Source of the DNA: Spiroplasma endosymbiont of Cantharis nigra
Lineage (GTDB): Bacteria > Bacillota_I > Bacilli_A > Mycoplasmatales > Mycoplasmataceae
Direction of reading: 5' to 3'
DNA length: 64,000 bases
NCBI RefSeq assembly: GCF_964019925.1
Contig: NZ_OZ026470.1
Span: 1,173,521-1,237,520 of the forward strand
This document shows, piece after piece, positions 1 through 64,000 of the stretch. Under the pieces are notes generated by a model that worked only from the letters and a program-made list of their open reading frames with translations, ran no database searches and had not been told where the DNA came from. The translations under genes and the position numbers were made by a program. The stretch's first letter is position 1, and every line of letters starts with the position of its first letter.

Positions 1-3000
1 TCAGGTTTATATGGTAAAAAAGGTGATATTAGAATTAAAGCAATCTCAAAAATTAATTCTGATTTAAATAAGGGTGTCGATAAACTTGTAATTTCAAAAG
101 GAAGAACTTTTAAAGGAAATGCTAAAGAAGTTGTTATTGGTGAATCTTATGCTAAGCAAAATGGAATTAAAACGGGTGACATTGTTAGAATTAACTCTGA
201 TAAATATGGAAACGATTTATTAATTAAAAATACACAAGGTAACTCAGCTGAGGTAAAACAACTTAACGAGGATTTAAAAAATATGAAAGATGTTCAAACT
301 TTTTTAAACAGTAATAGTTATAAAAACCAGGTTTGATTCGAAGTTGTTGGAATTGGAACATCAGCAGATTTTACAACTCCAATAATGGATGAAACAACAA
401 TAATGCCAAACATTAATAATGAGGTTTTAATGTACATGGATTCATCATGAATGGGATATGAAAGTACTGCATATAATTTTACAAAAGTAAAAGAAGAAGA
501 AACAACAAAAAAAGAAGTTGTTCAAAAAACTATGGCTTCATATATTGTCTCAAATGCAAAAGTAGTTGTGACTTCTGAAAATGATAGAGAGGCCTACATT
601 TCTGTAAAAGCAAATAATGAAAGTAACAATGAACTTTTAAATAATCTAGAAAAAGAATATAAAACTTGAGCAGATATCAAAATAGATAGTAAATATATAT
701 TTGTTTCAAATGATCCATTATACAAATTCTCAGCTAGAATAACAACATTTAAATCAATTATGACAGGTTATAATTCAATGGCAACAGGATTAATAGTTGT
801 TATCGTTGCAATTGCTGGGTTTACAACAGTATTAACAACTAAAAAACAAGTAGAATTGCAAAGTAGACAAATTGGATGTTTAAAATCATTAGGATATAAA
901 AAGCGAGAAATTGTTAATAACTTTATTGCGCTTCCTTTAATAGTTTCAATTCTTGGAGCTTTAATGGGATATATTATTTCAATATTTATTGAAACAATAA
1001 TTGTAAGTATATTTTCAAATTACTTTAATATTGCTTTCTTTGGATTTAAATTTAATATTGTTTCATTTGGTTCAAGTATTATTGGTTTATGAATTGGTTT
1101 AACACTATTGGCATTTATAATTGGTTATTGAACAATTAGGCTACCAGCACTTACTTTATTAAAAGGTGGAGATGATAAAGTAATTAATAAATTCTCAATG
1201 TATATTAAGTCTCTATTTTCAAAAAGAAGTTTTAATCCAAGATTAAGAGCAGCTCTGTTAACGACTTCTTTAGGAAAATTGGTAGGTGTTAGCGCAACAA
1301 TGCTTTTAAGTGCAACTCTTATTACAACAACAATTGTGGCACCAAAAGTTATGAAAGATAACATGACAGCTACATTCAATGGAATGAACTATGAAAATAT
1401 GGTTGAATATACTCAACCAATAGCAAATAACCCATGATCATTTCAAAGAACATATAACCCAAATTGAGATAGTGGAAGTGAAGGATGAGGTCAATATGAT
1501 GAGCTTGTATTAATACGAAATAGTGGTAGTGGTAATAAGATAGGATCAAATTTTTTAGGATCAAAACCAGAAGGATATAATTATGGGTGAACAGCTTATC
1601 CAACAATTATTGGGGAACCACAGGCTCCTACTTCCAAAGTTAATAATATAATAGATTGAGAAAAAGTTTATTTAGAGCTTTTAGAAGGAAAAATAAGTCC
1701 ATATTACTATACATATGATATAGCAGAAAATGACAAATTCTTTTGAACTGAATTCTCATATTTAAATTGAAAAAATATGTCTACAAAATTGCTTCAAAAT
1801 TTAGATAGAGCAGAGGTTTCAGGTACTGGTGCATCTATAGCTCTTACGCAATTACAAGCACAGTGACCAGATTATACTAAATTAATAGTTGATTTAAAGC
1901 AGCTATCTTCTATAACTTCACCCTCAATTAATGAATTAAAAGTATATACTAGATTAATGTTACAATTTTACAGCAAGTATATAAAGGGATTAAACTTAAC
2001 TTATAATAAAGGTATGGTTAATACAGAAGATCCTTCCGTATTAAATATTAAAAAAGCAGAAGATAAGTTAAACTCTAGTTTTAATAAGTTAAGTAATAAG
2101 TTTTGAAAGAAAAAAATGCAACCAAATGATGTAAAGGAATTTATGATTATTGAAAATTCTTCTACAGCTGATTTTAAATTTAAGTGAGAAAATAATTTTA
2201 TAAGTCCTTTGGAAATAAATGAAGAGGAAATTCTATCTATTATGGATAAAGATTTATTAATGAATTTAAATACAGCATTTACTTTATGATTTGGTTCTGT
2301 TATAGATGGTAGGATGGGAACTGCTGTTTTACAAACTACATATACAAGATCCCCATATTTTGTTCAAGAGTATATGAAAGAGGCTATTGAAAACAATCAA
2401 AATTATAATATTACTTTTAATTTAATTCCATATGATAATAAGAAAGATGAAATTGGAACAATGTTAAATTCCGAGTTTGTAACAAAGAAAAATAAAATTG
2501 AAAGTGCAAAAATTTTTGGAATAGATAAAGATTCACAAATGGTCTCATTAAAAAATAAAAATGGAATTAATTTAACTAATGAATTATTTTTAGATAATAA
2601 GAAGCAAATACCTATTATTATTAATGAGAGTTTTTATAAGAAAATAAATAAAACAGTAGGGCAGACATTGAGTTTAGGCATTTTAAAGGAACTGCTTGGG
2701 AAAAAAGAAAGTGATAAAGAACTAACTTTAAAAAATGATATTAAATATGGTCATAATTTAATAGAAAAAAATAAGTTTATAAATTTCTCTGATGAATTTA
2801 GAACTCAATCTTCATATGGCTATTATACTAATGGAGGGTTGTATGCTGATAACTCTGCTAGTTTAATTGCTAATGATGGAGGAGTAGATTCTTCAAAAAT
2901 TGATGATATTAGTATAGCAGCAAAATATGCAGAAGATGCAACAAATCCAATTGATATATATAATAGTTATAAAAATGGTAATCTTAAAATAAATTCAATG

Positions 3001-4032
3001 TATGATGATATTGAATTTGTAATTGCAGGAGTGCAAGATGGTTATGGTCAACCTCAAGGTTGAATTTCAAATAAAAATGCAAACAAAATTATGCAATATG
3101 ACCAGATTAAAAAATATAACTTTGAAAATTGATTCGTAAGAGAGTATCCACAAGGAAATCCATTGTATAAACTAGAAAAATTCTCAAATAAGGATGAGGA
3201 AAAAATTCAGGGAGTTACTCTAGAAGAATTTATACAAGAAGTTTACGATGGAAATAGAACTTATGAAGACTTTATAGCTAATGTACAAAGAAGTGAAATT
3301 GGATCAAGTTGAAGAAATATGAATCAACTTTATGAAAATTTATATCCTGTATTTAATTATAAGTATAGTTATGATAATAATATTGTTGATTTAACTCAAG
3401 GATTTTCTGTGTCATCAAAAATTGGTGATTTTAGTTCAGTTGGTTTAAATGGAAGTTTTGAAACAATTTCTGTACCATGTCCAGAAGAAAATTTAACAAG
3501 AGATGATGAAAATCAATGTACAGTAGTAAATCCTGAAAAGTTTAATCAGGGTTATGGAATTGGAACACTTTCAACAATGTTACCAAAAGAACAAACTAGA
3601 CAAATATTAGGTCAAGTTACTGATTTAATAAATTTAATTATTATTATGTTTATTACAATAGCAATTATTGTTTCTGCAACAATTATTCTTTTAACAACAA
3701 GTTTAATTATTTTTGAAAATAAACAATTTATTGCAACAATGAAAACTCTAGGATATTCAAATTCTTATGTTGTAAGACAAATTTTAGGAATGTATATACT
3801 ACCAATTCTAATCATGTATGTCATTGGTTTTATAGCAGGATGATATATTTTTGTAATAATAGCTGATTTCTTAGCTTTAAATACTGCATGAGTTTTACCA
3901 GTAAATTTCTCACTGTGATTGCCATTTACAGTATTTGCAGTTATTGCAACAATTTATATAGTAACTTTTGCAATAGGATGAAAAAATATTCAAAGAATTA
4001 ATCCATTGGAAGCTTTAAAAGATAAAGATTAA
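1..4032 (+). CDS. FtsX-type ABC transporter permease, 5'-truncated by window edge
   Basis: The first 1343 codons seen are open in frame 1 with TGA as Trp; the start lies before the window. Comparison with the paralogue at 17787-21881, where a matching DKLV-SKG stretch lies about 135 residues in, suggests roughly 120 residues are missing. Membrane segments group as in MacB/FtsX permeases: three helices near 760-1150, one near 1240-1345, then an outside region of about 750 residues, then the last helices near 3620-4000. The C-terminus INPLEALKD is the usual FtsX-family ending. Such permeases act with an ATPase to move or release lipoproteins or peptides, or to signal mechanically across the membrane; the substrate here is unknown. 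No ATPase gene is adjacent inside the window. Confidence 0.85.
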
Positions 4033-4037
4033 AAACT

Positions 4038-4070
4038 AATCTTATATATTTGTATATAAGATTTTTTTTA
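4038..4070 (+). terminator. Rho-independent terminator after permease
   Basis: Inverted repeat AATCTTATATA / TATATAAGATT with loop TTTG, followed directly by a T run. It starts six bases after the permease stop codon. Confidence 0.85.
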
Positions 4071-4098
4071 TTTTTTAGAAAACACAAATTATAGGTAC

Positions 4099-4141
4099 TT
4101 AATCTTTAATAAAAACTTTAGTGTAAATAAAAAAAGATTAA
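4099..4141. promoter_or_regulatory. Candidate operator for the DeoR-type regulator
   Basis: TTAATCTTTAA at 4099-4109 and its inverted partner AAAGATTAA at 4133-4141 lie just upstream of the regulator gene. The same TTAATCTTTAA occurs again directly upstream of lacA. Shared spacing upstream of a repressor and its neighbour suggests a binding site; this is inference from repetition only. Confidence 0.4.
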
Positions 4142-4181
4142 ATTAATATTATTCTAGGTTAAAATTATTTTGAGGTGCTTT

Positions 4182-4952
4182 ATGAAAAACCATAACAAGG
4201 CAGAACGTATTAATATTTATTTAGCAAATCTTAGTGATCAAATAAATCTTAATATGAAATCTTTTATTGAAATAGGACATGATTATAACATTCCTGAAAT
4301 AACTGTTAGAAGGGATGTTAAATTTCTTGAAAAAATGGGATATATAAAAATTTATATGGGTTTAATTAATTTCTTTAGAAATAAGGGCTATGAAATTACT
4401 AGAGCTGAAAAGTTGCAAACAAATAAAGAAAAGAAACAAAAAATTTCTATTAAAGCAAATGAGCTAATTAACTCATCTGAAATATTTGTAGGTCCAGGAA
4501 CAACTTGTGAAACTTTTGTAAGATCTATTACAAAAACTATTAATGTTTTATATACCAATGGAATGGAAATAGCAAGAATAGCCAACAACTCACCAAATGT
4601 TAAAAATGTTGTAATAATTGGTGGTAGATTAAGACCACAATCAACTGCAATGTGCGGACCAATTGCTAATAGAATATTAGAGAGTTTAAAATTCTCTCAA
4701 TCTTTTATAACTGTAACTAATCTTGATAAAAATTTATATCTATACAATAATCATGAAGATGAAGCAGAATTTGTTAATAATTTAATTAATTTAACAAATG
4801 AAACTATTTGTTTGATTGATTCAACTAAAATTAGTAAAGTTGAAAAGGGAAATTTAATATGCAATATTGATAGAATTAATATTTTAGTATTAGATGAACC
4901 TCTAGAAAGAGACTTACTAAGAAAAATCTCTATAACTACAAAGGTTGTTTAA
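4182..4952 (+). CDS. DeoR/GlpR-family regulator, probable lac operon repressor
   Basis: 256 residues. An N-terminal winged helix-turn-helix (about 10-60, with IPEITVRRDVKFLEKMGYI) is the DeoR signature; the rest is a DeoRC sugar-phosphate sensor domain (FVGPGTTCETFV, VIIGGRLRPQSTAMCGP, CLIDSTKISK). The chosen ATG has GAGG six bases upstream; an in-frame TTG at 4170 is rejected because it overlaps that site. The gene precedes lacA-lacB, so it probably senses tagatose-6-phosphate or a related sugar phosphate, as lactococcal LacR does. Identification as DeoR family is firm; the effector is inferred from context. Confidence 0.85.
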   Translation: MKNHNKAERINIYLANLSDQINLNMKSFIEIGHDYNIPEITVRRDVKFLEKMGYIKIYMGLINFFRNKGYEITRAEKLQTNKEKKQKISIKANELINSSEIFVGPGTTCETFVRSITKTINVLYTNGMEIARIANNSPNVKNVVIIGGRLRPQSTAMCGPIANRILESLKFSQSFITVTNLDKNLYLYNNHEDEAEFVNNLINLTNETICLIDSTKISKVEKGNLICNIDRINILVLDEPLERDLLRKISITTKVV

Positions 4953-4959
4953 AAATGAT

Positions 4960-4992
4960 AAAAAATGATAATTTTTTATCATTTTTTATTTT
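4960..4992 (+). terminator. Terminator between regulator and lacA
   Basis: AAAAAATGATA pairs with TATCATTTTTT around a short T-rich loop, with more T residues after. It separates the regulator from lacAB and may act as an attenuator. Confidence 0.7.
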
Positions 4993-4998
4993 CCTGTG

Positions 4999-5009
4999 TT
5001 AATCTTTAA
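4999..5009. promoter_or_regulatory. Repeat of the candidate LacR-type operator
   Basis: TTAATCTTTAA, identical to 4099-4109, lies 18 bases before the lacA start and immediately before its GGAAAGG ribosome binding site. Confidence 0.4.
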
Positions 5010-5027
5010 GTGGAAAGGAAAGTATAA

Positions 5028-5462
5028 ATGAACAAAATTATAGTATATATAAATAATAAAATAGATAAAGAGTATGAAAATTTTTTATTAGAAAATATTA
5101 AATCTCAAAACTTTGATATTACATTTCAAAAGGAGATTAGTATATTTAATGACTTAAATAAATTAAGTGATAATTTAAATCAAAAAAAATTAGATAGAGT
5201 AATTGTTATTGATGATTTTGGAACTTTACCATTTATGATTATGGCTCAAAAAAAAGGAGTTGTAGTAGCTCAAATATCAGATTATCATTCTGGGAAGATG
5301 ACAATTCAACATAATAATTCAAACGTCTTATCATTAGGTTTTTCTATAATAGGTAAAGAGAATATGTTAAATGTAATTGATGCATATTTAAGTGCTACTT
5401 TTGAAGCTGGAAGACATATGGTAAGAATTAATATGTTAGAAAATATGTTGGAGGGACAATAA
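5028..5462 (+). CDS. lacA: Galactose-6-phosphate isomerase subunit LacA
   Basis: 144 residues, the usual length. It belongs to the RpiB/LacAB fold. The LacA-type features are IDDFGTLPFM (residues 64-73), HNNSNVLSLGFSIIG and the C-terminal GRHMVRINMLE. With LacB it converts galactose-6-phosphate to tagatose-6-phosphate in the cytoplasm, the first step of the tagatose pathway. The start has GGAAAGGA upstream; lacB begins two bases after the stop, so the two are translationally linked. The N-terminal half is diverged from lactococcal LacA, but the catalytic-subunit contact regions remain. lacC, lacD and a PTS are not seen nearby. Confidence 0.85.
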   Translation: MNKIIVYINNKIDKEYENFLLENIKSQNFDITFQKEISIFNDLNKLSDNLNQKKLDRVIVIDDFGTLPFMIMAQKKGVVVAQISDYHSGKMTIQHNNSNVLSLGFSIIGKENMLNVIDAYLSATFEAGRHMVRINMLENMLEGQ

Positions 5463-5463
5463 A

Positions 5464-5964
5464 ATGAGAATTGCAATAGGATGTGATCACATTGTTACAG
5501 ATATTAAAGATAAAATAATTGAAATGTTAAAAGCTAATAAAATTGAGGTAATTGATTGTGGAACTAATGATTTTAACAGAACTCATTATCCAATATATGG
5601 TCATCAAGTTGCTGTAAATGTAGTAACAAAAAAAGCTGACTTTGGAATTGTAATTTGTGGAACTGGAGTTGGAATTACAAATAGTGCTCAAAAAGTTAAA
5701 GGAGCAAGAGTAGTTCTTGCAAAAGATGTTTTGACAGCTATTGATGCTAGGCAAAAATATGATGCAAATGTTGTTGGCTTTGGAGGTCGAATTATTGGTA
5801 TTGGTTTAATGTATGAGATTATTGAAAGTTTTATACAAGCTAAGTATCTAAGTAAAAATGATGCTTTAATTAATCAAATTAATCAAATTATTGAAAAAGA
5901 AAATTATGATAGTAAAATTTTTGATGAAGAAAAACACAAGTGAGATCAGGGATTTTATAATTAA
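5464..5964 (+). CDS. lacB: Galactose-6-phosphate isomerase subunit LacB
   Basis: 166 residues after reading one TGA as Trp near the end. The RpiB-fold active-site motifs are present: IAIGCDH at the N-terminus, THYPIYGHQVA and the phosphate-binding ICGTGVGITNSAQK. It forms the heteromeric isomerase with LacA. It could be mistaken for ribose-5-phosphate isomerase B, but the paired LacA partner and the DeoR-type regulator point to LacB. The operon stops here: the next 1.5 kb is a decayed insertion sequence, which may have removed lacC/lacD. Confidence 0.85.
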
Positions 5965-6078
5965 CTACTATAGTTACAAATACATAACATGAAATCAAAA
6001 ATTATATTTAGTATAGTAGTAATTATTAAAAAAATATAATCTAATTCTAAGATTTGAGTCATGTAGATAATAAACGAT

Positions 6079-7446
6079 TATGTCCTAAAATAAAAGATTT
6101 ATCTAATAAAATAGATCTTGTATTCTTTCTTTCTCTATCAAAAAAATTTATTTATTTTCTCTCCAAGGAAAATCAGTTTTGGGTATTTTAGTAGTCTCAA
6201 AATACTAATTAAATTGAATTTTTTATTTGCATGTAAATGCTCATCTTCAATTTGAATAAGAATGTAAATATCACTCCCAATTAACGTATAATGTTCTTTA
6301 TTACTTATCTCCATAATCATTAATTTTAACTTTGTCTTAAAGTAAATTGGAGTAAAACTTTGCTTATAAATCACTTATCTTTTTAAAATTAATACTAGGA
6401 TCATTATTATTAATTTTTTTCACTTCAATAAAAAAACTTGGTCAAATTTTCTAGTTATTAATTCTAATTGAACTATAAGGGTATTTAAAAATCTTGATTG
6501 TATTCTTGAATAAGATGGGGCAAATAATTATTTAATTGTTCCATATTTTTAAATCTAAAGTTCTAATTACTTTGGTTATATTATTTGCAAAGTCCCGAAA
6601 GTTCTTTCAACTAATGCTTTTTTAAGGGCTAGAAGTCGTTTCGTATTCACTCCTAAGGAGTGGAAAAATAAATTGTAATTGAGTATTTGAAAACACTATC
6701 ATTAAAGAGATTGCCATTATTTTTACTCTAAAAACATCTTGATTATCAGTAAAATTAATTTTTGGTAAATCTTAATGTTTAAAGACTTCTTTATAGATAT
6801 TATAATAACTTTCAGTAGTTTCTTGCTTACTGAAATAGCCTGCCAAAATCTTTTTACTAGCTTTATCAATTATAATATTCAAATGACATTTTAAGTTTTT
6901 AATTCATTGATGATTTGAAACATTAGTTTCATATATCTCTCCAAATTTTATAATTTCCTTTTGCGTAGGATGGGGCTTCGTTCCTTTAAATTTTTACGAA
7001 TATCTTTTTTTGTTTTTCTGTTAAGAGTATCAATTAAAATATTTTCTTCTATTAATATGTCTCTAATTGCAAAGTAACTTATTTTTCTTTTTGAATTTAT
7101 TTCTCAATAATGTTTAATAATAAAGTCATAATATTTAGTTTGAAATAATTGAATTATTTCATCTTTAAATAACTGTTGAATTTTATTTATAGGTATTTTA
7201 TTGGTATTTTTATGAATAAAAGCTTTTGCTCCAATCTCTTGATATTTTTTAAGTTTTTTTCTTTTGTGTCTAACACAATAACCTAATTTATGGACTGTAT
7301 TTTTAATAGAGTCTTTTCTTAAAGATAATTGCTTAATTAATCATAATTGCTCTTGTTTCATGGTATTTAATAGTAGTCCTTTCATAAAACATTCATTTAT
7401 TGATTATAAAGGAGGACAAAGTCGCTTGTTAATATGTAGGGACATA
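6079..7446 (-). mobile_element. Decayed insertion sequence, IS1202/ISNCY-like
   Basis: The stretch is bounded by short inverted ends, TATGTCCTA at the left (6079-6087) and TAGGGACATA at the right (7437-7446). It holds one broken transposase gene on the minus strand. The boundaries are my reading; target-site duplication is not clear. Confidence 0.55.
6123..7361 (-). pseudogene. Transposase relic, IS1202/ISNCY-like
   Basis: Reading the minus strand from ATG at 7361 gives MKQEQLWLIKQLSLRKDSIK, a helix-turn-helix start, and about 130 intact residues. After that, frames shift several times. Recognisable later pieces are HQWIKNLKCHLNIIIDKASK and KILAGYFSKQETTESYYN, with the first DDE region, then KALVERTFGTLQ with the catalytic Glu region, then YNQDF and a C-terminal tail reaching about 6123. 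Several stops and frame changes make it non-functional. The family assignment rests on this ordered series of motifs. Confidence 0.75.
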
Positions 7447-7514
7447 ATTGCTTATTACTCATAATTTAATTATTTTCTCTCATTAAAAAAATTATTTTTT
7501 TTATTATATTAGTA

Positions 7515-7520
7515 TATAAT
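7515..7520 (+). promoter_or_regulatory. -10 box for the secreted protein gene
   Basis: TATAAT 54 bases upstream of the ATG at 7574. No good -35 is visible; the upstream stretch is a T-rich tract. Confidence 0.45.
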
Positions 7521-7573
7521 GAAAGTGGTTATGAATTTAACTACAGAAAGGTATTAATAAAAGGGTAGGAAAT

Positions 7574-8167
7574 ATGAAATTTTTATTATCATCATTTGCT
7601 GTTAGCACTTTATTAGTAGCACCAGTAACATCAGTATCATTTGGTCTACAAGTACAAGAAAATAAAAATGAATTAGTTTTGTATAATAATGAATTAAATT
7701 ATCCTGATTTATTTTGAAATAATAACTCAGGGTTTGTTACAGATTCATTATCAAAAGGGTGATCTGGTGGAGCAGCTTCTAAAGAAACTACAAAAGTATT
7801 TTTAGGAAATATTTCAAAATTTGGAATAAATTACAATGATCTTGAAAATTATAAATCTGGAGCAACACAAGGTGATTTTTCATTTGAGTTTAAAGATGGA
7901 AAAAAAAGAGTTGAAAAAAAAGAGATACATATTACAAGTATGGGTGAACAATCAACTCCAGAGGGAAAACATTATTTATTTCAGGGAGATTGAAATGATT
8001 CAAGCACTTCGGGATGAGCTTATCAAGGTGGAGAAATTAAAAACTCTGTATTAATAAATAAAGAGGGCGATGTATTTTTATGGTCACGATTATGAGCTAA
8101 ATCTACAGGAGCTGTTACTTATACTACAACAAAAGTAAATATCAAAACTGTCAAATTAGAAAGTTAA
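7574..8167 (+). CDS. Small secreted protein, unknown function
   Basis: 197 residues with TGA as Trp (five TGA codons). The N-terminus MKFLLSSFAVSTLLVAPVTS is a signal peptide without a lipobox Cys, so the product is probably released or held by the helix. The mature part is polar with many Trp and Gly residues (GWSGGAAS, FQGDWNDSSTSGWAYQGG) and ends in alternating beta-type residues, which suggests a beta-sandwich. AGGA lies upstream of the start. The gene has its own promoter and a strong terminator. It lies directly before an ABC ATPase/permease pair and beside a dead IS. I do not recognise the family; the protein at 50092-51258 has a similar lipobox-free start. Confidence 0.75.
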
Positions 8168-8168
8168 T

Positions 8169-8215
8169 AAATAAATAGCCTTTTATTTCATATATAAAGG
8201 CTATTTATTTATTAA
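8169..8215 (+). terminator. Terminator after secreted protein gene
   Basis: A 15-bp perfect stem, AAATAAATAGCCTTT (8169-8183) with AAAGGCTATTTATTT (8196-8210). It starts two bases after the stop codon. Confidence 0.85.
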
Positions 8216-8240
8216 AACTTTTAATATATTTGGAGGAATT

Positions 8241-8954
8241 ATGGAAATTTTAAATATTAGTAAAATTTTTAAAAAAAATGTTGGTGTAAAGAATGTCACA
8301 CTAAAAATAAATAAGGGAGACTTAATAGGGCTGATAGGTCCTAATGGAGCAGGTAAAACTACACTAATGAAATTAATTTTTGGTGAAATAATACCTGATA
8401 AAGGAGTAATAAAATTGCAAGATGATGAACTTTTGTCATATTTTCCTGATAGTAATAATATACCTTTAAATATGAAGGCTAATGAGTATATTGAATATAT
8501 AGGATTTTTAAATTCTCTTTCAAAAAAAGATGTGGAAGAGTCTAAAGAAAAATTGTATAAAATATTTGATTTTAAAGTATATGAAAATAAATATTTAAAA
8601 GATTTATCAGCTGGACTAAAAAAAACACTAATTTTAATTGGAACTTTAATTATCAAACCAAATATTTTATTTTTAGATGAGCCAACAGCAAATTTGGATT
8701 TAGAAAGTAAAATTAATTTTTTAAACGTAATTAGGAAATTAATAGATTTTAATATTACTATTATATTTACTACTCATCTTTTTGAAGAAATTAAAGGTTT
8801 GATTAATAGAGTTGTGCTAATTAGCGACGGGATTATAAAATTAGATAAAAAAATTGATAATAACACTAATATAGAGGAATTGTATAAGTCAATAACTAAT
8901 AAAAAAACAGTAGATTTAGAAGAATTTGGAGAGTTTTGAGGTAATAAGAAATAA
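8241..8954 (+). CDS. ABC transporter ATP-binding protein
   Basis: 237 residues. It has Walker A GPNGAGKTT (about 31-39), a signature-like LSAGLKKTL (about 123-131; the family usually has LSGGQ) and Walker B ILFLDEPTANLD, followed by the switch His in TTHLFEE. GGAGG lies upstream. The stop overlaps the next gene's ATG (TAATG), so ATPase and permease are translationally coupled. Exporters with this ATPase type usually move peptides, drugs or lipids; the substrate is not deducible. The preceding secreted protein is a possible cargo, but a terminator lies between them. Confidence 0.9.
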
Positions 8955-10660
8955 TGAAAAATTTTATTATTTATAAATTTCAATTTAAAAATATTATTAG
9001 AAATAAAACGTTAATTATTTTCTCAAGTATTACTTTTGTATTAACAGCTTTTTTTTCATTGCTAATAGTAATTGCAAGTCCAACAGTTAATAATTTCTAT
9101 ACTAGATCTTTTGGTTTGTACTTTACTTTTAAAATGATAATACAAATTATTTGTATTGGTATATTTGAAGCATTTTTAGTTTATTTCTTATTCTATAAGC
9201 AATTTAATGATGGATTAGTTAAAATTGAAATAAGAGCTAAAATTAAATATAGGAATATTTTTTTACAAAGATTGCTATTAAATAAGTCACTATCATCTTT
9301 ATTTATTTCAACTATGTTTATTTTAGATTTACTAATAGCTAGTTTCAGAATTAAATCTGCTGACCAATTAATTATTAATAAATTATTATATGCTTATTTA
9401 TTTATTATTTTATTTGATCTTTTTATTAATTTTTTTGTTCTACTAATTTTATCTATTTCTAATATCCCAGTATTTTTTACTCTTATAATGTTTACAACAT
9501 TAGTTACTTCATTCTCCTCTTTAATTGATAGTATTGGATATATGAAAACAATAGATATAAATGATAAACATAATGTCGGAAAATCTGATTTGGCGATGAG
9601 TTATAGTATTTCTAATTTTGAAGATAAGTATGTATATGATTTTTATAAAGTTACTAATAATAGTAATTTATTAGATGAATTTTATGAGCAATATATTTAT
9701 TATATAAATCAAGAAAAATTTAATTCAGAAAAAGGTTTTATATATTTACAATTTAATGATGCTTTTAAGCCACCTAAAATAGTGGAAACTATAAATAAAT
9801 TATTTGAAAATGATAGTACTTATAAAATTACAGAAAATGATTCAAAGGAAATTAATTTTTTACCAAGCCAAAATATTAATAAATTTAAATTTACATATTT
9901 TTACAAATTTAAATTAGATAAATCCTTAACAAAACTTTATGAGTTAGCTAATCAATCCAATAATGAAGATGCTATTTTATATTTACCAATTTTTAAATAT
10001 TTAGCGGATATTGAATATCCAACTATGAAATCAATGATGATTTCAGCACCGCAGTCATCAAAAATAACTAGTCCTTTTATTAAAGAAGACAATAATATAA
10101 TTGCTTGAAATAGTGGTTTATTTAAAGACACTATAAAATATTTTAATAATAATTTTGCTGCTTATTTATGTTCTTATATAGTTTTAAATTATATGAGAAC
10201 AATGTTTTCTATATCATACGATTTGATTTATAGTGATTATGAATTAAAAAATGTAATACCAAGTCAAATTAGAAGTAATCTATACTTCAACCCTTTATCA
10301 CATGTCTCATCAATGCTAGCAGGAAAAGGAAAAAATAAATTTATAACAGATAAAGTAAATGTCTTTTCAAATCCTTTAAATTTTAATTTTGTTAATACTA
10401 CTAAAGAATTACAATATGAAGAAAATTCTAACCATTACTTAAGTAATATTTTAATAGATAAGGAATTAAAACAAAATGAAATTCAATATAAGCCCGATTT
10501 CATTGAAAATACAAAATATAAAACTTATTTTCAATTAATTAAAAGTCTAAAATTTAAATCAATATTATATATATGAGTGTTATTTTTATTCTATTTTATT
10601 TTAGGAATAATATTTTTATTATTGAGTTTTCTTTTTATGAAAAAAAGAATATATATTTAA
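8954..10660 (+). CDS. ABC-2-like transporter permease
   Basis: 568 residues with two TGA Trp codons. About six membrane helices lie in the first 200 residues (NKTLIIFSSITFVLTAFFSL, then four or five more). A polar region of about 330 residues, probably outside the cell, follows, and one last helix lies near the C-terminus (WVLFLFYFILGIIFLLLSFL). This shape resembles ABC-2-type exporters with a large loop and differs from the FtsX paralogues of this window. The gene overlaps the ATPase stop by one base. Codon use is extremely AT-rich. Confidence 0.75.
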
Positions 10661-11431
10661 TTAACTAAATTCTACTATTAATTCTTATGGAACTTAAATA
10701 AAAGAAAATTTATATTAGGGCTTATTTCAATTAAAAAAATATAGCAGAATAAGGTAAATATAAAACGCTTTTAAATATGGTTAATGAGTTTGGATTATTT
10801 CAAAAAAATTAGTTGTTCCTTTAGCTTCGATAATAACTTAGATTTTAATATTGCTTTAGATATAATGAGATTTGCCTTAAGTACTTCTATAGTAGGAGAA
10901 TATGAAAGTCCAAAATAGACACGTGAAATGATTGTTAAATCAATTGCAAATGGTCTTTAAAATTTTCTATTCTTTTTTTATATTTTTTCGTTTCATTAAG
11001 AGGGGGTTAAAATTAAAATCAAGTGTTCTATTCTTGCCTGCTTATAATTATAATTAATCTTCGTGGAGGAGGCAAACACTTTTTTAATAAATAATATTTT
11101 TCATTTATAGCTGTTAATTTTAATTGCTTACTTTCTTTGCATTTTTAATTTATATATTTAAAAAGTTTAACCCCTAATCTTTACTTAGAAATAAGTAAGT
11201 TTTAAATTTTATACTAATGAATTCTTCATTATTTATATTGTATTTTTATATTTAGATATGCAAAACTTGATTTTAAGATTTTAAATCTAAATATCTTGCT
11301 TTTTTATTATAATGTGATATTTTTTCAATCTATTGTTTTTTGGCCTAAAGAATGAAAATCCTTTTAATGAGACAGGAGGTTTATTTTTTTTAGGGTTTTT
11401 ACTCTAAAACAAAGATTAAATTATTTTCTTC
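10661..11431. other. Decayed intergenic region with transposase scraps
   Basis: No intact gene. 10766-10960 on the plus strand resembles the transposase relic at 14281-14720: both contain TTTAAATATG then TTAATGAGTTTG, followed by an N/D-rich catalytic-core-like stretch. 11160-11310 resembles the start region of the minus-strand IS3 relic at 13800-13960: both contain TCATTATTTATATTGTATTT. A hairpin with T run lies at 11021-11085. These look like old insertion remains. Confidence 0.55.
11021..11085 (+). terminator. Two-part hairpin with T run
   Basis: AAGTGTT (11021) pairs with AACACTT (11075), and TTGCCT (11034) pairs with AGGCAA (11070), followed by a T run. It is unusually GC-rich for this desert. 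It could be a terminator of a lost gene or a small RNA end. Confidence 0.45.
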
Positions 11432-12601
11432 TTATTTTATTTCTTTAGCCTTTTTCATAAACTTAATTTGCTTATTAATTGTATCTCTTTTGTTTCCAAT
11501 TATAAAATATCTTGCTTTTTGATAAATAAAATTATTAATTAGAAATACATTTTTAGAGTCTATCTCTATAAAATCAAAGTTTTCAATATTATTTTTAATT
11601 CAATAATTAGTTTCTTCAAATATAAAGGGCATTAGATTTTTTATAAAATTTAGATATTGATTTTTTTCATCCATATTATTAATATTTAATAAATCAAATT
11701 TTTCATTAAAATATTTCAATAATAAATTTGCATTTTCTGAGTTAATTGAGAGTATAGATATTTCTGGTGATAAAATAGATATTCTACAAAAGGGATTCCC
11801 TAAATCTTCAGTATATCTTAAATATAAATACTCTCCACTAAGCTCATTTATTAAAAAATTACCATTTTTGTTATATAAAATGTAATGATTTAAATTTAAA
11901 AAACATGATTCTACATAACTACAAGCTATACTAATTTTTTCTTTAAGTAGTTTCTCTTCAAATTTTTCTAATTTACTTGAATAATCTATATTAGTATCAA
12001 TATTATTAATAAATTCATTAAAAAATTCTTTCCTTTTCTTAATTAATAATCTCACTTCACTTGGAAGTAAATTAGTCTGATCTCATTTTTTATTATTTTT
12101 ATTTTTTACATAATGTCTTACAAGTCATAATAAAATATTAAAATTATTACTCTTAAAACTATCATTATTAATATTTCTTTTTCATATTTTTTTAATATTA
12201 TTATTTTTACTATAAAACTTATTTGTAACACTTTTTTTTATTAATTTATAAAAGTACTCATTTCTAAGTTCATTTGATAATATTCAAAATGCCAATACAT
12301 ATTTTCATTTAAATTTTTTTTTCCATTTCTTAGACTTACAAGCAACTATAATTTCTCCTATTTCACTTTCAATAGTGGAGATTGATTCTTCAAATTCAGA
12401 TGGATCTAAAGAATCATTTTCAGCAAATATTGAGTCATAATATTTATAATATTGAAATAGTTCTGAATCTAATTCGTATTCTGAATTATATTTTTTCTCA
12501 TTTACAAAGTATATATTTAGTTTTGTTTTACTTTTATTGTATGTAAATTTTTTTAATAAAGCTTTTTGAAAATAATGTTGCTTATTTTTTGGACTACTCA
12601 T
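11432..12601 (-). CDS. DUF4238-like protein
   Basis: 389 residues, intact when TGA is read as Trp. The N-terminus SSPKNKQHYFQKALLKKFT matches the DUF4238 pattern (N-x-H-Y followed by a conserved L-x-x-F). A predicted helical Lys/Asn-rich body follows. The start has AAGGTG at the right distance and a TATAAT-like box further upstream on the minus strand. DUF4238 has no settled biochemistry; members are scattered in mobile and host-defence settings. Here it is the only complete gene inside about 4 kb of IS3-type relics, so it was probably carried in. The family call rests on the N-terminal motif and could be wrong. Confidence 0.6.
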
Positions 12602-12689
12602 TTTTTCACCTTAATTATTATATAAAAATATTAAAAAATTAGAAGAAATATCTAAAAAATTATTTAATATTAAAAGATAATAGACAACC

Positions 12690-14010
12690 TTAAATAGACT
12701 TGCACTTGATTTTAAATCAACTGTAAATAGTCTCTTTTTTATTATAAATATAATCTTGAAGGTTATTTCTTTTTGAAATTAATTCTTTGAACTTAGTTTT
12801 AAAATCTCCAATGAATCAAAACTATTTCCATAATTTTTGAAGAAAATATCTTTATATCATCCATTTAAAGATTTAGTAGGAGAATTGTGTTTAAATCCAA
12901 CATCAGACATTGACAATGTAAGATTATTTGATTTATTAAATAATCTCTTAACAATAAAAGAAGTATTTACAGTTCTCTATTTGAATGATTGATTGCTATA
13001 CTAAATTGGCAATAACAATTTTCTCAACTTGTAATAAAACATTATAAACAACTATACTATTTTCTGAATTCTGAATTCTGAATTCTTAAAATCAAAAGAT
13101 ATCCTTTGTCTAGTATATCAATCAAAGGCAAATTAACCCAATATTTTTACTTTTTTATTGCTAATATTTAAATGTATTCAAGAACCATCTAAACTAATCT
13201 TTTGATATTTATATTCGTGCATATAGTTTTGAACTATAAGATCAGGAGCAACATTGCCTCTAGTTTCACCTTTGTATTTTTTTGGTCTATTCAAATGCTT
13301 TAAGTTAATATTTTTTCTAGCTTTTAATATCATTTATAATTTTGTAACTAACATTAATATTTCAATTATCTACAATTCAATGACTTATGATCCTACTTCC
13401 AACACTACCATTTTTTTAATGAATTTATTAATACTTGCAATTGTTTGTTTATTCTATTTTCTATTATACTTAATATTTTACCAATTAATAAAGCCTCAAT
13501 ATTTTTATTTTTTCATCTATAATATTAAACTTTATTAACGTATAAAGCTTCACATTTTTCTTTGGCTGATAAAGTAGTGTCTTTAAAATCAAAATAAATA
13601 AAATTAAATGCTTTATTCTTTCATGTCTTCTTCGGGTTATAATCACAATCTGATTCTGTGTCATGTATGTGCAAGAAGAGAAGACATACAAATTTCAAAA
13701 AGCTGATATTTTACTTTTCCTTTATAACTTTTGATTTTAATTGCTCATTTTCTTTTTGTTTTTTTAAGTTCCTCTTTCAAAAGTTTTAACTCTGAATCTT
13801 TGCTCATAAATAAGTTAGTCACACATTCTCTATTAATGAATGTCTCATTATTTATATTGTATTTTTTATTCAAAGTAGTACAATTTTCCTCCAAATTTTA
13901 AATCTAAATCACTTGCTATTTTTTTATGACCTTCTACATTTCGATATTTTTCTAATGCTATTCTTTTTAAATTCTCATCTATTATTTTGGTATAAAAAAT
14001 GACAACCTTT
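12690..14010 (-). pseudogene. IS3-family transposase relic
   Basis: On the minus strand the start region reads RIALEKYRNVEGHKKIASDL (an IS3 OrfA-like DNA-binding start). Further on are SLDGSWIHLNISNKK (first DDE region), then LSMSDVGFKHNSPTKSLNG and WYKDIFFKNYGNSF (last catalytic region), ending in NNLQDYIYNKKETIYSWF and a stop at 12690. Many stops and frame changes separate these. Short plus-strand open frames here are shadows of the relic. Confidence 0.7.
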
Positions 14011-14280
14011 CTATTGAGACTATTAGTCTCTTTAAGGTCCTCTATTCTAAGTTAAAAAATAATTTGCAAATATTAAACTTTGTTTACAAATAATTTATTT
14101 ATAAATCAAAGTTGTTATTGCAAAAAACATTTAAAAGTAGTAGAAACTATCAAATAAATATTAAGAAATAGAATAAAAACTTTTTATAAAGTATAATTTA
14201 TGGTTCTACAATAATATTTAAGTATTTGGATTTAAATTTTAGTAGTAAAAATCTTCTAATCATAATGATGTTTTTAAAGT

Positions 14281-14720
14281 TAAAGCCCTGCAACTATAAA
14301 ATGCAAAAGAATAAGATAGTTAGCGCAGAAAAAAATATCCAGTACTCTAAAATGTTTGAATATAAAAAAACTTAAAAAATATGGATATATTTTCTCAGAG
14401 GATATCACAGAAAAATAATAGCTTGATGCATATTATATACCTGCACTATTTTATTATGTAAATACTAAAAAAGTTTATGGTTTGATAATTGAAAATATTA
14501 AAGCTAAGAAATTAGCACTAAAATACTTTTAAATATGTTTAATGAGTTTGTTACATTTAATCAAAACTCAATTATTAACTATAATAATGATACAGAGTTT
14601 AAGTCTTCTTATCAATGTTATTTAGACACAATATTATTTGGTTTTAATTTAATTATATCAATAGTAGACAGATCAACATACAATGAATATCTTGAAGGTT
14701 TTTGGAAGTGCCACTAAAAG
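14281..14720 (+). pseudogene. DDE (rve) transposase relic, IS3/IS481 type
   Basis: After joining two frames the plus strand reads LDAYYIPALFYYVNTKKVYG, then NYNNDTEFKSSYQCYLDTIL and STYNEYLEGFWKCHKREV. These line up with the three catalytic Asp, Asp, Glu regions of an integrase core. In-frame stops and a missing N-terminus show it is dead. A shorter scrap of the same kind lies at 10766-10960. Confidence 0.55.
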
Positions 14721-14909
14721 AGAAGTAATAAAGTAGATTTATAAATATAATATTGTAAATGTATCAATACTTTTATAATAATAGAGTTAGTTATAAAATG
14801 TATGTATCTAAAAAACAGTAAATTTTTTTATTATTTGCTTGATTATATTAATTAAACTTGCTTTTAATTTTTTATGTTGTTAAAATTAAAAGAACAGGAG
14901 ATACTAAAA

Positions 14910-15608
14910 ATGTTAAAGATAAGAAATCTTAGTAAAACTTTAATAAAAAACACCTTTGTATTATCTTTGCTTTTATATTTTTATTTGTCTACAATCTCTG
15001 AATTTGAAGTTTTTTTAAATAATAAAGCAAATATAATTTTTAATAGTTTTAATGTTTTTTTAAATACGATATTTATGTTTATTTTACTTCTTGTTCTAAC
15101 AATTGAATTTAGTAAATTTATGTATTATATTGAGATAAATATAGGCAATACTAAAAATTTAAAATGAGTAATTAAAAGAGATAATTTAGTTTCCTTATCT
15201 AAATTAGCTGTTTTAACTTTTCCTTTTGCAGTTATTTATTTAGTTAAATTTTTTACAAAGCAAACAAGTGTATTAGAGTTTGAAATTATAATTTTATTTT
15301 ATGCATCAGCTGCAGTTCTTTTAATAATTACTTTAATTACTATGTATATTGCCTATAGTTTTATTGTAAAAAGAAAATGAATTAATACTTATGAAAAAGA
15401 GTATAACTTTTTAATTGAATCAATTTATTTTAATTCAATGTTCCTTGATATTTTAAACTTTGATCAAGATAATTACTTTACTGAATTAAAAAAAGAAATT
15501 GATATATTTTTAGCAACTAAAAATGAAGAAAATAATATCTTATTTAATCATCATTTAGCAGTATTTCTAAATGATACAAAAAAGGCAACAACTCCACCTC
15601 TAATTTAA
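14910..15608 (+). CDS. Membrane protein, unknown function
   Basis: 232 residues with TGA Trp. Four membrane helices are visible: two near residues 15-75 and two near 105-155; the last 70 residues are soluble and acidic. The start at 14910 is chosen over the in-frame ATG at 14874 because AGGAG lies nine bases before it. It is the first intact gene after the IS graveyard and lies upstream of the lipoprotein/permease cluster, but about 130 bases separate it from the lipoprotein gene. No family recognised. Confidence 0.65.
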
Positions 15609-15739
15609 TATATTTATTTGAAAAGCTATTTATTAGTAAACTATTTAAATAGTAATTTTTATTATACTCTATTTATATTTTTATGATATAAGAGTAATTT
15701 TTTAAATACCAAAATATATTAAAGAAGGAGAAAAAATAT

Positions 15740-17782
15740 ATGAAAAAATTATTAACAATATTAGCTGCAACAAGTTTGTTTGCAACTTCATCAATATCAG
15801 TTGTAGCATGTGGGGGAAATGTTGGTAAAGGTGGCGATGATGACACTCTTCCAAATGCAAATTTTGAATTAGATAAAAAAAATATTGATATTTATAGTAA
15901 TGAAGTTGGTTATATAAATATAACTAACTGAAGTATTTTAAATACTAAATCAAGACCAAGTGTGTTTACTTATAATGAAGATGGCATAGTTCAGGTTACA
16001 AAAAGTTTAAAAGGTGATCAACTTGTAATTACACCATTATCACAAAAAGTTGGTTCAGTAAAAATAATAGTAGCTTCTGAAGTTCATTCAGTTGAAATAA
16101 CAGTAGAGGTTAAAAAAATAGAACAAGAGTCTAAATTTAAGTTAGAAAAAAATTCTTTAAGTATGAAAACATCTTCATCAAGTTACATTAAAATTACCAA
16201 TTGAGATGCTCTAGAAGAAAATGCAAAACCAGATAAATTTGAATTTGAAAATGAAGGACTGGCAAGCGCTTCTTTGGATAGTGCAAATAAAAGAATTAAA
16301 ATAGAAACAGAATCACAAGGTGCTAATAATTTAAAATTAATAGTTACTTCAAAAGATAATAGTCACTTTGAAGAAATTTTAATTACTATTGAGGCTTCAA
16401 AGTTTAATTTAGCCCAAGAGGGTTTAATTTTAAATATAGCTGCAGGAAATATGCATAACGGTTTAATTGATTCAAGTATTGCTGTAGGAAAAGAAGGTTT
16501 TACAATAACTGATGAAGCCATTATTAATGGATTTAATACTATGAACAATTCAAATATAGATCAACAAGAGTTAGAAATTGATAGAGAAGGAGAAGGTACT
16601 ACAGAGGGTAATAATGGAATTGGAACTTCTGTAATCATAAGAGCAAAAGCAAATAGTGAAGTTGTAGAAGGGGAAACACTTTTATTACTTAATCAAAATA
16701 TTGATCCAAATGAGTATTTTGCAAATAAAAATTTAGGAGAAATTAGATTATTTGCAGGAGCTTATAATAGACTACCTGAAGTATTAGAATCAAAAGACGT
16801 TATAAGTTTAGGCGCAATTATTTTTGAACAAGTTGGTGCAAAAAACACTCAACTAGAATATGTAAAAGCGAACTTTATACAAAATCTTGGAGAAGCTGGT
16901 AAAGCAATTATGCAAAATGCCAAAACTACAGCAACTACTTTCCAAATTACAAATATGCCAACTCTTGGAGGAATATTTAAAGAGGGTATAGATGTGGAAT
17001 TTACATATAAATTTGTATTAGAAGATAGAATAACATTATTTGAATCTTTACCTGAAAATAAGAAAGTACTTGTAGATGCAGATAAATTGACTGATAAATC
17101 TAAATCAGCTCAAAGAGGTGCTAAGGAACAAATTTATAATCAGTTAAGCGAAAAATTTAAAAATGAGATTAGCTTAAATCACTTTATTGAATTTACAAAT
17201 ATAATTTTTGATACCTATGAAGTTATTACTCCTGGAATAATTTCAACTAGTATTCCAGTGGACTTTAAATTTGATGTATTGCCTGGTTCAGATAAATTGT
17301 ATGCCCATGATGGTGCCGCATGAAATGGTTATATTAATGCCAGTGGTGTGGCAGGTACTGCAACTGGTGGAGGTAATTTAGAAAAATATGAAGACAATAA
17401 AAAGTTTGATGAAAAATATACAGCAGGAATGGGAGGATTTACTCTTGGTGGATCTACTAGTGGTAATTTTTATCAAGGGCATAATATTATGGAGTTAAAT
17501 CAGAAATTAACTACTCCAATTGAATATCAAACAGTGGGAAATGGAAAAACAAATAATTTAAACTTTAGTTTGGAAAATATGAAATCTGAATATAAAGTCA
17601 CAGTTGAATCAAGTGATTCAAATGTGGCCTCTGTAAACTTAATAAAAAATGAGAATTACCAATATGTTATTGAACTTACAGGGAAGAAAAAAACTGGTGG
17701 TTTTTTGGGACCAAAAGAACCTACTATTAGTATTAAAGTTAATGGATTTACAACACATACATTTAAAGTAAAAGTAAACTAA
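15740..17782 (+). CDS. Large lipoprotein with Ig-like repeats
   Basis: 680 residues. It has a classical lipoprotein signal, MKKLLTILAATSLFATSSIS then VVACGG, with the lipid-modified Cys at about residue 24. Two tandem Ig-like (bacterial Big-type) repeats follow at about 41-127 and 132-225; each begins with F-x-L-x-K and contains YI-x-ITNW. The central 300 residues are a mixed domain I do not recognise. The last 80 residues form another beta-rich segment, after a Gly-rich stretch. The start has AGGAG upstream. It is four bases upstream of the permease gene, so the two are probably co-transcribed and may work together at the cell surface. Confidence 0.8.
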
Positions 17783-17786
17783 GAAA

Positions 17787-20700
17787 ATGAAAAATCAAAA
17801 ACCATTTTTTAAAAATTCTTTTAAAAACTTATTAAGAAATAAAATTCAATTAATTACAATTATTGTTCTAGTCTTTTTAACATCTTTTGTATTTACTTTA
17901 TCTTATTCTTCTACTAGTAGAGTTGAAAGATCCTATGAGAATTTTATTTCTGAAAAAAATAGTAACATCCATGACTTAGTAATTGATTTATCAAATGCTT
18001 CATATATTAATGATTTTGAAAAAGATTTATTTAGTAAAAATATTTCAAATTCTGAAGTTAGAGATAATTTATTAATAACATATTTACAAAATAAATTAAG
18101 AGACTCAAATTTGGATTTTGAATTTGATAGAGTTGAGTCGAGAATTACAACTTTATCTTCAAATAAGACATTAAAAGTTTTTGCACTGAATCCAGAACAA
18201 AAAGTTGATAAACTTGTAGTTAGTAAAGGAATGAGTATAGATACTTGAAAAAAGTATACTCAAGCAACTAATATAAATACAAAGAAATGAGTATATATTA
18301 ATGAACAATTTGCAACTGCAAATAATATAAAAATAAATGACATAATTAGATTACAAGATGATAACTATGGAACAAGCATTTTAGTAAAAGATAGTGAAAA
18401 AAGAAAAGTTGATTTTAAACTTTATGAAAAAATAGATATAAACTCTTGAATTCATAATACTGAATATGCTAATCAAAACTGATTTCAAGTTGTTGGTTTT
18501 GGTTCAAGTGCCGATTTCTCAACTCCAATAATTAATGAAGCAAAACCTTTACCCAACACAAAACAGGAAGGTCTTATATATATTGATCCATCACATTTGG
18601 GTCTTAAAAATATTTATTACCAGAGTATATACTCTGAAAACGAGTTTGATCTTTCAAATTATGAAAGTCAAAAAATCTGATATACAGATAGTGAGATAAA
18701 AAATGAAGAAATAATATCAGCTTCTTCAAATTTAGATAAAGAAGTTAGTTTTGTTTTAAAATTTAAAAATAATAAAGATATTAAAAACTCAGCTATTTTA
18801 ATTAATGAATATTTAACTAATTTAGATAAAGCAAAAGAAATTAAATTATATGCCGGGTATGAAAATACTATAAATAGAGATATACCAATAGCAATCCAAA
18901 GGGGAGATATTAAATACAAATTTAGTAATAGAACACAAATGCTAGTTTTAGCAATTAAGTCCTATAAGACTTTTAGTTATATTATTATGTTAGTAACTTT
19001 ATCTATTGGAATTGTTATGTTAGTAATAATGTTAAATAATCAAATAAAAAAATCATTTGGTCAATCTGGGGTTTTATTATCTTTAGGATATAAAAAATCC
19101 TCTTTAATTTGAGCAAATGGACTTTACCCCTTAGTTATTTCTATTACTGGAGGATTACTAGGATATATTCTTGGAATGAGTATGCAAGAATTAGTAATTG
19201 GTTTAACAAATAATTTCTTCTCAATAAAAATGGAAGTATTTAATCTTTCTTGGGAATCAATAGTTATTACTGTATTTGGAATGTTTATATTCCTGGAAAT
19301 AGTTACTCTAATTACTTATTTCTATATGTTTGATAAATATACACCTTTGCAAATGATAAATTTTGAAAGTAGAAGCTCTACAAATAAATTTAAATTAGCT
19401 ATTAAAAAAACTTTAACAAAGGGTAGAAAATTTGATGGTAGATTTAAAGGAGCAATCTTATCGGGTTCAATTTTAAAATTACTTTCAGTATTTTCTGTAA
19501 TGTTAGTTTCTTCAAGTTTAATTACAATAGGAGCTATCATGCCAAATGTTTTACATGAGAATAAGGATAAAACATATTTAATTAATGGTTTTGATAATCA
19601 GATTGAATATCAAAATCCTATCTATAATTCTCCAACAAGTTTCTATAAGACATATAATCCTTATAGTACAATGAAAGAAGATTTAAATGAGTCTAAAAAT
19701 ATTTTTGATATGTTTTTACAAAATAATGTATCAGAAAAAATATATAATCCATCAATTGATGTTGGATCATTAAATGATATGACTTATAAATCAATTGATA
19801 TTGATTATTTGAAAAATGATAACTTAACAATTGAGTTAGAAGATATGCCACAAGATGTAAAAAACAATTTTTATAAAACAGTTATATTTAATCTTTGATC
19901 AGATTTAAATAATTTCAACTTAGATAAATATTGAAGTAAGCAAGCTATAATAGAAATTTTAGCAAGCGATTCAAAGTCAAGAGACAATATAGAAGACTTA
20001 GAAAAAATAAGACAATTTTATTTAAAATATAAAAACGCGATGGGTTTAGATAATAAAAGAAAGGGTTATATTATTTCTAATGGAACAAGGTTGGATAATA
20101 GAGGAGGGCCTGCAGAAGTAGGAAAACCTATGATTAGTGAAACTGATTATTATGCTGCTTTTGGGAAAAGTTTTACTTTTACTCAAGTTGATGTTACTTC
20201 AACAGGACAAATTAAAAATGATGAACCCTTTGAAAAATCTCTTTATGATTACATTGATAAAGAGAATTGAACTGAAAAAAGATTAGCAACTATTGTTCCA
20301 ATTTATAATTGAATAATAGCTTACTTTTTTAATAATTTACAACAAGCATTTTTGCAAGGAATTTATAATGATTCCCCAGCTTCAATTAAAAAAACTATTG
20401 AAGAAGAGTATAAAAAAGAAGATGGAAATTTTAATGTTACTTTTGGATTAATTCCTTATAATGACAAAAAAGAAGATTTAGGAATATATTTAAATGGTTA
20501 TTTAAAAAATCAAAGTCTTAAATTGTATGGAATTAAAGAAGATAATAAAACTCAAATTTTACAAGATAGTAACAAAAAAGATTTAAAACAAGAGTTGTTT
20601 AAGACTAATGATTCAATTTTAATTAATCAATCACTTGCCAAAAGATTGAAACTAAAAGTTGGTGACAAGGTAAATATAAGTCACATAATGACAGCTTTAA

Positions 20701-21881
20701 GTTATGAACAAAATTTATTGGATATAGAGAGTTGAGATTCATCTTCTATGAGTGCTACTTCAAAAGAAAATGATTATACTTCTTCTAAAAATTTATATAC
20801 TACTTCAATGTTAACTGATGATGGAAGAGGATGGAAGAACTCTTTAATTAGTTCTGAAATTGATAAACGAGTATATAAATCAAATATTGATTTTAGTAGT
20901 CCTAGTTTAGTAGGGGCAAATGCTATGTCAAAAAATATTGCTAGTGGAAAAGTATCAACAAAAAATATTGAAAAGGATTTCGAATATACAATATCAGGAG
21001 TTGTTGATCAATACGGTAATAATAAAGCCTGAATTAATAATGAGAATGCAAAAGTCATTTCAAATTATAATAAGACAGAAGAATTGCTTTTTAGATTGTT
21101 TATAAAGGAATGAAGTAATCCTAAAAATCCAGATACACAAATTAGTAAATTAGTAAATTGAATTAAAGAAAATGAAAAACAAAGCAATAATTCAATGCTA
21201 CTTCAAGACTTTAAAAAATTTACATCTCAACCAGAAAATCAAATATATGCGAAACTATTTGAGTCACAATATCCTTTATTTAATTATAAAAGTTCTTTTG
21301 ATAGTAGTTTTACTGATATTTCAAAAGGAGTTTCAACACAACAAAAATATGGTGATTATTCAATGATTGGTTTAAATGGAGGTAGTGACAATGTTACTTC
21401 ATATACTGGCCAGTCAACTAGTTCAATTGAAAATGCATTAAAAGTAGATGAAGCTTTAAAAGTTATAGATAGAATTAATAGTACAGTTGATATGATAATT
21501 TATTTTGTTGTATTTATTACAATTTTTCTAAGTGCAATTATTATCTTGTTAACAATAAATTTAGTAATTTCAGAGAATGCCAAAATAATAGCAGTAATGA
21601 AAATATTAGGATATAAAGAGTGATACATTAGTAAATTGTTTATAGGTATCTACATACCAGTTGCAATTATTAGCTCCTTTATTGGTTTTGGAGTTGCTTG
21701 GGCGATAATCTTATTAGTAGTTAAGGCTCTTTCAGTTAGTTTAGTTTTACCATTAAGTTTTCATATTTGATATATTATTCCAGGAGTTTTAGGAACTTGA
21801 CTATTATATTCTATAAGTAATGCTTTAAGTTGAACTTCACTTAAAAAAGTTAGTATGTTGTTAGCTGTTCAAGGAGGATAA
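17787..21881 (+). CDS. Giant FtsX-type ABC transporter permease
   Basis: 1364 residues with many TGA Trp codons. An N-terminal helix (IQLITIIVLVFLTSFVFTLS) is followed by an outside region, three helices near 18950-19330, one near 19480-19540, an outside region of about 650 residues, then the last helices from about 21480. This is the two-FtsX-domain layout, with loops far larger than in MacB. It is a paralogue of the permease at 1-4032. The gene's last bases AAGGAGG serve as the ribosome binding site of the following lipoprotein gene. No ATPase is adjacent; the ATPase at 8241 is separated by 9 kb and pairs with another permease. Confidence 0.85.
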
Positions 21882-21885
21882 AAAA

Positions 21886-22932
21886 ATGAGTAATAAATTT
21901 AAAAAAATTCTAGGAGGACTATCTTCAATTGCTTTTATTCCAACTATAACTGCCAATGTAGTCTCATGTACAAATGATAAGTATGATGATATTTTTAGAC
22001 CCGATCCAATTATGCCAATAACAAAAAATGGTTTTGAAAAAGCAAACTTGGATAGTATAAATATTGAAAAAATATATTATACAGATGAGCTACTAAAGGC
22101 TCTTATTGAAAGTTTAAAACTGGGAGGATATAATGAAGAAAACTTAAAGATACAAGTTTTTAAAAATAATAGTGAAATAAGTTTAGATGAGGATTTGTAT
22201 AGAAATGCTTCATATAAATTTATTATTACTAACAAAGAAAACAATAATGATAATATTACAGCAGCAATTAAAATATCAAATTCAGTTCATTTACAAGATG
22301 TTTTTAAAGTATCAACTATTGGTAATATTTATGATAATCGACCAAGAACAATTATGATGGCTTTAATGTTTAATAATATGGATATGATCAATCAATTATC
22401 AAAAGTTGGTGATGAATTAACTGATGTAAATAAATTTGAATATAAAAAAGATAATAAGGGGGCTATAATCAGAATTAATGATGAAGTTCCTAAACAAAGA
22501 CCGGAGAATTACTATGGGTCTTTAGACTTAAATTACCAAGTAACTCCATTTCTAGAAGAAGAAATTGGAGGGCAACCATTTCCAATGACTATTTCAGAAA
22601 TGGTAAAAATATCAAATAATAATTTACCAATAACTAGTTTTGGTAAATTAGAAGGAAAAGATAAATATACAGTACTAATGCACTTTATTATTGAAAATTT
22701 ATCAAATCCTAGTTATTGAGCATTATTTGTCAATGATCTTGACTTAGATAGTTTTGAAGCACAACCTATTAAAAATAGTTCAAATCAGTATATGATTAGA
22801 TTTTATTCAAAGGATTATCAAAAGATGTCATTGCCAGAAACTTCAGAAGAACAAAATGGTGATTATGATAAAAAGGCTCATTACTTAAATGATAAACAGG
22901 GAATTGAATTAACTTTTAGTTATTTTGATTAA
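21886..22932 (+). CDS. Lipoprotein, unknown function
   Basis: 348 residues. The signal FIPTITANVVSC gives lipidated Cys at about residue 26. The body is polar and shows no motif I recognise. It starts four bases after the permease stop and uses a ribosome binding site inside the permease gene, so expression is tightly linked. With 15740-17782 it makes a lipoprotein-permease-lipoprotein operon, which suggests a surface complex. Confidence 0.8.
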
Positions 22933-22974
22933 GCTATTTTTTATATATTATTTTAATTAAAAGAAGGATGTAAA

Positions 22975-23010
22975 CAAACCGTTTGATAGTAATATTAAAT
23001 GGTTTTTTAT
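22975..23010 (+). terminator. Terminator before rplM
   Basis: AAACC-GTTT pairs with AAAT-GGTTT through a mostly complementary AT-rich stem, then a T run. It separates the lipoprotein operon from the ribosomal operon. Confidence 0.65.
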
Positions 23011-23029
23011 ACTTTATTCCATTTTTTAT

Positions 23030-23057
23030 TTGTGAGTTTTAATAATTAATGTATAAT
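23030..23057 (+). promoter_or_regulatory. rplM-rpsI promoter
   Basis: TTGTGA (23030-23035) and TATAAT (23052-23057) with a 16-base spacer, upstream of rplM. Confidence 0.75.
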
Positions 23058-23064
23058 ATATTTG

Positions 23065-23093
23065 CTTACTCACTAGCCCCGGAAGGTAAGGAG
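23065..23093 (+). promoter_or_regulatory. Possible L13 leader hairpin
   Basis: CTTAC (23065-23069) pairs with GTAAG (23086-23090) around a C/G-rich loop, just before the AAGGAG ribosome binding site. Many Firmicutes have an L13 leader in this place that represses translation. The sequence is GC-rich for this genome, which supports selection, but the leader family is not proven. Confidence 0.5.
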
Positions 23094-23102
23094 AACAAGC
23101 AC

Positions 23103-23558
23103 ATGAAACAAACTACACTTATTAAAACAGCAGATATTGCTAAAAAATGATATGTAGTTGACGCAACTGGAGCAACTTTAGGTAGATTATCTACTCAAAT
23201 TGCTATGGTTCTAAGAGGAAAAAATAAACCTACATTTACACCACATATTAACAATGGTGATCATGTAATTGTAATTAATGCTGAAAAAATAGTTTTATCA
23301 GGTAAAAAAGAAAATGATAAAAACTATTACCACCACTCAATGCACCCAGGGGGATTAAAAACTAGAAACGTTGCAACACAACGTAAATTATTCCCTGAAA
23401 GAATTATTGAGCGTGCAGTAAGATTAATGTTACCAAAAAATGTTCAAGGAGGAAATCAATACCGTGCATTACACGTTTATGCAGGTAATGAACATCCACA
23501 CCAGGCACAAAATCCAGAAATTTTAATAGTTCAATCAAAAAAAGGAGATAGTAAATAA
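23103..23558 (+). CDS. rplM: 50S ribosomal protein L13
   Basis: 151 residues, close to the usual length. The family motifs are [16 protein letters not shown], the [18 protein letters not shown] core and [10 protein letters not shown]13 is an early assembly protein of the large subunit. AAGGAG lies nine bases before ATG. The stop TAATG overlaps the rpsI start, giving translational coupling as in most bacteria. Confidence 0.97.
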
Positions 23559-23962
23559 TGGCAGCAAAAAAAGAAGTTGTTATGTATAGAGGAACTGGAA
23601 GAAGAAAATCTTCTGTTGCTCAAGTTATATTAACTCCCGGTCAAGGTGAAATTATAGTTAATGGAAAACCAGCTTTAGAGTTTTTCCCATATCCAACATT
23701 AGTTCAAGATATGGAACAACCTTTAGATGCTACAGGTACAAAATCAGATTTTTCAATCAAAATTACTGTTAAAGGTGGAGGATTTACTGGTCAAGCTGGT
23801 GCAGCTCGTTTAGGGATTGCAAGAGCTTTATTAGAGGCAAGCAAAGATTACAAACCAGAGTTAAGAGGAAATGGTTTATTAACACGTGATGCTCGTGTGA
23901 AAGAACGTAAAAAATACGGACTTTATGGAGCACGTAGAGCACCACAATTCTCAAAACGTTAA
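23558..23962 (+). CDS. rpsI: 30S ribosomal protein S9
   Basis: 134 residues. [14 protein letters not shown] at the N-terminus, [20 protein letters not shown] in the middle and a basic tail ending APQFSKR, which reaches the P-site tRNA. It overlaps rplM by one base. A strong terminator follows. Confidence 0.97.
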
Positions 23963-23986
23963 TTAACAATATCATATGTACATATG

Positions 23987-24015
23987 AAAATACTCATTTA
24001 TGAGTATTTTTTTTA
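23987..24015 (+). terminator. Terminator after rpsI
   Basis: AAAATACTCA, loop TTTA, TGAGTATTTT and a T run. Confidence 0.9.
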
Positions 24016-24112
24016 CTTCTATAAAATTTTTTTTCATTTTTGTATTAGTCAGCTATTTATAAAAATATAAGTGGAGTTTGTATTAATATATAAGTGTAGG
24101 AGCGATAAAAAT

Positions 24113-25066
24113 ATGATAAAAAATAAAAAAGTAGTATTAGTAGGTTGTGGAGCTGTTGGAACAAGTTTTATTTATTCAGCTGTAAACCAAGGAATTGCGC
24201 AAGAATATGTATTAATAGATGTTTTTAAAGATGCAGCAGAAGGAAATGAAATGGATATTGCAGACGCACAGGCAGTTTTACCTATATCATTTAATTCAAT
24301 AAAGGCAGGAGATTATTCAGATTGCAAAGATGCAGATATTATTGTGATAACTGCTGGAAGACCACAAAAACCTGGTGAAACTAGATTAGAGATGGTTGCA
24401 GATAATGCAAAAATTATGAAAGAAATTGCTGAACAAATTAAGAATTCCGGATTTAGTGGAATTACATTAATAGCTTCAAACCCAGTAGATGTTTTAACAT
24501 ATGTATATAAAACAGTTACTGGATATGATAGTTCTAAAGTTATTTCTTCAGGAACAACTTTGGATTCAGCAAGATTAAGAAGATTATTAGCAACTAAACT
24601 TGATGTAATGCCAAATAGTGTTGAAGCTTATTTATTAGGAGAGCATGGTGATTCAAGTGTTGCTGCTTGAAGCAAAGCTACTGTAATGGGAAAAACAGTT
24701 CAAGAGTTTATTGAGGAAGGTAGCATTACTCAAAAAGATCTTTCAGAGATAAAAGATGAAGCTACACATTTAGCCTATAAAATTATTGAGAAAAAAAGAG
24801 CTACATATTATGGTGTAGGAGTTTGTTTGGCTATAATTGTAAAAGCCATTCTTAAAAATGAGAAGAAAATGTTATTAGTAGGAGCTCATTTAAATGGCGA
24901 ATATGAAAATAAGGATATTTATACAAGTGTTCCTTGTATCATTGGAAGAAATGGAATTGAAAAAATTATTAAATGAAAACTCACAAATAATGAACAAGAG
25001 TTATTTAATAAATCTTGTGAACAATTAAAGGAAGTATTTAATACAGCAAAGCAAGCAATAGCATAA
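24113..25066 (+). CDS. ldh: L-lactate dehydrogenase
   Basis: 317 residues. The Rossmann motif GCGAVGTS is at the N-terminus. The loop AGRPQKPGETRLE carries the Gln that favours pyruvate over oxaloacetate; SNPVDV, DSARLRRLLA and the catalytic His in GEHGDSS are all present. It reduces pyruvate to lactate with NADH and regenerates NAD in fermentation. The start at 24113 has TAGGAG upstream; an in-frame GTG at 24071 lacks one. Its terminator has been split by an IS3 element (see that entry). Confidence 0.96.
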
Positions 25067-25089
25067 ATAAAACCCTTTAAAATAATTTA
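25067..25089. terminator. Left half of an IS-split ldh terminator
   Basis: AAATAAAACCCTTTAAA here and TTTAAAGGGTTTTATTT after the IS (26451-26467) would form a perfect 17-bp stem with loop ATAA if the element were removed. In the present sequence the halves are 1.35 kb apart. Confidence 0.75.
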
Positions 25090-25090
25090 A
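25078..25090. repeat. IS target-site duplication, left copy
   Basis: TAAAATAATTTAA, repeated exactly at 26443-26455 on the other side of the element. The length is 13 (11 if the terminal bases are assigned to the IS), long for IS3. Confidence 0.7.
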
Positions 25091-25158
25091 TGAATATAAT
25101 TCTCTAAGTATACATAATGTTAAAAAAACATAGAATGTATACAAGGAGAATTTTTTAT

Positions 25159-25506
25159 ATGTCAAATGTTACAGGTAATAAATCAAATATTTTAAGTATC
25201 AAACAAAAGCAAGAGTTAGTAAATAGACACTATAATGAAAATAGAACTTTTAGAGAGCTTTCAATTGAATATGGTGTATCTTATTCAACAGCAAGAAACC
25301 TTTGCATAAATTATAAAATATATGGAGCTGAATGTTTAATTTCAAAAACAGGAAAGCACAACAAGCATTCTAGTGTTAGACCAAATTCTTTAGACCCAAA
25401 AGATAAGGAACTAGCAATTCTTAAAAAGAAAATTAAATGATTAGAAATGGAAAATGAAGTTATAAAAAAGTTCAATGAAATGATGGAAAATCAAAAGAAA
25501 AAATAA
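25159..25506 (+). CDS. IS3-family transposase OrfA
   Basis: 115 residues. A helix-turn-helix of the HTH_29/transposase_8 kind is at residues 20-60 (FRELSIEYGVSYSTARNLC). A leucine-zipper-like end, ELAILKKKIKWLEMENEVIKKF, split here as ELAILKKK and WLEMENEVIKKF, mediates multimer formation. AAGGAG precedes the chosen ATG; the upstream in-frame ATG at 25117 lies in the leader hairpin. The heptamer A-AAA-AAG at 25464-25470 is in phase for a -1 slip into orfB. Confidence 0.9.
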
Positions 25507-26408
25507 ATTATATTTATAAAATCATAGAAGAATTTAAATACAAATATCGTATTTCGGATTTATGTAAGCTTTTAAAAATTACTAGATCAAGTTACTATAG
25601 GTGAGTTAGCAATGGTAAAAAGGATTATATTATAAAAATAGACATTAATATTGCAAAAGAAATAAAGTTTCACTTTTTTAAATATAAAGGTATTTATGGT
25701 AGTCCAAGAATAACAATATGTTTAAAAAATAAGGGAATAAAGATTAGTCAAAATAAAGTAGCAAGAATAATGAGAATATATAAGATGTATTCAGTAATTA
25801 GAGTTAAAAAGATGATTAGAAAACCTAAGGAAAAGAAAAGTATTACTCATGGACCCAATATTGTTAATAGAAAATGAGAAATTTATGAGAAGAATGAATT
25901 CTGAGTGACTGACATTACTTATTTACCATTAAATAATAAATTTGCTTATCTTAGTATTTTAAAGGATGTTAAGACAGGATTTATAGTTGGTTATAAATTG
26001 TCTAAAATAAATGATATAAAAATTTATAGAGATACTCTTATTAATTCAACAAAATATAGAAATGACATAAGTAAATCGCTTATAATTCACTCTGATAATG
26101 GTTCTCAATATACATCATTTTTTGCAAAAAACTATTCAAAAAAGAATAATATAATTATTTCTTTATCAAGACCTGGAAATTCAATAGATAATGCAATGTG
26201 TGAAACATTTTTTTCTTCATTAAAAGAGGAATGAAAAAAAGAGTTAAAAGTAAACTCTTTTGAAAAATTGGAAAGCTCTATTAGTAAATATATTCACTTC
26301 TATAATTATGAAAGAATACGAGTTAAAACTTCTAACCCTCCATCTTATGAATACTTTAATAATTGAAACAAAATAAAAGTAATTGCATTAAATGCAATTA
26401 CTTTATAA
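25470..26408 (+). CDS. IS3-family transposase OrfB, made by -1 frameshift
   Basis: 312 codons in the -1 frame relative to orfA. HTH_21-type N-terminus (YRISDLCKLLKITRSSYYRW, then GIYGSPRI), then the DDE integrase core: Asp in WVTDITYL, Asp in IIHSDNGSQYTS and Glu in AMCETFFSSLKEE. The C-terminus has HFYNYERIRVKTSNPPSYEY. No good start codon or ribosome binding site was seen for separate synthesis, so the active protein is probably the OrfAB fusion. All catalytic residues are intact. Confidence 0.9.
26376..26404 (+). terminator. Hairpin at IS 3' end, inside orfB
   Basis: AAAGTAATTGCATT and AATGCAATTACTTT form a perfect 14-bp inverted repeat around one base. It encodes the last residues of OrfB and probably ends IS transcription. 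Confidence 0.6.
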
Positions 26409-26442
26409 AAAAACATTTTGTATACTTGACAAAGTATATTCA

Positions 26443-26455
26443 TAAAATAATTTAA
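26443..26455. repeat. IS target-site duplication, right copy
   Basis: TAAAATAATTTAA, identical to 25078-25090. Confidence 0.7.
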
Positions 26456-26503
26456 AGGGTTTTATTTATGTATCATATAATATTAAAAGAAGGATGTGCA
26501 TTA

Positions 26504-27421
26504 ATGAAAGAAATAGAATTATTATCTCAAGATGGTAAAAAAATTTATACTTATATTTGAGATAAAGTTAAAGAAGTAAAAGGAGTGTTGCAAGTTGTAC
26601 ATGGAAGCTGTGAACACTCAAAAAGATATGATGAATTTGCAAATTTCTTAAATAAAAATAATTGAGTTGTAATTTCAAATGATCATAGAGGTCACGGTAA
26701 AACAGCAGATTTAAAAAATCAAGAACTAGGTTATTTTTCAGATCATAATGGTTGGAAAATTCTAGTGGATGATCTATACTTAGTAAATAGTTTTATTAAA
26801 AAAAATTACTCAAACAAAAAAATAGTTATGTTAGGTCATTCAATGGGAAGTTTTTTAGCAAGAAATTATGCAATTGATTATGGATTATCAATTGATGGGT
26901 TAATTCTTAGTGGAACTGCTTGGGAAAGTAAATTATCTTTAAAGTTTGGTATTAAAGTTGCAAAGTCAAGACAGAAAAAATATGGTCCAAAAAATATTGA
27001 TAAGTTTATATGAAATTTAAGTTACAAAAAATTTAATAAAAAATTCAACAAAGAGGGAAATACGGGGAATGAGTGATTATCTATTGACTCAGGCAATGTT
27101 AAAAGTTTTAATGAAGATCCATTATGCGGTCAAATATTTACAACATCTGCTTTCAAAGATCTTTTCATGGGCCTTTTATATATTCAAAATAAAAAAAATA
27201 TTTTAAAAATTAGAAAAGATTTGCCAATAATTTTAGTTTCAGGTTCTGATGATCCAGTAGGAAATTATGGAAAAAAAGTTGTTAAAACCTATAAAAAATT
27301 TAAAAGGGCAAAATTAAATGTAGAGATGAAAATCTATGAAAACTTAAGACATGAAATACTTTTTGATATTGATAAGAAATTAATTTTTGAAGATACTTTA
27401 AACTTTTTAAGTAAAATTTAA
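26504..27421 (+). CDS. Alpha/beta hydrolase, lysophospholipase-like
   Basis: 305 residues with several TGA Trp codons. Catalytic triad candidates: Ser in GHSMGSF, Asp in VSGSDDPVG, and His in NLRHEILFD. HGSCEHSKRYDEFANFL and NDHRGHGKT are typical of the PldB/monoacylglycerol-lipase group. It probably hydrolyses lipid esters, useful to an organism that takes host lipids. AGAAGGA lies ten bases before ATG. The gene lies just right of the IS; before the insertion it followed ldh behind the terminator hairpin. Confidence 0.85.
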
Positions 27422-27452
27422 AAATTGATATAAATATTTATATCAATTTTTA
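27421..27452. terminator. Bidirectional terminator between convergent genes
   Basis: AAAATTGATATAAAT and ATTTATATCAATTTT form a perfect palindrome that serves both the hydrolase gene and coaX. Confidence 0.85.
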
Positions 27453-28187
27453 TTTATTAAATTTTATAAGTCCCTTAAAAATTAATGATTCATCGAAAGT
27501 AAAACCATCTTTTATGATATCTTCTTTGAATTCTATTGAGTTTCCACCAGTAAAAATCGCAAAATCCAATTTTAATTTTTTAATAACTGAAGTTAGCATT
27601 AAATAGTGAGCATTAAAAGCACCAACATTTATAGCATCTATTGTATTTGTACCATAAAGTTTATTTGACTTTTTATAGTTATTATTTTGTAAAAGAACTG
27701 CACTAGAGATTAAACAATTTAATGAGTTTTTTAGTCCTGGACAAATTATTGTTCCCTTAAATTTTCTATTTTCAATTATAGCAATAGTTGAAGTTGTACC
27801 CATAGAAATTATTGCTCCATTTTTAATTTCATAATTATCCATAGCTCCATAAAAGTTTGATATAAAATCTGCTCCAAGTTTATTAATATTGTCTACTTTA
27901 AATAATTCACTTTCGATATCATAGTCATCTCTTAAATTTGATATGGATACTCCAATATTATTTGCAAATGCTCTCATAATATCATTTCATTCAGGTACAA
28001 CAGATACATAACTAATTTTATCAATTTCTATATTATTGTCTAAGAAATATTTTCCCAAAGCCTTACTTCTTCTTCAATTAGGGTCCTTTGTTTCTGGCCT
28101 AATTATTTTTTTCAATTCATTTGTTTTTTTATTTCACAAACGGAAATCTGCAGTGGTATTTCCAATATCAACTAGTAGTATTTTCAT
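27450..28187 (-). CDS. coaX: Type III pantothenate kinase
   Basis: 245 residues. Motifs: VDIGNTTADFRLW (phosphate-binding start), NKLGADFISNFYGAM, ISMGTTSTIAII and a C-terminal FTGGNS. It phosphorylates pantothenate, the first step of CoA synthesis. The ATG at 28187 has AAGGAG upstream on the minus strand. TGA is used twice for Trp. It is divergent from coaD, the fourth step of the same pathway; the middle steps are not in this window. Confidence 0.9.
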
Positions 28188-28288
28188 TTATATACTCCTT
28201 TCCTTTATTTTATTACATAAAATAAAATAAAGACATTTTTTTCACTAAAATAAATATAAAATTATAAATGTATTAAGGAAGGGTTAAT

Positions 28289-28741
28289 ATGAGAAGAGCT
28301 ATTTATCCAGGGAGTTTTGATCCTTTTCATGAAGGTCACTTAAATATTTTAGTGAAAGCTACAAAGCTATTTGATGAGGTTATAGTTGTTATTACAAAAA
28401 ATATTTCAAAAAATGAAAATCCTGATCTGAAATATAGAATTGAAAAAATTAAATCTATGACTAAAGGATTAAAAAATGTAAAAATTGAAATAAATGAAAG
28501 TGAATTAACTGCTTACTTTGCAAAACAAAGAAAAATAAAATATATGGTAAGGGGAATTAGAGATTCTCAAACTTTAAATTATGAAATAGAGCTTTATGAT
28601 GGAAATAAAAGTATTTATGATGAATTAGAAACTGTATTATTTTTATCAGATAATAAAAATAGAAAAGTTTCGTCGACATTATTAAAAGAAATAGAAAAGT
28701 ATAAAAGTGAGGAATTTATATGTGATCAATTAAAGAAATAG
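28289..28741 (+). CDS. coaD: Phosphopantetheine adenylyltransferase
   Basis: 150 residues. GSFDPFHEGHLNIL carries the nucleotidyltransferase HxGH, RGIRDSQTLNYEIEL the substrate site, and KVSSTLLKEI the second nucleotide motif. It joins AMP to phosphopantetheine to give dephospho-CoA. GAAGGG lies upstream. Its 3' end overlaps pta by 22 bases. Confidence 0.93.
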   Translation: MRRAIYPGSFDPFHEGHLNILVKATKLFDEVIVVITKNISKNENPDLKYRIEKIKSMTKGLKNVKIEINESELTAYFAKQRKIKYMVRGIRDSQTLNYEIELYDGNKSIYDELETVLFLSDNKNRKVSSTLLKEIEKYKSEEFICDQLKK

Positions 28742-29703
28742 AGAATAAAATTAAAGCAATCAAGAAAAAACAAAGAATTGTTTTCCCTGAAGGGACACAA
28801 GAAAAAATACAACAAACAGCTAATTTTTTAGTAGAAAATGATTTAGCAATACCTGTATTGTTATTTAATACAAAAGAAGAGGTACCAAGTAATTTAAGCG
28901 AAAAGATAGAAGCTGTTATTATGGACCAATATGATAAAGGTAAAATGATTAAATTATTTTTGGAAGTAAGAAAAGATAAAGCTGATGAACAAACAGCAAA
29001 AAAACTAATGGAGCAGAGAACTTACTTTGGTGTAATGATGATGAAATTAGATTTAGCTGATGCAATGATTTGTGGTTTGGAGTATACAACAGCTGATACA
29101 TTAAGACCTGCTTTGCAAATTATTAAAACAAGTAAAAAATATTCAATCGCTTCATCTGTTTTCTTAATGTCAAAAGAAGAAGAGATTTATTTATTTACAG
29201 ACTGTGCATTAAATGTTGACCCAAATGCAAATCAATTAGCAGATATTGCTTCAATGTCTGCTGATTTTGCTCAACAATTAAATGAAGAAAATGTTCAAGT
29301 AGCAATGTTGAGTTATTCAACAAATGGTTCGGGTATGGGGACAAGTGTAGATAAAGTAAAAGAAGCTGTGAATCTATTAAAGTCAAGAGAGTCAAAAGGA
29401 ATAACTTTTGATGGAGAAATGCAATTTGATTCTGCTTTTGATAAAAGTGTAAGAGTGAAAAAATACCCAAAAACAAAAATTACAAAAGAACACCCAGATG
29501 TTTATGTATTTCCAGATTTAAATTCTGGTAATATTGGATATAAAATTGCTCAAAGATTTGGTAATTTTCAAGCTGCAGGACCTTTTATTTTAGGTTTAAA
29601 TAAACCTGTAAATGATCTTTCAAGAGGCGCAACTTTAGAAGATATTAAACAAACATCAATAGTAACAATATATACATCAATGTTTAATGGAGGAGACAAG
29701 TAA
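28720..29703 (+). CDS. pta: Phosphate acetyltransferase
   Basis: 327 residues. RIVFPEGTQ at the N-terminus, DLADAMICGLEYTTADTLRP in the middle and the conserved end VFPDLNSGNIGYKIAQRFG. It converts acetyl-CoA and phosphate to acetyl phosphate. The start lies inside coaD, where GAGGAATTT sits upstream; a standard-code reading would begin at a later ATG because codon 2 is TGA. The stop overlaps ackA (TAATG). Confidence 0.95.
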
Positions 29704-30893
29704 TGATTTTAGTAGTAAATGCTGGAAGTAGTTCAATTAAATTTAAATTATTTAATATAGCAGATAAAAAAAATCCAATTTCAACTGTTGAAGGATTAGC
29801 AGAGAGAATTTCAGTAGATGGTAAATTGACAATTGAAATTAATGATAAAAAACATGTATTTGAAAATGAAATGAAAGATCACTTAGACGCAGTTAAACTA
29901 ATTTTAACTAAGTTTACAGAACTAAAAGTAATTGATAAACCTGATGATATTAAAGGAATTGGTTTTAGAGTAGTTCACGGTGGAGATAAAATTGTTAAAA
30001 CAGTAGAATTAACAAAGGAAATTAAAAAAACCATTGAAGATAATATAAGGTTGGCACCTTTACATAATCCAGGAGCATTAACATCAATTAATGCTTTTCA
30101 AGCAAGTTTGCCAAAAGCAAAACTTGTAGGTTGTTTTGATACATCATATCATCAAACAATGCCGGAAATTAACTATATGTATACAACACCATATAAATGG
30201 TATACAGATTATAAAGTTAGAAAATATGGTTTTCATGGAATTAGTTATGAATATATTGCCTATAAAGCTCAAGAAATATTTAACAAAAAGCAAGAAAAAT
30301 TAAACCTAATTGTTTGTCATTTGGGAAATGGTGGAAGTATTTGTGCTATTAAAAATGGTAAATCTTATAATACAACTATGGGATTAACTCCATTGGCAGG
30401 ATTAATGATGGGAACAAGAAGTGGAGATATTGACCCTTCAATTATTCAATATATCTCAAAAGAAACTGGTAAAGATATCTATGAAATTACAGATATTTTA
30501 AATAAACAATCTGGTTTACAAGGAGTTAGTGAAGTAAGCAGTGACATGAGAGATGTAATTTCAGCTTCTGAAAAAGGTAATAAAAAAGCTTCCTTAGCAG
30601 TTGAGCTTTATACTCAAATAGTTGCTGATTTTATAGTTAAATTTGCAAACCAAATAAATGATAATATTGATGGAATTATATTTACTGCAGGAATTGGCGA
30701 AAATGCAGGAGTAATTAGAGAAAAAATATCTCAAAAATGTAGATTATTAGATTTACATATTGAATCTAAATTAAATGATGAAAAATATTCTGACTATTTA
30801 TTAATTTCTTCTAATAAATCAAAAATTCCAGTTTTAAAAGTTAAAACTAATGAAGAGTTAATGATTTGTAATCAAACTCTAAAATTTTTATAA
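29703..30893 (+). CDS. ackA: Acetate kinase
   Basis: 396 residues, full length. VVNAGSSSIKFKLF at the N-terminus, FDTSYHQTMP, the catalytic region CHLGNGGSIC, and TGLPMGTRSGD-like GLMMGTRSGDIDPS; FTAGIGENAG near the C-terminus. It makes ATP from acetyl phosphate and releases acetate. It is coupled to pta by a one-base overlap. Confidence 0.97.
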   Translation: MILVVNAGSSSIKFKLFNIADKKNPISTVEGLAERISVDGKLTIEINDKKHVFENEMKDHLDAVKLILTKFTELKVIDKPDDIKGIGFRVVHGGDKIVKTVELTKEIKKTIEDNIRLAPLHNPGALTSINAFQASLPKAKLVGCFDTSYHQTMPEINYMYTTPYKWYTDYKVRKYGFHGISYEYIAYKAQEIFNKKQEKLNLIVCHLGNGGSICAIKNGKSYNTTMGLTPLAGLMMGTRSGDIDPSIIQYISKETGKDIYEITDILNKQSGLQGVSEVSSDMRDVISASEKGNKKASLAVELYTQIVADFIVKFANQINDNIDGIIFTAGIGENAGVIREKISQKCRLLDLHIESKLNDEKYSDYLLISSNKSKIPVLKVKTNEELMICNQTLKFL

Positions 30894-30923
30894 AAAAATG
30901 TCTAATACAAATAGTATATCGAT

Positions 30924-30952
30924 TTGGTTTTTTTATTGTATTTAGATATAAT
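30924..30952 (+). promoter_or_regulatory. Promoter for the DUF1600-like gene
   Basis: TTGGTT (30924-30929) and TATAAT (30947-30952) with a 17-base spacer. Confidence 0.55.
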
Positions 30953-30981
30953 TTTTACAATGAGAAGTAAGGTGATATATT

Positions 30982-32277
30982 ATGAAATTTAATAAAGATT
31001 TTGAGTTTTCTTTAAAAGTAATGATTTTAATGGTTTTACTTTCTTTTTTGGCTTTCGATTTTGTTTTACAAATTTATGCTCCTAAAAAAAATCTTGAAGG
31101 TATTCCTACATTAGAGAGATTAAATATATATTATTCATTTTTTACAACTCAATCAAATTATGCAGTAGTTTTTTATTTAGCAATGGCTATTTTTATGAAA
31201 AAAATATATAATACAAAACCGCCATTCTCAGTAGAGTTAGCAATGACAGTATATATAAGTTTAACTATGATTGTTTTTTGACTTGGATTAGTAGCATCTG
31301 TTGATGAAATGGGTGCTTATTATCCGTCAAGTTGGGTTTCAACAAGTGTCTTGCATGTTTTTATTCCAAGTATTATGATTGGTTATTTTATTTTCTCTTG
31401 TGGAGATCAATATTATTCTCCAAGAAGATATTCAAAATTCTCTTTACCAATGAATTGTTTTTATCCAACAGGATATTTAATATTTGCAATGATAAGAGGA
31501 GAATTAAGATATAAATTTTATTCTCCTGAATTCTATTCAAGAATTTATAGTCCCCCAAGTGATATTTTAAATCCAACTGCTCCTGGTTATAATTATTTTT
31601 GAAATAATATTTGAAGTCCAGAAAATGGGGTCATTGATAAATCAAGACATTTTACTGATCAAATGTGATATCCATACTGATTTTTAAATATTCATCAGTA
31701 TGAATTATCTTATACAGTTGATGGGCAAAAATATATTGCTGGGGAAAGCTTTGGTCCAGAATGATTAGTTATATGTACTTTTTTATTTGCTTGTTTATGC
31801 ATAACTTTAATAGTTGTAGGATTGCAATTTGTCTTTCTAAAATGAAATAATGGTAAGTTCTATAGATGACATGATATTGAGGGAAAATTAATTACAAGAG
31901 AAGAACATGCATATCGTATACAAAAAAGAAAATTACAAAAAATTAGATTAAAAAGCCAAAATAAGATGGATATAATTCACAAAAAAACAGAATATAAAGT
32001 TTTTCTAAAGGGAATTAAATCGCTGGAAAAAAATGAAAGAAAAGTTAAAAAAAATGAATATATCAAGTCTAGAATCTTAGAGCATAAATTAGAAATTGCT
32101 TCTATTAAAAATGAAAAAATAGCTCAAAAAAATAATAAAATTAAAATTAAGGGATGAATATTATCCCTTAATTATAAAGATAGATCTTTTGTTAAGGAAA
32201 ATTTGAGAGAAGCTGAACGATACAAAAAACTTGTTAAAAACGGAGTTTTGATATTTAAAACTAAATATGTTAACTAA
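30982..32277 (+). CDS. Polytopic membrane protein, DUF1600-like
   Basis: 431 residues with many TGA Trp codons. About six membrane helices are spread over residues 10-290, with the motif FFTTQSNYAVVFYLA in the second; this FTTQSN pattern is typical of Mollicute DUF1600 membrane proteins. A loop of about 60 residues before the last helix is rich in Tyr, Trp and Pro. The last 140 residues are a very basic, probably coiled, cytoplasmic tail. Function is unknown. AAGGTGA precedes the ATG. Confidence 0.65.
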
Positions 32278-32306
32278 TAAAGGTAGGAATTTGCCTTTAT
32301 TTTTTA
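32276..32306 (+). terminator. Terminator after DUF1600-like gene
   Basis: AATAAAGG / CCTTTATT stem, then a T run; it begins at the stop codon. Confidence 0.8.
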
Positions 32307-32351
32307 TATAATAATAGATGGTATATAAAACATCAAAGGGGCAATGGGGTT

Positions 32352-35300
32352 ATGGTGCATCTAAGAGCTAGAAATTTAAAGTCAAAAGCAATTTTAAAGA
32401 GATGATTATTTTCTGGAGAAGAAGCTGTTTTTGGTGAGGATTTTGCCCTTGTTGAATTAGAAGATGGCAGTGAAGTTAAAATAAAGTCTAACTATAATGG
32501 TCTTATTGCAAGAACTATTAAAATAGGTAGTCATATCAAAAATGGTAGTATTTTAGCAAATATTGTTATTGGAGATTTAGAAATTGAAAAGTATAAAAAA
32601 GAAAGTCTTAAAAAAACAGAAGTTAAATTAATTAATAAGCAAGAACTTGATATTAAAAGTGAAAACTTAAATTCAAATAATACTGAAAAAACTGAGGATA
32701 TAAAGTTTAATACTATTAATAATAAAGCAATTTCTAATAAAAATATTGAATCAACAATAGTAAGTGATTTTAACAAAAAAGATATAGATAATAGTTCAAT
32801 AAAGTCACAAGAAAATAAAGAGGTAAATGAAATTATGAGCGAATCAAATATGCAGCCAAAAGATAAATTTGCTCAAATGAGATTAAGCATTAAAGAATCA
32901 ATTAAAAATGCTCCTCAACATAAATATAATGGTGATTTATCAAAAGAAGAACTGCTAAAAATTACTCCAGAAGAGGTAAAAAAATCAGATAGTACTAATT
33001 TATTTTCAACAGATAATGTTAGTGGTGTAAGTAAATTTAGGCAACTTGTACAAGCAAGAAAAGAAAAGCTACTTGAAGAAAATAATTTTAAAGAAGTTAA
33101 AGACAATGCAGGTGAAATCAATGCAATGTCAAAAACAGACGAAAAGGGTCGTCCTTTAATTATGAGAAATATAATTCAAGCAAGAATTGAAAAACTTAAT
33201 AGTGCTGGGGGAGATACAAGAGTTTTACAATCTGACATCGTAGCTACCAAAGATAATGCTATATTAGACCACCAGAGAGTTGAAAATAATAGTGAGCAAC
33301 AAAAACACTTACAAGAGGAAAATAATGAATTTAAAGAAGGACTTGACGTAAAAAACCAAAATTTTGGAACTACATCAACTTTTAAAAGGGAAAATAATGT
33401 ATCAAATGAATCGTATTTTAAAGAAAAAAAATCAACATTAGTAGATTCTAATGATGCAATTGATTATAGTGAGGCCATAATGAGTAAAGATAATTCAAAT
33501 AAATTTGATGAAGAAATTAACTCAAAAAGTAACTGAAATTATGCAGATACAAAAATCTCTAATCTTCATGACACAAGAAAAAGATGAAATGTTATAAAAA
33601 ATCATGATGATAGAGCAGCTATTAGACAAAGAAGAGAAGCAATAGAACAAGGTTTAACTGAGGATAATTTAAGTTTTAGTAAAAAAATAAAAGAAATAGG
33701 AATACCTCAAGAATTTCTGAGAGAAGTTTTATATCAAGATCCAGAAAGTGGAGCTACAACATATGTTTTATATAACGAGACTCCAAAAGGTAGAATAGAA
33801 TTTGAAAATTGATTAAGAACTACAAATTTATATTCAGCTTATAAAGCTGAAAAGCGTTTCAATGAAAAGAATCAAGGATTAGAATTTGATGGTCAAATAA
33901 ATAATAAAGACTTAGCTCAAAATGAGGAACAAGATTCATATAAAAATAGAGAACGTGATTTATATAAAAAAATACATTTAAAAATTTCTGAAAATGAAAA
34001 CTTAAAAACTATCGATAATGAACTTGACCAAACTATGACATTTGAAACTGTTAATACAGCTGAATTTGATAGAGATGAGATTCCTGAAAAAACACCAAAA
34101 GTTATTCAAAAGGAAATTAAAACTCAAATAAGTAAAAAGGATGATGAATTAGTGAAAGTCTATGATAAAAAAATTGCTGATGAAACATTGGATTTTTTAA
34201 AGACTGAAATTAAAGAATTACATAGAACTCTAAAAGAACAAAATCAATTACACGCTGCTACTTCAAAATTAAATCAACAGTCAAATTTTAATGCTGGTCC
34301 TGATACTTTTGGTCAAATGATGCAATATATGTTAATGCAAAATATGATGCAAAATATGAATCAGAATAAAGTTTCAAATAGAGATATTAGTGCAAGTGAT
34401 TTAAAATCAGTGATTAAAGAGGAAATTAATTCTTTTGCAAATGAACTTAAAGAAAAAAAACGTAAAGAAGAAGAACAAATTCTTTTAGAGCAAGAAATCA
34501 TTGCAAAAGTTGAAAGACAGTTTAGAGAAAAATATGAGAGAGAAAGATATCAAGAAGAGCAATTACACCATGAACAAAAAGAAGTAAAGAGACTACAAAG
34601 AAAAGAAGAAAATATTAGGGATATCAACTTTGAAGTTGATAAACCAGATAACTCTGTAGGATATTTACAATTTGAATCTAATGATGAAAATAAAGTTATT
34701 GAAAGAGAAAAAGTTAATAAAAATAGAAATTCTGCTGTAAAATCAATGATTTTAAGCCAAAACTTTATTCCTCCATTAACAATATCAACAGAAATTGATA
34801 TGAGTTCTATTTTAAAACTAAAACATATGTTAAAACAAACTCAAAATCATATTAAATTTACAACAATTTCATTTATAGCTAAATCTATCTCAATTGCTCT
34901 TGAGGAATATCCAAAATTGAACTCAAGTTATGACCCAGAAACAAATGAAGTTATTATTAAAAAATATCATAATATTGGTCTTGCAACTGAAACTAGTGAG
35001 GGTTTAATTATTCCAGTTTTAAAATTTGTTGATAGATTATCAATAAAGGAAGTTGCAATTGATATTAAGGAAATGACATCAAGACTTCGTGCTGGAGAAC
35101 TTTTAAATTATGAATCAGAGGGAAGCACAATTACAATTTCTAATTATGGTAATATAGGTGCAATTCAAGCAACACCAACAATTTTTTACCCAAATGCTGC
35201 AGTTATTGGAGTAGGAAAAGTTGTTAAAAAACCTGTAGTAGTTGATAATGAAAAATTAGCAATTAAGGCAATTATGCATATGAGTTTAACAATTGACCAA

Positions 35301-35387
35301 AGAATAATTGATGCAGCAGAAGCTGGTAAGTTCTTAGCAAAAGTTAAAGCAATTCTTGAAAAACCTGAAATTTTAACAGTTTCTTAA
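32352..35387 (+). CDS. E2-like acyltransferase-domain protein, probably catalytically dead
   Basis: 1011 residues, about twice a normal E2. Residues 20-75 resemble a lipoyl domain (LVELEDGSEVKIKSNYNG then GSHIKNGSILANI), but Gly39 stands where the lipoylated Lys should be. Residues 80-780 are long, polar and charged, with repeats of the type Q-A-R-x-E-K-L, a Met/Gln-rich piece near 34310-34370 and coiled-coil stretches near 34430-34620. Residues 790-1010 are a clear 2-oxoacid dehydrogenase E2 catalytic fold (STITISNYGNIGAIQATPTI). The catalytic His of DHRxxDG is Gln983 (DQRIIDA). No E1 or E3 gene is nearby. I infer a structural or regulatory role; enzymatic E2 activity looks unlikely. Confidence 0.75.
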
Positions 35388-35416
35388 AATACAACAAAAT
35401 TGTTGTATTTTTTTTG
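35386..35416 (+). terminator. Terminator after E2-like gene
   Basis: AAATACAACA, loop AAAT, TGTTGTATTT, then a T run. Confidence 0.9.
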
Positions 35417-35426
35417 CTCTTTTTAG

Positions 35427-35432
35427 TATAAT
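35427..35432 (+). promoter_or_regulatory. -10 box for tRNA-His
   Basis: TATAAT 20 bases before the tRNA 5' end. Confidence 0.5.
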
Positions 35433-35452
35433 AAGTAAGTGCAATATTTTAT

Positions 35453-35529
35453 GGCGTATATGGCGAAGTGGTTAACGCTCCGGATTGTGGTTCCGGCACT
35501 CGAGGGTTCAATTCCCTTTATACGCCCCA
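35453..35529 (+). tRNA. tRNA-His (GTG)
   Basis: 77 bases with CCA encoded. The acceptor GCGTATA pairs with TATACGC, preceded by an extra 5' G opposite C73, the hallmark of tRNA-His. The anticodon stem-loop is CCGGA TTGTGGT TCCGG, giving GTG. The T arm contains GGTTCAATTCC. Confidence 0.95.
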
Positions 35530-35540
35530 TTAAAGAATTT

Positions 35541-35573
35541 AAAGTCTCTTTTTTTAGAAAAGAGACTTTTTTA
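35541..35573 (+). terminator. Terminator after tRNA-His
   Basis: AAAGTCTCTTTT pairs with AAAAGAGACTTT, then a T run. Confidence 0.9.
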
Positions 35574-35596
35574 TTTAAAATATCGATAACTTAATT

Positions 35597-35611
35597 GAGG
35601 TGATTTTTATT
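35597..35611 (+). promoter_or_regulatory. Ribosome binding site pointing to an ATT start
   Basis: GAGGTGAT begins at 35597 and ATT is 12 bases later. The same signal before acpP (GAGGTGAT at 37276) has its ATG exactly 12 bases later. The in-frame GTG at 35600 lies within the binding site itself. Confidence 0.55.
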
Positions 35612-36862
35612 TTAGATATAAATATTAAAGATGAAATTAAATTTACAAGTGAATTTAAAGATAAGGAGTTTATAAAGGTAAGTGAAGTTGAAAATGACAC
35701 TTTAAATTTAGATACTATATTTTTTAATGAAAAATATACATTTAATAAAAAAGAATACTATAGATTATTTATACGTCCAAGTTTATCAAATAAAAATGGT
35801 TATGATTATTTTCAAACATTTTTTTCTCATTCTATTGCTCTCCAAACAATTATTAATCTCAAGTCAGCAGCAATTAAATTTTATATAAAGACACCAACAG
35901 GAGCTGAGGTTATAAAAGTGGGTAAGGACGATTTACTTATTATTCCAAGTTATAGCATAACAGCTTGAAGAGATAAAACCTTTCGTATAAGTAATTTTGA
36001 TTTTATGCAATTGAATATACCAGCTGAATTAGTGGACGGTCAACAACAATTATTTATAACATATAGTGCTAGTTATAATATTGATGGTTATAGACTAGAA
36101 CCTCATTCAAATTATGGCACAATTGAAATTGATCGAAGAAATTTAACTCAGCATAAATATGAAACAAATAATAGTGCTATTACAATCTCTAATCTTGCTT
36201 ATGGTTATTTGAATTATGATTTTAATTATAAATATAAAAAAAATTACTTTGATTTAGTAAAAAATGATTTAAGTATTAAAGTAGAATCAAATTCCCTTAA
36301 TACTATAGATCCAAAAATGAAAATTAGAAGTAAGTATTCTTTATGAAATGAACTTCAATTACCAATTTTAGGTAGTAAAATGAATACTTTTATTAGTATG
36401 TTTTTAGAAGGAGTTAATAGAACAAATAAACTATCTTCAACACCAAAATTAAAGAGTTCAGAGGATTTTTCAAAATACTATAATATAAAAAAACTTAAAG
36501 ATAAATTTATATATCAAGATAATGAATATGAGATAGATAATGATAATTTTACTACGTACAAATTTATAAAAAATGTCGTTGAAGAGGATGAAAATGGAAG
36601 TTCTGGAATTTTATGAAATCCTTTATATAATAACTCAATTATTTATAATAGAGTTATTGACCTTAACTCAAGAGAATTATCAATAGACTATATTTCGGAA
36701 AACTTAAATAAAGAGTCATATGAAATAAATTACAGTGATGAGATCATAAATAAAAGATTTAATTTTTTAATAAATTGAAAAGTAGATGAGATAAATTCAA
36801 TAGGATGAAAAGAAAAGGAAAGCGTTATAAACTACATAAATGAAAATCAAAAAACTTTATAA
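35609..36862 (+). CDS. Unknown protein with probable ATT start
   Basis: 417 residues with TGA Trp codons. No signal peptide or membrane helix is seen; the protein is rich in Tyr, Asn, Asp and Lys with many alternating hydrophobic positions, suggesting beta structure. I recognise no family. No ATG with a binding site exists before the first conserved-looking part; the chosen start is ATT at 35609 (see site entry). The 3' end overlaps the next gene by 23 bases, which implies a two-gene unit whose second product has a membrane anchor. Confidence 0.65.
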
Positions 36863-37262
36863 ATATTTATTCCTGTTGATATTTTTTTTATCAATTATCT
36901 CTACTTTTAGCTTTGTAATTTTTTACTATATAAAATCTAGTAGTTCTGTTATTGAAACTGATACTAGTGTGGAAGATGATAAAAATCCTCCAGTAAGTGA
37001 GAAAAGTGATTTTGTTAAAACGAATCTAAAAATAAATTTTACTTTAGAGCAAAAGATGTATATTATTAATTTTTCAAAAGAGAGATATTTTATTTTGAAT
37101 GAGTTTAAATATTATTTTTTGTTAGAGTTTAATAAGTTAGGTCCTAAAAATAATAATATTGATATTAAGTTTTCAGTAAGTAATTTAGAATATCCAAAGG
37201 AGATTTATGTTCTTTATGAATGTGCAAATCATAGATATACTTGAAATTTTAAACTTATTTAA
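36840..37262 (+). CDS. Small membrane-anchored protein, unknown
   Basis: 140 residues. One N-terminal helix (YLFLLIFFLSIISTFSFVIF) follows a short basic start, so the rest is probably outside the cell. The remainder is polar and has no motif I know. It begins inside the end of the preceding gene. Confidence 0.65.
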
Positions 37263-37287
37263 GTTATAATTATTAGAGGTGATTTAG

Positions 37288-37512
37288 ATGAATTATTTTG
37301 AAGAAATTAAAAAAGCACTTTTAAATAAGGGTGCAAAAGGTACAATTACTAATAAAACAGAATTCAAATCTATGGGGTTAGACTCACTTGATTTAATGGA
37401 TATGATTGTTACTTTAGAGGAAAAATTAAATATTACTGTTTCAGATGAAGACTTATTAGATATTAAAAAAGTAAGCGATCTTTTAGAAATTATTGAGAAA
37501 TTAAAGAAATAA
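37288..37512 (+). CDS. acpP: Acyl carrier protein
   Basis: 74 residues. The phosphopantetheine Ser lies in GLDSLDLMDMIV, within the acidic helix typical of ACP. GAGGTGATTT precedes ATG. It carries acyl groups for lipid synthesis or lipid attachment. The CoA genes elsewhere in this window supply the prosthetic group precursor. It is followed after three bases by the Fur-family gene. Confidence 0.93.
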   Translation: MNYFEEIKKALLNKGAKGTITNKTEFKSMGLDSLDLMDMIVTLEEKLNITVSDEDLLDIKKVSDLLEIIEKLKK

Positions 37513-37515
37513 TTT

Positions 37516-37944
37516 ATGGAAAAGAAGCTTAATGAGTATTTGGAACTTTTTAAAAGTAAAAAAATAAAACTTACTGATGTAAGAATGTCTATGTTAAATA
37601 TTATAATTTCAAAGAAACATTTTACAATTAATGAAGTAATTGACATGGTAAAAAATGATTTAGGTTCTGTAAATGTAATGTCAATATATAATAATATAGA
37701 TTTATTTTTGGAATTACATTTATTATTTGCAAATACAATTAACGGTAAGCAAATAATTTATGAAGCAATCTCGCCGCAACTTATGCATATTTTTTGTGAT
37801 AATTGTGGAGGGTTAGAAGATCTAGAAAGTCCTTCCTTAGCAAATGAACTATTTTTAAGATTCTCTGAAATATTAAAAGATAAGGATATGACTTTAGAAC
37901 ATTTTAAATTAGAACTACATGGAATCTGTAAAAAATGTAAATAA
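37516..37944 (+). CDS. Fur-family metal or peroxide regulator
   Basis: 142 residues. The N-terminal winged helix has LTDVRMSMLNII and NVMSIYNNIDLF, the Fur DNA-reading pattern. CDNCG and CKKCK form the structural zinc site. The HIF-x-D and HFKLELHG positions are candidate metal ligands. Whether it is Fur, Zur or PerR cannot be told from this. Downstream are tRNA genes only. Confidence 0.88.
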   Translation: MEKKLNEYLELFKSKKIKLTDVRMSMLNIIISKKHFTINEVIDMVKNDLGSVNVMSIYNNIDLFLELHLLFANTINGKQIIYEAISPQLMHIFCDNCGGLEDLESPSLANELFLRFSEILKDKDMTLEHFKLELHGICKKCK

Positions 37945-38004
37945 TTTAATGTTGAATTTATACATAATATTTTTTAATGATATAATTAAAAGGTATTTTT
38001 AAAT

Positions 38005-38080
38005 AGGGGTATAGTTCAGTTGGTAGAACATCGGACTTCAAATCCGAGTGTCGTGGGTTCAAGTCCTGCTACCCCTGCCA
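38005..38080 (+). tRNA. tRNA-Trp (TCA), reads TGA
   Basis: 76 bases, CCA encoded. The acceptor AGGGGTA pairs with TACCCCT; anticodon stem TCGGA / TCCGA with loop CTTCAAA gives TCA. This is direct evidence that UGA codes for Trp. Confidence 0.97.
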
Positions 38081-38095
38081 AATAAAAAACTAATT

Positions 38096-38124
38096 TATAC
38101 CTAAATAATCTTAGGTATTTTTTT
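38096..38124 (+). terminator. Terminator between the two tRNA-Trp genes
   Basis: ATACCTAA / TTAGGTAT with loop ATAATC, then a T run. Confidence 0.8.
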
Positions 38125-38131
38125 ATTAAAT

Positions 38132-38207
38132 AGGGGTATAGTTCAGTTGGTAGAACATCGGACTCCAAATCCGAGTGTCGTGGGTTCAAGTCCTGCTACC
38201 CTTGCCA
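38132..38207 (+). tRNA. tRNA-Trp (CCA), reads TGG
   Basis: 76 bases, CCA encoded. It differs from the upstream tRNA at two positions: the anticodon loop is CTCCAAA (CCA), and the acceptor 3' arm is TACCCTT, giving a G-U pair at the second position. Confidence 0.96.
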
Positions 38208-38218
38208 AATAAAAGAAA

Positions 38219-38260
38219 AAAATAACGTTTTGCATTTAATTAAATGCAAAACGTTATTTT
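38219..38260. terminator. Large bidirectional terminator
   Basis: AAAATAACGTTTTGCATTT and AAATGCAAAACGTTATTTT form a nearly perfect long stem. It ends the tRNA unit on the plus strand and overlaps the stop of the DegV gene on the minus strand. Confidence 0.9.
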
Positions 38261-39120
38261 ATTTTTTTAGGTAGTAATGATTTTTTAATTGCTATAAGTG
38301 CTATTGTATCAATACCTGCATGTCAAGGAAACACAGTAGGTACTTTAGCTTCCTTAAACTCAAATTCATTTTCCTTTAAATAATTTTTTATTTGTTCAAT
38401 TATTTTATTATTTATTTCGTCTAGTGAAACAAGAAGTAATTCATATTCACTTTTCATTTCTTTTTTTAAAGCAGTCGTCATTTTATCTAATACTGCTTTG
38501 TAAGTTCTTCCCATTCCGATTTTTTTAGGTTTTTCTAATCATTGAATTGAAACTTTTGTTTTCATAAATTTTAAAATTGCTATTAGTAAAGAATTTGCAC
38601 GACCACCTTCAGCAAATTTTTTTAAATCACTTGGTATGATTGCAGTTCAAGAGTCTTTAGCTCATTTATCTGTTTCTTCTTGAAATTTTGAAGGTTCATT
38701 AATTCCAGATAAAATCATTTCTTCAAATTTTAAAGCTAATAATTGTGCGCAGTTAGCTGCAATAAAATGTTTAATAATTGTAACTTTTCCTTTATAGTCA
38801 TCTTCATTTGCTAGCATCACAGCAGTTTGATGCATACCAGATAAGTTTGAAGGAATTGTTAAATGAATTATATGATCAAATTCTTTTAACATTTCATCAT
38901 ATTTTTCCATTAATTCTCCTGGTGATGCTTGACTTGTTGTTGTACGGTTATTACCTGCTAAGACTTTCATTAAGTCATTTTTTTTAATAACTTCTGGTGT
39001 ATCAAAATAATCATCTTTGTTGTTAACAATTAAATGTAACGGTATTACCCTTATAAGTTTTGTATTATGCTCTTCTGGAATGAAACCAGTAGAACTATCT
39101 ACTAATATTCCTATTTTCAT
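38254..39120 (-). CDS. DegV family protein
   Basis: 288 residues with TGA Trp codons. ILVDSSTGFIPEE at the N-terminus and TTTSQASPGELMEKYDEML form the DegV ligand pocket; LTIPSNLSGMHQTA is the second loop. DegV proteins (FakB type) bind a fatty acid for phosphorylation by FakA, or bind other lipids. It is more distant from the two DegV genes downstream in the same cluster than they are from each other. AAGGAG precedes the ATG; 15 bases separate it from the next gene. Confidence 0.88.
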
Positions 39121-39135
39121 ATATATTCTCCTTAT

Positions 39136-39960
39136 TTATTTTCATATTCCTAATGCGAATGTTTCTCTACCTGTATGACAAGTAATAGTATTTGGCATTT
39201 CGTCTAAAAAGCCAAGTTTAAATCCTAAATTTATTGCTGCTTCCTTTACCATATTTAATGTTTCTTCATCAATTCTTGAGTAAGAAATATCTATTGTATC
39301 TTTAGTACTAAATTGTTTTAAAGCTGCCAGTGCTTCTTCAATTGCTTTTTTGAAAGTTCTAGTTTTACCATGTTTATCAATTTCTCCATCGTATTTTAAT
39401 ATTGGTGTAATTTTTAAGAACTTTGCAAGTCCAGCCGCCGCCTTACTAATTCTGCCACCTCTAACTAATTGATTTAATGATTTAGGAATGATAAATACTC
39501 TAAAATCCTTATTTGCTTTTTCTATTAAATCAGATATTTCTTGCGCATTTTTTCCTTCTTTAATTAATTGTAAAACTCAATGTACTTGTTTTTTTAAAAT
39601 TATACTTACTCCATTTGTATCAATTACAAATACTTTTCCTTTATAATCATCTTCATTTGATAACATTTTGCAGGTATTATATTGTCCTGAAAGGCCTTTT
39701 GAAAGTAATAGACATACAACTTGGTCATATTCCTTTAATAATTCATCTCATTTTTCCATCATTATACCTGGAATAGATTGTGAAGTTTTTAATAGCTGTG
39801 AATCATTTAAACTATAAAAGTCATCTGGTTTAAAAGATTCGTCATCAGCTATTTGTTCTCCATCTTCTTTAGTAATCATTAATGGCACTAGATAAAGATC
39901 TTTAATACTATTTATATCATTAATTCCACACGACGAGTCAGTAATTACAGCTATTTTCAT
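39136..39960 (-). CDS. DegV family protein, middle copy
   Basis: 274 residues. AVITDSSCGIND, LLKTSQSIPGIMMEKWDELL, LLLSKGLSGQYNT and VRGGRISKAAAGLAK are the ordered DegV motifs; the end CHTGRETFALG is the fatty-acid headgroup region. The start at 39960 has GAGGAG upstream; an ATG at 39975 in frame lies in the end of the preceding gene. It is a close paralogue of 39951-40802, a tandem duplication. Confidence 0.9.
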
Positions 39961-40802
39961 AGTTTCTCTCCTCATATTTGAAACGGCATAAAAGCAAACG
40001 TTTCTCTACCAGTATGACAAATAATTGTATTTGCTAGATCATCTAATAATCCAATTTCATAACCGGCTTCTGTTACTATTTTTTTAACAAGATTGATAGT
40101 CTCTTCATCGGTTCTTGAAAAAGAAATATCTATTTTCTTATTCTCAGGATAAAGTACTTTTAATAATCTTAATGCTTCTTCGACAGCTTTTTTGAAAGTT
40201 CTAGTTTTACCTTGCTTATCAATTTCTCCATTGTATTTTAGAATTGGAGTTATTTTCAATATTTTGGCAAGTCCAGCAGCAGCTTTACTAATTCTGCCAC
40301 CTCTAACTAATTGAACAAGAGACTTAGGAATGATATAACCGTGTATATCATTATAATATTTTTCAATAATATCTTTAATTTCTTCTCCAGTTTTACCTTC
40401 TTGAATTAGTGTTTGAACTAATTCTAATTGACGTTTAATAACGATACTTACACCATTATTGTCAATTACGTGTATTTTATTTATATATTTTTCTTCTTGA
40501 GAAAACATTCTGAATGTATTAAATTGTCCTGAAAGACCTTTTGAAAGTAATAAACAAACAACTTGGTCATATTCCTTTAATAATTCGTCTCATTTTGTCA
40601 TAACATCACCTGGAATTGACTGAGAAGTTTTTAAAAGTTGTGAATCATTTAATTTATAAAAATCATCTGTACTCAATTTTTCATCATCAGCTATTTGTTT
40701 TCCATCTTCTTTTGTGATCATTAGTGGAACTAAATACAGGTCTTTATAATCTTTAGTATTCTTTATTCCACAAGAAGAATCAATTAAAATTGCAATTTTC
40801 AT
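39951..40802 (-). CDS. DegV family protein, first copy
   Basis: 283 residues. It reads through two TGA codons at the end (QIWGEKLWK) to a TAG, so it overlaps the next gene's start by 10 bases; a standard-code reading would stop early at 39972. AILIDSSCGIKN, LLKTSQSIPGDVMTKWDELL and VRGGRISKAAAGLAK match the middle copy almost word for word. GAGGA lies upstream. Different fatty-acid preference of the two copies is plausible, as for FakB1/FakB2, but is inference. Confidence 0.9.
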
Positions 40803-40882
40803 AATTCCTCCTCTATATAAAAGACTTAATATATTATATAATTGTTTTGATATTATTCCAATAGAAAAGCCAGGTAATTAAT

Positions 40883-41467
40883 ATGAAATTATTTATAAAG
40901 TATATTAAAAATTTTAGTACAATAAGTGTTATTTTGAGCAATAAAAAAATTACTAGAACTGAAAAAGATCTACACTCAGCAATTTTATTTCATGATAAAG
41001 AAATTGTTGGTTTCAATATATTTAATTTCAAATCTAATAAAGCATTTTATTTAGAAGATAAGAACTTAAAAAGAAAAGTAAGACCAATTTTAAAAAAATA
41101 TTTAGGAGATTTTAAACTTGAGAGACAGTTTATTATTGCTAAAATAACTGAATGTGAAAAGATTCCTGAAACTCATCTATCAAAGTGTAAAGTTAATATT
41201 GGAAAAAAAGAAATTCAAATTATTTGCGGAGCTAAAAACGCAAGAAAAAATATTTATACAACATTGGCTACAGTTGGTTCTTGAATGCCTGATGGAATTC
41301 AAATTAAACCCGGAAAACTTAAAGGTTTTGACTCATTTGGAATGTTATGTTCAGCAAAGGAATTAGAAATTGATAATGAGAAATATAATAATGAAGGAAT
41401 TATGGAATGAGAAGTTGATGATTCATATATTGGTAAATCAATTTGAGAGGTTTTAAATGAAAAATAA
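40883..41467 (+). CDS. tRNA-binding-domain protein, YtpR-like
   Basis: 194 residues with TGA Trp codons. The second half is an OB-fold tRNA-binding domain like the PheT N-terminus: IAKITECEKIPETHLSKCKV, QIICGAKNARKNIYTTLATV, GSWMPDGIQIKPGKLKG and SFGMLCSAKELEI. Standalone proteins of this kind (YtpR) are common in Firmicutes; their role is unknown. The 3' end overlaps pncB by 11 bases. Confidence 0.85.
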
Positions 41468-42500
41468 GTTTAACATTGATTTAAGAATATTTGAAGATTA
41501 CTATTCAGCTGATTATTTTAAAAAAACTAGAGAGATTCTTAATAAATTTAAACCTAATCAATTAGTTACAATGCAATGGTTTCAAAGAAAAGAAAACACA
41601 GTGATTTGTGGTATTGAAATAATAAAAGAAATTTTAAAATTATCTAATATTAAAAATCTTATTGTTGAAGCTGTTGAAGAAGGAGAAATTGTAAATTCTC
41701 TAGAACCTGTTTTAAAAATAACAGGTAAGTATAGTGATTTTGCACATTTTGAAGGTCTTTTTGATGGAATTCTTTCAAGAGCTTCTACTGTTGCAACAAA
41801 TGCAAGAAATATCTCAATTGCTGCAAATGGTAAAAAGGTTTTAAATATGAATGATAGAATGGATTATTATACAAATCAACAAATTGATGGTTATGCTTCT
41901 TCAATTGGAGGAATTAAAAACTTGGTAACATATGCATCTTTTGAGTATTTGGAAGAAGAAACAATTCTAAATGGAACAATGCCTCATGCATTAATTGCAT
42001 CATTTAATGGAGATTTGATTGCTGCTACTAAGGCTTATAAAGAGGTTTTTCCTAATAATGACTTAGTTGTGCTTGTTGACTATAATAATGATTGTATAAA
42101 TGATTCTATAATGGTTTGTAATCACTTTAAAAATGAAATTACGGCGTTAAGATTGGATACTTCTTCAAATTTAGTAGATAAGTCATTAGCAAATATAAAA
42201 GAAAAGGATAATGAGCTTCATGGAGTCAATCCTACATTAGTAAAAATGCTAAGAGAAAAATTAGATTTAAATGGTCATCAAGATGTAAAAATTATTGTTT
42301 CTTCAGGATTTGATGAAAATAAAATTAGTTATTTTGAAAAAAATAAGGCTCCTGTAGACATTTATGGTGTAGGAGACGCTATTACCAAAAATAAAATTGG
42401 CTTTACAGGTGATATTGTATTAATTGATGGTAAAAAACAATCTAAATTTGGTAGAGAAAATGCCTTTTCAAACAAGATAAAAAGTATAAAATATAGGTAA
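41457..42500 (+). CDS. pncB: Nicotinate phosphoribosyltransferase
   Basis: 347 residues, the short Mollicute/archaeal type. Motifs include VEAVEEGEIV, ILSRASTVATNARNI, HALIASFNGDLIAATKAY and IIVSSGFDENKI, with VDIYGVGDAI near the end. It joins nicotinate and PRPP to form nicotinate mononucleotide for NAD salvage. It begins in the preceding gene; GAGAGG precedes the ATG. Confidence 0.92.
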   Translation: MKNKFNIDLRIFEDYYSADYFKKTREILNKFKPNQLVTMQWFQRKENTVICGIEIIKEILKLSNIKNLIVEAVEEGEIVNSLEPVLKITGKYSDFAHFEGLFDGILSRASTVATNARNISIAANGKKVLNMNDRMDYYTNQQIDGYASSIGGIKNLVTYASFEYLEEETILNGTMPHALIASFNGDLIAATKAYKEVFPNNDLVVLVDYNNDCINDSIMVCNHFKNEITALRLDTSSNLVDKSLANIKEKDNELHGVNPTLVKMLREKLDLNGHQDVKIIVSSGFDENKISYFEKNKAPVDIYGVGDAITKNKIGFTGDIVLIDGKKQSKFGRENAFSNKIKSIKYR

Positions 42501-42523
42501 TATTGTATAGAAAGCGGTTTCTT

Positions 42524-43483
42524 ATGAATTTGTTTAGAAAGAAAAAAACTAAAGTTAAAACTAATGTACTTGAAAATTCTAATGAAAAACAAGAAGACAG
42601 AGCTCCAAATCATTGAACTTATAATGATGACCCATTATTGAATATGGAACCTTTATTTTCAGATGACCCTGAGGCTCGCAAACTTTCTAAAAACTTTTCT
42701 GCATCTTCGAATATGGAACAATCAAATAACTCAGATTTAGCTGTAAGAGATAAGCTAATAGAGTTAAGAAAAATTGTTGGAGCAAAACAAGTAACTACTC
42801 AAAAAACAGATGGGGTATTAGGTTCAATTATTGATCGAGCAAGAAAAAACTCACAAGATATTCAAACTCAAGTACTCGAAAATGATCCTGTAATTGCTAA
42901 ATTACTTAAGATTGAGAATTTAAGAAAATCAGGAGGAGTAGATGAAGAACTTTACACCGATGTTGAAAAAATTAAAAGTAGCACTGTTAGTTATGCAGAT
43001 AGAGCAAAAGAATTTTATTCAAAACATACAACAATTAAGGGAGTAGAAAGTGAATTAGACAGAGTAAGGAGATTATCTCAAGAAACTCAAATTAGAAGAG
43101 AAGAGCAAAAAAGAGAAACTGCAAAATTTGAAACTGGAGAATTCGTTAAAGAATTGAAAGTAGACAAAGAACCACGTGTTGTTAAAAGTATTTTTAAAAT
43201 CGAACCAAGAAGATCTTATACATATGAGATTACTAAGGAACAGGAATTAAAAAATAAGTTGTTAGAAATTAAAAAGGCAAAATTTAGAAACATTGAAGAA
43301 GAAATTGAACTTACTATTCAAGAAATTGATTCAAAACAATTTAAAGATCAAAATAAAAAAGCTGAGTTTTTTGAAGAAAAACTAAAGGAATTTGATAAGT
43401 TGTTGAAAAATAGTACTAAAGAAAATAGAAAACCTGAACTTGAACTTATTAAACCAAGAAGAGTTCAAAATAAAAAGAAATAG
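42524..43483 (+). CDS. Charged, probably coiled-coil protein, unknown
   Basis: 319 residues, with one TGA Trp near residue 32. Nothing resembles a signal or membrane segment. Long helical, Lys/Glu-rich stretches fill the second half (EQELKNKLLEIKKAKFRN), and the end is strongly basic (RRVQNKKK). The start begins with a basic MNLFRKKKTKVKTN. The next gene, 12 bases downstream, has a similar character; the two may form one cytoskeletal or scaffold unit, but this is inference. Confidence 0.6.
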
Positions 43484-43495
43484 GGTGAATTTTAA

Positions 43496-44185
43496 ATGGA
43501 CAAGAAAAGTAATGATCTTATTTTAGATAAGAAAACGTATGAAACTGAAGAAACAAAAAAGAGACTTGATGAAATTAAAAATAGTAATATATTAATGAGT
43601 TCACAATCAACAGCTAATGATTTTTATGTTCCTAAAAGAAAAACTAAAAGCTCTCATTTAGAAAAAGTTGCTATTATAAAACCAAGAAAGAAAAAAAATC
43701 TTCCTTTTAGTCATGATCAACAAAGAGAAATTGAAGAAACAATTACAAATTTACAATCAGAATATAGAGAATTTGATAAATCAAATAAAATTTTTGAAAA
43801 GAGACTTTTAAAAGAAGAACAAAAATTATCGAGACTAATTCTTAAAACTAATAGAAAGATTGGTAGTTTAATTTTCAAACAAGATACAGAGCAATTAGAA
43901 AGAACTGTAGAATTGCAAGAAGAATACTTAAAAGCTTTTGATAAGGTTCACGATAACATAGATACAATTGGCTTGAGAGAGCAAAATATACCTCTTCAAG
44001 ATAGAAGAAAACATATCTATAGTAAAGCCTACAATGCAGAAACTGAAAGAGCAAGAAAACTTATTGAATTAAGAAATAAAAATAGGGCTACTTGAACAAA
44101 TCAAATTAAAAAGGAAGTTAAGGAAAACTCAAAAAGAAAAAGTGAAAATTGAATGGAGAGACTTGGAATACTTGATGATGAATAG
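43496..44185 (+). CDS. Charged coiled-coil protein, unknown
   Basis: 229 residues. The middle (about 80-180) is predicted coiled coil (FEKRLLKEEQKLSRLILK). A basic cluster KPRKKKNLPF precedes it and the end is acidic. GGTGAAT lies upstream. It pairs with the preceding coiled-coil gene. The terminator overlaps its last codons. Confidence 0.6.
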
Positions 44186-44207
44186 TTTTTTATTATCAAG
44201 TATTTTT
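44168..44207 (+). terminator. Terminator overlapping a gene end
   Basis: ATACTTGAT (44168) pairs with ATCAAGTAT (44195), then a T run. The left arm is coding sequence of the last codons. Confidence 0.65.
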
Positions 44208-44223
44208 ATATGTCAATTTATTT

Positions 44224-44251
44224 TTGAAAAGCCACGTTAGTGTTATATAAT
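44224..44251 (+). promoter_or_regulatory. Promoter of the DUF948/YtxH/tyrS unit
   Basis: TTGAAA (44224-44229) and TATAAT (44246-44251) with a 16-base spacer. Confidence 0.7.
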
Positions 44252-44277
44252 TTTAATAATTATTAGGAGATTTAAAT

Positions 44278-44628
44278 ATGAACTTAACATTAATTTATGC
44301 ATCAGCAGCAGTAGAACAAACACAAACAGTTATGATAATTATTTTATTAGCTTTAGCAATAATTTTAACTTTATATACAATAATTACTTTAAGAAAAGTA
44401 GGTATTGCAGCAAAAAAAGTTGATTACTTTTTTGAAGATTTAACTTATAAATCAGAAATGCTAAATGCAACAGTTGATACAGTTGCAAGAGTTACCAATT
44501 ATGCAGATATTTTTGATGCTTTTGCTAAAAGAAATGTTAAATCATGAGTTAAAGTTGCAACTAAAAATAAGGATGTTGTTTATAAGTTAGTTGATAAATT
44601 AAGAGAATTTGCAAATTCAAAAGATTAG
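44278..44628 (+). CDS. DUF948-like membrane protein (YtxG type)
   Basis: 116 residues with one TGA Trp. One helix (VMIIILLALAIILTLYTIIT) near the start faces the outside with a short tail; the rest is an amphipathic cytoplasmic part as in DUF948 proteins. TTAGGAG lies upstream. It is followed by a YtxH-like gene, the same pair as ytxG-ytxH in Bacillus. Function is unsettled. Confidence 0.55.
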
Positions 44629-44646
44629 ATGAGGAGGTATTAAGAT

Positions 44647-45153
44647 ATGTTTAAACTATTAAGATTTGCCTCATGAGTTTTTATTGGAATGATGTTAGCT
44701 CCAAAAAAAGGTGTTGAGATTAGAGCTGACTTTGTTGATTATTTAAAAAAGTATCGACCACAAATAAAAAAATTGATTAATACAATTGAAGAAACTTGAG
44801 AAAAATCTCAAGGAAATGAAAGTGATGAAATTGTTGCAAATGTTGAAATGAAACTTTCAAATATTAGAGAAGCTAGTGAAGAACTTGATGCTGCTAAAAC
44901 AAAGGAATTAGCCTTTAAAGCACTTCAAAAGATTGGACAAACTACGGTTAAAATTGGACAAGAAATTTCTAAATCAAATAATGTAAAGATAATTGCTAAG
45001 GACCTAGCTTTAATAACTGTTGATATTATTGATAAAGCAGACGAAGTTTATTCAAAAGTAAAAGATGTATCTATTAGTATGAGTGATGATGTTTATGAAA
45101 CTGGGGATTCAAAAAAAGTAAAAGTAAAACCAAAAATTAAAAAGGAGAAATAA
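44647..45153 (+). CDS. YtxH-like protein
   Basis: 168 residues. The N-terminal FASWVFIGMMLAPKKGVEIR is the YtxH pattern (short helix, then APKKG-x-x-x-R). A long helical part follows, ending in a basic tail (KKVKVKPKIKKEK). GAGGAGG lies upstream, 19 bases after the preceding gene. tyrS begins two bases after its stop. Confidence 0.7.
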
Positions 45154-45154
45154 A

Positions 45155-46399
45155 ATGCAAAGTATTTTAAAAGAATTAGAATCAAGGGACTTATTGAAAC
45201 AATACACAAATGAGGAAAAGATAATTAAAGCTCAAAAAGAAGGGGCTGGCTTATATTGTGGTTTTGACCCTACAGCTGATTCACTTCATGTAGGTCATTT
45301 AATTCAAATTATTAATTTAAAAAGATTTAAAGAGTTTGGCTTTAGTCCAATTGCAATCCTTGGTGGGGGAACTGGTATGATTGGAGATCCAAGTTTTAAA
45401 AGTGAAGAAAGAAATTTATTAACTTTAAAACAAGTAGAAAAAAATGTTAATAGTATTAAAAAGCAATTAAATTTTTTAATACCAGATATTAAAATTGTAA
45501 ATAATAATGATTGACTTGGAAAAATGTCTCTTATAGATTTTTTAAGAGAAATTGGTAAAGATTTCAATTTAGCTTATTTACTTGCAAAGGAAAATATCTC
45601 TTCTAGAATTGAAAAGGGATTAAGTATTACAGAATTTTCATATACAATGCTTCAGGGATATGACTTCTATAAATTATATCAAGACCATAATTGCTGAATG
45701 CAAATTGGTGGTTCAGATCAATGAGGTAATATTACAAGTGGAATAGATTACATTGCAAGTAAAATTGGTAGAGAACATTCAAAGGCTTGTGGAATAACAA
45801 TGAATCTTTTAACAAAAAAAGATGGAGTAAAGTTTGGAAAAACAGAATCTGGAGCAATCTGATTAGATAAAGCAAAAACTAGTGAATATGAGTTTTATCA
45901 GTTTTTTATTAATCAAGATGATGAAGACTGTGAAAAGTTATTTAAATTTCTAACTACTGTTTCATTACAAGAAATTGAAAAAGTTAAGATGGAACACTCA
46001 AAAGAACCTTTTAAAAGATTAATGCAAAAAAAGTTAGCTCAGGAAATAACAACTTTTGTTCATGGAATAGATGGTCTAAAGAAAGCTGAAAAAATAACTC
46101 AAGCACTATTTAGTGGTAATATATTTGATTTAGAAAAAGAAGAGTTATTATCAATAATTAATTCAATGGAAAAAGTACAAGTAAATAATAATAAAACCAT
46201 GGCTGAATTTTTAGTAGAATCTAAAATAGCAACTTCAAAGAGAGAGGCAAGAGAACTACTTAATGAAGGAGCTATTTGAATTAATAACAATAATAAATTT
46301 GATGAGAATACTATTGTTAATAAAAAAATGGCAACAATAGATAATTTTATTATTGTTAAAAAAGGTAAGAAAAAATATATAGTTATAGAAATTTTATAG
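45155..46399 (+). CDS. tyrS: Tyrosyl-tRNA synthetase
   Basis: 414 residues with several TGA Trp codons. [16 protein letters not shown] holds the HIGH-type motif, [15 protein letters not shown] the Tyr pocket and VKFGKTESG the KMSKS-type loop. An S4-like RNA-binding domain forms the C-terminus ([17 protein letters not shown]). AAGGAG precedes ATG. Full length and intact. Confidence 0.96.
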
Positions 46400-46411
46400 G
46401 AGTGCTTAATT

Positions 46412-47143
46412 ATGAATTTTAATTTAATCTTGAAAAAAACTTTAGAAGAGATTTTAAATTACTTTAATGAAGAATGTTTTAAAAGTATAAAAGTAAATAA
46501 TAAAAGTATAAAACTAGGATCAAAGGAATTAGTAGATAAAATTACTACTGAAAGTTTAGAATTAGTTGATTCAATTATTTTTGAAGTAAATGCTTTAAGA
46601 CAAGAAAATCAGGAAATTTTGACAAGACCAAATGTTGATCATAAACTTTATGCAAGTACAGAAATTTTATTATCATCTGCTTTTGAAGCTTTTAAAAAAG
46701 TTAAAGAATCATTTACAGATTTAAATTTTTTGAAACACTCACAATCTGATGTAGATTTAATTGATCTAAATGAAAAATTTGTTGTAAGAAAATTGACTTC
46801 AAATTGTCAAAGAGTCTTAAATAAGTATGAAAATTTACCTTCAAGATTTTTAGATAATTTAAAAGTAGAAGAACTTTTAAATTGTTTTAAAAGAATAATT
46901 CCTTGTGAAAATATTAATGATATTGTTGTTTTAGCAAGAGAAGTTTTAATAAAACAAGATGAAATAAAAAGATTAGATTACTTCATTGATTATAATGCTC
47001 TTGTTGATGAATACGGATGAGTACATGATATTGTTAAATTATCTTCAGCAAATGCTGAATATATGGGTTTAATAGTAAACGTTGAAATATTTTCAAATGT
47101 AATATCTCAAAGTGGTTTTAGTAACTTAAAAGTTAATATTTAA
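46412..47143 (+). CDS. Unknown cytoplasmic protein
   Basis: 243 residues with one TGA Trp. No signal peptide, membrane helix or known motif. It is predicted mostly helical and acidic. AGGAG precedes it and it lies 12 bases after tyrS, so it is probably co-transcribed with it. Confidence 0.65.
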
Positions 47144-47175
47144 AAAAACTGATATTTCTATATATCAGTTTTTTT
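47142..47175. terminator. Bidirectional terminator
   Basis: AAAAACTGATAT and ATATCAGTTTTT with loop TTCTAT, between convergent genes. It overlaps the DUF3800 gene end. Confidence 0.85.
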
Positions 47176-47901
47176 ATTTTTATTCATTTCATGTATTTTT
47201 TTGAAATAAGATTTTTTAAATGGATAATAAATGGTTCCATTTTTGATTCTTTCAAGATATTCTTTTTTTATTTTTGTTTGAAATAACTCATTCTTTTCAG
47301 AGTTGGGATTGTTATAAAAAGTATAAACTACATGATCTAGAATATCAGCTAGTCTAATAACATCAGTTAGCTTACTTGAAAGGTAGTAGGTATTTATAGT
47401 ATATGGTTTTTCAATATAATTAGTTTTCAAAAGATTTTCTAACTGATTATATTCAGTCTTCTTTAAATTTCTTTCATCCATTAGAATAAAAATTCTTTTA
47501 CATTTTTCTTCAAAAGAGAATAATTTTGAATTAAAATGTACTAAATTGTTAACAAAAAAATCATATGCTAACATCTCATTAACAGTAAAATGTTCACTAA
47601 GTTCTTTTCTAGAAACAACAGAAAAAATGGGATAGATAAGATCACCAATTTCTTCAAATATTCTATTTATAAAATCTACCATTGCTAGCTCATCAGATTT
47701 GTTTCCTTTTAACTCAAAGTTTTTTGGAATATTATATTTATTCTTAATCTCATTTTCAATTAGACGGATTTTCGTCTTAACAAGGTCTTTATCAGAATAT
47801 AAAAAACCACCGACAATAAAGTAGTTAGCTATGTCATTTTTATTTAATTTTCCGCTTTCGTCCAAAGCAATGTATAATTTTTCATCTATGAAATTTGCCA
47901 T
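47158..47901 (-). CDS. DUF3800 protein, RNase H-like fold
   Basis: 247 residues. LYIALDESGKLNKNDIANYF then IVGGF is the DUF3800 start; ELKGNK, FILMDERNLKK and IRLADILDHV supply the further acidic positions expected in an RNase H-like active site. The family is found in many bacteria, often near mobile or defence genes; the substrate is unknown. The ATG at 47901 has AGGAA upstream; an in-frame ATG at 47913 overlaps that site. It diverges from pgsA across a perfect palindrome. Confidence 0.85.
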   Translation of the reverse strand: MANFIDEKLYIALDESGKLNKNDIANYFIVGGFLYSDKDLVKTKIRLIENEIKNKYNIPKNFELKGNKSDELAMVDFINRIFEEIGDLIYPIFSVVSRKELSEHFTVNEMLAYDFFVNNLVHFNSKLFSFEEKCKRIFILMDERNLKKTEYNQLENLLKTNYIEKPYTINTYYLSSKLTDVIRLADILDHVVYTFYNNPNSEKNELFQTKIKKEYLERIKNGTIYYPFKKSYFKKIHEMNKNKKTDI

Positions 47902-47931
47902 AAAATTCCTCATTTATAATATTTTATCATA

Positions 47932-47961
47932 TATGAATATTTAAATATTTAAATATTCATA
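47932..47961. promoter_or_regulatory. Perfect 30-base palindrome between divergent genes
   Basis: The left arm TATGAATATTTAAAT and right arm ATTTAAATATTCATA are exact reverse complements with no spacer. It lies between the DUF3800 and pgsA starts, without a T run on either side, so an operator is likelier than a terminator. Confidence 0.5.
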
Positions 47962-47982
47962 GGTTAGTTATTAGTGTTGTAT

Positions 47983-47988
47983 TATAAT
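47983..47988 (+). promoter_or_regulatory. -10 box for pgsA
   Basis: TATAAT 25 bases before the ATG. No clear -35. Confidence 0.5.
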
Positions 47989-48013
47989 AAGAAAGAATGA
48001 AAAGAGGTTCTTT

Positions 48014-48673
48014 ATGAATTTAGCAAATAAAATTACATTAGTTAGAATACTTTTAATTCCCTTAATAGTTACCTTGCTACTGTTAACTCCAGTAGAGTCT
48101 ATTTATAGTGGAGTGCCTGCACTAAAATTAACTGTTATTAGTATTGGAAATTATAGCCTAACATTAACATATCTAATTGCAGGAATATTATTTATTATAG
48201 CTAGTTTAACAGATATGTTGGATGGGTATGTAGCTAGAAAATATAATATGGTTACAAATTTTGGTAAGTTTTTTGACTCAATTGCAGATAAACTTTTAAC
48301 TAATGCAATTTTAATTATATTTGCTTGTTTTAAAATAATTCCAATTTGGATGTGTGTTATTTTAATATGTAGAGATTTTATAATTGATGTTGTAAGACAA
48401 GTATTAGCAAATTCTGCAGTGGTAATGGCTGCAAATCAAATGGGAAGAATTAGAGCAACAGCTGAAATGTTAGGTTTATCAATTTTATTTTTCTTGGGCA
48501 TTCAATGTTGAGATGGAATGGGAGAGTATGGTTGAGTAAACCAAGTTGTTATAATACCAATGTACTTAACTACACTTCTTTCAATTATTTCTGCTTTTAT
48601 ATATATAAAAGCAAATAAAAAGGTTTTATTTGATAGTTCAATGGAGAAAAAAAATGAAGAAAAACCAGAATAA
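48014..48673 (+). CDS. pgsA: CDP-diacylglycerol-glycerol-3-phosphate phosphatidyltransferase
   Basis: 219 residues with TGA Trp codons. The CDP-alcohol phosphatidyltransferase motif is complete: D-M-L-DG-x-x-AR then G-x-x-x-D-x-x-x-D (DMLDGYVARK and GKFFDSIADK). Six helices. It makes phosphatidylglycerol phosphate at the membrane. GAGG precedes ATG. The end overlaps the SDR gene by 20 bases. Confidence 0.93.
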
Positions 48674-49454
48674 AAATTCATATGCTATAGTAACGGGAGC
48701 AAGTAAGGGACTTGGTTATGCATATTGTGAAGAACTACTTATGTTGGGTTATAACATTATTGGTGTGGCAAGAGATACAAGTTCTCTTAAGGAACTTCAA
48801 GATAAGTATTTGGAATTAAAAGTGGAAGCTTGAGATATAGATCTAAGTAATATTAAAAACTCTTATAAACTTTTTGAAAAAACTAAAAATTTTGACATTG
48901 AAATTGTAATTAATAATGCCGGTTATGGTGTTTGAGGTTTTTTTGAAGAAACTGATTTAGAGCAAGAACTAAATATGATAGACTTAAATATTAAAACTCT
49001 ACATATAATTACTAAACTATATGCTCAAGAATTTCAAAAAAATAACAAGGGTAGAATATTTAATATAGGTTCTATGGCAGCATTTACTCCAGCTCCAGTT
49101 TTTTCAAGTTATTATGCTTCAAAGGCTTACGTTTGAAGTTTGGGAGTAGCAATTAATACGGAACTGAAAAGAGCCAAATCTAAAGTTAGAGTTATCACTT
49201 TATGTCCGGGACCTTTAAAAACTGACTTTTGAAATAGAAGTAGTAACCAAAAAGAGGCAAATTATAAGTCAACAATTAAAGTTATGAAAACAAGTGTGTA
49301 TGCAAAAAAAAGTTTATATGCAGGACTAAAAGCTAAAAGAAAAAATTATATCATAACAGGTAGAAGTAATAAGTTTGCTAAATTCCTTACAAAATGAGCA
49401 CCTCAATCAGTAGTATTGAACTCTGTTTATAATTATCAAAGAAAGAGAAAATAA
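48654..49454 (+). CDS. Short-chain dehydrogenase/reductase
   Basis: 266 residues. TGASKGLG binds the cofactor; NNAGYGVWG, the Ser in NIGSMAAF and the YYASK Tyr-Lys pair complete the SDR active site. GGAG lies seven bases before the chosen ATG; earlier starts in the preceding gene are less likely. The substrate is unknown; a ketone or 3-oxoacyl compound is usual. It is coupled to pgsA before it and to the tsaC-like gene after it (TAATG). Confidence 0.9.
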
Positions 49455-49960
49455 TGTTAAGTAATAAAAATATTGAATTAGCTATAAACCTTTTAAATAA
49501 AAACAAAATAGTTATTTTACCAACAGACACCATATATGGAATTAGTGCTCTTTATAGTGAAGAAAATGAAAAAAAAATTAATTCAATTAAAAATTCAGAG
49601 TCTTCAAAAAAATTAATTATTCTATTCTCAAGATTTAGTCAGTTAAAAAAAATTGTAAAAATTGATAAAACTTTTAAAAAAAATAGTAATGAGAAGTTAC
49701 CAATAACTCAAATTATTAATTCTAAATTTGGTCCGATGGCTTTTAGAAAAGTCAAAAGAAAAGATTTAAAGAAAATAATAAATAGAGTAGGTTTAATTTT
49801 TTCAACAAGTGTTAACTATTCGGGAAATAAATTTTTAACTAAGAGAGAAGAATTAGAATTATTTAATATACAAATTAGTGAGATATTTTGAGATGGTGAA
49901 CTAAATTCCAAACCATCAAAAATTGTAAATCTTGCTACTAATAAAGTGATTAGAGAATAA
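49454..49960 (+). CDS. tsaC: YrdC/Sua5-family threonylcarbamoyl-AMP synthase
   Basis: 168 residues, a single YrdC domain. KIVILPTDTIYGISAL is the signature; RVGLIFSTSVNYSG and the end DGELNSKPSKIVN match the substrate cleft. It makes threonylcarbamoyl-AMP for t6A in tRNA. The length is short for TsaC, but the core is complete. Confidence 0.85.
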
Positions 49961-49990
49961 AAAATTATCTACTTATAGATAATTTTTTTT
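49960..49990 (+). terminator. Terminator after tsaC-like gene
   Basis: AAAATTATCTA / TAGATAATTTT with loop CTTA, then a T run. Confidence 0.85.
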
Positions 49991-50091
49991 ATTAATTTGC
50001 TTTTAATTGAAATTGTCATTTTATTTACATTAATATAAAATATTAATGTAGGTGGATTTTTATGGGTGGGTTATGAAAAAAGGAGATAAGC

Positions 50092-51258
50092 ATGAAATAT
50101 TTATTAAGTTTAGTGGGAATTTCATTTTTTGGAGCTGGAGCGATTTTACAAACTCCGATTTCTAAAAATAGTGAAAATTATTTAAAATCTATTAACAATC
50201 TAGATAATAATTTAATTTTAAAGAATGAAGCTTATGCTAAAACGAACATTACTATTTTTAAACCAACAGATATTACAGTTAATTTAAATTTGGTATCCTC
50301 AGATTCAAAATCTATTGGTGAAGAAATACTATTGACATTAATGATTGAAAATCCCGAAATACCAGAATTAATTGATGTATATTTTTCTTATTCATCAAAC
50401 CCTAATATGTGAGAATTTAAGAATATTGATTTAACAAAACCAAATGTTGGCATGGTTGTGGAATATGAAAATGCTACAATTTTAGCAAAACCAAATAATC
50501 CTGATTTTATTGGTGCGATGAGATTTAATGTTAAATTAATAAATAAGGAAAATCAACATTTAATACCACTTACAAATCACATAACTAAAAGAAATTTGGG
50601 GATGTTAAATGATAATAAAACTTCTACAATACTTAAAGTTTTAAAGGAAAAAAACCCAAATGTTATTTTAGATGAAATAAATGTAACTCAAATTACAACA
50701 ACAGATGCTATTATTTTACCTAAAGATGATAGTTCAATTTATGATCCAACAAGTAGCGTAGTGATTACTTTTACAGTTCCAAATTCTTCTTCAATATCTG
50801 TTGATATGAATAGAGAATTGAGAATTGTAACAACTAGTTATTCAGATAACTATTTTGTAATTGAAAAAAATATTGGGTTTACAACAACACCAGTTAAAAG
50901 TCTATCTTGAACTGAAGGGACTGCTGATTCAAGTGTAGAGTTTGGAATTTATAGAGCATCAAATACAATTTATGATAAAAATTATCAATATTCAGTCACT
51001 CAGAAAAAGGTTACTGGTATTGCAGGAGCTAAAACTGTTGCTACAGATAATAGAATAAATAAAAAAGCTGGTGGAGGGGGAATTGCTCCAACTTATTTAA
51101 TAGCAAGAACATTCTCTGGAGTATCTCAATATAAAAATGAAAAAGGTGAAACTATTATTCAATTTGTAAATGTTATGGAAGCTCAATCATCTAATATTAA
51201 AGATGCAAGTTTTACACAAAGATGATCGGGTGAAGCAACTTTTAATATTAAATATTAG
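50092..51258 (+). CDS. Secreted or membrane-anchored repeat protein
   Basis: 388 residues with TGA Trp codons. The signal MKYLLSLVGISFFGAGAIL has no lipobox Cys. A segment near 180-225 (NHITKRNLGMLNDNKTST, then LKEKNPNVILDEINVTQI) resembles the short repeat of Spiroplasma lipoproteins (N-LG then A-L-x-x-x-N-P-N-x-x-x-x-x-x-VTxI). The C-terminal half is beta-rich and ends WSGEATFNIKY. AAGGAGAT precedes ATG. Surface role inferred; no enzyme motif seen. Confidence 0.7.
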
Positions 51259-51324
51259 ACATCAAAAAAATTGCTTTATTTTATAACTTAAAAAAGTTAA
51301 TTTTAATATTAAATTATTATCTAT

Positions 51325-51360
51325 ATAAAAACCCCTTAATCACAATTAAGGGGTTTTTAT
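51325..51360. terminator. Bidirectional terminator
   Basis: Perfect 16-bp stem ATAAAAACCCCTTAAT / ATTAAGGGGTTTTTAT with loop CACA, between the secreted protein gene and rpsD. Confidence 0.95.
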
Positions 51361-51361
51361 A

Positions 51362-51979
51362 TTATTTAATTAAACGGTTGTATCATTCAACAATTAATGC
51401 CTCATTAATTTCTTGGTTTAATTCTTTTCTTTCTGGTAATCTTAATAGTGATCCAGTTAATTTTGCTTTATCAAATTTTACAAATTCAACAGTTGATACA
51501 TTTGATGCTAATGCCTCAACAATTTTGTCATTTTTTTGCATTTTTTCTTTAACAGAAATAATATCTCCAATTTTAACTGAGTAAGAAGGAATATCCAATT
51601 TTTTTCCATTAACTAAGATATGTCCGTGAGAAACTAATTGTCTTGCTCCTTGTCTTGTTAATGATAATCCCATTCTGTAAATTACATTATCTAATCTTGA
51701 TTCTAATTGTTGTAAGAAAATTGTACCTGTAATTCCTTTAATTTTTTTAGCTCTTGCATAAGTGTTTCTGAATTGTCTTTCAGTTAATCCATACATAAAT
51801 TTCACTTTTTGCTTTTCTTGCATTTGTTGACCATAACCTGATAGTTTAGTTCTTCTTGCTCCATGTTGACCAGGTGCTGTAGTTCTTTTTTTCCCTTTTG
51901 AGAACTCTTTTCCTGTTTCTAAGATAGAAAATCCATATCTTCTAGCTTTTTTAAATGTAGAGCCTGTATATCTTGACAT
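51362..51979 (-). CDS. rpsD: 30S ribosomal protein S4
   Basis: 205 residues; one TGA near the end is Trp. [19 protein letters not shown] at the N-terminus, the S4 RNA-binding domain from [20 protein letters not shown] to [15 protein letters not shown]4 starts small-subunit assembly and often represses its own mRNA. AGAGGA precedes ATG. A possible leader lies upstream (see 52045-52165). Confidence 0.97.
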
Positions 51980-52044
51980 ACTTTAAATCCTCTTAATTTT
52001 CTATTTTTTTATTATTTATTATACTATTTTGGAAAATCCTAACT

Positions 52045-52165
52045 AAAGTTAAACTCCAGCAAAGGAAGTCTATATTTCGCCCTTCATCTGCAGGGGTTAC
52101 TTTTAATAAGTTATAGACTAATTATTTTGCAGTGCTTAATTGCAGATTAACCAAAAATAATTATA
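52045..52165 (-). ncRNA. Possible rpsD leader or small RNA
   Basis: Upstream of rpsD on the minus strand are a TATAAT at 52160-52165 and then a structured stretch: GTCTATA and TATAGAC enclose a 37-base interior with CCCCTGCAGATGA and GGGCGAAA. This is GC-rich for the genome. A leader before rpsD would fit S4 autoregulation; a second TATAAT-like box nearer the gene means an independent small RNA is also possible. Plus-strand transcription cannot be excluded. Confidence 0.35.
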
Positions 52166-52226
52166 TCTTAAATAAGGAGTAAAAAATAAGATATTTTAAA
52201 AAAAACAACAAGATTTATGTATATGA

Positions 52227-52232
52227 TATAAT
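52227..52232 (+). promoter_or_regulatory. -10 box for ezrA
   Basis: TATAAT 25 bases before the chosen ATG. No good -35. Confidence 0.45.
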
Positions 52233-52257
52233 GAAATTAATTCTAAGGAAGTATTAT

Positions 52258-54012
52258 ATGAAAATATTATGGGATATTGATCAAATATTTAAGAATCCAA
52301 TATACATATCTGCTTTATGTATTTTTTTTGCTTGCCTTATTACAACGATAATTATCCTTATTTTACTAAGTATTTATAAAAAAATACTTCAAATTGCAGC
52401 TAAAACAATTGATTTAATTGATGATTTGAAAAAATCACCTCTAAAATATCGTTTAAATAGAATCTCAATAATATTTGACGAAACAGGTAGTTTTGAAAAG
52501 GAACTAATGATTTGAAGAACAAAGTATGAAATTTTATTTGAAAAAGAGTTACAAAAAATATTTGTTGATTTTGTTTCATTATTAGAAGATAAAAAGAATA
52601 CTTTACCTAACTTAAAAAATGTTAAAAAATTTGAAGCGATATACTCAAGAGTAACAAACATTAATAAGAACGTTCATGATATTTTTATTGATATTATGAA
52701 CTATCTTGAAATTGAATTTATTCAAAGAGATTCAATAACATTCCAAAAAGAGTTATTCAGAATATTAAAAGATGAGGTTATAATGACAACATTTAAAGAT
52801 GTTGCAATTGATGAAGAAAAACTAAAAAATACAATTGAACAAATTGATGAACTTTTTGAGGATTTCTATTTAAAATTAGATGAAGGTAAATATAAGGAAA
52901 GTTGAGATTATTTATTAAAAATTGATCAAGCACTAGTTTTTTTAATTGAGCTTTTAGACTCAATTCCTTATGTAATTTCAACAATTACTACTGTAATCCC
53001 TGAACTAATGATAAGTTTAAAAAATAAACATATTACATTTGGACCAGTGGAAAGAAAATTACCTAGAAATGCAATTAAGTATGCTGAACTTGAAAATCAA
53101 GTTGATAAGTTAAGAATTAAAATAAATAATGAATTAAAAAAATTACAGTTCAAAAAGGCAAATAGAACTTTAAAAGAAGTTTTTAATCAAATTGCAGTTT
53201 TTAAAAGTGCAGTTGAAAATGAAGATAATTTAAAATCATTTTTTGAAGTTAGAACTCCAGAAATTAGAAACAAGTTTGATAGAATTGACCAATCATCAAG
53301 ATATATTGAAAGAGATTTTGTAAAAGTTGAGGGGATATCAAAGCAAATTTCAAAAGAAAGAAGTGAGTTTGAGAATGCAAAATCATCTTTTAGAAAAACA
53401 AAAACAAGAGCAGATTTACTATTTTCTCAAATTGATTTAGGAACAAATAGTGGTAATGAAGTAATCTTAACTGATATTAAAACTCAAATGTTGGAACTTA
53501 TGGATCAATCATTAAAAGATATGACTGCTTTGGAAAGATCTGCAAAAATAGTTGAAAGTAAAAGTACAAATATTGACTCATTAGAGAATCAAATAATTTT
53601 TGTTCAATCAATTTTGAATCAATTAGATGTTAAAATAAATCAATATAAATCAATTAAAGAATTAGAGAAATTTATTTTACCAATTCAAGAAATTCATGCA
53701 AAATTACAAAAAATCTCTACAGATAAATTAAAGAAAATATCAACTTTAGAAGATCGCTCAGCAGTATCAAATGAAGTTGAAATGTGTAATCAAGAAACAC
53801 TTTTTATTGCAAGAGATTTAAATGATACAATTTTCTTAGACTATATTTCCCAAGAAATTATTATATATCTGGAAAGATATGTAGGAAAAATTGAAGGAAT
53901 TGAAAAAATTATTTTTGATTGTGAAGGATTATTTAAAACAAGACAACTTGATCAATTAATAGGTTATTCTTTAAAAACATTATTAAAAATTAAGGAAAAC
54001 TACAGAAGATAA
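52258..54012 (+). CDS. ezrA: Septation ring regulator EzrA-like
   Basis: 584 residues with TGA Trp codons. One N-terminal helix (ISALCIFFACLITTIIILIL) is followed by long alpha-helical coiled-coil repeats over the whole length, the EzrA shape. EzrA tunes FtsZ ring placement in Firmicutes. The ATG at 52258 has AAGGAAG upstream; the in-frame ATG at 52231 lies in the -10 region. Sequence similarity to EzrA is inferred from layout and position before thiI, as in Firmicutes. Confidence 0.75.
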
Positions 54013-54028
54013 ATTATAGAGGTAATAA

Positions 54029-55222
54029 ATGAAAAACATTTTAATCAGATATGGAGAATTAACGCTAAAGGGAAATAATAGAAATGCTTTTATTAGCAAA
54101 TTAATTCAAAATATAAAATATAAGCTAAAAAAGTATAAAGATATTATTTTTTATAAAAAAGATCATAATAGTTTAGTATTAGAAATTAAAGATGAAAATA
54201 AGTTAGAAGAAATTTGTAATATATTACAAAATATTTTTGGTATATATTCTTTATCGATTGTAGAAATTGTTGAAAAAGATTTGGATTTAATTTTACAAAG
54301 ATGTTTAGAAGTGGCAAGTCAACATAAAGGAACATTTAAAGTTGAAGTTGAAAGAAAAGATAAAAGCTTTCAAATAAGCTCACAAGATTTAAAAACAAAA
54401 ATAGCAGTTAATATACTTAAAAACAATCAAAATATTAGTGTCAATGTTCATAATCCACAATTAAAAATAACAGTTATTATAAAACATAATGGTGCTTTTA
54501 TATTTACTTCAAGAATAAATGCATCAAAGGGTTTACCTGTAGGGGTTAGTGGTAAAGGATTATCTCTTCTAAGTGGTGGAATTGATTCACCAGTAGCTAG
54601 TTATTTAACTTTAAAAAGAGGTATGCAAGTTGATTTCTTACATTTTATGACGCCACCTCATACTTCAAAAGAGGCACTGGATAAAGTTTTTCAATTAACA
54701 AGTAAGATAGAGAAGTATAATCAAAGTAATTTCTCACTTTATATTTGTGATTTTTCAATTATTTTAAAAGAATTAATGCATATAAAAGAAGAGTCTTACA
54801 GAATTACAATTATGAGAAGAATTTTTATTAGAATAGCAAATAAGTTATGTGATTTAATTAAAGCAAATGCAATTATAACAGGAGAGTCTTTGGGGCAAGT
54901 AGCAAGTCAAACGATTGAATCAATTAATGTTATTAATGAGGTTTCAAAGTTGCCAATTTTAAGGCCAGTATTAACATGCGATAAAGAAGAAATAATTGAA
55001 ATATCAAAAAAAATTGATACATATGATATATCTATCTTACCTTTTGATGATGTATGTTCAATGTATGTTCCAAAAAATCCAGTAACAAAACCTAAATCTT
55101 TTATAGCTCAAAAACAAGAAGAAAATTTACTTTTAGATGAGCTTATTGACTATACATTAGAGAATTTAATAAAAACATATATATGAAAAGATGGTGAATT
55201 ATGTGAAAAAGAAAAAAACTAA
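54029..55222 (+). CDS. thiI: tRNA 4-thiouridine synthetase ThiI
   Basis: 397 residues with TGA Trp near the end. IRYGELTLKGNNR starts the ferredoxin-like/THUMP part. The PP-loop is LSGGIDSPVASY; ITGESLGQVASQT binds the substrate; the end CSMYVPKNPVTKP carries a conserved Cys. There is no rhodanese domain, as usual in Firmicutes. It makes s4U8 in tRNA. The end overlaps the next gene. Confidence 0.94.
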
Positions 55223-55496
55223 AAAGAAGTCAGAAAATAATAAATTTGGAGTTTTTAATGGCAGTGTTATAAACAGTGAAACTATAGGAATTAATCAAGA
55301 ATTTGCAATTGAAAATTATAAAGATTCTTCATTAACAATTTCAGAAATTGAAAGTACCACATCTATTAATAAAAAAAATGAGAATAATGTTAAGAATAAA
55401 AAAAGAAAAACAAATTATTTAATTTATAAAATTACAGCATATATAATAATATTATTAATAATAACATTATTAATTGTTTGATTTGTTATTACTTAG
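55203..55496 (+). CDS. Small tail-anchored membrane protein
   Basis: 97 residues from a GTG start. The N-terminus is extremely basic (VKKKKTKKKSE), and one helix at the C-terminus (AYIIILLIITLLIVWFVI) anchors it. GTG at 55203 is preferred to ATG at 55191 because GGTGA lies six bases before it; the earlier start has no binding site. No family recognised. It overlaps thiI. Confidence 0.6.
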
Positions 55497-55511
55497 AGAA
55501 GAGTGAGTTAT

Positions 55512-55919
55512 ATGGATGATTTATTTAGATTACTTTGAAGAATAATTAATTTTATTTTTATTGTACTACTTATTGATATGTTATTTAGCAAAAAAAGACG
55601 AAGGGGCGGACCAAATCAAAATAATAGAAATAATAAGCAAAGTCGTTATTTTGATGATGAAACAAGGGAACAAGGCTTTGATCAATCACAATCCCATACT
55701 GATTTTTATCAGGGGGAATCTTTAATTAATCAGGCTTATCAAGCATTGGGTTTACAAAAAGGTACTCCATTAAAAGACGTTAAAAAAAGATATATTGAAT
55801 TAGCCAAAAAGTATCATCCAGATAAAAATCCAGGCAATTTAGAAGCGCAAGCTGAAATGACAAAAATTAATAATGCATATGATATTATCGTGGAAGATTT
55901 TAATAAGAAAAAAGCATAA
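55512..55919 (+). CDS. Membrane-anchored J-domain protein
   Basis: 135 residues. The N-terminal helix (INFIFIVLLIDMLF) precedes a polar linker, and the last 65 residues are a J domain with HPD in KKYHPDKNPG. It probably recruits DnaK to the membrane. Unlike DnaJ it has no zinc or substrate-binding domains and the J domain is C-terminal. GAGTGAG lies upstream. Confidence 0.85.
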
Positions 55920-55950
55920 CACTATTTTAATAAATGGTGTTTTTTTGTTA
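55918..55950 (+). terminator. Weak terminator after J-domain gene
   Basis: CACTATTT and AAATGGTG pair with one mismatch, then a T run. Confidence 0.6.
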
Positions 55951-55986
55951 ATAATGTAAAATAAAAGAAAGTGAGGCTCAGTTGAT

Positions 55987-58983
55987 ATGGAATACTTAAA
56001 TTTACTTAATATTCATAGTTGTTATAATTTTTTGAATTCAACAATAAAAATTGAAGATTATTTAAGTTTTTTAAAAGCAAATAATCTAAATTATGGTTTC
56101 TATGCTGATAAAAAAACTATGTATGGCGCAGCTGAATTCTACGAAAAGGCAAAACATGTAGGAATTAATCCAATTTTGGGATTAAGTATCGATTTATCTT
56201 TTGGAACAACTCTAATTTATGCAAAAAATAATAAGGGATATCAAGAAATAAGTCATATAAGTTCGTATATTAATGAAAATGAAAAACTTGACTTAGAAAA
56301 ATTAGAGAATTTCTTTTGAAATAAAATTTCTAATGATGTAATTGTTATAGCAATTTTTTCAATTGAAAATGTTGATAATTATCTTGATAAATTTAATAAA
56401 ATATTAAATAGTGATAATTTTTTTATTGGAATAGATAAACAAAATTATAATTATTTTTCAAAAAAAAATAATACAGTTTTTGCAAATCCAATTAACTTTT
56501 TAAATGAAAATGAATTTTCAGTTTATAAGACATTGCAAGCTATCTCTGAAGGAAAATTAATTTCAGAATTGGAAAATATAGATAGGAATTTTTATTTCTC
56601 AAAAGATTTAATAGCGAATTATATAAACATAGAAACTCATCAAAATAATTTAATAAAAATTTGTTCACAAATTGATTTTGATAATATTTTTATTTTTGAA
56701 AAGCATTTTTTGAAGTATCCAAATAGTAAAAAAATGCCATCAAAAAACTATTTACAAATTATTTGTGAAGAGTATTTAGAAGAGTATTTAGAGTTTAAAA
56801 AAGATTTAAATAAAAATTTATATCAAGAAAGATTAAAATATGAATTGGATATTATAAATAAGATGGGCTTTGAAGATTACTTTTTAATTGTTCATGATAT
56901 GATTTGTGAAGCAATAAGATTGGAAATATTATACGGTCCAGGAAGGGGATCTGCTGCAGGAAGCTTAGTTTCATTTCTTTTAAAAATTACAAAGTTAGAC
57001 CCTATAGAATGAGGATTGCTTTTTGAAAGATTTTTAAATATTGAAAGAGTTACACTTCCTGATATAGATTTAGATTTCCAAGATGATAGAAGAGAAGAAA
57101 TTCTAGAGTATCTATTTAATAAATATGGAAAAGATAATTTTGCAACAATAACTACATTTCAAACTATAGGCATTAAAAATGCTTTAAGAGATTGTGGAAG
57201 AGTTTTTGACATACCTATTAATGATATAAACCACATGAGTAAACAAATAAATGAAAAAAATGTTAAAGATTTAAGTTTAGCTTTAAAGGACAGTGAGATT
57301 TTAAAGAAGTACAAAGATAAGTATCCGCAAATTTTTGAAATTAGTGAGAAAATTATAGGTTTACCAAGACAAACAGGTACACATGCTGCTGGAGTAGTTT
57401 TTTCTGATACAGAGTTATATAAAGTTGTTCCAACAAAGATAGGTATTAATGGTATTTCTCAAACACAATTCTCTATGAATTATTTAGAAGAGATTGGTTT
57501 AATTAAAACTGATATTTTAGGATTAAGAAATTTATCAATTATACAAGAAATAGTTAAAAATATTAAAATGATTGATAAAGTAAATATTAAATTAGAAGAT
57601 ATTCCTCTAGATGATAAAAATACTTTTAACTTACTAAGAGCTGGAGATACTAGTGGAATATTTCAATTGGAATCTGCTGGAATGACTGATGTGTTGGTAA
57701 AAATGAAAGTTGATTCAATAGAGGACATAGCATTAACAAGTGCCTTATATAGACCAGGTCCCCAAGATAATATTCCATTATTTATTGAAAGAAAAAATAA
57801 TGGATTTACAAACTCATTAATGGATAAAAATATTGAAGATATTTTACAATCAACTTTTGGAATAATAGTATATCAAGAACAAATTATGCAAATGCTACAG
57901 AGAGTTGCAAAAATGAGTTTGAGTAAGGCTGATATTGTAAGAAGAGCAATTGGTAAAAAAGACAAAAATTTAATGAAGGATTTCCAAGAGGAGTTCATTA
58001 ATGAATCCATAAAAAATGGTTATGCAAAAAATAAGGCAGATGAGATTTGAAATTATATTGAAAAATTTGCCCTATATGGTTTTAATAAATCTCATGCAAT
58101 TGCCTATTCGTTAATAAGTTATTGAATGGCATATTTAAAAGCAAATTATAAAGCATCCTTCTATTGCTCATTATTAAATGGATCTATTAGAAATGAGATA
58201 AAAACCGCTCAGTATCTAAATGAAGTAAAAAAAGCAGGGTTTAATGTAAATCCTCCAACAATAAAAAATCCTAATAGTATTTATGTATTTCATAATAATA
58301 TGATTAATATTCCTATGAATATAATTAAATATATTGGGCCTGAGTTTTTAAAAAATATAAAAAAACTATTTAAAACTAAAAAGGAAGTCTTTGAAAATAT
58401 TCTTTTATTTATTGGTAATATGAAAGATAATGGTCTAACTGAACAAAGATATATTGCTCTTGTTTATTCTGGAGCTTTTGATTGTTTTGGTTTTGCTAGA
58501 AAAGACTTAATTTTAAGAAGAGAGCAAATTTTTAATTTAAGTGAAACAGCAACTTTATTAAATGATCCAAATATTTCATTAGATTTGAAAAAAAGAAAAG
58601 ATAAACCAGAAGAAATAGTAAGCTTTGAAAAGGAATATCTTGGTTTCTTTGTATCTTCACATCCTTTATCATTAATTCGACAAAAAATTATTAATAATAA
58701 TAAATTAAGAACTTTAAATAGTTTAAAAGATGGTGGTATTGTTTGTGATGTTCTTATAAACATTGAAAACATTGTCACAAAAAATGATAAAAATGGTAAT
58801 GAAATGGGTTTTATTGATATTACAGATGAAACAGATTCAATGATTGTTACAGTATTTGCTTCAGTGTTTGAAAGTTTAAAAACCAAATTAAATTTAGGAA
58901 AAAATTTAATTGTTAAAATTAAAACACAAAGTTTTAATAATAAAATAAATGCAGTACTACTTGAGGTAGTTAAAGAGTTATAA
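55987..58983 (+). CDS. dnaE: DNA polymerase III alpha subunit DnaE
   Basis: 998 residues with TGA Trp codons. Polymerase motifs: GPGRGSAAGSLVSF, catalytic Asp pair in PDIDLDFQ, IVYQEQIMQML and GFNKSHAIAYS. The C-terminal part has a helix-hairpin-helix/OB arrangement. The N-terminal PHP region is degenerate: LNIHS replaces L-x-H-x-HS and ADK replaces TDH, so metal binding is probably lost. In Mollicutes DnaE works beside PolC. GTGAGG precedes ATG. Confidence 0.95.
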
Positions 58984-59034
58984 TAAAAAGAGTGATAAGT
59001 TTCTTTGTGTTATATAGAATTAATGGTGATAAAT

Positions 59035-61731
59035 ATGAGAAATAAATTTTTACTTGTTGATGGTAATGCTTTAATTTTTAGAGCATTTTATAGTTCTTAT
59101 GGAAGAGCCACATTAACAACAAAAAGTGGTATACCAACAAATGCAGTATATTCATTTATTAATATGCTTATGAATATTATTGAAAAAAATGATTATTTTT
59201 GTGTTAAGGTTGCATTTGACAAAGGAAAAAAAACTTTTAGACATGATAAACTAAAAGATTATAAGGCAGGAAGAGTTAAGACTCCCTCTGAATTAGTTTT
59301 ACAGTTTCCTATTGTAAGAGAATTTTTAACAAATGCCAATATTGAATGATTTGAAGTAGATAATTTTGAAGCAGATGATATTATTGGATCAATTTCAAAA
59401 ACCCTTGAAAGTAATATTGATGCAGAAACTCATATTTTAACAAGTGACCAAGATATGTATCAATTGATATCAGATAAGACTTTTGTCTTATCACCTCAAA
59501 TTGGAACTAGTGAACTTGTAGTTTATAATAGAGAAAAACTTTTTGAAAAATGAGGAGTAACTCCAGAACAAGTAATAGACTATAAAGGTCTTAGAGGAGA
59601 CTCATCAGATAATATTAAAGGTGTTGCAGGTATAGGAGAAAAAACTGCAAAGGATCTATTGCAAGAATTTAATACTTTGGAAAATATTTATAATAATCTT
59701 GAAAAGATAAAAGGAGCAAAGCAATTAAAATTAATTTCAGGAAAAGAAGATGCTTTTCTTTCAAAAGAAATTGCAACAATTTATAAAGATATGGATTTTA
59801 ATGATATTGACTTTAATAAAACAGAAATTAATTTTATAGCACTTAAAGATTTTTTTGTGAAATATGAAATGAACTCACTTTTAAAAAAATATAGCTCAAA
59901 AAATAGTGAAGAGCCTAAGGAAAGTAAACTAGAATATATTGTTTTAAATAAATGAGATTCAAAATATAATGACTCTGCTAATTATATTTATTTAGAGACA
60001 TTAAATGATAATTATCATACAAGTGATATTATTGGAATGGCAATAGTTAATTCCAAGGGTAATTTTTATTATTCTTTTAACACAAGTGAAACAATAAATA
60101 TCTTTAACTGAAATAATTCTGTAATTGATGAACAGTTTCAAGCATTTTTAAAAAAAGCAAAGTTTAAAACTTATGATGTTAAAAAAACTATTATTGCATT
60201 AATGAAAATGGGCTATCAAATAAACCCTGATTTATTTATTTATGATATGATGATTGCTTGTTATGTTATTAATTCAAATGTTAAGTCTACTTTTGATCAA
60301 CATACAATTATGATTGATCCTTCAATTGAAACAAAAACATTTGAAGAGGTTTTTGGTAAGGGTGTTAAAAAAACTCAAGTAATTGATGAAAAAATTAAAA
60401 TGGATTATATTCTAAATAAGGTTTTATTAATTAAAAAAGATGAAGAGGAAATTTTAAAATTATTAAATGATAATAATCAAACAAGTTTGTATGAAAAAAT
60501 TGAATTTGAATTTGCTAAAGTTTTAATTGATATGGAACTTGAAGGAATTCAAGTTGACCGTAATGAATTGGCAAAGCAAGAAAAAAATATTTTACAATTA
60601 TTAGTTGATTTAGAATTAGAAATAAAAGAAGAATTAAAAGAATATATTGATGATGATTTTAATATTGCTTCACCCAAACAATTAAAAGAATTATTCTTTG
60701 ATAAACTAAAATTACCTGATTATAATAAAGGAAGTACGGATAGAGAAACTCTAGATTACTTAGAAGATAAGCATCCTGTAATTTCAAAAATCATTGCTTT
60801 TAGAAAATATAATAAATTGCATTCAACTTATTTAAAAGGTTTTGAAAAGTTCATTCATCCAGATAATAAAGTTCATACAATTTTTAATCAAACACTTACA
60901 AATACTGGAAGACTAAGTTCTAGTTATCCAAATATTCAAAATATTTCTGTAAGAGATGAAGAACAGAAAAATGTTAGAAAAATATTTGTAACTAAAGAAG
61001 ATAATATATATTTAAGTTTTGACTATTCACAAATTGAATTAAGGGTTTTAGCAGATATAGTCAATGAAGAAAAACTTATTGAAATTTTTTCAATGAAAAG
61101 AGATATTCACTCAGAAGCAGCAAGAAGTATTTTTAAGTTATCTCAAGATGAAAAAATAAGTTCTGAACAAAGAAGAGTTGCTAAAGTATTTAATTTTGGA
61201 ATTCTTTATGGACTAAGTGATTTTGGGCTTGCAAAAGATTTAAAAATTTCTATTCCGCAAGCAAAAGAATATATTAAAGCATATTACGAAGCATTTCCTC
61301 AAATTTTAAAATTCAAAGAAGAAGTTATAAAGTTTGGCTATGAAAATGGTTATGTTGAAACATTAGGAAATAGAAGAAGATATATTTATGAGTTAAGTAA
61401 TTCTAATTATATGATTAAGCAATTTGGTGAAAGAGCAGCTGTTAATGCTCCTATACAAGGAACAGCAGCTGATATTTTAAAAGTTGCTATGATTAATGTA
61501 TTTAAAAATTTAAAAGCACAAAATTTACAATCAAAAATGATAGCTCAAATACATGATGAGGTTATTTTATTAGTTAAAAAACAGGAATTAGAGAAAGTTA
61601 AAACCATGGTTTTAAAAACTATGCAAGAAGCCTATAATGATTTATTAATGATAGCAAATAAGAATAGAACTGCACTTGTTGAATTAGAAATAAATTATTC
61701 ACAAGCAAATGATTGATTCAATCTTAAATAA
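59035..61731 (+). CDS. polA: DNA polymerase I, full length
   Basis: 898 residues with TGA Trp codons. The 5'-3' exonuclease domain (1-290) has LLVDGNALIFRAF, AFDKGKKTFRHD, EADDIIG and TSDQDMYQL. The 3'-5' exonuclease-like domain lacks its catalytic acids (YLETLN in place of D-x-E), as in other Firmicutes. The polymerase domain has DYSQIELR, RRVAKVFNFGILYG and QIHDEV. It fills gaps and removes RNA primers. GGTGAT lies upstream of the ATG at 59035; earlier in-frame starts are less supported. mutM follows at once. Confidence 0.96.
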
Positions 61732-61745
61732 GGAGGGTTAAAACA

Positions 61746-62579
61746 ATGCCAGAATTACCAGAAGTTGAAACCGTAGTAAGAACTTTAAATAGTAAAGTTA
61801 AAAATCTTATTATTAAAAAAGTTAAAATAACTTATCCAAATTTAATTAAAACAGATATCTCAATAGAAGATTTAGAAAATAAGCTTAAGGGTAGAAAAAT
61901 AGATAATATATCTAGAATTGCAAAACATATAATTTTTGAACTACAAGATCTAGTTTTAATAAGCCATTTAAGAATGGAAGGAAAATGATTTGTATTTGAT
62001 TCAGATACTATATATGATTCAAAACATGTTGAAGCTATTTTTGAGTTAAGTGAAAATAAAATGATGGTATATAGTGATACAAGAAAATTTGGTACTTTTC
62101 ATTTACAAGAAAAAAATACCTTTAAAAGTCAAAATCCAATAAATAAGGTTGGTCCAGAGCCCTTTAATAGCGCTTTAAATGGGCAGTATTTACATGATAT
62201 AATGTCACGTTCAAATAAGCATATTAAAACAGTCTTATTAGACCAAACTAAAATCTCAGGAATTGGAAATATATATGCTGATGAAATATTATTTGATTCA
62301 AAAATTCATCCTGAAAAAAGAGCTAGTTCTCTTAAATTAGAAGACTATGAAAGAATCTTAGAATCTTCTAAAAAGATACTTAAAAGATCTATTGATTTAG
62401 GGGGATCTACAATTGATACCTATCAACCAGAGCAAGGAATAGATGGAAAATTTCAAAATGAGTTAAAAGTACATACAAGAAAAGGCAAACCTTGCTTTGA
62501 TTGTGGAAGAATTGTTGAGAAAATTAAAGTAAATGGAAGAGGTACTTATTTCTGCAAAGAATGCCAATTTCTATATTAA
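61746..62579 (+). CDS. mutM: Formamidopyrimidine-DNA glycosylase
   Basis: 277 residues. The N-terminus PELPEVETVVR provides the catalytic Pro/Glu. DTRKFGT, ISGIGNIYADEIL and the zinc finger with C-x-x-C (CFDCG and CKECQ) are present. It removes oxidised guanine. AAGGAGGG precedes ATG and it lies 14 bases after polA, a repair operon. Confidence 0.97.
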
Positions 62580-62594
62580 GTTGTGTATAACTTT

Positions 62595-62623
62595 TAAAAC
62601 ACCTTTATTTAAGGTGTTTTTTA
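62595..62623 (+). terminator. Terminator after mutM
   Basis: AAAACACCTT / AAGGTGTTTT with an AT loop, then a T run. Confidence 0.85.
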
Positions 62624-62731
62624 ATATTTTTTATTAACATTTAATAGTCAATTTTTAAAAGATTATTAAATCTATTTCATTTTTTTCTTTTTTTCTTATT
62701 ATTAATATGGCACAAGTGTAAGAGGTATGCA

Positions 62732-64000
62732 ATGGATAATTTTAATTACAAAGTGATTTTAAAAAATATGATAGATAATTCAAATCTTAAAATTATAACT
62801 TATTTATATCAACCAATTATGGGTTCTAGAGCGGTTTCATTATACTATTCATTAATTAATGAGTCATATATTTTTAATGAATTAAAAAAAATAAACCTTT
62901 CAGATACTAGACTTTCAAAGATCACTGATATTGCTCAAAAAAGTTTACCTAAATATTTTAAAAAATTAGAAGCTTTAGGTCTTTTAAGAACATTAGAAAA
63001 TAAGGAAAAGAAAACTATAATATTTAATATTTATTCTCCATTGGAACCCTCAAGCTTTTTTGAAAATCAGGTTTTTAATAGTGTATTAGTTTCTAAACTT
63101 GGTAAAGATGACTATGAACTTGTTAGATTCTCATTTAGAGATGAAGGAGAAGTTTCATTGGAAAGTGGATATAAAGATACATCTTCTAAATTTGTTGAAG
63201 TTTTTGGAGAAGTTAAACAAGACATAAATGAAGAGCAAAAAATGATTAAAGCAAAACCAAAAAGATCTAATGCTTTGTTAACAGGATTGAACTATAAGGA
63301 GTTAATTAAATCATTAGAAAAAGAAGATTTTATAATTAGTGAAAATAATAAAATTGTAAAAAAAACAGTAGAAGATGTTTTTGGGTCATACAATATAACA
63401 CAACAAGAAATACAAAACATTATTAAAAAAATTTATGATAAAGAAACATATTCATTTGATAGTCAACTATTTTATAAGGAGGCCTCAAAAGTTATTTTTA
63501 GAAAAGATGAATTTAGTGAAACAATTCCAGATTTTGATGCCAAATTAAATATTCAAAATCAAAAAAATAAAAAGCTAGCTGAAATGGAAACAATAGAACC
63601 AGAACAATATTTGTTTGCTTTATTAAATTCCAAATCTGGAAGTGTAAAGGAGTTAGATAAAATTCATAATGAAATAATTGAAATTCTACAAAATAAATAT
63701 AAATTAAGAAATGGAGTAATTAATTGTTTATTAGATTTTGTATTTCTAAAAAACAAAGGTAAAATAATTCCCAATTATATTTATAAAATTGGATCTACAA
63801 TGTCTGAAAATGGATTTAGCGTAGCTTTAGAAGCATTTGAATATCTAAAAGTTGCTCATCAAAAATCAAAAGGAAAATCTAAAAAAAGTCATAAAATAGA
63901 ATTAGATTCTAAATGAGATGAAGCTTTGAATAAAGAAACTTATAAAATTAAAATTGAAGATGATTTGGTTTTTGAAGAAACAGGTTGAGGTGATTTTTAG
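62732..64000 (+). CDS. dnaB: Replication initiation/helicase-loading protein DnaB-like
   Basis: 422 residues with TGA Trp codons. The N-terminal half resembles the Bacillus DnaB/DnaD winged helix (ITYLYQPIMGSRAVSLYYSL); the second half is a DnaD/DnaB_II-like helical domain (LFALLNSKSGSVKELDKIHN). It helps load the replicative helicase with DnaI. The stop TAG is the last base of the window. GAGGTGAT at 63987, inside its last codons, is a ribosome binding site for a following gene, probably dnaI. Confidence 0.88.

Follow-up and report, generated by a model that had tools for sequence, protein, structure and literature searches.

A putatively non-enzymatic E2-like protein that co-occurs with MreB in Spiroplasma

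Protein X (PDHX) belongs to pyruvate dehydrogenase (PDH), carries an E3-binding domain and has an E2-like core that lacks the catalytic His. The Spiroplasma protein described here, termed E2L, likewise has an E2-like core without this His, and PDHX (6h60) is among its sequence and fold matches. E2L differs from protein X in that it persists in genomes without PDH and shows no PF02817. The name E2L is used for the E2-like protein encoded at positions 32352–35387 of the window, which is the whole 64,000-nucleotide stretch of DNA that was analysed, and for its orthologues.

The PdhC type of E2 (PF00198), e.g. the Bacillus stearothermophilus E2p (1b5s), resembles E2L in the core fold, with a near full-length alignment of the core, and in the presence of a lipoyl-type N-terminal domain. 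E2L differs from PdhC in the catalytic His (0 of 44 copies), in the Ser558 position, which is mostly Ala, in the lipoyl Lys, which is mostly lost, and in a linker of about 700 residues; in addition, no E3-binding domain was found, and no E1 or E3 genes lie beside it in the window. Fibril (Fib; NF033570) is alike by analogy only. It represents an enzyme fold, that of a nucleosidase, which these same bacteria have put to use in their cytoskeleton (PMC9710875). Fib matches nucleosidase families and not E2, and it is absent from those genomes of the sister family that keep E2L.

In what follows, f1 denotes the Spiroplasma family, which includes the genome of the window, and f5 its sister family; genera, genomes and loci carry g-, G- and L-numbers, respectively. 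No paper recognised as describing E2L was found in the open-licence literature (papers without supplements).

Domains and catalytic positions of E2L

The gene and its features are located as follows, all on the forward strand.

32352..35387, +, E2L, E2-like protein, 1011 aa under code 4
32352..32576, +, lipoyl-type barrel without the lipoyl Lys, residues 1–75 (hhalign, PF00364 in an f5 orthologue, structure prediction)
32463..32468, +, Asp38-Gly39, hairpin tip at the lipoyl-Lys slot (profile alignment and placement by eye)
33021..33227, +, conserved 69-aa module, residues 224–292 (20-row alignment, nine invariant columns)
33672..33881, +, small alpha/beta segment, residues about 441–510 (structure prediction; different in genus g8)
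34095..34274, +, long helices, residues 582–603 and 606–641 (structure prediction; likely coiled coil)
34392..34610, +, long helix, residues 681–753 (structure prediction; likely coiled coil)
34701..35375, +, E2 acyltransferase-type core, residues 784–1008 (PF00198)
35139..35141, +, Ser930, equivalent of the catalytic Ser558 (Ala in 38 of 44 orthologues)
35298..35300, +, Gln983, which replaces the catalytic His610 (Gln in 43 and Arg in 1 of 44 orthologues)

The reading frame is open over 1011 aa under code 4, and its sole requirement is that TGA be read as Trp, which occurs at four sites; a wrong code or frame was therefore rejected. A tRNA-SeC (tca) predicted by ARAGORN at 38005–38080 of the window, adjoining a tRNA-Trp (cca) at 38132–38207, is most likely the reader of TGA as Trp under this code.

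The orthologue sample consists of 39 genes from f1, two shorter ones from g10 (L072 and L087) and two from f5, and L071, which has a truncated start, was excluded from the full-length and barrel counts. Judged from codon substitution, the core is under strong purifying selection, with dN/dS values for the window copy of 0.011 against G043, 0.045 against G029, and 0.048 and 0.030 against G034 and G039, where dS is high. A pseudogene or decaying gene was ruled out by these values (0.011–0.048) and by the open frames of all 44 copies used.

The initial annotation described the C-terminal domain as a 2-oxoacid dehydrogenase E2 fold, and this description holds. PF00198 matches residues 784–1008 with E 3.8e-64 (Pfam), a CAT-like E2 core fold is found both by sequence and by confident structure prediction of the single chain, and the core aligns over nearly its full length with known E2 structures. 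The reading of the DHRxxDG motif as DQRIIDA is also borne out in the window copy (D982-Q983-R984-I-I-D987-A988; the catalytic residue numbers Ser558, His610 and Asn614 are from the titles of PDB 1dpb, 1dpc and 1dpd). Orthologues share the change, with Gln in 43 and Arg in one of the 44 cores; none has an intact DHR, and His is present in 31 of 31 PdhC cores examined, which are those retrieved out of 52 PdhC-level matches.

A second catalytic position is altered, a change that is absent from the initial annotation. At the equivalent of Ser558, the 44 E2L proteins have Ala (38), Ser (three, including the window copy), Thr (two) or Gly (one), and the PdhC proteins have Ser (16) or Thr (15). Position 930 was aligned with Ser558 on the basis of the 52 residues that separate Ser558 from His610. 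Asp982 is invariant in all 44 copies and Asp987 is found in 41 of them, and of 49 positions without variation in PdhC, 22 are shared by at least 90% of E2L proteins; the positions kept from PdhC may have a structural role.

The N-terminal barrel is related to Spiroplasma-family lipoyl domains with 90% probability by hhalign (profiles from 27 of 39 barrel rows and 18 of 28 lipoyl rows). One f5 orthologue matches PF00364 at 32.1 bits against a cut-off of 22.1; the window E2L has no lipoyl Pfam match listed at a limit of E 10. The barrel is predicted to consist of beta strands (pLDDT about 80), and the g10 copies are without it. It was originally stated that Gly39 stands in place of the lipoyl Lys. 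The Lys is indeed missing; Gly39 falls in the slot when placed by eye, but profile alignment puts Asp38 there. The absence extends to most orthologues but not to all of them: among the 39 with this stretch, Lys is at slot 38 in three, at slot 39 in three and at neither in 33. Lys43 and Lys45 were considered as a shifted lipoyl Lys and discarded, as both lie on the next predicted strand, off the tip, and thus no lipoyl Lys is seen in a nearby register. From these comparisons the barrel is old, because of its kinship with lipoyl domains by hhalign and PF00364, and most copies have not retained a lipoyl function, because Lys is present in only 6 of 39. With no His in 44 copies, the second catalytic position mostly Ala and the lipoyl Lys mostly lost, loss of the E2 reaction is well supported, and an enzyme function of E2L appears very unlikely.

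Much of the middle of E2L is modelled with low confidence and is likely to be disordered. The proposal that this region is partly coiled coil agrees with the long helices predicted at 582–641 and 681–753, which are likely coiled coils. Inside the fast-changing linker lies the 69-residue module, which is absent from the initial annotation and which is conserved across all seven f1 genera with E2L (20 of 41 available rows). It comprises two similar motifs about 42 residues apart, FRxxVxxRxxxL followed by MRNIIxxRxxxL. The f5 copies have a similar motif pair, 41 residues apart; the module profile gave no match in the two f5 genomes with E2L. Profile matches above 20 bits are to E2L genes only in the 11 genomes searched, the profile detects no second strong copy in the genome of the window, and no PDB sequence relatives of the module were found up to E 1. 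A motif count of 71 versus 0.9 in shuffled sequences was given no weight, since the pattern was derived from the same related sequences. We propose that the module might be a docking site. The segment at residues 395–512 (profile from 26 of 40 rows) has no PDB match at E ≤ 0.001, which is a weak test with a modest model (pLDDT 72).

Pyruvate dehydrogenase and the gene neighbourhood

The genome carries a separate complete pdhC about 71 kb upstream of E2L and an E1 gene about 74 kb upstream, both outside the window. As first noted, no E1 or E3 genes are adjacent; E2L is surrounded by coaX, coaD, pta, ackA and a gene for a membrane protein, and the locus thus lacks the E1/E3 operon context of an E2 enzyme. 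No E3-binding domain (PF02817) is listed for E2L at a limit of E 10 (Pfam), and PdhC from the same genome carries PF02817 at 48.3 bits.

A full-length E1 alpha gene (PF00676 with 233 bits or more) occurs in 52 of 60 f1 genomes, and in 36 of the 42 that have E2L. The six E2L genomes without it are G006 (85% complete), G017, G020 (which has only a fragment of E1), G021, G025 and G026. Five of them are without PdhC as well, and in G026 the PdhC match is interrupted by two stops. In all six, E2L is open, 936–997 aa in length, and has DQR. In the other direction, 16 of 18 f1 genomes that lack E2L keep E1. Independence of E2L from PDH is therefore well supported, and on the basis of gene content E2L is likely to work outside pyruvate dehydrogenase.

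In many g1 genomes, that of the window included, E2L comes after coaX-coaD-pta-ackA, and coaD is also near E2L in G006 and G051. This neighbourhood is not found within the retrieved flanks in g4, g5, g8 and g9, and it is therefore not a conserved operon. The neighbourhood was set aside as evidence on function, and the membrane-protein gene accompanies E2L only in g1 and g10 loci.

Elsewhere in the window, an IS3-type transposase is encoded at 25117–26408 by two overlapping open reading frames, the second with rve and HTH_21 domains, directly after a lactate dehydrogenase-like gene. Three similar DegV-type genes, one of them tested with Pfam, are found in tandem at 38254–40802 on the reverse strand.

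Distribution and phylogeny of E2L

Strong MreB matches (E ≤ 1.6e-127) are present in 42 f1 genomes, and E2L is found in all 42. The remaining 18 have weak MreB hits (E ≥ 2e-61, the strongest in G002), which are taken for other actin-fold proteins such as DnaK, and E2L is found in none of them. The status of the two genes is also concordant in four of five f5 genomes. G259 has four full MreBs together with E2L; G260 has a 91-aa MreB fragment, and its E2L is ruined, being spread over several frames and containing a transposase-like open reading frame; G258 and G261 have neither gene. The exception is G150, where E2L is intact and every MreB copy is either interrupted by a stop or fragmented. It should be pointed out that the f5 genomes in which E2L is missing or damaged have also lost PdhC or carry it broken, and thus general genome decay may account for the loss there. 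Of 73 genomes tested from elsewhere in the order, 71 have weak MreB hits only. G137 and G168, both of family f4, carry MreB-like genes that are divergent (E about 1e-60), and their E2L profile match is only at PdhC level. No mreB is found near E2L within positions 24000–44000 of the window.

Fib is present in all 42 f1 genomes with E2L, in G037 as a copy in two pieces. It is found in none of the five f5 genomes, although G150 and G259 keep an intact E2L and G259 has four full MreBs. Thus E2L tracks MreB more closely than it tracks Fib, and Fibril was rejected as the partner of E2L.

In a maximum-likelihood tree of 45 cores (picked from 94 rows, with long branches flagged by the program), the E2L proteins of f1, g10 and f5 group together (97/99) and are separate from PdhC. 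A single duplication before the f1/f5 split would be a simple reading of this tree. Among 245 genomes drawn from the phylum, none outside f1 and f5 scores above 202 bits among the matches listed; E2L genes of f5 and of the other genera, except g10, score at least 239 bits. The RpoB tree, made by a quick method from 40 of 68 genomes with a match (G010 has none), requires at least four label changes, gains or losses, with G150 labelled a keeper. A single origin of E2L is assumed because the core tree gives one E2L group, and the tree as drawn then implies four losses, an ancient one in f1 and three in f5. When only well-supported forks are used, at least three losses remain by our own count; the pairing of G259 with G260 has an SH-aLRT of only 81. 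As a separate matter, the canonical PdhC of G039 in g1 (L022) resembles by eye the PdhCs of genus g7, possibly as a result of gene transfer.

Possible roles of E2L

The best explanation found is that E2L works outside PDH, as a non-enzymatic, multimeric hub derived from E2 that would organise or anchor the MreB cytoskeleton; we consider the chances that this is correct to be about even. A role other than in PDH, and tied to an MreB lifestyle, is well supported by the comparative genomics. The core would still form trimers or a larger cage, from which the coiled-coil arms would hold out the 69-residue module and the barrel without its Lys, each in many identical copies available for binding; the module or the barrel would then bind MreB or an MreB partner. 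The polar dumbbell, discussed as a possible symmetry-breaking element (PMC13310574), might be one site of E2L, although the make-up of the dumbbell is not settled. The initial annotation had suggested the reuse of an E2 core as a structural scaffold. It is well supported that the E2 reaction has been lost and that E2L does not depend on PDH; the structural part fits the co-retention with MreB and the repeated joint loss, with the G150 exception.

Several observations speak against an MreB hub. S. eriocheiris encodes E2L, and the initial annotation had pointed to cytoskeleton proteomics as a place to look for the protein. E2L appears neither among the 16 Triton-insoluble proteins (Table 1 of PMC5289999) nor among the six ribbon proteins (Table 2 of PMC9582952) of this organism, both lists being of identified gel bands from one species. 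The MreB pairs 4-5 or 1-5 are described as sufficient for helicity and swimming in syn3B (PMC9710875), and MreB5 alone gives helicity to M. capricolum (PMC9663586). G150 keeps E2L despite damaged MreB, G137 and G168 have MreB-like hits and no E2L, and no mreB lies near E2L in the window. Also, co-loss by itself does not show physical contact between E2L and MreB. Much of this would suit a shape or motility protein that acts without MreB, with the joint loss reflecting the loss of a whole lifestyle trait: MreBs act without E2L in foreign cells (PMC9710875; PMC9663586), the tabulated ribbon proteins do not include E2L, and G150 has retained the gene with its MreB copies damaged. Nothing stands directly against such a protein, which draws on the same genome evidence as the MreB hub, and we regard it as possible though doubtful.

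A metabolic role has to be weighed as well. Were E2L a non-catalytic structural subunit of PDH, like human PDHX or fungal protein X, and part of a mixed core with PdhC, the His-to-Gln change and the missing Lys would also be explained, as would the similarity to PDHX and the presence of full-length E1 in most f1 genomes with E2L. The genome comparisons argue against a protein X role, and those without PDH do so strongly: E2L is open in G017, G020, G021 and G025, which have no PdhC match or full E1, and in G026, where the PdhC match has stops, and it is absent from 16 f1 genomes with E1. No E3-binding domain was found either, the lipoyl Lys is mostly lost, and a PDH subunit is quite improbable. 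The same two features, together with the change of both catalytic positions in most members, make an acyltransferase that is still active by means of Gln983 or another residue scarcely credible, even though Asp982 is invariant, Asp987 is nearly so and the window copy has Ser930. The dead core might instead bind CoA or acetyl-CoA and signal the metabolic state, perhaps to motility. The coaX-coaD-pta-ackA genes ahead of E2L in many g1 genomes, coaD near it in G006 and G051, and the retained PdhC-invariant positions are consistent with a sensor, but this neighbourhood is not seen in the flanks retrieved from four genera and the kept positions may be structural, and a sensor is thus unlikely.

For E2L as a non-enzymatic MreB hub, a role as organiser or in polarity is likelier than one as part of the core motor, because MreBs alone give helicity and swimming and because the ribbon lists are without E2L. 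M. capricolum cells that have MreBs together with Fib are reported to kink with no one-directional travel (PMC9663586), and a factor for polarity or anchoring may therefore be missing from them. We tentatively suggest that a cage-forming PDH core has become a cytoskeletal organiser, whose many identical arms gather MreB filaments, perhaps as the polar dumbbell, from which the kink would start. If so, a metabolic cage was reused as a structural hub, and E2L would be a second enzyme-derived cytoskeletal part of Spiroplasma motility, beside the nucleosidase-derived Fibril and perhaps older than Fibril in the lineage. If E2L organises MreB, it would supply a missing genus-wide part of Spiroplasma swimming.

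The 43 database relatives of the core are from named Spiroplasma (30), from records without an organism (12) and from a firefly assembly (one). The last, P0043 (Abscondita terminalis), has the E2L core and a coaD-type domain in one database protein, and looks like Spiroplasma DNA inside an insect assembly. Named records are mostly '2-oxo acid dehydrogenase subunit E2' or 'pyruvate dehydrogenase E2', with a few 'hypothetical protein'. Pathway reconstructions may therefore count a subunit that is unable to act as one, and some genomes that carry E2L are without any PdhC match.

A second, separate E2-like family was also observed (L073–L086 and L091; e.g. L084 at 5909–7657), in g8 genomes and in G048 of g9. 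Its proteins are about 580–760 aa in length, and PF00364 and PF00198 are both present in the one member tested. In 13 of 14, Glu occupies the place of the His, within the motif GYNEAVID. In several g8 genomes the gene is a few kb from pdh genes; it is open in the PDH-less G017, G020, G021 and G026, and G025 has only a 284-aa open reading frame.
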